This document shows positions 1-64,000 of a DNA stretch of 64,000 nucleotides, in pieces. Position 1 is the stretch's first letter. Each line of letters opens with the position of its first letter. Source of the DNA: Carallia brachiata (Eukaryota > Streptophyta > Magnoliopsida > Malpighiales > Rhizophoraceae); NCBI GenBank assembly GCA_021464245.1, contig JADCRB010000007.1, forward strand, positions 124,001 to 188,000, written 5' to 3'. The notes under the pieces are model-generated. The model worked only from the letters and a program-made list of their open reading frames with translations. It searched no databases and was not told where the DNA came from. The position numbers and the translations under genes were made by a program.

Positions 1-205
1 AGTCCCGACCTGGCTTAGGCTATCAGGAGAAGTCACCTGTGCGGATCACGCTAAAGAGCCGAAGCCGAGCAGCTGATGCACGTGCCATCACCACCACCAC
101 CAAACAAGACAGGCTTATCCAGTCAAACAAAGAAGGTGAAGTCAGAGGTTCTGCATTTCATGTCACAATTAGCGAGGAGGCTGATTCGACTCATCAGATG
201 GTGAA

Positions 206-1203
206 GTGAAGGAGGCTCCCCCGGAACTTGAAGATGGTGGCCAAGCAACTGTTGATGAACTCAAGGAGGTCAATCTTGGCTCTCCGGAAGATCCTCGACC
301 TACATTTGTAAGTGCTTTACTTACTGCAGAAGAAGAGCAAGAATATGTTCAGGTATTAAGTCAATACAGGGACGTGTTCGCATGGAGTTACAAAGAAATG
401 CCTGGACTTGACCCAAAAATTGCGGTGCATCGTCTAGCAGTAAAGAAGGGTGTCGTTCTGTCAAGCAGCCACAACGACGGTTCCGCCCGGAACTCATTCC
501 ACAAATCGAGGAGGAGGTGAACAAGCTGATCAATGCCGGCTTCATCCGAGAGGTCACCTACCCAACGTGGATTGCCAACATTGTCCCGGTAAGAAAGAAG
601 AATGGACAGTTGAGGGTATGTGTTGATTTTCGAGATCTTAACAAGGCCTGCCCGAAAGATGACTTTCCGTTGCCCATAACGGAGATCACAGTCGATGCAA
701 CAACGGGTCACGAAGCATTGTCTTTCATGGATGGTTCTTCAGGCTATAACCAAATCAGAATGGCACCAGAAGACGAGGAGTTGACAGCATTCCGCACCCC
801 AAAAGGTATATACTGCTACAAAGTTATGCCGTTTGGATTGAAAAATGCTGGCGCCACTTATCAACGTGCTATGCAAAAAATTTTTGATGACATGCTGCAC
901 AAGATTGTAGAATGTTATGTTGATGACTTAGTTGTAAAGACTAAGAAGCGCAAAGACCACCTCGAGGATCTCAAGACAGTGTTCGAAAGACTTCGGAGGC
1001 ATCAGCTCAAAATGAACCCTCTCAAGTGCGCATTCGGTGTCACATCAGGAAAGTTTCTTGGGTTCGTGGTGCGCCATCGTGGAATCGAAGTTGATCAGTC
1101 AAAGGTTGAGGCAATTCAAAAGATGCCTGAACCTAAAAACCTGCACGAGCTGCGAAGTCTACAAGGAAAGCTGGCTACATTCGCCGTTTCATCTCCAATT
1201 TAG
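206..1203 (+). pseudogene. retrotransposon protease-RT linker and reverse transcriptase, frameshifted
   Basis: This segment would copy element RNA into DNA. Two frames are used: 206 to about 470 carries the linker before RT, and about 470-1203 carries the RT palm and fingers. Visible RT landmarks are a VDFRDLN block near 625, a PFGLKNA block near 828 and the catalytic YVDD box at 916-927. The frame shifts near 470 and again near 1190-1230 as it enters RNase H. The GTG at 206 is not a real start, because in this family RT is cut from a polyprotein. Gypsy RT identity is certain; Tat assignment rests on overall resemblance and on the following domains. Confidence 0.93.
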
Positions 1204-1205
1204 CT

Positions 1206-1841
1206 GGGAGATGTCAACCTTTCCATCGGTTGATGAAGAAGGATGTCAACTTCGAGTGGGACGAAGCTTGCAGCAAAGCCTTTGAGAGCATAAAGAAGTA
1301 CCTTTCCAATCCACCGGTCCTAGGTGCTCCAATTCAAGGAAAGTCGTTGATTCTCTACATTGCAGCGCAGGAAAGATCTTTGGGAGCCTTGCTTGCACAG
1401 GAAAACGAGCAGGGAAAGGAAGTTGCCCTGTACTACTTGAGTAGAACACTAAACGGTCCGGAGCTGAACTATTCACCCATTGAAAAGACATGTCTAGCAC
1501 TGTTTTTTGCCATTGACAAGCTAAGACACTACATGCAAGCTCACACGGTACGTCTCATTGCCAGAGCTGATCCTGTCAAATATATCTTATCTAGACCAAT
1601 CTTGTCAGGACGACTTGCCAAGTGGGCAGTAATCCTACAAAGCTACGACATTGTCTACGTGCCTCAAAAAGCAGTCAAAGGACAAGCTCTAGCAGACTTC
1701 CTTGCAGATCACCCTGTTCCGTCAGATTGGGAGTTCACAGATGATCTTCCAGATGAAGAGGTCTTTTACATTGAGACACTGCCACCATGGACGATGTTCT
1801 TTGATGGTGCAGCAAGGCGTGATGGTGCTGGTGCGGCATAG
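1206..1841 (+). pseudogene. retrotransposon RNase H (RT-linked), frameshifted
   Basis: This is the RT-linked RNase H of the element, which would degrade RNA in the RNA:DNA hybrid. The frame differs from RT upstream by one shift. It reads through the typical gypsy block ending RT (near 1245-1320, a W-E-C-AF style segment), then an ALYYLSR-like block near 1425 and the tether towards the second RNase H near 1700. The end of this frame (about 1780-1841) already contains the start of the archaeal-type RNase H, with an FFDGAA motif near 1798, before another shift at about 1840. Confidence 0.88.
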
Positions 1842-2210
1842 TGTTTGTCACTCCTCAACGACAAATACTACCATATGCTATCATTCTCGGTGAGTTATGT
1901 TCAAATAATGTTGCTGAATACCAGGCTTTGATCATTGGTCTTCAAATGGCTGTCGATATGAAGATTCCAACTATAGAAGTCCATGGAGATTCCCAGCTCG
2001 TCATCAACCAACTTACAGGATTGTATGACGTGAAGAAAGAGGACCTTGCCCTTACCATCAACGTGCTCGACAGCTAATGGATGAATTTGAAAGCATCACC
2101 TTGGAGCATGTGCCTCGACGAGAAAACACTCAGGCAGACGCGTTGGCTAACCTGGCCACTTCTCTTGCAAAGTCAGAAATCCAGGCTACAGTTGTTGTGT
2201 ATGCCAGAAA
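1786..2210 (+). pseudogene. second, archaeal-type RNase H (aRNH) domain, frameshifted
   Basis: A second RNase H fold follows the first. Landmarks are an FDGAA acidic motif near 1798-1812, an NVAEYQA motif near 1909-1929, a GDSQLV motif near 1986-2003 and an NTQADALA motif near 2127-2150, the usual four-part acidic active-site pattern of this RNase H type. It is spread over three frames, with shifts near 1840 and 2075. Extra aRNH domains are a known trait of Tat-clade plant retrotransposons, so this supports the lineage call. The domain is inactive in this copy because of the shifts. Confidence 0.82.
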
Positions 2211-2216
2211 TGGATA

Positions 2217-3518
2217 GTGCCACAAAGGATGATGAAGAAACTACAGCAGCCAACGCTGTATCTGTACGTCTCGCGGAGGACGAGGATTGGCCAACCAATC
2301 ATTGACTACCTACAGCACGGGAAGCTGCCGAAGATCGTCGTCATAAGACAGAAATTCAACGACGAGCTCCCCGCTTCATATATCTCAAGGATGCTCTGTA
2401 TCGAAGGTCTTTTGATGGAGTTTACTTCGCTGCCTAGCAATGAAGAGGCAAAACAGGCTCTCACTGAAGCACATTCTGGTGTTTGTGGCGGACATCAATC
2501 GGGCCTAAGTTGCACTTCCAACTCAGAAGGATGGGATACTACTGGCCAACATGGTACGTGATTCAATTGAGTTTGCTAAAACTTGTCAAGCTTGTCAATT
2601 TCATGCGAATTACATACATCAACCACCGGAGCCACTGCATCCAACTGTCTCATCCTGGCCCTTTGAAGCTTGGGGTCTCGACTTAGTGGGGCCCTTGCCA
2701 AAGTCATCCCTGGGTCACCTGTACATCCTCGCAGCAACCGACTACTTCTCAAAATGGGCTGAAGCCATTCCACTTAGAGAGGTAAAGAAGGAGCATGTTG
2801 CCAATTTCATCCGGACTCAGCTGATCTATCGCTATGGAGTCCCTCGATTCATCATCACTGATAATGGTAAGCAGTTCTACAACAGCTTAATCGACAAGCT
2901 CTGCGAGAATTCAAGTTCAAGCAGTACAAGTCATCCATGTACAATGCCCCAGCAAATGGCTTGGAAGCATTCAACAAGACCTTATGCAACCTGTTGCGGA
3001 AGGTAGTCTCTAAATCCAAAAGAGATTGGCATGACAGAATTCCGGAGGCATTATGGGCGTATCGTACAACTTACCGGACTCCAACACAGGCGACGCCATA
3101 CTCACTTGTCTACGGTGTCGAAGCAATACTGCCGTTGGAAACACAGATTCCATCCCTGCGCATGGCTGTTCTGGAAGGACTCACACAGGAGGAGAATGCT
3201 CGCCTACGTCTGGATGAGTTAGAAGCTTGATGAAAGGAGGCTCGAAGCACAACAGCAACTTGAGTGCTACCAAGCCCGGCTCACCAACACGTTCAACCGC
3301 AGGGTCCGCCTCGATCTTTTCAAGTTGGAGATCTTGTTCTTGCAGTGCGACGGCCCATCAACATGAAGCATCGGCCTGGTGACAAGCTTACTTCCAAATG
3401 GGATGGGCCATACCTAGTGCAGGAGGCCTATACTCACAACGCTTACATGCTGTCAGACCAAGAAGGCGTCCGAATCGGCCCAATCAATGGTAAATTTCTG
3501 AAACAATATTATGTGTAA
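2217..3518 (+). pseudogene. retrotransposon integrase, frameshifted
   Basis: This is the integrase, which would insert element DNA into the genome. An HHCC zinc finger lies at about 2466-2600 (H-x-G-x-C-G-GH, then C-x-x-C), split by a shift near 2520-2550. The catalytic core has the first Asp at 2680-2682 (GLDLVG context), the second at 2860-2862 (TDNG context) and the Glu at 2964-2966. The codon before that Glu, usually Ala in a GLAEAFNK context, is missing. Further shifts lie near 2910 and 3230. The C-terminal part (3264-3518) ends KFLKQYYV with no chromodomain, consistent with Tat rather than a chromovirus. The stop is TAA at 3516-3518. Confidence 0.93.
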
Positions 3519-3527
3519 ATATGTTTG

Positions 3528-3553
3528 AAAAAAAAAAAAAAAAAAAAAAAAAT

Positions 3554-3618
<65 letters not shown>
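3528..3618 (+). repeat. A-tract after integrase
   Basis: About 90 bases of A, broken only by TC at 3553-3554, starting 10 bases after the integrase stop codon. It may be polymerase slippage, or a scar of a poly(A) junction formed when cargo was joined to the element. Its exact length could be an assembly artefact. Confidence 0.9.
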
Positions 3619-3621
<3 letters not shown>

Positions 3622-3953
3622 CGGAAGTCCCGATCTGAAAGTCCAAGCGAAAATCCAAACCCAAAAATCCAAACCCAAACACTTGAGCCCAATTCAGAAA
3701 ACACAAAACCTAAGTCCAAAACCCAAACACTCAACCCAAATTCAATTCAAAGCCCAAAACCCAAAAAATTCCAAGTTCCAAACACAGTCCAGAAACCAAG
3801 TTCAAAATCTAATCCAACTCCTGGCCCGCATGAGTATAAACTGTGAACGGCCCAAAAATATAAAAGTAACGGAGGGTTTGAGTCTGAAACTCAGCATCAG
3901 TCTCAACCGATCTTCACCACACACCAGACCTTTGCTCCACTGCCACAAGAAAG
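3619..3953 (+). promoter_or_regulatory. spacer with possible internal TATA box and leader of the homeobox ORF
   Basis: Positions 3630-3830 are C/A-rich with irregular CCAAACCCAAAA-like repeats and no believable ORF. A TATA-like TATAAAAG lies at 3859-3866, about 90 bases before the ATG at 3954, and what follows looks like a plant 5' leader. The homeobox ORF may therefore have kept or gained its own promoter instead of depending on the LTR. This is inference; no transcript data are available. Confidence 0.4.
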
Positions 3954-4570
3954 ATGGAACCAGTTGCAGAACCTCAAGACAAGGGAGAAGAAAGGTCACC
4001 CCGCACAAGGTGGCAACCAACCATGGCGCAACTGCAAATTCTAGAGGAAGTCTTCCACAACAATGGAGGTATTATGCCTAATGCATCTCAGATTTACCAA
4101 CTTGTCTCACGATTGCGCCCACTCGGGGCAATCGAAGGAAAAATGTGTTTTATTGGTTCCAGAATCGGAGAAGCAGGAAGAAACCAGCACTGAGAGCTGA
4201 TTTTTCCAAAGAACAGTCTGCTGTTCCGATGGTAGATCCCACCAGTACAACTTCGCCGTCAAATGAAGCAGGTCTGAGTTCTTCCACTGCAATAGTCTCT
4301 CCACGGTATGTTCATCAAAGCCGTAGCTCATGGGAGCATGCACGCTGGTTCTGGTGGTCTTACGGAGTCAGCCAAGGGTTCATTCCTTCTAAGTACTTAA
4401 GTCTAGGAGGAATTTTTCTAGCAGAAAGGAGTCATTCCGGCGAAACTTTGCCTCTCTTTCCAGAATATTCCGGCAGCATCAACCAGCCAGAAAGCGATGT
4501 CGACATCAACATCATCGACCCACCAGACGAGGTCGAGCTTGAATTGGAGCTGCGCCTCGGGCCCCTCTAG
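3954..4570 (+). pseudogene. captured WUSCHEL-type (WOX) homeobox gene inside the retrotransposon, one frameshift
   Basis: Known WOX proteins are DNA-binding regulators of plant stem-cell niches. Here the ATG at 3954 opens a frame whose residues 17-63 match the first two helices of a WOX homeodomain (TRW-PT start, then a two-residue-longer loop and IEGK). After the A-run at 4139-4143 the matching frame moves by one base, and from 4142 it continues NVFYWFQN, the WOX recognition helix, to the stop at 4568-4570. One A appears to be missing. Downstream are a WUS-box, TLPLFPE (4445-4465), an acidic stretch, and a C-terminal EAR-like LELELRL (4538-4558); this order is that of WUSCHEL-clade proteins. 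Counting both frames it would be about 205 residues. The homeodomain is not interrupted by an intron. It lies on the same strand as pol, between integrase and polypurine tract. Identity as WOX is near certain; function in this copy is doubtful. Confidence 0.9.
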
Positions 4571-4590
4571 GATGGCCCACAAGATAAGAT

Positions 4591-4677
4591 GCAACGACTT
4601 TGGCAGCACGACAACGACTTCTGCAGCACACGGCAACGACTTCTGTAACACACGGTAACGACTTTCGTGACACGCGT
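4591..4677 (+). repeat. four degenerate copies of a ~22-bp repeat
   Basis: Four head-to-tail copies built on CAACGACTT-Y-TG-CACAC-GG follow the homeobox stop codon by about 20 bases. They are imperfect, so they are not a recent slippage product. No known function is recognised. Confidence 0.75.
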
Positions 4678-4761
4678 CAGCCGCTGCCTCTTTTGTCTCT
4701 TATGCAGGAAAAGGACGTGGAGGACCCTACTCGAATCTGCGTACCTTCTTTTTGACTTTTC

Positions 4762-4784
4762 AAAAAAAAAAAAAAAAAAAAAAA
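4762..4784 (+). repeat. A23 tract, possible fossil poly(A) tail of the captured mRNA
   Basis: A run of 23 A lies 192 bases after the homeobox stop, a plausible 3' UTR length. With the intronless homeodomain it suggests capture of a processed transcript. No AATAAA signal is seen just upstream, so the reading is tentative. Confidence 0.4.
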
Positions 4785-5480
4785 CTTTATCGCATGTATA
4801 TATATATCTTGCATTCCCGAGTTATAATACTCACCCCTCAGCTCTTCTTTCTCAAAAAGAAAATGGCTAGTCTCTGCACTTGTCTCAGGAAGTTCTTCGA
4901 TCAAGAATTGGAGGCGCACGAGCTAAGAAAAGAAGGAGTAGTCTTCCTCGAGGGATAACGCCATCGGTGTCATGGAGTTCCAACTACTCTCCTTAGTTCA
5001 CATCTACTACAGAGGGATGAGACGCTGCAATTATCCTAATCTTCCTTTGGATGCGGCGATTTACGGGAAAGTTCCAACTACTCTCCTTACGTCGAAGCAG
5101 ACTTAGGAATCATCACTACAGTCAGTCTCTCTGTGTGCCGGTCTTGAAGTTCCAAGGTCCTGGGCCTTCCTCTTGGGGAGGTTCAAGTTCTTTGCCTACT
5201 GGATCATCCTCACCAGAGCTTTGGAACTTCAAAGAACCTTTGCCAGCCTTTGCCAGCCATGGAAGCTCGAACACACCTGGAGCCAGAATGTCAATTTTTA
5301 TATTGGCTGGGCTGCTAACTTTCTCAAGATCGTATCGGGTTCCTATTGCGATCCACCAACAGCAGGCATGGTCAAAGATAGAAGACTTCAAGATTCAATG
5401 TTCATCAGGACGTTTCCAAGTTTCAAACTGGACTTTAAGACTCTGTTCGAATCATCTCTGTAAAATTCTTTCTTACCGAC
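4785..5480 (+). other. non-coding 3' internal region of the retrotransposon
   Basis: This lies between the A-tract and the polypurine tract. It contains short ORFs without recognisable domains. A 19-bp phrase, GTTCCAACTACTCTCCTTA, occurs at about 4978 and again at about 5072, marking a small internal duplication. Long non-coding stretches here are usual in Tat elements. Confidence 0.6.
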
Positions 5481-5498
5481 CCTTGAAGTGGGGGCATT
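5481..5498 (+). promoter_or_regulatory. polypurine tract before the 3' LTR
   Basis: CTTGAAGTGGGGGCATT directly precedes the inferred LTR start TGTAAAC at 5499. A purine-rich G-run at this site primes plus-strand DNA synthesis in LTR elements, and the AAGTGGGGGC form is typical of Tat-type elements. Confidence 0.85.
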
Positions 5499-5550
5499 TG
5501 TAAACAAAGAAAAGAAAAAAAAATATAAAAAAAAAAAAATAGAAGTCAAA

Positions 5551-5588
5551 GGCCGGCGTTGCTGATTTCAAAATCAGCAACGCCGGCC
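5551..5588. repeat. perfect 18-bp inverted repeat (2-nt loop) in LTR U3
   Basis: The left arm 5551-5568 (GGCCGGCGTTGCTGATTT) pairs exactly with 5571-5588, with loop CA. It is GC-rich in an A-rich setting, so it would form a strong hairpin or cruciform. Confidence 0.95.
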
Positions 5589-5615
5589 AAAGAAAAATTA
5601 AATTAAAAAGATTCA

Positions 5616-5642
5616 TTTCCCATGTGATGTTCACATGGGAAA
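5616..5642. repeat. 12-bp inverted repeat (3-nt loop) just upstream of first LTR TATA box
   Basis: TTTCCCATGTGA (5616-5627) pairs with TCACATGGGAAA (5631-5642). The right arm is the start of the tandem unit and so recurs in all four units; the left arm occurs only before unit 1. Confidence 0.9.
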
Positions 5643-7806
5643 GGAACCCTATAAATAGGCCCCTGCCCCTCAGTTCAAAACACATTCAGCAAATCTGTAA
5701 ACAGAAAAATCCAGAGAATTTGAGAGAAAAAGAAAATTTTGAAAATCTCTCAAGAAAATTTCTCCTTTTCTTACGTGCTGTTACTCTGCAGTATACTCTC
5801 CTAACTCCTTTTTGAGAGATATTTCAGGGGTAAGCCCCAAAAAATTTGTTGTTTCCATTTCCAAAGTTATTTTTAGGTTTATATTCTCGGATCGCCCTAG
5901 ATCTGAATTTATGAGAATATAGATCTAAAAATATCAAATTACTACAAATCCAGCTGGGATTAAGCCTCATACGGCCCTCAACAAAATCCAGGCAGCTCAT
6001 CCGAGAACAAGTCCCTTCGACCCTCGGTAAAATTAAGCCAAATCAGCTCAGATCTGGTTTTTGCAGTTCTTAACCGTAGTCAAAACGTCCAAATCAGATC
6101 CGGTTTCAGTCTACCCAGTTCAAGAAAAAGTTGTGGAATTTATTTCTGTCAAGATCAAGCTCGTGCAGCCCTTCAGTTCACATGGGAAAGGAACCCTATA
6201 AATAGGCCCCTGCCCCTCAGTTCAAAACACATTCAGCAAATCTGTAAACAGAAAAATCCAGAGAATTTGAGAGAAAAAGAAAATTTTGAAAATCTCTCAA
6301 GAAAATTTCCCCTTTTCTTACGTGCTGTTACTCTGCAGTATACTCTCCTAACTCCTTTTTCAGAGATATTTCAGGGGTAAGCCCCAAAAAATTTGCTGTT
6401 TCCATTTCCAAAGTTATTTTATGGTTTATATTCTCGGATCGCCCTAGATCTGAATTTATGAGAATATAGATCTAAAAATATCAAATTACTACAAATCCAG
6501 CTGGGATTAAGCCTCATACGGCCCTCAACAAAATCCAGGCAGCTCATCCGAGAACAAGTCCCTTCGACCCTCGGTAAAATTAAGCCAAATCAGCTCAGAT
6601 CTGGTTTTTGCAGTTCTTAACCGTAGTCAAAACGTCCAAATCAGATCCGGTTTCAGTCTACCCAGTTCAAGAAAAAGTTGTGGAATTTATTTCTGTCAAG
6701 ATCAAGCTCGTGCAGCCCTTCAGTTCACATGGGAAAGGAACCCTATAAATAGGCCCCTGCCCCTCAGTTCAAAACACATTCAGCAAATCTGTAAACAGAA
6801 AAATCCAGAGAATTTGAGAGAAAAAGAAAATTTTGAAAATCTCTCAAGAAAATTTCCCCTTTTCTTACGTGCTGTTACTCTGCAGTATACTCTCCTAACT
6901 CCTTTTTCAGAGATATTTCAGGGGTAAGCCCCAAAAAATTTGCTGTTTCCATTTCCAAAGTTATTTTATGGTTTATATTCTCGGATCGCCCTAGATCTGA
7001 ATTTATGAGAATATAGATCTAAAAATATCAAATTACTACAAATCCAGCTGGGATTAAACCTCATACGGCCCTCAACAAAATCCAGGCAGCTCATCCGAGA
7101 ACAAGTCCTTCGACCCTCGGTAAAATTAAGCCAAATCAGCTCAGATCTGGTTTTGCAGTTCTTAACCGTAGTCAAAACGTCCAAATCAGATCCGGTTTCA
7201 GTCTACCCAGTTCAAGAAAAAGTTGTGGAATTTATTTCTGTCAAGATCAAGCTCGTGCAGCCCTTCAGTTCACATGGGAAAGGAACCCTATAAATAGGCC
7301 CCTGCCCCTCAGTTCAAAACACATTCAGCAAATCTGTAAACAGAAAAATCCAGAGAATTTGAGAGAAAAAGAAAATTTTGAAAATCTCTCAAGAAAATTT
7401 CCCCTTTTCTTACGTGCTGTTACTCTGCAGTATACTCTCCTAACTCCTTTTTCAGAGATATTTCAGGGGTAAGCCCCAAAAAATTTGCTGTTTCCTTTCC
7501 AAAGTTTTTATGGTTTATATTCTCGGATCGCCCTAGATCTGAATTATGAGAATATAGATCTAAAAATATCAAATTACTACAAATCCAGCTGGGATTAAAC
7601 CTCATACGGCCCTCAACAAAATCCAGGCAGCTCATCCGAGAACAAGTCCCTTCGACCCTCGGTAAATTAAGCCAATCAGCTCAGATCTGGTCTTTGCGGT
7701 TCTTAACCGTAGTCAAAACGTCCAAATCAGATCCGGTTTCAGTCTACCCAGTTCAAGAAAAAGTTGTGGAATTTATTTCTGTCAAGATCAAGCTCGTGCA
7801 GCCCTT
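5630..7806 (+). repeat. four tandem copies of a ~547-bp LTR promoter unit
   Basis: Units start at 5630, 6177, 6724 and 7269 (spacings 547, 547 and 545); the fourth ends at about 7806 where unique LTR sequence resumes. Each starts TTCACATGGGAAAGG and carries a TATA box CTATAAATAG at 5649, 6196, 6743 and 7288. Units 2-4 share small changes from unit 1 (for example TTCAGAGAT for TTGAGAGAT), and unit 4 has extra one-base deletions, which points to stepwise expansion by unequal exchange. Confidence 0.95.
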
Positions 7807-7950
7807 GACGGAGTAAAAAAAGGAACACTAATCGGAGGATCTACAGAGATCGACCCCACGTAAATTTTCTTTTACTTTACAATTTTTATTTGTAATTTAT
7901 TTTTGTATTTTCGAGTTTAATTATTTTAGACTCGAAATTTACGCTTTACA

Positions 7951-9450
7951 ATATTATACTTATTTATTAAAAAAAAAGAGTTGGTTTTTTAATTTTAACT
8001 TGGCTGGGTAATGATGGTGTTAGGAGGAGTTGGAAATTTATTCCCCTACTTCTCCATTAAAAAAGGGTTTTTTTTTTTTCGTTTCATTTGATACATGTAA
8101 TACTCTAAGCGTTCTATCTAAGGTTCGATGGATGAGGTAAACGAGGAAATCAGAGAGGAAAAAGGGAAGAAGAGAGGGACCGTTGGAAGAGGGAGGCCGC
8201 CACTGGCGTTGTCAACCTGAGAGTTTAGAGATATAAAGCGGTGGAGCAAGTGAGAGGAGAGAGAAAGAGATATTAGATATATTTTTTAAATATTTTAAAG
8301 CAAGTTAATCAGAAATGTTTTTCTTGTTAAAAATCTTATTTTCTATTTTAATTTTGTTTTTTTTTAATATATAGAATATATTTCTTAATTTTTTTATGTC
8401 ATGCCAATTTTTTTGTTACGTGTCATGACACGTCAACACATGCATCTAATATATCATCTTACATGCCACCACCTTATACCCACTAACGGAAAAAGTAACG
8501 GGTTAATCAAATTCAATTGACGGAGAAAGCCTCGCGAACAAATTTTAAAAAGGAAATATTACGAATACGAATGAATAAAATAAAAAAAGTTCAGAGTGAA
8601 ATAAGTGTTTTTCGTCTAACAAAAACTATGATTTCAGTGTAAAAATTAAAGCCAAACAGTAAGTGGTTTTTTATTTCTTTTTTTTGTTTTTTTGTTTCTT
8701 GGGCTCAATTGGATGTAGCGGGTAAGGGGTTGCCCGTCAGTTCACAGCAGGTGAGTAATGAGTTGTTTTTTTTTTTTCCAGTAACCAAATTGCAATACCC
8801 ACGTATCATCTTCTGCGCAGAAGTTTTTTTTTTTTTTTTGACCAAAATAAATATTAATATGTTTCAAAATCATTGTAGCCGGGCTCATAAATCAGCAGCC
8901 AGTAAATTAGACAGTTGGGAAGTGGGGTGTGACATCCAATCGAAAGAGCACTGATGGTCTCGTACACTCTTTGCCACCCAGTCCACAGCCTGATTTGCCT
9001 CTCTGCAGGCGTATTCTTGACCATGACATATTAGTTAATCTTAGAACTCAACGGCCTTTCTTTCTTGTTAATCTCCTACGTCGTGGCCGCTGCCTCGGAA
9101 ATCTTGGCCTCTCATTCTGTTTTTCTGAAATTTGCTTTTTTGGGGGGTTAAATAAACTAAACGGAGATTCTTTCCAAAATTTCGATCGTATGGGAATGAA
9201 AAGAAAAAAAATTGCCACATATCGTCGTTTGATTTGATGACTTGACAGATGACATGGCAAAATACCAACATGACAAGTGAAGTGGCAAAGAGAACAGTAA
9301 ATTGACGGAACATAGACAAAACAGTACTAAAAAAATATTAAGAATGTAATAAAAAAAATTAAAGCGAGTAACAATTAAAATAACATAACAATACGAAAGC
9401 ACAATTTTTTTGTTTTTTCCCCTAATTTTTACCAATAGAATTTAATGGAA
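7951..9450. other. intergenic AT-rich DNA with transposon remnants
   Basis: No supportable gene. Positions 8240-8320 contain a roughly 80-bp segment (GTGGAGCAAG... ATATTAGATATA...) repeated at 13275-13360, marking a dispersed repeat. T-runs at 8766 and 8825 and short ORFs over 8700-9240 show no domain. Confidence 0.6.
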
Positions 9451-9459
9451 TGGAGAATC

Positions 9460-10640
9460 CAAGTTAATCGTTGAGCAAGTTATGTGACACTTGTATGGTC
9501 TCAAACTCTCTAACATGCGCTAGAGCTTGCTAACGTATGTCGAGAGTTCTTTAGTACCGTCGAGGGCTTTTTGTGGTCATCCGGTCAGTTTCATCGGCTG
9601 TTTTTGGCCATTTGTGCTCTTCCGTGAGCTTGGGGCTCCTCTGTGAGTTGTGTTGTGTCAGTTTCGTGTTTTTTTCTTTGGATCTGTGGTTCCTATGTTC
9701 TCTTACTACGCGTCACTCTGAGGATCGATCGTTTCCCGCCTCTTTGCAGTTCAAGTGTGGAGGCAGGGTACGGTTCATTTTCGTTTTTTTGTAGGCCGCA
9801 ACCTTCTGTTGGTCTTTTTTGGTCTCTTAGGCTGTGTTTGGTGTGCGATGAAAAATTGGGGAGAAAAGAAAAGTATAATTATTATCATTTATTTTTCTTT
9901 CTCATCACTTTCTACACCACTCCAAACAACTTTATTTTCTCTCTATTTTTTCTCTCACAAATTACTATTTACCTTTTCTTTTACTTATTTTTTTTCTCTC
10001 AACTTTCTCTATCATTCCAAACAATTTTATTTTCTTTCCACTTTCATTCTTTTTCTCTCCCTTTCCCCTCCTTTCCCCTTTTTTCCTCGCGCTCTAAATA
10101 CACTCTTAGTGTCTTGGACCGGCTGAGCTACTTGTTGGAAACTCAAGATGCCCCTTTGCCCTCCTACATCGAGTCACTGCTTCTGCTATCTAATCTCCGG
10201 TCACCTTCTTCCCATCGATCTTCCAAGTCCTCTACAACGATGGTGTTTGGCGTTTTTCGTGTGCGCTTTGGCGATTGAGGCGTTTTGGATGTGTAGCTGT
10301 GTGGAGCCGATGTCGACCTGTAGGGGTTCGATTTGCCATTGTCAGGCCAGCTTCACTGGTACTACCGCGTTGGGCCGGTGAGGCGTCTGGAAATTTGGTG
10401 ATTCTGGACGGCTGTGTATTTGGACTGTGACCCTATTTTTTTCCATGTGGGCTCCCCTTTTCCCGGGCTTTAAGCTTGGGCTTGGTCTCTCCTTCGGCTT
10501 GCTTGGTAGCTGTATTTGGGCTGTTTGTGAGGCTTGTTGGGGGTGGGGATCTGGTGTGCTTGTTATGGTGGCTTATTTTGTTTCTTTGTATATATGGACT
10601 GTGATCGTTTCTTTATCCGATGAGACAACGAGAGAAATGC
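9460..10640 (+). mobile_element. retroposon remnant related to the 41.9-42.8 kb element
   Basis: The opening (GCTAACGTATGTCGAG, then GGTCATCCGGTCAG and CTCCGTGAGCTTGGGGCTCC) resembles the reverse complement of 42500-42780, and the end TTTGTATATATGGACTGTG has the look of a plant LINE/SINE 3' region. A segment at about 9830-10110 beginning GGCTGTGTTTGGTGTGCGATG looks like a separate hAT-like MITE inside it. ORFs of up to 211 codons are low-complexity and not believed. No clear target duplication was found. Confidence 0.4.
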
Positions 10641-11110
10641 AATCGAAAAAATTAATATTTTTAAATAATAATAACTAATAATATAATTTTATTTAATAAC
10701 GATAATTTTTTAATATAAAATCAACTATCTAGCATTTCATACGTTGTGATCATAAACTTGTACCCTTTATGCCCTGCTTGGATAGATGGATTTGGAAGAG
10801 AAACGAAAATGAAAAGAAGATCAAATATTATCAACACTATATTATTTTTTATAATTTTTTTAATTCACTATTTATTAATTTAAAATTTTAACTTTTACCT
10901 TTATATAAATTATTATTTATTTTTTTTCATAATTTTTTATTAACCAAATAATAGATTCAATCTATTTTCTTTTTTTTTTTTTTTTTTTACAACAAATCGA
11001 AACATCGGGTTAAAGTTTCAACAGATTTGTAAGACGTGCACAGATTTCCACCGATTAGATCTTTTTTTTTTTTCACCGACCACCGATTTGATCGGATCTG
11101 TGCACTATTC
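10641..11110. other. AT-rich spacer upstream of GST copy 1
   Basis: Contains a MITE-like stretch at about 10760-10960 (CCCTGCTTGGATAGATGG then AT-rich). From about 11025 it shows similarity to the upstream regions of the other GST copies (GATTTGTAAGACRTGCA). Confidence 0.5.
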
Positions 11111-11122
11111 AATGTGCGTCAA

Positions 11123-11139
11123 AGTCATCACTGACGTCA
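11123..11139 (-). promoter_or_regulatory. as-1-like element of GST copy 1
   Basis: Read on the minus strand it is TGACG-N7-TGACT, the paired TGA/bZIP site arrangement of the as-1 element, and includes the palindrome TGACGTCA at 11132-11139. It lies about 230 bases before the ATG and 120 bases before the TATA box TATAAAAG (11262-11269). as-1 sites in tau GST promoters are known to respond to salicylate, auxin and oxidative stress. Confidence 0.75.
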
Positions 11140-11353
11140 ATTACTTCTAAAAGGATCGCTCTGAGCGGTTGATAGCAATTCCAAAATTTTGACTTTTTAA
11201 CACCTGGAGCTTGGGGAGCAAACATCTGTTCAGTAGGCTTGTCTGCCAAGACACATCTCATTATAAAAGGAAAGCGTCAAGGCACTCACAGCCACACCAC
11301 CACTCCCAAGATCAAAGCAAAAATACACACAAGTTTGCGTCTCAATTACTTGA

Positions 11354-12326
<973 letters not shown>

Positions 12327-13268
12327 AAGGGTCATGTGCTGCTATTGCCTTTCGCAGTTTTGTGCATCCATGTCTTGGTGTTTGACTGTTTTCCCTTTCT
12401 TGTGTCCTTTTTTTCCCCTCTGTTTTGGTGTGTTAGGACATATATAGTCCCTTGTCTTGTGATGTCCCCATGGATGAATAAAACGCTTATAATAAATACG
12501 ATCACAATCGATGGCTGCGAAAAAATAGATTATAAATAACTGTAATTATATTTTTGTGGTTTTATCTTACTCTCACATTCACTTTAATATTTTTTATAAT
12601 AATTTTTTTAAAAAAAATATTTCAGTAATAATTGTGATAATTAAAAGTCACTTTTTTCAAATAAAATATCTGAAATTTAAATTCCAACTCTTCCCAAGTC
12701 TCTTATTTTCAATTGTTTTAGATAAAATTAGAGAAATTTTACTTAACAAAATTTCTAATGAATAAATATGGACCAAAAAGGTGACGAGACATTGGAATCC
12801 AGCTCCTTCAGAAAAAAAGTTTGATTGTGGAAGGAGTAGCAGAGTCAACGTGATAGCTACACAAGGGCAACCGCTACAGAGCAAACGATGGTTGCCAGAT
12901 TCTACACGACAACTAAGGTGTTCATGGCTGGAACGTACTGAAATTTTTGGTGGACCGTTCTAAATTCCGAGATCAATAAAAACTTATAAATACTAATTTG
13001 ATTGTTAAAAATATAAGTTTGATATATAATTTTCATTAAAAAATATTTATTATAATTTTTGTGAGACATTTAAAAATAGTATACTCACTTCATAACATTT
13101 ATTGGATATAAATAGTTCTATCAGTAATAATTTTTACATTTTCTGGAACAAGAAACATACATGGAAGGGTGGGTTATACAGGGAATAGACGGGGCCTGTG
13201 GGTCTCGCATGGAAAGGTGTGTTTTTTTTTTTTTTGAATTTTAAAATTTTCTACTAGAAAACGCAGAA
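12327..13268. other. 3' flank of GST copy 1, duplicated downstream of GST copy 2
   Basis: No gene. The region is clearly similar to 18165-19140, including GAGACATTGGAATC-AGCTCC (about 12786 and 18660) and the GGAATAGACGGGGCC phrase (about 13180 and 19050). The duplicated GST unit therefore spans roughly 2 kb. Confidence 0.75.
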
Positions 13269-14330
13269 TTGATAAAGGGGTGGAGCAAGAGAGAGGAGAG
13301 AAAAAGAGATATTAGATATATTTTTTTAAATATTTTAAAGCAAGATAATCAAAAATTTTCTACTAAGAACCTCTCTCTAGCCTTTCGTCTCTCTTTAAAG
13401 TTCTCTGAAGCCTCATTCCTTATTGTCACCGGCACTTTAGCTAGTGAACTTTCCTTCTCCCTCTCGTTTTCCATCCACTTCTTCACCTGCTCAGTGCTGC
13501 GCCTTCTACCCTCTTGTTTTCTTCGTTCTGCAACCTGGCTACTATTTAATAGTGTTTTAGTTTGGTTTTTATCAAAATCTAGCTCTAGTAAGACTTTCCA
13601 CAATCCTTCTATCATTAGTTTTAGACCCCTCTCGCGACCACTATCCTTTCCACCATTTCAGTCGTCATGTCCCGTGACGGCGCCACCATGCCAGCCGCCG
13701 CAAAGTTCTCTACACCGAGTGTAAGTGCTTCGCTTGTTATGTGACAGCCAATAAAGAAGAAAGCTTTTTAGAATCCTCTTCAAGTACATCAAAACATTGC
13801 TCGAACCTTTGTGTCGGGGGATGTTGACCAGAGGCGTAGACATGACCATAAGAGTCAAAGCGATTGTTTGCCAAGGTATAAGGGGTCAGAGGCTCGCGAG
13901 CGGCTTTCTCAGGGAAATATGCCTGAGCAGATGGAGTTGCTGGTACCATGGATGCAGTCTAGACAAATGGTGTTGTTGCTGCCTATGCCGCCGGCGATCT
14001 CTCTGCCACAGCCGGCGCCTCCAGCGCCACCTTTGATGTCCCCGTTGATGCGGGCCCAAACATTGGAGCTTCGGCCGCCCAACCCGCCAGCAGTGGTGCT
14101 GCCGTCAATTCTGAATCCGATGATGAGTTGGGTTGCTGTAGTTATTTTGAGTTGGATGTATTGCTGTCTATGATTATTGGTTTTTCGGGAGTAGAGCTGT
14201 ATTTCGTTAATGTTTTGTTTGTGTTTATCTGTAGGATAAGTTTGAAGGAAATCGTTGTCGTGGTATACCCGATAATTTCTGTTGTAAATTTATTGATGTA
14301 TAGTTTGTGTTGCTGTATGTAACTTTGTCT
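13269..14330. other. GC-richer block, possible captured or decayed gene fragments
   Basis: Positions 13340-14330 are richer in G+C than the surroundings and carry ORFs on both strands. A minus-strand frame at 13349-13615 (88 codons, very rich in Lys, Arg and Glu) looks like coiled coil. A plus-strand ATG at 13667 is followed by GAGT/GTAAGT, a good donor-like site, and 13930-14130 is Ala/Pro/Ser-rich in two frames. No family is recognised and no continuous gene can be built. Confidence 0.35.
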
Positions 14331-16140
14331 GAACGAGATAGATTTATTTGAAATCTTAATTTTATATAAGTTTAATTTAGTTTCAATTTATTTAATTGAA
14401 TTTCAAATCAGTTAGTTTATAATCTTTGTGACCCAATCGATCATAAGTTATTTAGGTGGATTGTTTTTCTTTTTTCGTGTAAGTTTCTCTAACACTCTCT
14501 CATTAGTCCTATGTATAAAATTATGTTATTTTACTACAATGATTTCTTTTTACTTAAAAAAAAAAAAAAAAAAAAAAGTCACTCGGGATAGCTATATGAA
14601 ACCAATCGAATACTAGTATTTGAAAATTTATCCAATGAAACTAATCTAAGTGTAAGAAATTAGTATTCTTTAATAATAATAGAAGTAACATCATATGACT
14701 TCAGCTAAATAGTTACATAGTTTATTTTAACAATTTTTTGGCAATTTATCAATTATTTATTTTTTTATAAATTCAATTATTCAATAATTTATATCGTTTT
14801 ATAATTATTTACAAATTATTAAAATAAAACTATTAATTTTTTGAATAATAAATAATAATATAATCTTATTTAATAATAAAAATTTATCTTTTTTTAATAT
14901 AAAATCATATATCTCGCAACTTATATTAGTTTATTTTGTATTGTATCAAAAAATTTTTCCTTTCAGAGAGATTTGTAAGACATGCAAATGTACAAGGACG
15001 GTGACCGGATTTTCCAAAATTAGATCTTTACAATATTCAGAATGTGTGAGCACCAAGCGCTTTGTTTGGTAACCCACAGGAAAGAAAAAAAAAATTACTT
15101 TTTATTTATTTTTTATTAATTCAAACAATTAATTTTTATTTTTTTTCATAAATTATTATTTATTTTTTTTCTCTCACAACTTTCTAATCATTACTTTTCA
15201 TCAATCATAAACATGATTATTACTCTACTATTTTCTATTATTTTCTTTTCCATTCACTTTCTTCATAAAGCCTATTTGAATTGACAGTTGAATGTTATTG
15301 TTACTAATTATTGCTGTTGATTATTATTATTAATTATTGATTGCTGATTCTTATTTCCTATTACTGATTGCTAATAAAATTAATAAAGTGTTTGATTAAT
15401 TTTGTACTTACTGTTACTATTGAATAATATAATATCTAATTTAAGCATCTAATTTATATAAATATATCATATTGAAAAATTTATTTTTATATTTTATAAT
15501 TTTATAGTTTTAGAATAATATTTTATAAATAATATTGAGAATTTTTCTATTTAATTTTTAACTTTTAAAAAAAATTAATTTTTTTATCAAATAGTAAAAA
15601 ATATAATGTTCAAAATTTTTTTATAAGTGTCAATATTAAATAAAATTAAAATAAAAAAATATTATTTAAGAATAGTTAAAAAAAGATAATATTATATTTA
15701 TACTAATATTAATAAAATAAATTAATATATCTAATTCATCTTACAAGTAAAAAAATAATAATAAAATTATATAAATATTCTATAAAGGTAATTTAGTTTA
15801 TATAAATTATTATTAGTATTAAAAAATAAAAAGCAACCCAAAAAATAATAAAAATTAGTTTTGAATTATTTTTCAATTAATTACTTTTAAAGAATCGTAC
15901 AAAGAAATAAGTAAAATCAAATAGTAAGACAAAATAATTTACCAAAGACTCATTTTCTTATTTTTTAAAAATAAAATATAAATATATTCCTTTAAAAATT
16001 TATCTAAACATCTTCTTATTTAAATAGTTATAAAGCACTACCTAAAACAATTAAATTTAAAATTTAATTTCTAAATTTGATGTTTATCTTTCTCTTTCCT
16101 TATTTTTGAACAAATAATTTCGATGGACTAACAAAGAAGA
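14331..16140. other. very AT-rich spacer with MITE-like insertions in the GST copy 2 upstream region
   Basis: No gene. The GST upstream homology (GATTTGTAAGACATGCA near 14970) is separated from the as-1 region at 16161 by about 1.1 kb of inserted AT-rich DNA. That insert includes a stretch starting GCGCTTTGTTTGGTAACCC near 15057 and TTAATAAAGTGTTTGATTAAT near 15380, both hAT-like MITE styles. Confidence 0.5.
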
Positions 16141-16160
16141 CAGTATCCAATGTGCGTCGA

Positions 16161-16177
16161 CGGCATCACTGACGTCA
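16161..16177 (-). promoter_or_regulatory. as-1-like element of GST copy 2, second half-site altered
   Basis: On the minus strand it reads TGACG-N7-TGCCG. The first half and the TGACGTCA palindrome (16170-16177) are intact, but the second half has TGCCG in place of TGACT. The TATA box TATAAAAT is at 16310-16317. Confidence 0.65.
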
Positions 16178-16399
16178 ATTACCTCTGAAAAGATAGCTCT
16201 TAGTGGTTGATAATGATATTAATTCCAAAATTTTGACTTTTCAACACCTGGAGCTTGGAGAACAAACTTCTCTTCAGCAGGCTCGTCTGCCAAGACACTT
16301 CCTTTTCATTATAAAATGAATGCGTCAAGGCAACCCACAGCCACACCGCCACTTCCAAGATCAAAGCAAAAAATACATACAAGTTTTGCGTTTCAATTA

Positions 16400-17180
16400 A
16401 GATTGTCAGAATCGGATCGGTTATCGAACCGAAAATATTAGTAGGTCAAGATTCAACCGGTTCAACCGGTCGAATCGGTATTTGAACCGGTATTTATTAA
16501 TATATATATTTATAAAAATAATTTAAAAAAATAATACTTATATATAATTATTAAATAAAAAAAAATCGATTCAACCGGTCGAACCGGTATTAAAATCAGT
16601 ATTTAATATTAAATATATAAAAAAATATTTATATATATTATACGTCAAAATCTATATGTAAAATGTAATATTATAATACATATGTATGTGTTAGAATACT
16701 TACATTTATAAATTTAAAATATATGATTTAGAATTTATTATAGAATAGAATTAACAATTTAAAAAAATTAATAATTATTTTAACAAAAAAAAGAAAATAG
16801 TAAGTGTTAATTTATAAAAAATATAAAATAGTATGTGTATTATATGAGACATTTGAGAAAATAATAAGTAAAAAAAAAAAAGATAATAACAAGTTATAAG
16901 TTGGTTTAGTGGTATGAGACTTATTTTTCATGTTAGAGGTCAAGGGTTCGAAAACTAAATTATACAAAGTTGTGTGAAATTTTTTCTTAATTATTAAAAT
17001 AACCAACCCGGTCAACCCGGGACCGGTTCACCGGTCCGACCGGTTGAACTGGTCCGTTGACTGGGGTTTTGACCGGTCCGATCCGCAGAAAATTTAGGGT
17101 ACAACTCGGACCGGACCTCTGACCGGTCACCGGTCCGACCGGTTGAACCGGTCGGTCCGATCCGAGTTTGACAACAATGG
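16400..17180. mobile_element. ~0.78-kb terminal-inverted-repeat element in the 5' leader of GST copy 2
   Basis: The conserved GST leader is split here. The 9-bp TTTCAATTA flanks both sides (16391-16399 and 17181-17189), as expected of a Mutator-type 9-bp target duplication. The ends form an imperfect inverted repeat of about 20 bp (GATTGTCAGAATCGGATCGG at the left; GTTGTCAAACTCGGATCGG as reverse complement of the right). The inside has many ACCGGT/GGTTGAACCGG repeats and a tRNA-like segment at about 16895-16970. No transposase is encoded. Confidence 0.8.
16895..16970 (+). repeat. tRNA-like Pol III A/B-box segment (SINE-like) within the GST2 leader insert
   Basis: GGTTTAGTGGTATGAGAC resembles a tRNA A box, and 30-odd bases later GGTCAAGGGTTCGAAAAC resembles a B box. 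It does not fold into a complete tRNA and has no plausible anticodon arm, so it is read as a tRNA-derived repeat, not a tRNA gene. Confidence 0.5.
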
Positions 17181-17194
17181 TTTCAATTACTTGA

Positions 17195-18164
<970 letters not shown>

Positions 18165-19090
18165 AAGGGTCATATGCTGCTATTGCCTTCCGCAGTTTTA
18201 TGACATCCATGTCTTGGTGTTTGACTGTTTTCCCTTTCTTGTGACCTTTTTTTTCCACTCTGTTTTGGTGTGTTAGGGCATATATAGTCCTTTGTCTCGT
18301 GATGCCCCATGGATGAATAAAAAGCTTATAATAAATACGATTACAATCGATGGCTCCAAAAAAAATAGACTGTAAATAACCGTGATAATATTTTTGTAAT
18401 TTCGTCTTACTTTCACATTTACTTTAACATTTTTCATAATAATTTTCTTTTAAAAATGGATTCAACAATAGCTACAATAATTGAACATCACTGTTTCCAA
18501 ATAAAAGATCTGAATTTGAACTCCAACTCTTCCCGCATCTCTCATCCTCAATTGTTTTAGATAAAATTAGAGAAATTTTACGTAACAAAATTTCTAATGA
18601 ATAAATACTCAACTACCTTAAAAGCTTCCTATATGGAAAACTGGACCAAAACGGTGACGAGACATTGGAATCTAGCTCCCTCAGAAAAGAGTTCGATTGT
18701 GGAGGGAGTAGCAGAGTCAACGTGATAGCTAAACAAAGGCAACCACTACAGAAGTGAACGATGGTTGCCAGATTCTACACCACAACTAAGGTGTTCATGG
18801 TTGGAATGTGCTGAAATTTTTGGTGGACCGTTCTAAATTCCGAGCTGAATTAAAACTTATAAATATTAATTTGACTGTTAAAATATAAATTTGACACATA
18901 ACTTTAATAAAAAATTATTATATAATTTTTTTTGAGACATTTAAAATACTATAATTACTTAATAACATTTATTGGATATACATAGTTCTATCAGTAATAA
19001 TTTTTACATTTTCTGGACCAAGAAACATACATGGAAGGGTGGCTTATACAGGGAATAGACGGGGCCGGTGGGTTTCTCATGGAAAAGTGT
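18165..19090. other. 3' flank of GST copy 2 (duplicate of 12327-13268)
   Basis: No gene; paralogous to the flank of copy 1. Confidence 0.7.
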
Positions 19091-19099
19091 TTCTTTTCT

Positions 19100-19985
19100 T
19101 TTTTTTTTCAAATCTTAAAATTTTCTACTAAAAAACACAAAATTAATAAAACATGCAATCAGCTACGAAAAAATGTATTCTCATCTCATTACACATCGTA
19201 TCCTATTTGTTGTACATCTTACCTGTCCTCATTTTATCCTATTTGTTGTACATCTTACCTGTCCTCATTTTATGTTGTATGTTTTTGGTAGGAAACTTAA
19301 AAAATTCCAGAAAAAATTATTATTTAATTTACGAAACCCATACCTACGTAAGCCTCGTCGTGTTTCTTTTTTCCATCCAGTACTCTAACTCTGTGTGGAA
19401 ATTTATTTTATTTTATTTTATTGTTTTTGTCCATTAGAGCTGAACCTAACAGTAAAAAGAGCAAAAAAAAAAAAAATAATAAGTGAACGTCTAAATTTAA
19501 AATTTAAACTTTAAACTTAAGAATTAAAAACACACGACCAACTAAATTAAATTCTATAGTCAATCTCTCCCCCCCCCCCAATTAGGCTAATTTAGAATTT
19601 GAACTTTAAACTTAAGAATTAAAAACACACGCTTTCGACCAACTAAATTAAATTTTTTTTTTTTCAAATCTTAAAATTTTCTACTAAAAAACACAAAATT
19701 GATAAAACATGCAATTAGCTACGAAAAAATATATTCTCATCTCATTACACATCGTATCCTATTTGTTGTACATCTTACCGTCCTCATTTTATGTTGTACG
19801 TTTTTGGTAGGAAACTTAAAAAATTCCAGAAAAAATTATTATTTAATTTACGAAACCCATACCCACGTAAGCCTCGTAGTGTTTCTTTTTTCCATCCAGT
19901 ACTCTAACTCTGTGTGGAAATTTATTTTATTTTATTTTATTGTTTTTGTCCATTAGAGCTGAACCTAACAGTAAAAAGAGAAAAA
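19100..19985 (+). repeat. direct repeat, two ~330-bp units plus a 37-bp tandem
   Basis: Positions 19106-19440 recur at about 19660-19975 with few differences (CAAATCTTAAAATTTTCTAC, then TCTCATTACACATCGTATCC). Within the first unit a 37-bp phrase (TATCCTATTTGTTGTACATC...) is itself doubled at 19199-19273 but single in the second unit. ORFs of 70-94 codons here are by-products of the repeat. Confidence 0.85.
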
Positions 19986-20456
19986 TAAAAAATAAAAAAG
20001 TGAACGTAAAATTTAGAATTTAAACTTTAAACTTAAGAATTAAAAACAGACACTTTCTAATTAAATTAAATTCTATAGTCAATGTCTCCCCCTCCCCCAC
20101 AACAAGGCTAATTTAGAATTTAAGTTCCCCCCCCCCCCACCCCCCAAAAAGGCTAGCTTGCCTAGTTAATCAGCACATAAACGCAACCACATTTTTAGAA
20201 AAGGAAATTGCAGTTTAGAAGGAAACCCACATAATCATTGAAAGCCCAGTTTAATTATACAAACAGTTGCGAGCTATAAAGTTCATTATCATGGATGAAC
20301 CCATAACCCAGAAGAACCTCCACTTAACAATCAACTTCACAGTGTTCAAAGCTGTAAAATCCTGCCTCAACCGAACAGGACCGATGCAGAAATGGAGAAA
20401 ATGCATAGCACTATAACAATACAACCCTTTGCAAGGGGTCAAATTCAGAATTCCAA
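19986..20456. other. spacer and probable 3' UTR of the universal stress protein gene
   Basis: C-runs at about 20085 and 20127-20145 recur from the preceding repeat. Positions 20220-20456 are probably transcribed as 3' UTR of the minus-strand gene. Confidence 0.45.
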
Positions 20457-21397
20457 TCAGAACCCATGAGCATTGGAGTCCTTCACCACAGTCACAGGAC
20501 AAGTCGCATTGGTCACCACGTGATTGGTTACACTCCCCAGCAGCACTCTATGCTCAAAACAATCACAAATTACCAAAATTGGCTAAATTTTTTCAATGAA
20601 TCATGTTGGTTTCATAAGTTCTCTCTATCGCTCTCTTTTTTTTTTAACTATTCCAATTTCTATTGAAAGATATGCATATACTTTGGATATGAGAAGACAT
20701 ACCTTCGGATAGCTCCAAGGCCTCTGCTACCCATGACCAAGCAGTCCAGCTTCAGATCCTCCACTGACTCACAAAGTTTTTCTCTTGCATCGCCCCAGTA
20801 GAGCTTTGCTACCACAGTCACCTATTAAAGAGGAAAAGAACTTTGCTCAACATTATATTAAACCCAGTGATAAAGCTGCTCAACTCTTAATTCGAGAGAG
20901 TTCAAATCCTGACAGAGACGAACTAAAAAAAAAAAAAAAAACTTATTAAACAAGGATATGCAGATCAAGAACAAGATGGGAAAAAAAGAAAAGACCTGTT
21001 TCTGCCTCCCAACGGTATCTAACATACTAAGAACTTCCGGATCAAGGTCAATCTCATACTTTTTTGCCACTTCTGGTTCACGGAACTCAACCAGTGGAAT
21101 CAGGGCTTCGAAAGACACGATCAGCAAATCCGAAAACATCAATATTGGACAAAAAATATATTCATGTTAAATTAAAATCTTAAAAAAAAAAAGAAAGAAA
21201 CAAACAGAAATTAATTGATTACGTGAACCAGTTGTGGACCAGAGAAGGTTGCGAGACTCAGCTCCTTGTGGGGGCTTAACATGGATGGCATAGAGTGTGT
21301 CACCCTTCTCTACCAAGTCGTCAATAGCCCATCTTAGCGCCAGCTTGCTTCCTTTGGAGAAATCTATGGCCACACCTATATTCCTATCTTTTGTCAT
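20457..21397 (-). CDS. universal stress protein A family protein (4 exons)
   Basis: USPs are small nucleotide-binding cytosolic proteins of stress response. Exons in gene order: 21397-21223, 21105-20996, 20821-20703, 20547-20457, all with GT..AG introns, giving 164 residues. The start is ATG at 21397 ([14 protein letters not shown]). Exon 1 has the first beta strand and helix ([15 protein letters not shown]). Exons 3-4 hold the ATP-binding loop G-x2-G-x9-G-S (GSRGLG, ending LLGS), followed by the terminal strand TCPVTVV. The second intron (20822-20995) carries a short retroposon-like tail. No neighbouring gene shares an obvious pathway. Confidence 0.93.
20862..20941 (+). repeat. SINE-like fragment in USP intron 2
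   Basis: GTGATAAAGCTGCTCAACTC, then GAGAGTTCAAATCCTGACAG (B-box-like) and an A-run at 20924-20941. It looks like a tRNA-derived short retroposon with poly(A) tail, lying opposite to the gene. No A box or target duplication is certain. Confidence 0.35.
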
Positions 21398-23340
21398 CTT
21401 CTAATTTGCTGAGTCCAATCCTCAACAGGGAAATGAAAAAGATGTAAAAATAGATCAAAGATCAACAAAAGGCTAGAGCTTTGGTGTAAATTAGGACGGA
21501 GGGAAGCCCCTCAATTCCCCTTTGATGAAGGTCAACTCTCAACAGTGTGTTTAATTTATTAAACGAGGAAGGCTATACAAACACACTTAATTATATAATT
21601 ATCAAAAAGCATTATATTTTTAAATAAAATATTATTTAAAATATTATTTGAATGAAATTAATTTTTGTTATAAATATATTAATCTTAATTATAATTAAAA
21701 AAAATTATTATTATTTTTTTACATATAAAATTTAACTTATTATACGTAAAATTCAGTTAATTATATTTAAATAAAATTTTAGGTAATTTTTTTTTTAAAT
21801 GTAACTTTTTCCGTTATGGAATTCTTACCGAAAGTAAGGATTGGGAAAAAAATGTACTACAATTATCGATGGCTTAAGCTTTTTTTGTCAAAAGAATAAT
21901 GATTAGACTGCAAAAGGGTCTGTATTCTGGCGAGTTTCCTTCACATGTTTCAACTACTGGTCTGCTCAACTAGTCCACCACCATCTGAGCTCGCCCTTAA
22001 AATTTTTCAGTATTAGTAGCAAGCAGATGGGTCGGGTGAGCTCAGTTCGAGTTGTTTTGGATCTTGGATTTCGGACTTATTTGGGTTCGACTCTTCCGAA
22101 TTTTTTATTTGAGTTATTCAGAGTCAAATTAGTCAAATTTAAGTTAATTGAGTTTATTCAAGTTTTTAATTTATTTTTATTTAGATTTTTTTAGTGATAA
22201 TTATTTTTATTTATTTATTTATAATTTTTTTTATATTTAATATGTATTAATTAGTTATTAAAAAATTAAAAATCAAATATATGATAAGTTTATTATTTGT
22301 GTCTTAATTCTTAATTAGTAATTATACAATAAAAAATAAAAAATAATTACTCATAACAAATTCATTTTTATTTTGATGTTTTGAGCTGCAGGTTGAGTGA
22401 ATACGGTTTTAAGCTAATTAAATTTTTAAATAAATTGTGTCGAATAATTTAAATCGAATCAATTTTTACCATATTTGATGTTTAATGTGTTTTTTTGTCG
22501 TTTCTCCTTTCCAAGCGTTTCTGGTTTTGATCTTCTCCATGTTTATCGATTCAAATTCTAGCGTCACTTCAACAACAGTCGGAACAACACAGGTTATCCC
22601 TCAAAAACAAGGGGGAAACACATGTTTAATGCAATAACATTAAATTTAGCATAACCTTTAATTTTATGTCTAAACTTTTATCTGAATGGAACAATATTTT
22701 AATTTTTTATAATTATTATAATATTTTTATAACAAAAAAATATTTTATTATAAAAAATATTACAATATTTACACTTAAATAAATTTTTTATCACAAATTT
22801 TTTTTTGCTGTAACAGTATTCAAAAGTAAATCAGGCCATCACATCGGAAGCAGTCAGACAACCTCACATTGGCAAGCAGGCCTGGGCCAATTTTTCGGAG
22901 GCAATTTCTATGCAGATTGGTTTCAAATTTGGCCAAAAAATTTAGGCGTTGTTGAAACAGAACATGTTTGGTGTCCAATGTCCACGTTGGATGATTAGCT
23001 AGCACTTGGATGTACTATTTTTAGACTTTTGCCTTCCAGTTTAACCCCAAAAAAAAAAATTTAGGCGTGGTTTATGTTGTTTAAGCATAATTTAAAGTTG
23101 CATTTAACACACCTCCGATGTATATTTTGGTAATTAGTAAACTTAAAGCTTAGTAATGAGATCAAGAATTTCGACTGAAAAAAAAAACAAGAAATTGAAT
23201 TCTAGACATTACTTATAATTAACTTCTATCCCTATTGTTAGCCTAGTAAAAAGGACAAATTAGGAATTGTGAGGGTTAGTTTCAAAGTTTCAGTTTTGAA
23301 TCTCTTGCATTTTATGTTTAAAATGGAAAATTACAATAAT
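21398..23340. other. intergenic AT-rich DNA
   Basis: Positions 21398-21530 are probably the promoter and leader of the USP gene. A GAGCTC/TTCGAGTT-rich stretch at about 22000-22150 and its AT-rich follow-on to 22480 resemble MITE DNA. No gene is recognised. Confidence 0.5.
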
Positions 23341-23341
23341 G

Positions 23342-24370
23342 AGATGTTATGTTACTGACTGCTATCTTGTCTAAAAAGAATTTTTCGTTATCAAAGTACT
23401 CCCTTCCCTATTTCAACTTAACCAAAAACAAATTACATTTAATAGTGATCACGATACATAATTGTATCTATAAACAAAGTCTTTTTTGGGAGAAAGATAA
23501 CCTTATATCCACTCACATAAAATTCCTTCCTCAAAAAAATTCCTTCCTATCCAAGTCAACTAAACAATAAAAAAAAAAACCACACTTTAATACACATAGC
23601 AAAATTAGTTGATAGATATAACAATGACAATTACTTTTTCGTTAACATAAAAAAAAATATTTATTGATATATCGATTATAATATCTGTAATTCATGATCA
23701 GAGTAATTTTTATATTTAAATGTCTTATTTAACCATTATCATAAGCGCAGACTTACCACCAAATATTATTAAATTCAAATAAATTTCTCTCACAATCAAT
23801 TATAATATTAATGAATTGTGAACTCTTATAATACATAAGTACAATTTAACTATTATATTATAATATTATGTTATGTTACTGACTGCTATCATGTCTAAGA
23901 ATTTCTCGTTATCAAAGTACTCCCTTCCCTATTTCAACTTAACCAAAAACAAAATTACATTTAATATTGACCATGATACATAATTGTATCTATAAACAAA
24001 GTCTTTTTGGGAGAAAGATAACCTTATATCCACTCACATAAAATTCCTTCCGCAACAAAAATTCCTTCCTATCCAACTCAACTAAACAATAAAAAAAAAA
24101 CGCAGACTTTAATACACAGAATAAAATTAGTCGATAGATATATGAGTGACAATTACTTTTTCTTCAACATAACAAAAAAGTTGTTAATACATCAATTATA
24201 ATATTTATAAATTATAGTCAAAGTAATTTTTATATTTAAATATTTTATTTAATTATTATCATAAATATAGACTCATTACTAAATATTGTTAAATTCAAAA
24301 TAATTTCTTTTATAATTAATTATAATATTAATAAATTGTGAATTCATACAATATATGAATACAATTTAAC
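23342..24370 (+). repeat. tandem duplication of a ~531-bp unit
   Basis: GTTACTGACTGCTATC starts near 23351 and again near 23876. The two units then run in parallel (AAAGTACTCCCTTCCC, TTTTGGGAGAAAGATAACC, and so on) to about 24370 with scattered substitutions and small indels. It is non-coding. Confidence 0.9.
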
Positions 24371-26865
24371 TGACGTATTATTATTATACGATTAAAATTT
24401 AAATTTAAGTTAATAAAAAATATATATATTATATTATTATTAAACTCTTATCTTAAGTGCTGTATCAATAACAATTACTTTGACGGTCAATTCGTTCAAT
24501 AAATGTACGTCAATTGTTTGACATTGATAGGACTGCTAACTGGGCATTCAAAATGGTTAGGAGGAGCCCCACACCCCCTTCCACCTGTCCCTAGGCCTAG
24601 GGGCTAAAGTATCAATGCATCCATACACTGCGCCAAATGGCATGAATGTGGCTTTTTTCATATCACCTAATGACCTAAAACTTTTTTTTTTCCATCCCAT
24701 GTCACCTAAACTTTGGACTGCTTCAAGTGGCCAGGTGGCATCTCTATCAGCATAGTTAATGCCAGTAACATGACTCTAGGGGTTGATTCCTAAGAAATAC
24801 TCCGAGAGGAAATTTTTATTTTGTGGAATAATCAGTAAGATTTACCAATGTGAAAGTTAATATTTTGTCAGTTATATTGGTCTCTCTTTTTTTTTTTTTC
24901 AGAAAATGTAAGATATGTGGAATTTAGTTCTAATCTTTGTGTTTGAAATTATTTGTAATTTTCTGAAGTGGGTTTTTTTGCAATGCAATTGAGTTTTATT
25001 AAGTTGTCTCATAATAAGTTGATATAGCTATCTCATTCGATAATTAAAAATTTATTGAACTTATTGATTCTTCAATGAGTTCCAATATATATGTATATAT
25101 TTTTGAAAACTATTGAACTTATTGAACCTCCAGTAAGTTCCAATATAAATAAGGAGAATCTCGACGTACTTTTAACTTGTTATGTTAGTGGACTGTGTAA
25201 AGATAATGGTGATGAAGTACCCTCCGACCAAATTGTTTTTATTCCAAGTAAAGTTTCAATGCTACGTTCCAAAATCTTCAAAGATTTGATTTTAACATTC
25301 CTTTCGTACGACATCAATTTTATGGTACATGTAAATGGTTCTCAAATGCCAATATTATTGAGGACACTGACATTCCCCATGTGGACTTCCAAGTCTCAAC
25401 TGTTGATAGATCAAAGGTAGGCACTCCTTATCTTTCATTCTTTTCAATCTTTTCCTCAACTCCTAACGAACCCGACCTCTTAGTACCTTACCTAATTGAA
25501 TAAACTTACCTACGCAATGGACTACAGTAGATATCAAACTCTTATCAGCATGCTTGTATTGACTAGTTGCCAAATTCTAGAACAAAAAAATAAACATAAT
25601 TTTTAGCAAAAAATACAAGCACCATAGATTCTCACTTTTCACCAAAAAAAAAAAAAAACCCCATTTCTTTCCCCACCCCACGCCCCACTTTCTTACATCC
25701 TTCAGCTACCCAATTTGTGTCTTGTTAGAGGCATGCCAACGTAAAAGGAAAAGCCACCTGTAAGAGGACCACACGGATGCCAAGCCGCAAAAAAGCCAAG
25801 TGGGCAGTGCTGCTGTGCCAATCAATTTATCCTCTTTTTAATTTTGACTTCTTTGTTGTGTAGAGGTATGGCAAGTCAACTTTCCTGTTGCATACCAGAT
25901 TCATCCGTCTTATGTAATTAAAAGCAAGTTAATTAATAGACTAGAAGATTCACAACAATTTGCCTCCTGTTGTTTTGGTCTAAAAGATTGAGAGTGCTTA
26001 TTTTAGCCATAATAATCTTATTTATCACAACTCAATTACGTGAATTTTTCGGACTCTTTTGCATAGCAAACAATTTTATTATGTAGAGACACTACAAATG
26101 GCAAGGATAATTAGAAAAAATAAACAAAATTGAACGGGGATGGATTTTATTCTTCTTTTGGAAAAACAAAACAGGCATTAACGAACCAAAGTACAGTGGG
26201 ATTTCAGTTTTTATAATTGTATTGATATTTTATATAATACTAAAATGAATTAATAAATTTTTTTATTTTTTATTTCATCAATATAATTATAAAAATATAA
26301 AAATTTATTACACTTCAACGTGCCAACCAAACCAAAACCGAGCAAAAATTCTCTGAATACGTACTCATATCCTCGTTGTTTTAACAGTGTCATGGCGCTC
26401 ACTGACGGGAACAATCATTGTTTCGCCTAGCAAGTCATTACTTTCGGAAACCCACTAGTGCAAATGTCTAACCAAACGGCAGATAGGTTGTACATTTGAG
26501 CCACGTACGGTCCAACAACTTAGCCCAACACAACATTAACAAAACACAAACTGACTCCAAGATACAAAGTTACACAGCCCTAAGAGGCCCACCAGTCTTC
26601 CACTGGCTTTTCCTTTTTCTTTTTTTAAGCAAATATTTACGTACTTTTTATATTATTTTAATATCTTCAATAAAATAAGACTGATAAGCACTCTTTATAC
26701 TATTAGACCAAAGGCAGATTAGTAACGCTGGCTTTTATAATCCTCGATTAAGTTGAGCACTTTTCTGTCTGTGACCAGCTAACAACTATAAATAACTTTG
26801 GTCGAATCAGGAACATTCGCAACACCAGAAAAAATCACTGGAAATCGAAACTGATCAGCAGCGAG
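24371..26865. other. intergenic region, one unassigned ORF
   Basis: A plus-strand frame at 25091-25420 (109 codons) has a non-repetitive composition but matches no family I recognise; codon content alone does not make it a gene. Positions 26700-26865, with CTATAAATAAC near 26787, probably hold the promoter and leader of the gene starting at 26908. Confidence 0.4.
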
Positions 26866-26907
26866 TTGAGTTTGGTTTTTCCTGCCGAAACTCACTTTCC
26901 GTTTTTG

Positions 26908-29055
26908 ATGGCTGTTGACCAGCAGAGCCGAGATTCATTATTCCTTCCTTCCCAGTTTGTCAGTACTCCCTCAGTGGAGAACAAACCTGTCAACCAAAAC
27001 TGGCCTTCTAGCTTTCCTTCCTCTGATTTCGGGTCTCTTCTGAGCTCCCCCTCCGAGTCAGATTTCGGTTCTACTGAGTCAGAAAGCGACCAAGATGACG
27101 AGTACATCGCAGAATTGACTCGCCGGATGGCTCACTACATGCTGCAGGACGATGATAACAAACATGAAGAGGTAGTCTTATCATTAATACTCTATAAACT
27201 TTTAAATCAGGTTAATATTTTTGTGGGTCTGATTGGAGGGTCTTTTCAGAATTGGACTCTGGGTGGTTCGCCAAAATCAACGTTAAGACCACAGCACCAC
27301 TTGAAGCAGAAAGAGCTGGCTATGGTTGAAAAGTTGGAGGAACTGAATATAACTGAAGAAGATATGCAGAAGAAAGTGAATGGCGAAAAGGTGCCACTTT
27401 CAGGCAAATCTCTTGAAACCACCATGGCTGCTGCTGTTCCTCTAACAACTAGGAATTCCAAGACCTCGAGTATTGATTTTCACTCCAAACATGCGCTTAT
27501 TGATCAACAAATACGAGCAGTTCAGGTAATTATTGCAGTTTTTTTTTTTTTTCATTTTTAGATGGTGTAGTTTACAAATGCAAACTGTTATCATTTTTTG
27601 TTGCTAATTTGATAGGCTTAATTGGCAGTTCTGCAGCCGGAAGCATGAGCAGATTAACAAGCAGAGGCAGCAAGAATGTGTAATTTGGGGGAAAGAAGGT
27701 AGTGGGTATCAGCAACCAGAGGCAAAACAGCAATTCAGGCAATCCCAGGGCAAAGGCAAAGCTTGTGCTGGATTCGGTCACAAACAGAAGATTTCAGGTG
27801 CTAATCTGCAATGGCAGCAGAGAAATAATCCGTATATGAAAGCCATTTTCCTCGGCAAGTCCGGTTCAAATTATGGTGGGTCTAACGGGACAGGAGTGTT
27901 CTTGCCTCGTGGAATCGGCAATACTTCTTCTAAATCACGCAAGAAACAAGGTAAGAAGGACCAGAAGAATGTTCTGCTTCTGATTTTTTAGGCCACTTTT
28001 TTTAAGGTTCTTTTGGCCAAGAGAACTTTGGCCTGTTCTGTTTTCCTCTTTGATTTTTCATTCTTATCTTGCCTGCTGGTTCCAGAATGGCTGGGGAAGT
28101 TATTGTTAGAGCAGTCCCTCACCTAGGCTAGTCCCACATTAGATTGAAAGAAAAAATGAGTCTCATAATTACGTGGCAGAAAAAAAATAAAATAAACGCG
28201 TGATAATCGGTTAATTATTTTGTACGCTTGGACAATTCAATTTGCGTCCTCATATATTTTTCCATCAGATATTTTTCACATTGTTTGGTTGGAACTTGGA
28301 ATCTACGTATTGGTAGGGCCGTTTACTGTTTGGTATGTGTGAACCGGAATATTCTGCTCAGGTCCACTTGCCGGACCCCTTCACAAATTTGCCTTCTAGT
28401 AATTGAAAAGACGCAAGGTAGGGTTGCTGTCTGTCCCGCGTCAATTCCTCCACGCTACCTATGTAACATTTCCGTGACTAAAAAGGACACATGATGTTAT
28501 ATGCACATCTTTTGCACAGGTTGCTCAACTGTTTTAATACCAGCCAGAGTAGTCCAAGCTCTAAAACTCCACTTTGACAAAATGGGTGTCCCAGCAAGGT
28601 TGGAAGCTACGGCCGGCTTCCTTCTCCAACATGGTATCTTCTTTTACAAAAAATCCTATACATAATATATTAAGCAAAAGGTTAGGAGCCGGGGATTTTT
28701 TGTCTTAGAAAATATTTGTAATGTAATAAATTTTTAATTTTAAATAATATTATTTATAGTTTATGTAAAAAAATTTTATTATTTTATTTTTTTATATAAA
28801 TAATGAATGTTATTACTTAAAATTAATAAATTTGTTAGATTATAATTACTTTTTTGAACTAAAGTCTATGGCCCGCTCGTAATATGAAACTGTGAATATA
28901 TATTTATTATATTGACTTTTCCTTTGCTTCTTTATGTAGAAGCGGCATTACAGAATGATGTGAATTGTGGTCTGCCATTACAACAAATAAGACAGTCTCA
29001 GACGGTGCCGGCAATGGAACGAGACATTGGACTTCCGAAGGAATGGACATATTGA
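26908..29055 (+). CDS. plant-specific protein of unknown function (5 exons)
   Basis: A 363-residue protein can be built with all GT..AG introns: exons 26908-27171, 27250-27525, 27629-27950, 28520-28633 and 28940-29055. The start is the ATG giving MAVDQQSRD; a longer frame upstream begins only with TTG. The N-terminus is Ser/acidic-rich (SESDQDDEYIAELTRRMAHYMLQ), the middle has a conserved GGSPKSTL motif and a helical stretch of Lys and Glu, and exon 3 is Gln-rich. Exon 3 ends in GTGVFLPRG and exon 4 gives CSTVLIPARVVQALKLHF, a C-terminal block I recall from uncharacterised plant proteins (I believe the Arabidopsis At3g54000 group). No catalytic motif, signal peptide or membrane span is seen. 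Exon 3 alone would read on to a TAG at 27990 if the third intron were retained. Confidence 0.85.
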
Positions 29056-32000
29056 TTGATTATAGACAATCTACATGCTTTGTATTCTGCTCCAATTCTT
29101 CCACTAAATACTGTTTTTTTCGGCTGTTTTTAGCTCAACTAGGAACGGATCCAAAATTGTGCAAACAAAATAAGAAGAAGAAATAAGACAGAGGGACATG
29201 GATGAAAAAAATCAAATTGAAGAAAAAACCCATATAGAATAGGACACATCAACGACCAGCTTAACTAGTGGAGCCATTGATATTTGTTTGTTTGCTTTTT
29301 TAGTAGCTGTCAGGCGTAGATGGAGAGAACAATAAAATAAAAAGGATGTCTCAAAGTGGGTGGTACAACTCTGTTATTTCTTCTAGCTGGCAAGGGCGGC
29401 TGGCTCATGTGATGTGGTGTGTGAGCTGCCTGACCCATGCAACTACGGCTTTGATTGTAGCTTTGTGATAATTCAATTGCGGGCAATGTTGGGTGTCTTT
29501 TATAGTATCTTTAAATTGCTTCTCTTCTATAATTCAAAAGTTTTTGGGTTTAATATGTAGTATCCTAATATGATTAAAAAAAGGTACCAATCTTTAATGT
29601 GGTGAGATTTAAAAAGGATTAGATGCACACAAATTTATCTTTATTTTTCATAAAAGACTATTTTCACGAATTTATTATAATTTTTAGGTCACAATGAAGT
29701 AAACTGTAATTACATTAAATCTCACCCTAATAATAAAGGAATTGGATAATTAAGTTTACTTTGTGATGCTCCTGATCTTGTTGGAGAATGCAATTCCACA
29801 TCGGTGGTTGATAAAAAGAAAGAATTAAATATAATTTGTGGGTAAGTTAATTTAAATAATTTAAGTCATTTTAATAAACTAACAAACTTATTAATTAAAA
29901 ATAAATTTAAAATTAATTAGGTCCAAATACCCTAACACCCGTAAAAGACTAAAACCCGACAATATTGGGATCTATAAAAAATAACTTACTGCTGACAGAT
30001 TTATGGTCTCCCTTCAGCAGACTCCTCGGTAGGACCAATATTGAGCATTCTGATAACAATTTTGTGTGGAGTTGGTATGATTAATTGTGTCCAAGATGCA
30101 CGCAAATTGAGAGATCAGATATGAGAAGGTTATACTGTTTTCCTTCTCTACTAAGGTTGTAAAATGAGAAGACAAGTAGGTGATATTGTTTTCCTTCTCC
30201 ACTAAGGTTTGTGACTAACTCGCCACTCCCTCAATTTCTTTTCCTGTCTCACTCTTCTGAAATGGAATTAAACACACTTGGGCAACGCCAATTTCTACTT
30301 ATCATTCCTTCTTGAGAGTTGTGACGGGTGAAGCTTGAAAATTTATCTCTTTCCTTCATGGGTAAGTCATGCGTGATTTCAATCGTAAGTGGATTTCGTT
30401 AAGTCGCTGATTTTTTTTTTCTTTTTTCTAACAGTTGTATAATAGAGAATCATGTATTTTAACCCAACTCAGGATGTCTCTAGATACCAGTGAGTGCCTC
30501 TTTATACTCATTTTTGTAAAAAAAAAAAAAAAAAAAAAAGAAACATTTTAATCCAAATCCATAGATATAATCTTAATTAATGAGTTGAGAAAAATACTCA
30601 CCTTTTCAACTAGACGCATATTTTTAAGACTAGATTGTATTTTATATGGTAAATGAATAGAGTGAATTGCAGATTTTCTAGTCTTCAATCTTCTATTTGC
30701 AACCTGAATATTCTTTCACCTAGACTAAAGAGGTGAATTTAATGTAGCGTGCACACAAATTACCATATGATCGCAGTTGAGGCCCGACCGTGCTTGATCT
30801 GCCGCGAAACCGAACCGGAATCAGTCTGCCAAAAAACCAAATCATAGAAGCCTACGGTCCATAGATCCGGTTCAACATGGAATGCTCTAGAATCCAAGTA
30901 AGTTCGGCGCTTTCTGCAAATTAACAAGGTTAACATTTATATTGAGACTTAACAAATTCTTGGTTCCCCCATCCTTTTCCTCCCACCTTTTGGTGAGCCT
31001 CTACCGACAATTGGGCAGTTGCGTGCAGCCATGTGGCACCAAATAAACAACCAACCAACTTATCAAATGGGTCACTAAATTTTTTATTTCTAGGAACTGA
31101 TAGTGATAGATCACAGATTGTGCCACCAGATATGCAAGTTGTAATGTAATATTAGAGAAATTGCCTGATATTTCGTTGAGCGACCAAAAATATCAATTAT
31201 CAATGGGCCAAGAAGATTCATTCAAAGATTCTGATACTGGCCCAGCCTGCGATTCTTTTTTTTTTTTTTTTGAACCTTTGAATTTTGCCTTTTCAAAATA
31301 TGAAATGAAGGCTTTAAGGAATTTGAGTTATTATAATAAAAATGTTATGAAATTTGAAATATATACCAATAAATTATAGTTTAATAGAAATGATATTGTT
31401 TATTGAATTGAAAATTTTGAGTTTAAATTACAAGAGAAATCAATTAATTGACATGTACGAGGGAAGGGTGTCAGAAATTCCTGAAAGGACCCGTAAATTG
31501 TAATGAAACGCTACAATTTGGTTATGGTTTCATTAGGTGGCCTTCACGTGAACTTGTGGTACATTTCAGTTATATATTTTATTATTTTATAATAATATAT
31601 TAATTTTTTATAAACACATATATTACTTTGTGTAATAAAAAAATAAATTATAATTTTATATTACACAAAATATAACTATTATTATAAAAATTATAAATGT
31701 TATTATATAAAATGTATGATACTACAACATAATAACCAATATTTTTTCATTTGGTTAACACTCTGAACTGTAGTCTAGGGTCCTTAATATCACTGCAGCT
31801 ACTTTCCAATTGGGACCACAATAATGTCGCTGTACGGGGGGAGGACCAGCCTGGAAGTTGATTGAAGTTATGTTCCTGGGATGCAAGCTGGCAAAGATTC
31901 CAAAGACACCAAGACACCAACTCCTGATTCCATGTGCGGATGTTTCTCTTGGCCAACATATCCCTTTTTTCTTTTTCTTTTTTTTTTCTTTTTCCAGTTC

Positions 32001-32716
32001 CAAATGGCGTCAAAATGCTATCCATAGTTTTATTTTAAAAACCCAACCGACTCGGCGGTTGGGACCGCTTAACCAATAATTTAAAATTTAAATCGGTATG
32101 ATTTTCTAACCTAACTTAAACAAAGAAGTGACTAGGAAAAAATTATTGGACTTGGTCGACCCAAATGGTTGGACCGCCCTGGTTTGACAGGTGAATTGGT
32201 GAAATCAAAGCTAAAAATTTCTTTTATATTTTTTCCCAATAAATTGTATATAATTATATTATTTTATTAAGAATACTTATATATACTTAAATATTATTTT
32301 AATAACATTTTATTTATTTTTATATAATATAAAATTATAAATTATTTTTTTCAAAGACTTAACTCGTTGGTCCGACTAACAGGTTAATGGTCAAACTATT
32401 AACTCAATGTACCAGATCTTAGACAGAGCCAAGGCCGTCCGAATTCAAAAACTCTGTTTACAGTGCTATACGAGAGAGAGAGATGGAGAGAGAGAGCGAG
32501 AGAGAGGCACAGACTGACTGTAATACACATTTCCTAGGTCCATTTTCTTTTGTTTTGGTCCAATCCTAGGTCCATTTTCTAATATAAAGGACTAAGTGCT
32601 AAGGCCCAATTTCCACGGAAAAAGGGCTCTTCCAATGCCCATTTTTATGGTTCATGGGTTTTTCAAGCTTTCTGCCTGTCGAAGATTGGCCCAAGTAATT
32701 TTAGACTTCACAGCTA
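29056..32716. other. long intergenic region with retroposon and MITE remnants
   Basis: No gene is supported. Positions 29780-30230 contain TTGTTGGAGAATGCAATTCC-ACATCGGTGG, of the style of small LTR elements, and a phrase GGTATGATTAATTGTGTCC (about 30073) whose reverse complement recurs near 34072, so both may be LTR fragments. There are a poly(A) at 30520-30539 and a GA-rich microsatellite at 32470-32506. Positions 32040-32170 carry GACTCGGCGGTTGGGACCG-type MITE sequence. Confidence 0.45.
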
Positions 32717-32717
32717 A

Positions 32718-33678
32718 GTAAATTATCTTTGACACCTTTAACTTATAGGCATAATTATTGTTGACATTTCATATTTTTTAAAATTATTAAAAATATACTA
32801 ACAATTACATGCAGTAACACAATACATCTTCGGTTAAATCGCGTCAATAAAAGTTAAGTTTAATTACAAAAATGTCATTATAAAAGCCTTAAACGGTCTA
32901 AATTGCCCTTTATTCATTGGCAAAAGCCAAAAAAAAGAATGGCAGAAACCTAGAAAAACCTAAATGTATAAGTTGGAAGGGATTATCAAGTGAATGTAGG
33001 AGCTATCAATAATGAATTTCAAAACACCCGCAATCCCATGATTTCATATATTCCTAATGCTAAATCTATCAACTTTTTCATATAAATCCACCACAAAAGA
33101 AAAATGTTGAACTGTGACCTCAGATTTCATAGCCACCAAGCAAAACATCCAAAATCATCAACGAATCCTCGATCCCATCTACAATTAAACTCAACTACAT
33201 ACACACATGGAGATTTTGTTTGAACGAACATACCTAGAGATTAGACTTGAAAGAATTCGAAGGTGCATTGATCTATTGTTGAGTGTGAGCGAGTAGCCTT
33301 CTAAGAGCTGTCACCAGACACCACCGGTACCGTCACCAAAGTGCCGCCATCGATCACCACGAACCACCACATGCGCCTCTGTATTGCGCCAGTTCTGTGG
33401 CTGGAAGTCAGTTTCCAAACTATCTGGTTTCCAGCATCCACGCAGCACAAATCAAAGATCGACGGTATAAAGGGAAAATTAGAGACAAAGAGCGGCACTG
33501 TATTCTGCAAATGGGGTTTTTGGCTTTTAATATATTTGAGGGTATTATGGTCTTTTCAACTTGTTCATCCATTTTGACTAACGTCCGTTAGTCAAAATAT
33601 ATTTTTAGTAATTTTTAAAAATATGAGACGTCAACGGTAATTATGCCTATAAACTAAAGTGCCAAATGTAATTTACCT
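32718..33678. mobile_element. ~0.96-kb non-autonomous DNA transposon with ~80-bp terminal inverted repeats
   Basis: The left end (TAAATTATCTTTGACACC, then ACTTATAGGCATAATTATTG) is the near reverse complement of the right end over about 80 bp (3' end ... TAATTATGCCTATAAACTAA ... AATTTACC). Flanking CTTCACAGC and CTTCGCAAC may be a diverged 9-bp target duplication, fitting a Mutator-like MITE. Inside is a short frame starting ATGGAGATTTTG (33207) with no domain. Confidence 0.8.
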
Positions 33679-35176
33679 TCGCAACTTTCTTGCTTAAAAA
33701 GTTGAGTATTTACAATTATGGTAATTGAGCTCATCGGGTTTCGTACCCATTACTCCAGTCCAACTAGTTTGGAACTCAACACCCTAAGTACCATGGCTAG
33801 AAGAAGACGCAAGCCAAAACAACTCCACGTTGAGGCCTCAACAATAACCAATGTGTCGGAGACAGTAATTTCTAACTAAATGAATTAGAGCTTGAACCGT
33901 GATTCTTCTCTCACTCTCTTTCTCCATGTGATGGTCTCTCTTTCGCCAACCTAAGCTTATGTAACACCAGTTGTGACATTTAACCCGATGAACTGGGTGT
34001 CCTCTTTTGGGTCCATAAATATGAAGGTACTCAGTACTCACAAACCCTAGAGATCAATCTATGTTGGACACAATTAATCATACCAACTCACAATTAACCA
34101 TAAAAACTAAAAATACATGTTTAACAATTATGATTTAACAATTTAGATATTTGTTTAGTATATTAGTAAATGAAAAATCAATAATTTAAATTTTTAAATT
34201 TTTTACTTAATTCGTTTCTTTGAACAGTTAGTTTAAGTTAAAAAAAAAAATTATATTAGGTACCTGATTCGAAGCACTGCCTTTCAAGGATGCCTCTGAT
34301 TCTTTTCCATCAATGATGGTGACCTGACTATCAGAGAATAATCGAGCTCTCTTGTCTCCCTCTAAAGATGTCCTGTTTTTTATTTTATTGTTTTTGTCTT
34401 GTTTATATAAGGTACTTTAGTATCTTTCATGTTTCGTCGTCTTGTGCAACTTGTTACCTAAAGACAATTCCGCCATGTCCACCTGGAGCCACCATTCACC
34501 ACAATTTCAATATGCAATTACTAGTTGGATAGATTACACCGTCTTATTTGACAACCGGATATCAGGACCAGCGTCATTGAAGACTATAGATTGGTCAATC
34601 TTTGCCCACCTGTGCCAGCTGCGGTTGTCGGATTTGAGTTTAGCATAACAGGTTTTAACGGCCGGCTTGCTGTACTGTAACCGAATTAATTCTTCACAAA
34701 GACTATTAACAAAAAAGAATTTCATTGTAAAAATATAACTTAAATACGTAAAAATTATTGTAAAGTGTTGTTAGCTGTAACATTTTGTAACAAACATTAG
34801 CATACTGACTTACTCTACTATCCTCCTAAATCTTTCACTTAAAAAAAAAAAAGGTGGTTATTCTACAAAATAAAAACACTTCAAATCGCCATCAATATCT
34901 TAAATTCACAATCAAAGCCCCTTAATTCTACAAAAGTTCTGCCAAGTAAAAAGCACAAGAATTGTCCTGAAGAGTCAAGGTATATTTTCCAGAAATTGTT
35001 TTACTAATACGAAAACAAAATTACAATGGCATCTTAAATAAGTTATCCAATTCATGCTAAAAGACCACAACTTTTACTGTATGTATCACAACCCAACAAG
35101 CAGAATCAAGATTAACCAGAAAAAAAAAAAAAACACCAGAAAATGATCTTAAAGGGGTTGAATTTAGACAATTTGA
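33679..35176. other. intergenic region
   Basis: Positions 33830-34110 show LTR-like remnants related to about 29970-30130 in reverse. ORFs at 34442-34725 on both strands lack recognisable domains. The last ~150 bases are probably the 3' UTR of the COPT gene that follows on the minus strand. Confidence 0.4.
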
Positions 35177-35638
35177 TCAGCAACTCATGGGAGGAAGATC
35201 TGAGGATTTCTGATAAGGTGGTTCCTTTGTGTCCTTGAAAACTCTGCTTCCAAACAGCAAAAAACCAAGGGTGTGACCAGCCAGAGCCGCCAGGAACACA
35301 CCAACGTTAAAAGACATGATAGCTAACATTACCAAATAGGCAAGACCAACCCTTAAGCCGTGCAACAATGTCTGAACCAGACCCGCGGCAACGTTGCTGG
35401 TCCCCGGCTTGATCAATTTGCAATGGGACAGCCACTCTACGAGGATGGCAACCACGAATACGACCACCAAAGCCAGCGCGTACATGCCACCCCGTGTCCC
35501 AGGCCAGCCGGAGAAGAGGATCTCGCTGTTCTTGCCCCAGAAGAAGGTCATGTGCGTCAGCATCTCTTGGTGGGCGCCACCACCGCCGTCCTTGCCACTC
35601 ATTCCAGGCATGTCGTGGTTGTGATCATGACCGTTCAT
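35177..35638 (-). CDS. CTR/COPT-family copper transporter, copy A
   Basis: Imports Cu(I) across the plasma membrane as a trimer. It is a single exon of 153 residues with ATG at 35636-35638. The N-terminus is His/Met-rich (HDHNHDMPGM, then the TM1-proximal MLTHMTFFWG). Three membrane spans follow: about residues 50-70, 92-112 and 115-133. TM2 carries the essential MxxxM (MLAIM) and TM3 the GxxxG packing motif (GHTLGFLLFG). The tail ends in MSC, with a Cys as expected for copper hand-off. A TATATA lies at 35750-35755, about 110 bases upstream, and a cluster of GTAC motifs further out. It is paralogous to copy B 4 kb away, in tandem on the same strand. Confidence 0.95.
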   Translation of the reverse strand: MNGHDHNHDMPGMSGKDGGGGAHQEMLTHMTFFWGKNSEILFSGWPGTRGGMYALALVVVFVVAILVEWLSHCKLIKPGTSNVAAGLVQTLLHGLRVGLAYLVMLAIMSFNVGVFLAALAGHTLGFLLFGSRVFKDTKEPPYQKSSDLPPMSC

Positions 35639-36078
35639 CTTTTCGTCGCAAAATCAAAAAGACTGGGACTTCGGAGGAGCTTCGGGGATTTCGGTAATGG
35701 GTAATTGGTTTCGTTGTTTTTATTGCGGTTGATGTGCTGGGAAAGTGGGTATATATTGCGAGAACATGGGGCTGTGGTGTGGATGCCGGGTGTTAGAATT
35801 TTATACCCATAAATGTCAGTACAATAGCACGGGTTGTCTTGCGTGTGCGGTTCAATCATCTAAAAATAACTTGAATTCGCATAAAAAAAAATTATGGACT
35901 CAAATCTTATAAAAATTAAAAAATAAAATTATTTACAAATTATTACTTGATATAAGAGATATAAAAATTATTTAATTACTTCACGTCTTTTAATTACAAA
36001 GTTTTCAATTCTTTTATTTAAGACCGGGGAGCACGACTTCTTGTTTTCACACCAAAAAACAATACATAAACAGGTTTT

Positions 36079-36118
36079 GTACTAGCGTACTCCACAATTT
36101 GTAGTACGCTGACGGTAC
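36079..36118. promoter_or_regulatory. cluster of four GTAC motifs upstream of COPT copy A
   Basis: GTAC occurs at 36079, 36087, 36104 and 36115, four times in 40 bases, about 440 bases before the COPT ATG; a fifth is at 35819-35822. GTAC is the core of the plant copper-response element bound by SPL7-type regulators, which switch on COPT genes in copper deficiency. The motif is short and palindromic, so the argument rests on clustering and on the gene it precedes. Confidence 0.55.
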
Positions 36119-39100
36119 AACTTTCTTTTCAAAGATAGATTTATTCCTTTGTTCAGTTCTATCTTGTCGTAATTGCTCTTATTTAAGTATTGGATTTCTT
36201 TACGAAACTGTTTTGACGTGAAATGGACGGTGATACTATTTTTGGTTCTCGAGATTAATTTGGATCGTGTATCAAATCATTATGGATTAAGATTGTGCGA
36301 TGTGATAATTTTTATTAGTATGCGTTTGTGCTCCACTAGAAAAGCATGCCCTTTTGCAGAAAAATTTTATAGGCACAAGAGTATAATTGACACACAATAA
36401 TTTAAATCGTTAAATTATAAAAAATATATTAAATTTAAAAAAAACAAACAAATTATTGATATTATTGAATTAATTATATACCCATTACTTATGTAACTAT
36501 GTAATCTTGTTTGTTCTTTTAATATCTTCAGTAAGACTAGTCAATGGTGAATGGGGTCAAAAAGATATAGAATTGCCATGTAATTGCGTAGAAATTTCTT
36601 GCCCGAGGCAGCTTGAAATGGCATTGACTTTGTTTCCCCTTTTTTTTGTTTGATAAATTGCTGATTTGGTCTTAATCGGCATTACAAGTGAAACTTTAGG
36701 TTGTCTTTTACTATTATTTTAGTGGTTAAAATTTAGAAATTTATTCTATTAATCTCACAATTTAATCATAAAAAAAAAGTGAGATTCATAAGAAGGGAAG
36801 ATCTTTGTCATACTGTAACTCATCACTGCCTAGCGAGTTTCATAATGAACAAAAAAAAAGTGAAGCATTAGATTATTATGTAAAAAAGGATACATGGGAA
36901 GATAATGAAGGAAAACTAAAAAGGAAAATAAAGATCACGATTTTTTTAATTTGTGGCTTTTTTTGTGGATTTATTCGGAAATGCAAAGAATGGAAAGGAA
37001 GAGAAATAACTTTTCTTTGTTTTGGAACTACCGATATGAGTCAGATAACAATAAAAAGCAAATGCATGTATCTAAATTGTCATTATTGTTCCTTATTTGA
37101 TTCTAAATAACTAAAAAGAGGATGGATGAGTAATTTCATGTTAAAAAGTAATGCTAAAAGGTAGTCTTTCTTGACGTTGATCTATTTTCTAGAATCTCTT
37201 TTCCTCTTATGAATCAAAAGAAAGGAAAAAAATATATATATGTACGGTAGCTGCCTGCAAGCTGCCTCTTTCCATATTAACTTCTAGCCGCACACGACCG
37301 AATTCTCTGCAAGGACGTTATGTTAAATTAAAGTAATACTAAACCGTTTTCAATGGTTTGATTTGGTTTACTTTGAAAATTATGACTTGGTTTGACAATT
37401 TTTAACATCACCAGGCTACGGCTTAAATTGGGTTTCTTGAAAATTTTAAACCAAACCCGGAGGAAATGCTTCGGCTCAGTCCATTTTCAGTCCGGAGGAG
37501 ATGAACTGCTAAGCCCGGACCCAAAAAAAATTGGCTATATGGAATTTCGATGGGCCTGGCCTAAGCACTTCAGCTATGAAGTTGCACAAGTCTACTCCGG
37601 TGCTTAAACAACTTTAACTCATGATGCCCGAGAGAAACGAAAACGGTTTTTACAGACATTACATTTCAGTGATTGGAGTTTAAAATTTTTATTTTAAAAA
37701 TCTTGAATTCAAAGCCTGAGAAAATAAAGGATAAGATTTATAAGACGAAAGAAATACTCTCATTATATAATTCACAATCTAATGTACCTTCTAATAGAAA
37801 AAAAAAAAAAAACTAAAACAACTTCAACAAAAAAACCAACAAACAGGGAGAGAAACGAAAACGACATTTTTGTTTTTTTGGACTATCTTGTGTATCCCGA
37901 GATGCAAATTAATGTTGTTGGGTATGCCCAGGCGAAAAAAAAGAAGATGTTACTAAGTGTAATGAGATAGTTCACTGAACGGCAATTTTGAAGAATTAAA
38001 AAATTATTTTTTTGTTTTTAATGAAAAAAATAAAATTTAGATTTAAATATGTATTATTTTAGAACATAAATTATAAACATCATATAAAATTATCTACAAA
38101 AAATTTCAAAATTTTTTTTTGGTTAAAGCAATAAAAAATAATTATTATATTTATATGTGTACGAGAATGTATATCTAACATTTTTCAATATAAAAGAAAG
38201 TTGTTGGTTCATTGTCTAACGTCACTTGCTCCTTTCGAAGACGATACATAAACTTAATTATGAAAAGGAGCAACATAAATGAAAGTATACTATGTGCAAT
38301 CTATTTAATAATCAATATATTATTTTTTAAAATTTGATAAATTTTTTTATTAAATTACGTCGCATTAGGACACAACTCGTACATTATCACTGAATTTTTC
38401 AGTCATAAAAATAAAACTGTGTATAAACATGCTGTTAATTACTATTAATTTTTGTCAATGGCCGAAACAGAGTAATGGATAGATCTCTAGCTCTATATCT
38501 TCGGGACTTTCAATTTCAAAAATAAAGTTTTATTCCAAAAATTAAACTATTAATTAGAAGGACAGCTTGTTGACCGCTAAGCCGTTTGTTCTTTTTTTTT
38601 TAACTGAAGCTAAGCAGTTTGTTCGGACGTGATATTTGAAGTACGAACATTATCTTATCTTGGCAACCCAATTGCGGACTGCTGGACATATGGCGTCAGA
38701 CCCCTTTACAGAAGTGATGGGTCCAAACTACACGAGTGCTGATTCCAAACATTACTCACAAGTCAGGAACTACTACCAGATTCACTAATATTTGAAACCA
38801 GATTAGCATCCATCCTAACAGAAATTTCAACCAGCAAAAAATGAAGAAACAAACTCCTAAAAATTTAAATTCCTAACCTAATCGAGCTGATTAACCGGGT
38901 TGGTACAAGGTCTTTGTGCCCTGGAGAAAGTTGGGGTTCACATAATAACTTTCTCAACATACTCATATTAAGTGTCATTTGTAAAAAGCTTCTTTTTTTG
39001 TGTATTCTTTGAATTTTTCTGTAATATTTACAAATTCGAGACCTTCCTTCCTACTAATTGCTGACTGATTAACTACTAATTATTTCAGTGTTAAGAAAAA

Positions 39101-39460
39101 AGTTGATCATGGCTTCAATTCAATTCAAAAAAAAAAATCTTCCATTACCTCACTCAATTACTATTTTACTTATATTTAGTATTTAATTCTATTTAGTATA
39201 GAGCGAGAATGAATGTCAAACAAATAAGTTAAGACCAAACTCCCTAATAAAAAGTTAAATCAATCCATTCCAAATTGAGCAAATTGGTACAAAAGTTATA
39301 ACATGCGAAAACCATAGCTTATTTGAATAATCCGTGATCTACCAATTGTAGATGTAAGATCTTTGGCGGCATCTAAATAAATCAATTCGAATGTACCATA
39401 ATCTTCCTCAAATCATAATCAGACCTAAATGAGAATGACATGAAAATTACCAGACCAATT
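36119..39460. other. intergenic region between the two COPT genes
   Basis: No gene is supported; a 101-codon frame at 36805-37110 begins with a non-ATG codon and has no domain. Positions 37640-37814 contain one copy of a short retroposon with B-box-like GAATTCAAAGCCTGAG and a 3' A-run. The remainder is AT-rich. Confidence 0.5.
37640..37814 (+). mobile_element. SINE-like retroposon copy 1
   Basis: Shares the order AATCTTGAATTCAAA-CCTGA, GATAAGATTTAT, CATTATATAA-TCACAATCTAAT and an A-run with copies at 51348-51470 (+) and 56335-56510 (-). The degenerate B box and A-rich tail suggest a tRNA-derived SINE family. Confidence 0.5.
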
Positions 39461-39916
39461 TTAGCAGCTCATTGCGGGAAGATCAGAGGCTTTTTCGGCA
39501 TCTTTTGATTTCTTGAACGCCCTGCTGCCAAAAAAGAAGAAACCCAGAGCATGGCCAGCAACAGCGACCAAGAACACGCCCCCATTGAAGGACATGAGAG
39601 CTAGCATGAGCAGGTAAGCTAAACCGACCCTTGCGGAATACATAATGGTCTGGGCCAGCCCAGCCATAATTGGGTCCGCCCCGGGCTTGACCAATCGGCA
39701 GTGGGACAGCCACTCGACTAGAAATGAGACGACAAATGTAAACACCAAAGACAGTACATACATGTCTGTCCTGAACCCCGGAAACTGGTGGAACAGAACT
39801 GTCCCATACGAGCCCCAATAGAAAGCCATGTTCATCAAGAACTTCTTGGGCCGGTGTGTCATTCCGGCAGTGGCGTTGTTCCCGGCCAATGATGTTGGAG
39901 CCATGACTGCCATCAT
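39461..39916 (-). CDS. CTR/COPT-family copper transporter, copy B
   Basis: Cu(I) importer of the same family as copy A. From the first ATG of the frame (39914-39916) it has 151 residues; the open frame extends 37 codons further upstream, but only with a TTG. Three spans are clear: residues ~50-68, 91-111 and 114-132. MxxxM is MLALM and GxxxG is in GHALGFFFFG; the tail ends LPAMSC. The N-terminus lacks the His-rich run of copy A and keeps only Met-x-Met near TM1 (FLMNMAFYWG). It begins MMAVMAPTSLAG, mildly hydrophobic, so a cleavable signal is possible if translation starts upstream. A lone GTAC is at 40048-40051. Confidence 0.92.
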   Translation of the reverse strand: MMAVMAPTSLAGNNATAGMTHRPKKFLMNMAFYWGSYGTVLFHQFPGFRTDMYVLSLVFTFVVSFLVEWLSHCRLVKPGADPIMAGLAQTIMYSARVGLAYLLMLALMSFNGGVFLVAVAGHALGFFFFGSRAFKKSKDAEKASDLPAMSC

Positions 39917-40960
39917 AATGAACAACAAAATTGAATACTTTGTTTTAATGTTTACAATTTTCTGGCTGCGACGTTGGGGATGTGGGAGGCTGTTTGCACA
40001 TTTATGTTGGTGAATTTGATGGCACAAGATACTGGGAGCAGTAAATTGTACTGTGCACGTAATTTATTATGAAGGTAACGTTGGAGATAGTGTTATAGAT
40101 GTCTAGTATCTGTCGTTGCAATTTTCTCGGCAAGATTTTCTTTATTTTCCTCCCTTTTTTCTTGGATGACTCAACAGCCAATGAAATTCTAACTTCAAAT
40201 TATAATTAAGATAACCGAAAAATTCGGTAACAACCTAATAAACGTGGACTGTTGTAGCATAATATAATAAAAAATATATTAAATTTTGAAAAATGTAGTA
40301 TATGAGCCGTAGGATCAACTTGGTGCACCGGCACACCTTTCACTCCGTTGTCACTATAATTTTTTTTTATCATTGTCATTATTATTATTGTCATAATTGG
40401 TATTGTTAGTATTATCATTATGGTTTCTTCTAGGAAAATTGTTTCGATAAGCGGAATAAAAAATAATGGAAACAATATTGAGTTTGAAATTTTTCTTTTT
40501 GGTGACTAACCCTTTGTTTCGTAAAAAAGAGAGAGGGTGAGGAATATTGGAGAAATGAATGTTAAAAAGAAAGAACGTATTTTATTATTTTTATATTTGA
40601 AAGAGTATAATGTGAGGAAAAAAAGTGAAAAATATTTTATTTAAGATTGTGTGAAAAGTGAGAAGAAAGAGTATAATATTTATTATAATACCAAAACTAT
40701 CCCTAAAAAATAAAAAATAAAAATAAGGGTAAAGTAGTATATTCAATTACAAAAAAATATATATGTATATGGTCAGCCCCCAACGCAATTTCCCACATAA
40801 TTAGGAGAAATTGCTTTTGGGTGAGGCCCAGGTGGGCTCCATCAATTTTTTTTTTTAAGTCCACTCAGCTTCCTAAATAAGAGAACATGCTCAATTCTAC
40901 TTCAGCTCCATTCCTAATACATGGACTCTACCCTGAACCCCTCCTCCCAAACAAGGGCTA
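39917..40960. other. COPT copy B upstream region and spacer
   Basis: Positions 39917-40130 are leader and promoter of COPT copy B. Positions 40500-40760 resemble a hAT-like MITE (ACCCTTTGTTTCGTAAAAAAG, then purine-rich). No gene is seen. Confidence 0.45.
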
Positions 40961-41012
40961 AAGGGCTTTCCAGAGTGGCCCAAGTAATTCTGGACAAATC
41001 CGGAGCCGACTA

Positions 41013-41094
41013 GAAAGTTCCATCCTTCCAGGATCCGACAGCCCAACCCGACTGTTCCAGAAAGTGCCCGATGCCTCCTTGTCTTCCTATAATT
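41013..41094 (+). promoter_or_regulatory. heat-shock elements and TATA region of sHSP copy 1
   Basis: GAAAGTTCC at 41013-41021 and TTCCAGAA at 41055-41062 fit the alternating GAA/TTC heat-shock element. The TATA position reads TATAATT (41088-41094), weaker than the TATAAAT of copies 3 and 4. Confidence 0.7.
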
Positions 41095-41193
41095 GTCACG
41101 CCAGTTCAGTGATTGGCATCATCAAAGAAAACGAAGCAACAATTCTCGCAAGAACAAACACAGCTCTCTTTAACAAGCAACAAAGAACAAGAT

Positions 41194-41685
41194 ATGGCAT
41201 TGATTCCGAGCTTCTTTGGCAACAGAGGAAGCAGCAGCATCTTTGATCCATTATCTGCCTTTGACATCTGGGATCCCTTTAAGGACTTTCCTTTCCCTTC
41301 CTCTTCACTCACCGGTCGTCAGGAAAACAATTCTTCTGCTTTTGCTCTTAACGCTCGCATAGACTGGAAAGAGACCCCAGAAGCGCACGTCTTCCGGGCC
41401 GACCTTCCGGGTCTTGGAAAGGAGGAAGTGAAGGTAGAGATTGAAGATGGCAAGGTGCTTCAGATCAGCGGAGAGAGGCGCGTGGAGAAAGAAGACAAGA
41501 ACGATAAATGGCATCGCGTGGAGCGTAGCAGCGGCAAGTTCTTGAGGAGCTTCAGGCTGCCTGAGAATGCCAAGCCGGATCAGGTCAAGGCCTCCATGGA
41601 AAATGGGGTGCTTACAGTGACTGTTCCTAAAGAGGAGGTCAAAAACCAGATGTCAGGGCCATTGAGATCTCTGGTTGAAAATTGA
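41194..41685 (+). CDS. class I small heat-shock protein, copy 1, C-terminus frameshifted
   Basis: Cytosolic class I sHSP, an ATP-independent holdase that binds unfolding proteins in large oligomers. It is intronless, with ATG at 41194 in the context conserved in all four copies (GATATGGCATTGATTCCGAG). The N-arm has the class I SSIFDP..FD.WDPF motif, and the alpha-crystallin domain runs from about residue 53 ([12 protein letters not shown]) to 145, with LPENAK and GVLTVTVPK. After VPKEEVK the sequence departs: one A is missing in the AAAAACC run near 41642, so the last residues become [13 protein letters not shown] and the usual AIEISG with its IxI motif is lost. The result is 163 residues where the other copies have 161. 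Oligomer assembly may be impaired. An ORF extension of 27 codons upstream is 5' leader. Confidence 0.93.
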
Positions 41686-41860
41686 AATGTTAAAAAAATC
41701 TTGATTGGATGCTTTGTGACAATACTTAACTGTAATGTAATAGTATAAAATAAGATGTTAATTTTGTAACGTAATCTCTATGTATTGTTCTTCTCTTCCA
41801 TTGCTCGCATGGTTTCACTTTAATCAAATGAATCCAGTCTTGATTAAGGTATAACAAATA

Positions 41861-42801
41861 TTTTTTTTTTTTTTTTTTTGACCAAATAGACAATTCATAT
41901 ATTAGACAAGAAACTATGTAAGTCAAACAAAAGGAGCCCACGTCACGATACATATAAGCTCATATAAACAGAAGACAAAACAAGCTCCTAAAAGCTCAAC
42001 CAGCGAAACCCACTCCAACTAGGCCTCAAACCAACCCGCTACAGCAGCTTGCAGACTAAAAGAAACCAAAGCTCGAACCCATAGCTCAGGGAGATAGGAA
42101 GCCTGCACAGTAACGAAAATGGGCCAAGCCCATTACAGCAGAAACTTGGAACCAAAAGGTTCCAGATCTGCACCGCACAATGGCAGCAGCTCCAAGCACA
42201 GTCGGAAAGGCGGCGAAGCGAGCCACTACGGGCCGCCAGCAATGCGGCACCGGCCAAAGGCCGACCACAAGCCATAAACGCCAAGCGCAACACAAAGGCG
42301 GGGACCATCAATGCTGGAGAGGACGGAGAAGCCGTTGAAGAAGGAAATGACCGAAATTGGAAGGAGAGTCGAGAGACCAAAAGCAGAAGGCAAAGACGAG
42401 GCTCCATGAACCGATCCACCTGTACAGGACCCCTCCGACCATCAAGCACCAGCAGTCGGCAAAAACGAAGCTGTCCCCCACCTCTCCACCCTAAGAGCAG
42501 CGGCTGCAGAGAGGCGGGGGACATCCTGAGAAGCACCAGAAAGCACGAACAAAGGAGGACAGCCAGCAGCCCAAATAACTGGAAAACCCCCCACCAAAAC
42601 CCGGATCGCTCACCAAGGAGCACCAGAGCCCACAAAGGGGCACCAACGGCCACAAGGACCGACGAGAACCGACCAGAATTCCTGAGAAACCCCAGAAATC
42701 CCAACGGTACCAAAGGAAGACGCACGACGTACGTTAGCAGAAGTTAGTGTACGTTAGCAGAAGCTAGCGTACGTTAGCGCTCGGAAGGTTTATCCAGCAA
42801 T
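41861..42801 (-). mobile_element. 941-bp retroposon with poly(A) and 14-bp target duplication
   Basis: The insert is flanked by perfect AGGTATAACAAATA direct repeats (41847-41860 and 42802-42815). It starts with a T-run at 41861, so read on the minus strand it ends in poly(A), as in L1-type target-primed insertion. Its 5' end (right side) has short repeats GCTAACGTAC-CTAGCTTCT. The 228-codon minus-strand frame at 42039-42725 is low-complexity Leu/Ser/Arg-rich and starts without ATG context, so it is not taken as a gene. It is a non-autonomous LINE derivative or large SINE, 0.18 kb downstream of sHSP copy 1. Confidence 0.88.
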
Positions 42802-42815
42802 AGGTATAACAAATA

Positions 42816-43770
42816 ATTTGTACCAAAGTTTACCTCAATGTGAATGGAGACTAAAATACGATACAGGAACACAAAACAGTTTGTACCTTATTGATATTTA
42901 GGATATGACAATGACTGCAAGCATTTTACAAAGAAATTTCTTCAGATGACTTTTAAAAACATTAAAAGAGTTTAATATCCAATTTTACTAACAACTTAAA
43001 CTTTGAATCAAATGATTTTTTTGACATTATTGTGAATTTTTATGCGTACCTTCACTAGTCATAATCAAAAGAACAGTCAAAAGCTTTTTTTATGTAATCT
43101 TTGAATCCTCACTCAGAGATTGGCGTCATTCATTGTTTAATGAATCCCATCCTCTCCGCACTTTGTCTATTACTTTCCATAAATTTCTTATATCACAGCG
43201 AGAGATTGTGCATCGTTTCAACACTGTTGCTTTATATATAAGATCAACACTATATATGGGAAAGGCTCATCTGTAGCACTATAGAAAATCTCCAATGGCT
43301 TTCAAAATCGTCCCCTGTTTATGTTCGTCCGCTATGCAGGTTTCAAAATGACATCATACTTTTGTTGAGGGATTGTTGGTTGTTGAGTAATGCAGAACAC
43401 CTCTAAGAGGCCAAAAAAAAAAAAAAAAAAAGTTAAGAGATGTGGAGACTTATGCTTTTTTTTTATATTAATTGATTATGTCTGAAACTTAAATAGTCTT
43501 ATATTATGCCGAATAAAATATTCAAAGAATCCTAAAATTTGGGAGTTGGTAAAATCTTTCTTTTTTTCATAAAAACCCTTATATTTATATGACTAAATAG
43601 GTACCTGATTAACAGGCTCGGATTGTGCTGAGATTGTTTAGATACAAACTATAGGAATCGTAATCAGCGGACTTATGCACTCGAGACAAGAATTCTAGAA
43701 TCCGCTTAAGGTTCAAAAATTCTAAACTTGGAGAGCAACGAGCCCATAAACCTAATGGGCATAATCCTTA
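42816..43770. other. sHSP copy 1 3' flank, paralogous to flanks of copies 2 and 3
   Basis: No gene. Phrases such as TTTGAATCCTCACTCAGAG, CGAGAGATTGTGCATC, TTTTGTTGAGGGATTGTTGG and GGGCATAATCCTTATGAAAG recur at 53800-54340 and in part at 49030-49110. Confidence 0.75.
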
Positions 43771-43784
43771 TGAAAGGTCAAGTC

Positions 43785-45430
43785 AGGGGCGGATGCACAT
43801 TATCATTAGTGGGGGCAAGTAACCCTACTGACATTTAGAAAAAAACTATGAATTAGGGGGAGATAATTTATTGAAAACTTTTGTTTGTCCCTACTGAATA
43901 TTAATCTTTGCCCCCATTAGAAAACAATTTTTGCCCCCACTAACTTACAAATTAAGGATTTTTTTTTTTCATCAGATAAAAGAATATGATAAAGAGAAAT
44001 TTTAAACTCAGTTTTTAAATTTTTTTATGGATATGCATATATTATCTGTAGATATTTCATTTTTAAGGTAAATCATTTAACTTTTTTTTTAATCAAACAT
44101 TCAAAATAAAATATGCATTTGTATAACTTGGAATTGTTTTAAACTTATTACTAATTTCATAAAAATAATACTATTATTATTTTTGAATATATATTGCTTT
44201 AAAATTTTCTCTATGAGCTTACATTAAAATTGTATATGCTTTTTAGTCATCAAAATTATAATAAAACGTACGAAATAAAATTTCATGTGTTTTTTATATC
44301 TACCCCTTGTATTTTTTTTTTTATTTTTATGTATTGCCTCTATCTTCTTAGAGTTTTGATAAATAGACGCAATTAACTTTAACATGTTAAAGATGCGAAC
44401 TCATGTGACTATTTAGACAAACACATTTTTTATTTTTTATTATTATTTACAATCATGTATCAAAAGATTAACAAAGTGTAATTAATGAGTATTAGAGGGT
44501 GTTTGACATAATTTTTAAGAAATGTATTTATATTTTATTTTTAAAAAGGAGAGAAAAATATGTTTGATAAAATTAATTTAGAGACTACTAATTGTTGATA
44601 ATTAATTCAATCAGCTGCTGATTTAAAAAATAAAAAATAGGTTTGAGTTATTTTTGAAATTTGTCAGCAGCTGATGGGTATTTATTAGACCAAAATACCC
44701 TCGTATGCCCTTTGTTTTTCCCTACAAACGCGAAGCGGCTCGCAACCGATCGTTTCATACTTTACGCTTCGTAGCTGCTGATCGTTGCTTGGCTATTTGT
44801 CTCGGTCACTTTCCTACTTCGTAGCTATAGATCATTCCTTGGCTACCTCTCTCTCTTTGTTTGTCTCGCTCTCTCTCTATGTTTCTTTTTTTTTTTCTCT
44901 GTATTTCTCTCCTTTCATGAGCATCCCCTGATATTGTAGACCAGAATTTCTTTGTTTTTAACCACACCCTAGATTCAATTATAAGATAACAATTATTGTT
45001 CTTTGTTAATTTTAGTTATTAAGGATAAATTAGATGTTTAACAATTGTTTTTTGTTTTCTTGTTAAATTATCTTGTCAGAGATTAATGGTTATTACAGAG
45101 TTCAATGTATATCAGTTTGGGGTTGAGCCAATGGATCAGATAGAAACGCCCAAAAGGGCGTCATTACTCATTTCAATTCAAATTGTGTTTTCATGGTGGA
45201 GAGCAGTGTATTTTACTGACTTAGTGATTCTTCATGATTCCTGTCTGTTGAATTTACAGTACTGAGAAATTGCTTCTGAATTGTCTGGCAGCAATTGTTT
45301 TGTATTGGGTCTTTTTTTAAACGAAAAAACAAAATCTTTTTGTGTTCGATCCTTTACCTGAAAGAGTGTCGTAAAACTTTCAGTTTTAAGAAGAAAACCA
45401 AAATTAATGACTCTTATTTAGTCTATGAAA
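43785..45430. other. MITE-rich AT-rich DNA
   Basis: Positions 43785-43960 start CAGGGGCGGATGCACA and contain TTTGCCCCCA repeats, a common plant hAT-type MITE style. Positions 44500-44700 (GAGGGTGTTTGACATAA ... CAGCTGCTGAT) resemble another. No gene. Confidence 0.45.
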
Positions 45431-46855
45431 TAACTCAGTGTAATAAAAAGTGGCATTGAAATTGGGACAGCTGATAAACGGCAAGTTCATGAAATTTACT
45501 ATCTATTTTCTTGCCAAATATCTCTGTGGAGAACTTCCAAGCTGAAAGGGAAGCCAATGGCATTCCCTTCCATCCTACTAGATTGGCCCCAACGAGAGGA
45601 AAACCAAAAACCCAAAGCATGAAAAGAAGTAGTGCACCCACCCCAACTTATATTGATGGACAACGCGGCACTTGTCCTCAAAGGCAAGAGCAATTGTGAA
45701 ACACTTGATGCCCATAGAAAATGGAAGCACGTGGCATGGTTGAGTTTTTCTCGGAATATTAACTCGCAGTTGAAGATGATGTTACATGTAAAACTACGGA
45801 TTGTAAAAAATTCCAATGCTGTGTTGTTGGACTTGCATTTGCAAGTTGGACCATTCACGTTTAAATATTTTTTTTTAGCATACGAAATCGAATAAGGTAG
45901 ACTAAAAAAGACAAATATTTATTGTAATAAAATAAAAAAAAGTAATGTACTAAATAGACTTTATTATTTAAATAATAATAAATAAATACTAATTTAACTA
46001 AATATTATAATTTTATTTTAATAATTAGCAACAGTAATCAGTAACAGTAATCAGTAATCAGTAATCAATAATAATAATAACAATAAACAACAGGTTAATT
46101 AAACAGACGTTTAGAATATGATCGACGTATCACATTTTAGATGCATAAAATATTTTTTTACATGTTATGCCCCCGCTCACCTACATCTCTTTTTTATGCA
46201 TTTATGTAGGTTTTTTGTAAAATTAAAATAATTTCCTGATATTATTTCTACTCTTAGCAGAATGATAAAATTTAGGAACTGATTAACGGTTGAACGAGAA
46301 AACAATGCTAAACAACCAGCCTGGCTAGTAATGCCAACTTCAAATGTCCCCTCACGACTTGTGCAAGCCTCATCTAGCTGTAAAACTTTTCTTAGACAAG
46401 CAGTTTTGATGGATTATTTTTTCGGAAAAGTTTTTTAGTTGTTTTATCATGTAGTTGTTTTGTAACTGTTAATATATGACACAACGTATAAATTATATAA
46501 CATGGTAATAAAATTTTAAAAAAATTATATGATATATCAAAAAAATTATATGATACAAGTAATTAGTCATTAAAAAAAATTGTAATGATTGATTATACAA
46601 ATCGTATAATTTTTTTAATATGTCATATAATAATTTTTTAATTCAATTACTGTAGCATATAATTTATTTATTGACAAAAAGAGTTGTATAAGAGATAATC
46701 ATGTAGTCACGGTCTTATTTTTTGATCCATTGTTTGGGTGGATAATGTATAATAATAGGAAAAAGATAAATAGACATGCATATACATAGATGAAAATGTA
46801 ATAAGTATATAATGATACAAATTATTGAATTATTAAAAATTTATTAAATTTTTTT
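45431..46855. other. intergenic DNA with unassigned overlapping ORFs
   Basis: Positions 45430-45900 carry frames on both strands (up to 119 codons), richer in G+C than the surroundings, with no recognised domain; they may be a captured exon or old element. Positions 45935-46130, with GTAATCAGTAATCAGTAATC and ending AATTAAACAGACGTTT, look like a MITE end. Confidence 0.35.
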
Positions 46856-47119
46856 TTTTAAAAAATAAATTATTAAATATTATTAAATTAATTATATATA
46901 TTTTTTACGTATTTATTATTACATATTTATACAATAGTCCTCGTTTAAAAAAATAAATTATTAAATATTATTAAATTAATTATATATATTTTTTACGTAT
47001 TTATTCTTACATTTTTATACAATAGTCCTCGTTTAAAAAAATAAATTATTAAATATTATTAAATTAATTATATATATTTTTTACGTATTTATTCTTACAT
47101 ATTTATACAATAGTCCTCG
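46856..47119 (+). repeat. three tandem copies of an 88-bp AT-rich unit
   Basis: Each unit ends TACAATAGTCCTCG; the TAGTCCTCG ends lie at 46935, 47023 and 47111, exactly 88 bases apart, and copies differ at only a few positions. Confidence 0.93.
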
Positions 47120-47586
47120 TAATAATATCCTCTTCTAAAATTGACAATCGTCTTGTCGAACCCGTCACTGATTGTCTAAGATCTCCCCTCTAATGGGCAG
47201 GTTGGACGCACCGAGATAGTGGACCAGTTTGTCCCTCCATCCACCCTTGCTTCATCTTCTTTAGATCTGGGGTTTCCAAATTATGTTGACATATGGGTAA
47301 ACAGACGGGAGTTAACATCACTTTATCGTAATTGAAGAAAAAAAATTTTAAAAACCAAATGTTTTATAGATGAGAAAATAGAAGAGCATCCTTAGAGAGT
47401 TAACTGTCTTCTAACACAAAGGACCAGAGCTCATTTATTAAAGAGACCTTTCATTTTGAGGAACGACTAAAATAAAAGAGTCGTGACTTTTCTGTTTTGA
47501 TGATAAAATTTTGTGAATTGTCATTTGGCTTTGAGTACTCAATCAACCAATGATAAGCTTTTGGATAAATTCCTTTCATACATTCA

Positions 47587-47618
<32 letters not shown>

Positions 47619-47790
47619 GATTTTTACATCCATAGAAAAATTTGTCAAGGAGAAGGGATTGCTAGTTAGGAGAATCGTTTCGAACGAAGTAGAAAAGAAA
47701 AAAAAAAGGAACAAAATTGAGTTCGAATTCTCCTTTTTCCTTTTATCAGACTTCAAATAAAGGAAAGTGAATTTTCTCCCAAATAATGTT
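47120..47790. other. sHSP copy 2 upstream block, paralogous to 57400-57980
   Basis: Shared phrases include GTTGACATATGGGT (about 47284 and 57513) and TAACATCACTT. An ATT microsatellite (47588-47618) sits at the matching place of another (57829-57862). No gene. Confidence 0.75.
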
Positions 47791-47930
47791 TCTTTTTTTT
47801 TTTTGTGTACCAGACGACCGTTTCATCCCGAAAGGCCCAAGTATTCCCAGCATGCCAGCAACTTCAAGAACTAAGATATACCCAAGTATGGAATCATCCT
47901 TCCGGGCCTCGACAAATCTGGAGCTTACTC

Positions 47931-48006
47931 GAAAGTTCCAGCATCCAACAGCTCAACCACGATTGGTCCAGAAAGTACCCGATGTCCCCTTGTCTTCCAA
48001 TAAATA
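47931..48006 (+). promoter_or_regulatory. heat-shock element and TATA region of sHSP copy 2
   Basis: GAAAGTTCC at 47931-47939 gives the core alternating element. The TATA position reads AATAAATA (47999-48006). Confidence 0.65.
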
Positions 48007-48124
48007 TCCAGACCCAGTTCGGCCACAGGCATCATCAGAGAAAACGAATCAGCAATTCTGCAAGAAAAAGCCAGCTCTCTTTGACAAGCAACAGAAGCCT
48101 TAGTCTTTGACGAGGAGGAAAGAT

Positions 48125-48610
48125 ATGGCATTGATTCCGAGCTTCTTCGGCAACAGAGGAAGCAGCAGCATTTTTGCTCCATTCTCCGCTTTCGATGTCT
48201 GGGATCCATTCAAGGACTTTCCTTTCCCTTCTTCTTCACTCATTGGCCGTCAGGAAAACAGTCCTTCTGCTTTTGCCATTAACGCTCGCGTAGACTGGAA
48301 AGAGACCCCAGAAGCTCACGTTTTCGGGGCCGATCTTCCGGGGCTTGGAAAGGAGGAAGTGAAGGTGGAGATTGAAGATGGGAAGGTGCTTCAGATCAGC
48401 GGAGAGAGGCGTGTGGAGAAAGAAGACAAGAACGATCAATGGCATCACGTGGAGCGTAGTAGCGGAAAGTTCCTGAGGAGGTTCAGGCTGCCGGAGAATG
48501 CCAAGCCGGATCAGATTAAGGCATCGATGGAGAATGGGGTGCTTACCGTGACTGTGCCCAAGGAGGAAGTCAAGAAACCTGATGTCAAGGCCATTGAGAT
48601 CTCTGGTTGA
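48125..48610 (+). CDS. class I small heat-shock protein, copy 2
   Basis: Cytosolic holdase of the same family, intronless, 161 residues, ATG at 48125. The class I N-arm, alpha-crystallin domain (about 52-147) and C-terminal extension with AIEISG (IxI) are all present. It differs from the other copies by Gly for Arg in the VFRADLPGL strand and by a His-His in NDQWHHVE. It faces GST copy 3 tail to tail, 0.96 kb away. Confidence 0.95.
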
Positions 48611-49568
48611 AAATTGAAATGTATAAAAAATCTTGATGGGAAGAACACTTTGCTCAACTGTTATGTTAACCACATGTTGTGAGAACACTTTATTTTTAAC
48701 TATTATGTGATGATAGTAAAATAAGTTGTTAATTTGCTAACGTAATTTTTATTTTGTATTCAATGAAATGAATCATGTCCTGATTAACGTTGTTACAAAG
48801 TAAATTAGAGATTACATATTCTCTTCCCAACCTTTCCTCAATGTGAATGGAAACTATACCATATAATATAAAAGCACATAATTGTTCGTAACTTAGTAAA
48901 ATTTACGATGATGATTGCAAGAATCTTACAAAGAAATAGGTTAAGGAGTTTAATATATGATACCACTAAAAACTTAAACTTTGGATTAAATGGCTTTGTA
49001 AATTTTTATACGCATGGTTTAAACTTTTATTTAAACCGTCACTAATCATAATCAAAAGAAATTGGCGTCACTCATCACTCAACACATCCCATCTTCTGTG
49101 CACTTTGTCTATAACCCCCCAAAAATTTGTTATGTCTGAGACAGAGAGAGAGAGAGAGAGAGAGATGTAGCATTAATTTAACTCTGTTGTGTAAGAAGTG
49201 AAAGGAAAAACAGTTAAATTTTAAATTTTAAATTTTTTAAAATTTTTTAGTTATTGTTAAATTTATAATTAAAAAATATTATTATTAAAAATGTTAAGTG
49301 AAAGCAAAGGTAAGATGAAATCATAACAGTATAATTACAATTATTTAAAATTTATTTTCGTGCAGCCATCGGTTCTATTCGCATTTATTATAAGCTTTTA
49401 TTCATCTATGGGGACAACACAAAGGACTATATAGATCCCAACACACCAAAACAGAGTGGAAAAAAAAGTAGACAAGGGAAAACAGTCAAACACACACAAG
49501 GGAAAACAGTCAAACACCAAGACATGGATGTCATAAAACTGGTAAAGCCAATAGCAGCATATGACCCT
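48611..49568. other. spacer between convergent sHSP copy 2 and GST copy 3
   Basis: Both 3' UTRs fall here: HSP-type 3' flank to about 49110, an AG microsatellite at 49142-49166, and the GST poly(A) signal (AATAAA on the minus strand, 49397-49402). No further gene. Confidence 0.6.
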
Positions 49569-50477
<909 letters not shown>

Positions 50478-50679
50478 TCAAGTAACTGAAAGGCAAACTT
50501 GGGTGTATGTTTGCTTTGATCTTGGAAGTGGTGGTGTGGTTGTGGGTGCCTTGACACTTTCTTTTTATGATAAAAACGAAGTGTTTTATAAAAGGAAAGT
50601 GTCTGGCTAGACAAACCTGCTGATGAGATGATTTTCTCCAAGCTTTAGGATTTTGAAAAGTCAAAATTCTGGAAGCAAC

Positions 50680-50696
50680 TGACGTCAGTGATGACT
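50680..50696 (+). promoter_or_regulatory. as-1-like element of GST copy 3
   Basis: TGACG (50680-50684), seven bases, TGACT (50692-50696), with the palindrome TGACGTCA at 50680-50687, 218 bases before the ATG of the minus-strand gene. Confidence 0.75.
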
Positions 50697-50759
50697 TCGA
50701 CACACAATGAATATCTAATGGGTGGATCTGCTCTGTTCAAAAAAATATCTTATTCATGG

Positions 50760-52450
50760 AAAGTCTGGACACTGTCCTTGTACATTTGCATGTCTATAAG
50801 TCTTTGCAACTAGCGCTTATCCATGTATTGAATTTCAGTAGTTGAGTGGTCTGCATAAAATCACTTGTATGTTTATTGAGAACCAATCAGGTTAGTTTAG
50901 TTTGCTCTAGGTGCAAGGTATTGGGGTTGGTATTCCCATTATCTTTAAATCTCTCCATTATTGGAGGATTTCTCTATTTTAGTGAGTTGGGGTGTCTATA
51001 GTATTTATAAATTCACTTCTCTTATTTTTTTTAATAATTAATTAACTACCTGTTAACTATTTTTGTGTAAAAAAAAAATAGAGAATGTTTCTTGAGGAAC
51101 AAGGCTAAGCTTTGCTTTAGAATACAATTTTAAAAAAATATAGATAATTTTTATAATTAAAAATTAACAGTTTTAATTTTAATTTTAAAAATTATTAATA
51201 TTATTTTAAAAATAATTAATCTTATTTTATTTGATACATAAATACTAAAATTCAGCACACTAAAATTTTCTTCTTTTCGACGTATAAAATTTTTTTATCT
51301 GAGTGAGTTTAAATAAACTAATATTAGGTGTTAAATAATTGATTTTAACACGTCTATTCTAAAGATTTTAAATTTAAATCATAAGAAAGAAAGATTGAGA
51401 TTTATGAGAGGAAAAAAAGTATTTCATTATATAACTTATAACTTAATAGATTTCTTAATAAATAAAAAAATAATTACTATTAAATAGGACTATATTTAGT
51501 GGTGGGGCCATATTCTGAGGAGTGAGGGCAATTGTTTCCGCTAAAAATTGACAAATATATATAATTATTATAAAATTTTGTAACAATCTTTTAAAAAATT
51601 GTCCTTGTTCCGCTAAAAAATGTAGTTGTCTTTACTTAAAACTTAATTTTGACTCTTCTTAATTCGAAAATTAAAAAGATACAAATGATAATAAAAAATT
51701 TTTAGTAGTTTTGATTAGTTACTTTAAAAAAAAAAAAGAACAAAAATTTTGATTTACTACTTTATACTTGTAGTTCTGTTAAAGTTGACCCAATTAATTT
51801 GTTCCATCTTTCTTTTTATTAGATAAACAAATATAATGTACAAAAATTTTATTAACTCAAGTTTTATTTTCTTTTATCAAATTGTACGTATTGTTTGTGA
51901 AGTTTTGTATTTTTAAGCTAAATAATTAATTGTTTTGTTAGACATCAAAAATAAAATATATATTCATAAAATTGTGATTTAGTCTAGATTTATTAGTCAA
52001 ACACATTAACGATAGTTCTAGTTTAATATCTTTTTTAGTACATAAAATATTTTAGTCTAATTTATTTAATTAATTAAAGATGAACCAATCAAAACTCAAT
52101 TAAAGTTGTTTGATTGTGGTATTATGTACTGTTGTCCCCACTAACTAAAATTCTTAGCTCTTCCATTAATTGCATTACTATTTATTATTATTTAAGAATA
52201 CTAATTTCTTGCAATTGGATTTGATTCAATAGAAAATTTTCAGATACTGCTATTCAAAAGAAAAGAAACGGAATAAAATTGAATATAATTTTTTTTCTTT
52301 TTATCAGACTTTAAAAAGAAAAGAAAGTGAATTTTCTCCCAAATAATGTTTTTTTTTTATGATTAAAGAGCTGATGAGTACCAGACGACCCTTTCATCCC
52401 AAAAGGCCCAAGTAATTCGGGACAATCTCAGGAGCACGCCAGCAACTTCA
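50760..52450. other. spacer between divergent GST copy 3 and sHSP copy 3
   Basis: Positions 50760-50830 keep GST upstream homology (ACACTGTCCTTGTACATTTG). Positions 51348-51470 hold a SINE-like copy. Positions 51480-52170 hold hAT-like MITE sequence (TAGTGGTGGGGCCATA ... TTGTCCCCACTAAC) that recurs at 62270-63070. From 52250 on it is the HSP-type promoter. No gene. Confidence 0.6.
51348..51470 (+). mobile_element. SINE-like retroposon copy 2
   Basis: Same internal order as the copy at 37640-37814, ending in an A-rich tail; more diverged. Confidence 0.42.
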
Positions 52451-52514
52451 AGAAATGAGAAGTACCCAAGTACGGAATCATTCTTCCGGGCCTCGACAAA
52501 TCAAGAGCCTACTA

Positions 52515-52588
52515 GAAAGTTCCAGGATCCAACAGCCCAACCCCGATTTGTCCGGAAAGTACCCGAGGTCTCCTTGTCTTCCTATAAA
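52515..52588 (+). promoter_or_regulatory. heat-shock element and TATA box of sHSP copy 3
   Basis: GAAAGTTCCAGGATCC starts at 52515 and TATAAA is at 52583-52588, about 120 bases before the ATG. Confidence 0.75.
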
Positions 52589-52708
52589 TGTCCAGACCCA
52601 GTTCTGCCATGGACATCATCAGAGTAGTCGAAGCAACAATTCGCGCAATAAAAAAGCCAACTCTCTTTAACAAGCAACAAAGCCTTACTCTTTGATTAAG
52701 TGGAAGAT

Positions 52709-53194
52709 ATGGCATTGATTCCGAGCTTCTTTGGCAGCAGAGGAAGCAGCAGCATTTTTTATCCCTTCTCTGCTTTCGATGTCTGGGATCCAGTCAAGGA
52801 CTTCCCTTTCCCTTCATCTTCACTCATTGGCCGTCAGGAAAACAATCCTTCTGCTTTTGCCATTAACGCTCGCGTAGACTGGAAAGAGACCCCAGAAGCT
52901 CACGTCTTCCGGGCCGATCTTCCGGGGCTTGGAAAGGAGGAAGTGAAGGTGGAGATTGAAGATGGGAAGGTGCTTCAGATCAGCGGAGAGAGGCGTGTGG
53001 AGAAAGAAGACAAGAACGATATATGGCATCGTGTGGAGCGTAGTAGCGGAAAGTTCTTGAGGAGGTTCAGGCTGCCGGAGAATGCCAGGCCGGATCAGGT
53101 CAAGGCGTCGATGGAGAATGGGGTGCTTACGGTGACTGTGCCCAAGGAGGAAGTCAAGAAACCTGATGTCAAGGCCATTGAGATCTCTGGTTGA
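52709..53194 (+). CDS. class I small heat-shock protein, copy 3
   Basis: Cytosolic class I holdase, intronless, 161 residues, ATG at 52709. The N-arm reads [16 protein letters not shown], so the usual final Phe is Val. The alpha-crystallin domain and the C-terminal AIEISG are intact. No GST partner follows; the next 3.9 kb downstream are taken by transposon DNA. Confidence 0.95.
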
Positions 53195-54380
53195 AAATTG
53201 ACATGTTTAAATAATCTTGATTGGAAACAGCATGCTTTGTGGCAATGCTTAACTGTTCTGTAATGATATAGAATAAGGTGTTAATTTTTTTAATGCAATT
53301 TCCATTCCGTGTATGCTTTTTCCCTCATATATGTACATATATATGACTGGTAGTTTTTACTTCAATCAAATGAATCATGTCTTGATTAACGTTGTTACAG
53401 AGCAAATAATCAGTACCAAAATTTTCCTCAATTTTTTTTTGACATAAAAACTATAAATTTTATTATTGATAATAATTCATACAAAATAATCGACTGAAAG
53501 TAAGAGGGAGTTATTCACTCAGCCTGTAGGACATAAATAAGTTTTGATCTGAGTAATTATTTAGTTTGTAATTTTATTAGTCGATCTTCTAATACTAATA
53601 TAGTGATAGTTACAATTTTTCATAAAAAATCTAGGAACGCCAAAATTTTCCTCAACTTGAGTAGACAAGAATTTTACCACAGAAATTTCTTTAGGAAACT
53701 CGTAAACAAGGTAAGGAGTTTAATACGTGATACCACTAAAAAAACTTTACTAATCGTAATCAAAAGAAAAGGCAAAAGTTTTTTCATGCAATTTTTGAAT
53801 CCCCACCTAGAGATCGGCACCATTCATCACTCAACGCATTCCATCCTCTCTGCACCTTCTCTATTACTTCTTATAAATTTCTTATATTCAGTGAGAGATT
53901 GTGCATCAATTCAACTCAGTTGCGTTGATCGTCCCATTTTACGTTCGTCTGCTATGAAGGTTTTGAAATGACATCATACTTTTGTTGAGAGATTGTTGGT
54001 TGTTCAGGAATGCAGACACCTAGAGGCAAAAAAAAGAGTTGAGAGATGCATGTACTTATGGCTTTTTTTTTTTATATTAATTGACTTGAACTTGAATGTT
54101 GGTGTTATGTTACGCCTATTTTAAAGAATCCTGAAATTTAAGAATTTGTAAAAACTTTCCTTTTACATGAAGACTTGAATTGTGGCGAGATTGTTTAGAT
54201 ACTGACGATGGGAGTCGTAATCAGTGGAGTTGTACATCAGAGACAAGAATTCTCAAATCTGCTTAAAGTTCAGAAATTCCGAACTCGGAGAGAAACGAAC
54301 TCACAAGCCTAATGGGCATAATCCTTATCATTGATCAAGTCATAATAATTTCCTAACAAAAAAAAAAATTCCTAACATTA
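53195..54380. other. 3' flank of sHSP copy 3
   Basis: Paralogous to the flank of copy 1 at 42830-43770. A 122-codon frame at 53603-53971 lies in this duplicated non-coding block and is rejected. Confidence 0.65.
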
Positions 54381-54838
54381 TTTATAGGTTAATATCTTAA
54401 AAAGTCATGAATTTTATGTAAATTAACAAATATATCATAATCTTTAAAATTTTACAATTTAAATTTTATAAAAAAATTTTGTAATAAATATATCACCACA
54501 TTACTTTAAATTGACGGAAATCATTAATAAAAGTAACGTGGCACCGTAGCAAAATATTGATCCTAACATGTACTAATATAATGAACCAACTAATATCCAC
54601 CTCAAATTAAAAGAGTATTGAGCTTATCGGACCTATGCCCAACTCAAAAAACTTATTTAATTAAAATCATAAAAAATAATTTTAAAAATAAGATAATTTA
54701 TTTTATTTAAATTAAATCTGAAAATTTTAAACTAAATTCTAAATCAAGATTTTTGGAGATTGAATCCAAAGAGTACTGGCCGCCGACAACGGAGGAGAGA
54801 GCTTCTCAAAGTAAAAAGAAACAGGTGCTGCTACCTCC

Positions 54839-54928
54839 ATGATTTCCAAGAACCGTACAAACTCTATTCTCCAGTCGCTCCTCACTACCATTGCTCTGGG
54901 GCTTGCTCTCTCTCTGGCTAATAGTTAA
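54839..54928 (+). other. 29-codon ORF inside the foldback element, possible captured exon
   Basis: ATG at 54839 to TAA at 54926-54928. After the polar start MISKNRTNS comes a hydrophobic stretch (LLTTIALGLALSLA), like a signal anchor. It lies in a G+C-rich, non-repetitive part of the element. It is too short to assign and may be chance. Confidence 0.25.
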
Positions 54929-56334
54929 CCTTCTATTGTGGAATCAAAGATTGGCGTGTCGTTTTCTTCGATTATTTCGAGTTTCGGAGGCTTCTGGGAA
55001 TCAGGCTGAGAAAAAAGGGTGTGTTGAGCTTGAAGAATATTGATATCTGTGCATTTGGTAACTTCATTTTTACCCCTTTTGTTTTCGTTTTTTTTTTTTT
55101 TTAAGGATTGACAATAGGGTGGAGTAGGGTTGAGGATAGCAATCCCGTTCTCCACTCCATTATTAAATGTTATTCTCGTTCCTGTCTCCATCCTCATATC
55201 TGTTGGGGATGAAATTTAAAGTCTCGTCCCCATCCGTGTGGGAGAATGAAGATTCCCGTCATCAACTTGTCTTTAACTAAAAAATTAATATTTTACAACA
55301 TTATTTTGCAATTATATATAATTTATTATAAAAATATTCAAAAGACATACAGAAAGTAAAATTAATTTTCTTATAAACCAAATAAAAAAATAAGAGGTAA
55401 TATTTTAATCAAATGCAATCGTAATAAAATATATAAAATAAAAATAACTTGTTAAAGTCTTATTTTTTAGAAACAGAGGAACATAGAGATGAATGCAATA
55501 ATAAAAAAATAAAAAATAAAAATAAATACTTACTGTAATAGAACTTTAAAAGATTGATCCATTGTAAATTAATGTACAATCGAAGCTTAGACAGCAGAAT
55601 AAGTAGTGATTTCGTGTCTCAATATAAATAAGGTTAAGGTGGGAGTTTAAATTGCTCGTTGAATTGCAAGCGGGTTGTGTGTGACTTTAAGGGATGCAAC
55701 GCAAAAGGACAATTAGCGTTTGTTAAAACCATAAAGTGGCTGTAGCCTCCAGTGGCATTGGCAGCAAAGGTAAGGTGAAGGTGAAAAAAAAGTTTAATGA
55801 AATTACTATTTTATCTTTAAAAATATATGTTATATAATTATTATAAAAGTATAAAATTGTAAATAAATAAAACGGAATTAGGCAGGGGCGGAGATGAGGC
55901 TTAGCCTATTAATCTCATCTTTATCCTCATTTCTATAAATATTAAAAAAAAAAAAAAAAAAAAAAACGGAAATATGATTCTCGGTCAAAATACATTGACC
56001 CGTCCCCATCGAAGTGGGCCCGGGTGAGTCCCCGCGGAAAGGAAGATATTTGCCATTCATATCATTTTGGCTTCCCAAGCCTGAAAATTCCCTATAATGT
56101 TTGTTCTATTTATGGGAGATTGCGCATTGTGCTCCTGAATGTGTGGCTCACGCTGCAATTTGCTTTGCCGCTTAATTGTTCAAATCAATTCATTGAAAGA
56201 GGTGTCGACGATGTTAAAAATCCCAATATTTTCATTTTTTTTATTTTCAGTTTTTACTGCAGCTTTTTTAATTTTATTGAGACGCTTTTGGATTTTATTT
56301 TGAGCATGAACGGAAGGAGCCACAGCTTGAGGTG

Positions 56335-56510
56335 GTTTTTTTTTTTAATTTATTAAAAGATCTATTGGACCGTGAGTTACATAATAGAGATAACTTTCCT
56401 TTTCCATAAATCTTACCCCTTCTTTCTTTTTCAGGATTTGAATTCGAGATCTCTTTAACAGAAGTCTTAAATTATAATTACTGAGCGTCGCCTGAGATAC
56501 GTGTAGTATT
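56335..56510 (-). mobile_element. SINE-like retroposon copy 3 (minus strand)
   Basis: Read on the minus strand: TCTCGAATTCAAATCCTGAA (B-box-like), GGTAAGATTTATGG, CTATTATGTAACTCACGGTC and a terminal A-run. It is the best-preserved of the three copies in this window. Confidence 0.5.
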
Positions 56511-56865
56511 TTTTTAACTTGAAATTTAGTTTAAAATTTTTAGATTTAATTTTAGTAAAATAAATTTTCTTATTTTTTAAATTAATTTTTTATAATTTTA
56601 ATTAAATAAATTTATTAGGTTGTACCCTTAAGGTTGAAAAGCTCAATACTCTTTTAATTTGAGGCAGATCCTTGTTGGCTGATTGCATTAATAGATGTCA
56701 GCATCAATAACTTGTCATAGCACCACGTCACCGATTTAATAATTTAAATTTTTTTTTGTAAAATTTAATTTAAAAAATTAATTTAATTTTTTTTTTTACA
56801 ATTTATCAAAATAACTACATTTTTCACAAATTAAAAAGTAGTTTATACTAATCAAAATTTTGATA

Positions 56866-57420
56866 AAAATTCTTAAAAAATTATTTTTTAAGGTCAATTG
56901 TAACATATTATTTAATATATAAATAATGTTAAATTATTGCATATAGAAAAATAAATTATAAAAAGTAAAAAATTATTAAATTGTACAAAAAAAAAATATT
57001 GTGTAATACTGTTTAGTATTATGAAAATATTATTTTTATCATTCACACAATAAAAAGTAAAAAAAAATAAATTTTAGTGTGTAAATATTATACAAATATT
57101 ATTGTTCAAGTAGTAAAAAATAAAAAAAATTATAATTTTTTTAATTTGAACACTATTTATGATTAAAAAAATATTATTTTTACTATTTATATAGTAAAAA
57201 ATGAAAAAAATTATAATTTTTTTACTGTTTGACTAATGTTCATAATTAAAAAATATTATTTTTACTGTTTACACAGTAAAAAGTGAAAAAAAATAATTTT
57301 TTATTATTCAAATGACCCGATTACTGTTCACGCGAATCGATCTGACCCAGTGCTCGGGTCACTACGTCACCGATTCGACCGATCGAACTAAGGCAAGTTT
57401 AATAATTATAGAGATATCTC
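56866..57420. mobile_element. AT-rich MITE-like sequence with GTGAACAGTAA-type end
   Basis: Positions 56990-57295 have degenerate ~70-bp repeats (ATTATTTTTACTGTTTACAC). Positions 57300-57400, in reverse, match the element ends at 63308-63400 and 63930-64000 (CGGTCGGACCGGTGACCCGG, then GTGAACAGTAA). It lies just upstream of the sHSP copy 4 promoter block. Confidence 0.5.
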
Positions 57421-58230
57421 GTCGAACTACAGATTTGACGTCTATGATATTTGACCAATTTATCCCCTACCCACCCTCACTTTTCCTCTTTTGATTTGAG
57501 GTTTCCAAGTTGTGTTGACATATGGGTGAATAGTCCAGAACTAACATCACTTGGTCGTAATTAAAGGGAAGAAATTTTAAAAAATTAATTATTTAAAAAA
57601 TAGAAGAGCATCGTTAGAAAGCCACTGTCCTCTAACAGAAAGAACCATGACTCCTTTATTTTAAAAGGATCTCTTTATCTTAAAGAATTATTAAATTAAG
57701 AGAGTCACAATTTTTTTATTTTGATGACAAAATTTTGTAAATTATCATGTGACTTTAAGTACTCAATAAGCTAATGATACACTTTTAGATAAATTCCTTT
57801 CATTCATTTATTCAATCATTCATACTTTATTATTATTACTATTATTATTATTATTATTATTATGTTTTTTACATCCTTAGAAAAATTCGTCAATGAGAAG
57901 AAATTACTAGTTTGGAATATCGTTTCGAACGAAATAGAAAAGAAAAACATAATAACGGAACATAATTAAATTTGATTTTTTTTTTAAACAGACTTTAAAA
58001 AGACAAGAAAGTTAGTGATTTCTCTCCCAAATAATGTTTTTTGTTTTTGGTGTAAATAATATTTTAATGATTAAAGAGCCGATGTGTACCAGACGACCCT
58101 TTCATCCCAAAGGCCCAAGTAATTCTGGACAATCGCAGGAGCCCACCAGTCACCAGCACTTCGAGAAATAAGAAGTACCCAAGTGTGGAAATTGGAGTCA
58201 TCCTTCCCGGCCTTGACAAATCTGGAGCTT
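57421..58230. other. sHSP copy 4 upstream block (paralogous to 47120-47930)
   Basis: Includes an ATT microsatellite at 57829-57862 and the conserved distal HSP promoter phrase GTACCAGACGACCCTTTCAT (58087-58106) that also precedes copies 2 and 3. Confidence 0.7.
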
Positions 58231-58234
58231 ACGA

Positions 58235-58308
58235 GAAAGTTCCAGGATCCAACAGCCCAACCCCGATTGGTCCAGAAAGCACCCGATGTCTCCTTGTCCT
58301 CCTATAAA
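58235..58308 (+). promoter_or_regulatory. heat-shock element and TATA box of sHSP copy 4
   Basis: GAAAGTTCC (58235-58243) followed by AGGATCC, and TATAAA at 58303-58308, matching copy 3 in spacing. Confidence 0.75.
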
Positions 58309-58433
58309 TGTCCAACCCAGTTTCACCAAAGGCATCATCAGGGAAAACGCTTCAACAATACTCGCAACTCGCAAGAACAAAGCCAGCTCTCATCAACAAG
58401 TAACAAAGCATAGTCTTTGACGAAGAAAAAAAT

Positions 58434-58919
58434 ATGGCATTGATTCCGAGCTTCTTGGGCAACAGAGGAAGCAGCAGCATTTTTTATCCATTCTCTGCCT
58501 TTGACATCTGGGATCCGTTTAAGGATTCTGCTTTCCCTTCCTCTTCACTCATCGGCCGTCAGGAGAACAATCCTTCTGCTTTTGCCCTTAACTCCCGTGT
58601 AGACTGGAAAGAGACCCCAGAAGCTCACGTCTTTCGGGCCGACCTTCCGGGGCTTGGAAAGGAGGAAGTGAAGGTGGAGATTGAAGATAGGAAGGTGCTT
58701 CAGATCAGCGGAGAGAGACACGTGGAGAAAGAAGACAAGAATGATAAATGGCATTGCGTGGAGCGTAGTAGCGGAAAGTTCTTGAGGAGGTTCAGGCTGC
58801 CGGAGAATGCCAAGTTGGATCATGTCAAGGCGTCGATGGAGAATGGGGTGCTTACTGTGACTGTGCCAAAGGAGGAAGTCAAGAAACCTGACGTCAAGGC
58901 CATTGAGATCTCTGTGTGA
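58434..58919 (+). CDS. class I small heat-shock protein, copy 4
   Basis: Cytosolic class I holdase, intronless, 161 residues, ATG at 58434. Domains are complete and the tail ends AIEISV in place of AIEISG, so IxI is kept. It has several private changes at otherwise constant sites: SFLGN, KDSAFPS, IEDRKV, ERHVEK, WHCVE, AKLDHV. This is more drift than in copies 2 and 3, which may mean relaxed constraint. It faces GST copy 4 tail to tail over 1.76 kb. Confidence 0.94.
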
Positions 58920-60683
58920 AAAATTGGTGGAATAATCTTTGCTTAGATACTGATTTTTGTGGGAATACTGGTGTATGCTTCTGTAGACTTCTATTTACCA
59001 ATATAATAAAGAAATAATCAGTGGGTTTTGTAATAAAATTTCTGTTCTGTGTATCCTTCTTTCCCTTGAAATCTTGCATACATTTGTTTATAAACAAATT
59101 CTCGACATCAGAAGGATATACAAAGATGGCCATGTAAAGTTGTAAAATATGGGATCAAAATTCTCTTAATAGACCAGGTATCTCAGTTGACTGAATCTTA
59201 TAGTGTTGTTGTCGGAACATTTTACTAAGAGTTTAATTCTGTTGTATGATTCTCATCCATGGTTAGCCAGGGATACAATCCTTGCTGATCGTGGAACTCG
59301 CTCCAAACATAAAAAGCAAGTTTAGCTTGCTGAGAAGTGGCTTTCCATTCCGTCAGATCTACAACATCCTGGAGGAGCTTAAATCCATGGAACATAAATG
59401 AAAGACTAGTTACTTGTATAACAAAATCAGCAAGCAGCAAGCATTGCACAATCATTTCAATTTCATAACGATTGCTACTTTCTCCCGCATATTTGAATGG
59501 AAAAATCAGACATCTACAGACTCATAATCGGCTTCGTACAGGACACTGCCAAGCTGAGGACTAAATGGTTTAGTAGTTGATTTGTTACTTAACCTCCTGT
59601 TATAATACCTTGTCATCCTAACATAAGCTGTTGGTGAGTGCCAGATGTGCGCAATCATGTATAGAGATCAAGCATGTATAGATGAAGTAGAGTGCATACA
59701 ACTGTCCAGGATAGCACCACCCTCCTCTTGGCCAGATGGCAATCTGTCTGATCTTGCTTGCCTGGATCAGGAGTACGAGGGCTGGTAGCAACAACAGCAA
59801 CAGAACCAAAATCAAGTGCCCAAGATAGTTATGTCAATCCGAGAGAAAGATAACTAAAAAAACAGCACAAAACCTTTATGCAGTTGGAAGTTGCATGCTT
59901 ACTAGTCACCAGAAAAATTCTGTTTTTGTGTTTATAAGAATTCAAAGCTCAGATCATATGTTCATCCCAGACAGACAAAACGGTTGCCATAGTGGCCAGT
60001 GTCCTCAGACTGTTTATTGGCTTAAACTCTTTTGCTCCAAATTCCTCAGCACTACCAGAATTTTCTTCATCATCACCACCTGGATCGTTGCCTACATCTT
60101 CTTCATCAATCTCAAACAATTGTTTCCGCCATCAAGCTAGGGGAAAAGTCATATTAAAGGCATCTGTTCGGATGTAAACAGAGCAGAAAGCCTGAAAGAT
60201 TTTGTCCCATGTCGCCACCTAACTACCAATGTTGCAATGACACGGTTGTCGAACAGAAAAAAAATCACATAACATGAATTTTTATGTACTTCGGCTAACA
60301 AGAAAAGATTCATATATACCTCAATCTAATTAAATTTAATAAGAGAGGGATTGTAATTTAAATTTTAGGTCTCTCAGATTATTGCAGTTATTATTAAATA
60401 TATAATTAAAAGATATTATTATGAAAAATTTTAATTGGAAAGGGAAGAAAGAGGAATCCACAAAATTACAATCATGATTATTTATAATTTATTTTCTGCA
60501 GCCATCCATCCTAATCCTACTAATTACAAGCTTTTATTCAACTATGGGGACCACACAAAGGACTATATATGTCCTAACACACCAAAACATAATGGCAAAA
60601 AAGCACATAAGGAAGGGAAAACAGTCAAACACCAAGACATGGATGTCATAAAACTACTAGAGGCAATTGCAGCATATGACCCT
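58920..60683. other. spacer between convergent sHSP copy 4 and GST copy 4, with a gene-like remnant
   Basis: Positions 58920-59150 are HSP 3' flank. At 59940-60130 on the minus strand an open stretch reads KQLFEIDEEDVGNDPGGD, then further acidic residues and VLSVWDEHMI; at 59225-59455 on the minus strand another frame contains KLAFYVWSEFHDQQGLYPWL. Both look more like protein than chance, but I cannot join them into a gene or name a family; probably a decayed or inserted gene fragment. Confidence 0.35.
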
Positions 60684-61839
<1,156 letters not shown>

Positions 61840-61847
61840 CTATCTTC

Positions 61848-62042
61848 TTAAAAGTAATTAATATACAAATATATCATTAATTTTATTAAAAATAATAAAT
61901 TTAATATTAATTTTATTTAAAATAATAAATTTAATACTATTTTTAAAAAATAACAAATTTAATATTAATTATATTTAAAATTGATACTAAATTTATTATT
62001 TTAAGTAAAATTAGTAATATATTTATATATTAATCTTTTTCA
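61848..62042. mobile_element. ~195-bp AT-rich MITE between as-1 and core promoter of GST copy 4
   Basis: The two halves form a long imperfect hairpin: AATAATAAATTTAATATT on the left and its near reverse complement on the right, ending ATTAATCTTTTTC. The insert is absent from the promoters of GST copies 1-3, where as-1 is followed directly by ATTACTTCTAAAAGGAT-like sequence. Confidence 0.8.
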
Positions 62043-62049
62043 AAGTGAT

Positions 62050-62066
62050 TGACGTCAGTGATGACT
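62050..62066 (+). promoter_or_regulatory. as-1-like element of GST copy 4
   Basis: TGACG (62050-62054), seven bases, TGACT (62062-62066). It is intact but now 475 bases from the ATG because of the MITE. Confidence 0.72.
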
Positions 62067-62269
62067 TCGACCCACAATGAATACTGTACAGAACTAATTG
62101 CTGTCAGTGGAAAATCTGAGTACCGTCCTTGCTAACTAGCATTCTTATAAATCTCTCGAAAAAGGTCAAAATTTATGATCTTAACCACGATAAATAAAAT
62201 AATATAAATTATTAAATAATTAATTTTATATTAGAAAAGATAAATTATCACTACTAAATAGGATTGTAT

Positions 62270-63308
62270 TTAATGGCGGGGTCATATTAACTAAGACGAG
62301 GTGTTAAATAATTAATTTTATATTAAAAAATACCGCTATTAAATAAGATTGTATTTAGTGGTGGAGCGATGTCATAAGGAGAAGGGGCAATTGTTTCTTG
62401 ACAAATATGTGGAATTATTATAGAATTTTGAAATTATTCCTTTGAAAAATTTTCTTTCATTTCACTGGAAAATAGTATTTGTTCTCATTGAAAATTTAAT
62501 TTTGACTAATTTTAATTCAAAAATTTAAAATAAAAGTAATTTTTTTAAAACATAACTACGTATGCATAGGTTAAAAAAAAGTTCCAAGTGAGAACACAAT
62601 TTTTTAGTAATTTTGATTAGTTATTTTTAAGAAAATAAGAAGAACAAAAATTTTAGTTTACTACTTTATAATTGTGGCTCAGTTAAAGTTAAGCCAATTA
62701 ATTTTTTCTTTCTTTCTTTTTATTAGACAAAAAAATTTATGTATAAAAAAAATTATAAACTCATTTTTTAATTTCTTTTATCCAATTTTACATATTGTTT
62801 GTGAAGTTTTTTTTATTTTTAAGCTAAATAATTAATTTTTTTGTTAGACATAAAAACATAAAACATATTATTTATAAAATTGTAATTTAGCCTAAATTTA
62901 TTAGTCAAACATATGAATGTTAGTTTTAGCTTAACATTTTTTTGGTACATAAAATTTTTTAACCTAATTTATTTAATTAACTAAAGATAATTATATTAAA
63001 ATTCAGTTAAAGTTTCACGACTATAATATTATACAGTATTGCCCCCACTAACTCTTGCCTCTGCCATTGACTCCACTATTTATTATTATTTAAGAATACT
63101 AATTTCTGACAATTGGATTAGATTCATTGGATAAACTATCTATTCAAAAGAAAAGAAACGGGACAAGACTGAATTTGATTTTTTTTTTTCTTTTTATCAG
63201 ACTTTCAAAAGAAAAGAAAGTTAGGGTAATTTTCTCTCCAATAATTTTTTTTTTCTTTTTGATGATTAAAGAGCTTATGTGTGCCAGACGAACGTTCCAT
63301 CCCAAAAG
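62270..63308 (+). other. duplicate of an HSP upstream region without its gene, first copy
   Basis: Positions 62270-63070 repeat the MITE at 51480-52170. Positions 63120-63305 repeat the distal HSP promoter (TATTCAAAAGAAAAGAAACG, TTTTTATCAGACTTT, GTGCCAGACGA-CGTTCCATCCC). At 63308 it stops and a MITE end begins, where copies 2-4 continue into heat-shock element and gene. Confidence 0.8.
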
Positions 63309-63930
63309 CATAGTTATTCAATCCGTCTCAGTCTGATCGGTCGGACCGGTGACCCGGACACTAAGTCGGACTGATTCGTGTGAACAGTAACAGGATCATT
63401 TGAATAATAAATTATTTGTGAAGTTTTTTTTTATTTTTAAGCTAAATAATTAATTTTTTTGTTAGACATAAAAAAATAAAAAATATTATTTATAAAATTA
63501 TAATTTAACCTAAATTTATCAGTCAAACATATGAATGTTAGTTTTAGCTTAACATTTTTTTGGTACATAAATTTTTTTAACCTAATTTATTTAATTAACT
63601 AAAGATAATTATATTAAAATTCAGTTAAAGTTTCACGACTACAATATTATACAGTATTGCCCCCCACTAACTCTTGCCTCTGCCATTGACTGCACTATTT
63701 ATTATTATTTAAGAATACTAATTTCTGACAATCGGATTAGATTCATTGGATAAACTGTCTATTCAAAAGAAAAGAAACGGGACATGACTGAATTTGATTT
63801 TTTTTTTCTTTTTATCAGACTTTCAAAAGAAAAGAAAGTTAGGGTAATTTTCTCCCCAACAATGTTTTTTTTTTCCTTTTTGATGATAAAAGAGCTTATG
63901 TGTGCAAGACGACCGTTCCATTCTAAAAGT
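62798..63930 (+). repeat. tandem duplication of ~614-bp HSP-promoter/MITE segment
   Basis: TTGTGAAGTTTTTTTTATTT starts near 62800 and again near 63414. Both copies run in parallel through the distal HSP promoter to the same MITE end (ATAGTTATT-AAT). The second MITE end is cut by the window edge at 64000. Confidence 0.88.
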
Positions 63931-64000
63931 ATAGTTATTAAATTTGGCTCAGTTCGGTCGGTCGGACTGATGACCCGACTACTGAGTCAGGTCGGTTCGC

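Follow-up and report, generated by a model that had tools for sequence, protein, structure and literature searches.

In a screen of 121 angiosperm genomes, Gypsy elements were reported to carry 15 unusual domains, B3 and YgdH being two of these (PMC9289625). YgdH, the LONELY GUY domain of a host cytokinin-pathway gene, was found in Citrus Gypsy-type elements, and also in poplar when the authors' n5 filter was not applied (PMC9289625). In Phalaenopsis, a 2-ODD (AlkB) ORF was acquired by 25-kb elements of the Tat family, of which a dual RNase H is a feature; these elements are sister to Ogre within Tat, are represented by 38 and 23 consensus sequences in two orchids, and encode an RNA demethylase that is active in vitro (PMC9289625). 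LTR elements of Aegilops tauschii enclose B3, a DNA-binding domain of plant transcription factors (PMC9289625). Retand elements, surveyed among potentially recently active copies only, possess LTRs of 315-1,194 bp, a long pol-3'LTR region with frequent tandem repeats, and an antisense TRP28 ORF, an accessory ORF with predicted DNA binding; in the available part of that survey the ORFs with known domains are antisense, and no sense ORF of the region encodes a known domain (PMC11963269).

WOX genes have themselves been reported between LTRs. According to a 2023 meeting report (talk by K. Naito), Vigna marina and V. riukiuensis contain many WOX copies, more than 1000 in V. riukiuensis, and these mostly lie between identical LTRs with target-site duplications (PMC10714607). 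Any comparison with the Vigna units rests on a report whose available part states no WOX clade, element lineage, orientation, coding state or presence of pol. The transposable elements found no more than 2 kb from WOX genes in Brassica are a separate matter (PMC6482515). The host proteins WUSCHEL and HEADLESS combine a homeodomain, a WUS-box and a C-terminal EAR-like motif with a canonical acidic region, and HEADLESS, of 302 residues, is encoded in three exons (PMC6305195).

We show herein that a 64-kb window of Carallia brachiata DNA (the window being the whole stretch that was analysed) contains, at 3954-4570 of the plus strand, a WOX ORF with a homeodomain, a WUS-box and a C-terminal EAR-like motif, on the same strand as the pol of an LTR retrotransposon. 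In these three motifs it resembles WUSCHEL and HEADLESS, which are, unlike it, host genes. With the Vigna units it shares a plant WOX gene in the setting of LTRs, but those exist in many copies, whereas one broken copy beside pol is visible in Carallia. The Citrus elements likewise have a host gene domain in a plant Gypsy element, but an enzyme domain rather than a transcription factor; the Aegilops elements likewise have the DNA-binding domain of a transcription factor, but B3 rather than a homeodomain. The Phalaenopsis elements are alike in Tat family, dual RNase H and acquired ORF, and unlike in the kind of protein and in their length. Retand is alike in having tandem repeats and an accessory ORF downstream of pol, but that ORF is antisense, and the pol-3'LTR region is 2.9-6.6 kb long as against about 2.0 kb here (PMC11963269).

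Results

The WOX reading frame

The initial annotation had described a WOX homeodomain, a WUS-box and an EAR-like motif at 3954-4570 on the strand of pol, with one base missing in the A-run at 4139-4143. Translation recovers all three at these places, the Pfam matches and the frame map put both WOX and the pol domains on the plus strand, and homology assigns a single frame switch to that A-run. The features are as follows.

3954-4142, plus strand: first WOX piece, start codon and homeodomain to IEGK (WUSCHEL 6ry3, E=1.8e-10; PF00046 profile 2-37)
4142-4570, plus strand: second WOX piece, NVFYWFQNRRSRKK to the stop (PF00046 profile 41-56; frame open 4082-4567)
4445-4465, plus strand: WUS-box TLPLFPE (translation, shuffle test)
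4538-4558, plus strand: EAR-like LELELRL near the C-terminus (translation, shuffle test)
3859-3864, plus strand: TATAAA-type motif 95 nt 5' of the WOX start codon, with another at 3835 (pattern scan)

From the start codon at 3954 the translation opens with MEPVAEPQ, and TRWQPT of the homeodomain follows at 4005-4022, IEGK at 4131-4142 and NVFYWFQN at 4142-4165. The homeodomain is spread over two frames, frame 3 being open at 3888-4190 and frame 2 at 4082-4567. The switch falls at the IEGK/NVFYW junction, and the second piece, in frame 2, takes the homeodomain on with KNVFYWFQN. Within the tail, TLPLFP occupies 4445-4462, with the glutamate of TLPLFPE reaching 4465, and an acidic stretch, ESDVDINIIDPPDEVELE, lies 3' of this WUS-box. 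Three residues after LELELRL the protein ends, and the stop codon is at 4568-4570. Save for the one frame change, the coding region is continuous and intronless.

Both halves of the homeodomain matched PF00046, the N half over profile positions 2-37 (E=9.6e-4, 19.4 bits) and the C half over positions 41-56 (E=3.7e-4, 20.7 bits); each lies below the gathering score of 22.9 bits, and the two profile stretches adjoin. In a PDB search the N half found WUSCHEL 6ry3 (53 residues aligned, E=1.8e-10) and STENOFOLIA 6wig (E=8.7e-8), the only two matches at E<=1, and it aligned with WUS ungapped while STENOFOLIA required a one-residue gap. The C half, a short query, had the same two chains at the top with E values that are not significant alone (0.049 for 6ry3 and 0.088 for 6wig), and aligned at the right place in both; its third match was an unrelated antibody chain (E=0.54). 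When the 128-residue tail was permuted 200,000 times, 29 permutations acquired TLxLFP and 1,300 a terminal LxLxL (scored over the last 15 residues), but 0 had the two together. Openness of the frame was dropped as coding evidence, since 162 or more open codons in a row also arose in 236 of the 2,000 sequences resampled from 3620-5497 with a Markov model. An NCBIfam search with three pieces gave no match. Judged by homology and motifs, 3954-4570 is a real WOX gene.

Relationship to the WOX clades

The helix 3 sequence NVFYWFQN marks the homeodomain as WOX-type. TLPLFPE conforms to the WUS-box of the WUS clade, TLXLFPXX, and in tobacco the nine WOX proteins with this box repress while the four without it activate (PMC5890105). 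LELELRL corresponds to the C-terminal EAR-like motif and follows the WUS-box as it does in WUS. In Solanaceae and Arabidopsis this motif is found in members of the WUS and WOX5 subgroups, AtWOX7 excepted (PMC5977200), and among tobacco WOX proteins in WUS only (PMC5890105). Helix 3 further on departs from the WUS clade, with NRRSRKK here versus NHKARERQK in WUS and STENOFOLIA. The acidic region of WUS usually lies 5' of the WUS-box.

The homeodomain was compared with ten Arabidopsis WOX homeodomains, aligned by hand. In the N half of this alignment the closest were WOX3 (24/46 identical) and WUS (23/46), and the most distant were WOX9 and WOX11 (13/46 each). The helix-3 half ranked them otherwise, with WOX9 at 14/18, WOX11 at 13/18 and WUS at 10/18. 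Over the whole domain WOX3 was highest (35/64), WUS having 33/64, and the extra residue, for which STENOFOLIA required a gap, was shared, among the ten, only with WUS. Because helix 3 departs from the clade and is there nearer to WOX9 and WOX11, the Carallia ORF is, on these sequence features, a divergent, WUS-clade-like WOX rather than a proven member of the clade. The "full set of landmarks" seen in it by the initial annotation is close to correct, the exceptions being the sequence of helix 3 and the position of the acidic stretch, which is present but comes after the WUS-box.

The surrounding element

Upstream of the WOX gene lies a broken pol, and downstream a series of features that leads to a putative 3' LTR.

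3-3518, plus strand: broken Ty3-type pol (Pfam, frames 1, 3, 2, 1, 3)
412-1203, plus strand: reverse transcriptase, RVT_1 (Pfam 3.9e-35)
1137-1841, plus strand: RNase H, RT_RNaseH (Pfam 1.3e-24)
1823-2077, plus strand: second RNase H-like domain, RVT_3 (Pfam 1e-11)
2509-3006, plus strand: integrase core, rve (Pfam 2.3e-9)
3264-3518, plus strand: integrase tail, SH3_Tf2-1 (Pfam 1.2e-4, under its cut-off)
3528-3618, plus strand: A-tract directly 3' of the integrase stop (TRF period 1, 91 copies)
4591-4673, plus strand: 22-bp tandem repeat 3' of the WOX stop (TRF, two overlapping rows)
4863-5463, plus strand: second sense ORF, degraded, lying between WOX and the polypurine tract (frame map; ATG 4863, frame change, internal stop 5104)
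5486-5496, plus strand: polypurine-tract-like AAGTGGGGGCA, just 5' of the putative 3' LTR (read from sequence)
5499-7860, plus strand: putative 3' LTR, beginning TGTAAAC (repeats, TG start; 3' end guessed)

The best solved chains for the reverse transcriptase were 4ol8 (1.5e-38) and the Ty3 Gag-Pol chain 7q5b (1.1e-37), and the domains follow the order RT-RNaseH-INT. Since a Ty3-type reverse transcriptase is joined by two RNase H domains (RT_RNaseH at 1137-1841 and RVT_3 at 1823-2077), a Tat-type Ty3 element appears to be the best reading. No antisense TRP28 (PF04195) ORF was matched in the seven scanned of the nine antisense ORFs that reach 60 aa or more at 3453-5685, and the distance from pol to the 3' LTR is about 1,980 bp (3518 to 5499), short of the 2,933-6,566 bp of Retand. 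The element is thus Tat-type but not a typical Retand. Rfam and ARAGORN scans found nothing in the window.

The window starts inside pol, and the 5' LTR would lie before it. We take AAGTGGGGGCA to be the polypurine tract and 5499 onward to be the 3' LTR; with the 5' LTR beyond the window's edge, this reading and the limits of the element are unproved. Inside the putative LTR a unit of about 547 bp is repeated four times in tandem (5629-7806); sub-blocks of the units are 82-100% alike, with blastn pieces at 97-99%. As far as the window shows, the placement of the WOX gene between integrase and polypurine tract, made in the initial annotation, is right, given the Pfam domains and the polypurine-tract-like motif.

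A host WOX gene or pseudogene might also have come to lie, outside any element, beside LTR-element fragments by chance. Single-exon host WOX genes do occur (PMC5977200), the window does not reach a 5' LTR, and the downstream LTR is recognised by a motif and a repeat structure alone. Such a coincidence nonetheless seems very improbable, with the integrase frame ending 435 nt before the WOX start codon on the same strand and with a polypurine-tract-like motif and a TG start downstream.

The pieces at 4863-5463 presumably belong to one gene, and no Pfam match was found for them. A TATA-like motif precedes them at 4797, and a 20-bp direct repeat lies inside (4976-4995 and 5070-5089). The TATA-like motifs at 3859 and 4797 could be internal promoters for WOX and for this second ORF, respectively. 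Long A-tracts (3528-3618 and 4762-4784) flank the WOX segment inside the element.

Decay and base-call error

The pol pieces with Pfam matches show at least four frame changes, and the WOX cargo one. A homopolymer of four or more bases was present in two of the seven overlap zones between successive pol frames, and homopolymer error is accordingly not favoured as the explanation for frame changes throughout pol. As a base-call control, four small heat-shock genes from elsewhere in the window were examined. All have an open frame of 161-163 residues, and the common C-terminus is kept in three of the four, the other shifting frame near its end beside an A-run. This change of frame, at 41614-41685 on the plus strand, is either a true lesion or a base-call error.

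With pol domains in five successive frames and the cargo broken once, joint decay since insertion fits, and for pol it is the likely cause. The break in WOX could stem from decay or from a base-call error, the latter because it lies in an A-run and because one of the four heat-shock genes is similarly shifted.

Origin of the WOX insert

As would be expected of a captured gene, the WOX insert is intronless. Because HEADLESS, the WUS gene of Medicago, has three exons (PMC6305195) and the tobacco WOX genes all have introns, one to three in number (PMC5890105), this suggests that a spliced RNA was captured. The argument is inconclusive, however, because SlWOX3b and AtWOX7 are single-exon host genes (PMC5977200) and WOX3 is among the nearest of the ten homeodomains compared.

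An intronless ORF could also be a processed WOX retrocopy (LINE-type), or the product of some other one-off insertion into a single Tat copy, and not cargo of a family. A run of 23 A (4762-4784), 192 nt 3' of the WOX stop, agrees with such an origin, as does the presence of only one WOX copy, window self-comparison having found no second one in the 64 kb. Against it, the best exact match adjoining the A-run that might represent a target-site duplication is 4 nt, a length that 272 of 300 shuffles matched or exceeded, and a 6-nt match occurs only further away; neither AATAAA nor ATTAAA is found at 4570-4870; and A/T runs of at least 15 bases are common, with 14 in the window besides that at 4762-4784. 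An L1-type retrocopy was rejected for the missing duplication signal at this A-run. The position and strand of WOX are, moreover, those usual for captured ORFs, according to the available part of a review (PMC7264820). We consider insertions of this kind unlikely.

In IMG/VR, which has few or no plant genomes, the pattern of the C piece matched 4 times, that of the N piece 2 times and that of an integrase piece 2 times, 0 of these being confirmed by tblastn, and the exact polypurine-tract/LTR-start pattern matched 0 times. Prokaryote genome contigs, also with few or no plant genomes, gave 33 pattern matches, 0 of them confirmed. Given this coverage, such negatives carry little weight.

Discussion

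The most likely status of the Carallia ORF is that of cargo captured by a Tat-type element, now in a dead copy. At a probability of roughly two in three, we favour a reading in which a Tat-type Ty3 element captured the spliced transcript of a WUS-clade WOX gene, and the cargo later decayed with pol. The mRNA would have been taken in downstream of integrase and upstream of the 3' LTR, in the orientation of pol, and the gene would since then have belonged to the element. The Vigna units are a precedent for WOX genes between LTRs (PMC10714607). The frame was probably open when the Carallia copy was inserted, and would then have decayed jointly with pol. In cells where the element was active, any WOX protein may have been made from the element transcript or from an internal TATA promoter. 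The initial annotation had regarded the gene as cargo of a Tat-lineage retrotransposon; this finds partial support, in that an intronless WOX with WUS-clade landmarks does lie in the accessory region of a Tat-type element.

A special case of this capture would be an old, conserved accessory gene that regulates the element or keeps host cells stem-like, represented here by a dead copy. Almost all of the roughly 200 codons of the WOX ORF are open, in contrast to a repeatedly broken pol; the repressor motifs are retained despite a diverged homeodomain (at best 35/64 among the ten compared); and WOX was amplified in LTR units in Vigna (PMC10714607). On the other hand, the window contains no second copy, the open length is unexceptional for the base composition (236/2,000), and the putative LTR is not significantly enriched in binding sites. 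We regard so old a gene as possible but rather doubtful.

The WOX protein would be expected, from its motifs, to bind DNA and to recruit corepressors of the TOPLESS type, a recruitment demonstrated for HEADLESS (PMC6305195). Counts of WUS-type site motifs were made in the putative LTR and in the region from pol to the polypurine tract. TGAATGA, TTAATGG, TTAATSA and TCACGTGA occur 0 times in either, and the looser TGAATG occurs 4 times in the putative LTR (1.8 expected, P 0.11) and 0 times in the other region. In view of the lack of significant site enrichment in the putative LTR, autoregulation of the element by its WOX is not claimed. Any role of WOX for the element is speculation. That a Tat-type lineage keeps this WUS-clade-like repressor, with homeodomain, WUS-box and EAR-like motif, as a working accessory gene, which through TOPLESS would repress host genes for differentiation or silencing in meristem cells, from which new insertions can pass into the germ line, seems to us unlikely. 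If true, the element would be to plants what a retrovirus with a regulator of cell fate is to animals.

The initial annotation knew of no described retrotransposon family with such a gene. This was too strong, and the claim to novelty is weakened because LTR-flanked, amplified WOX genes had already been reported in Vigna (PMC10714607). Among the matches listed, that report is the only one to describe WOX genes carried between LTRs, as far as the available texts go, and in the available parts of the literature examined, again among the matches listed, a sense-strand repressor with WUS-box and EAR-like motif inside a Tat-type element is not named. In the main text of PMC9289625, as available, no word starts with "homeo" or "WUS", and homeobox or WUS terms are absent from the available main texts on Retand (PMC11963269), on additional ORFs (the review PMC7264820) and on gene capture in rice and sorghum (the survey PMC3726574).

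If intact, expressed copies exist, a retrotransposon would encode a protein of the class by which stem cells are specified, and would do so in the tissue from which its insertions are inherited. Considered alongside the LONELY GUY domain in other elements, which stands for cytokinin activation, and the WOX burst in Vigna, the Carallia locus suggests that plant LTR elements may repeatedly acquire meristem regulators. It is also a warning for annotation, as apparent "WOX family expansions" may in some cases be cargo of transposons.

Other genes in the window

The remaining genes of the window were named by eye. Within 9628-61839 lie four class I small heat-shock protein genes (41113-58919), several pieces of tau-class glutathione transferases, and two copper-transporter ORFs on the minus strand (35177-35653 and 39461-40063).
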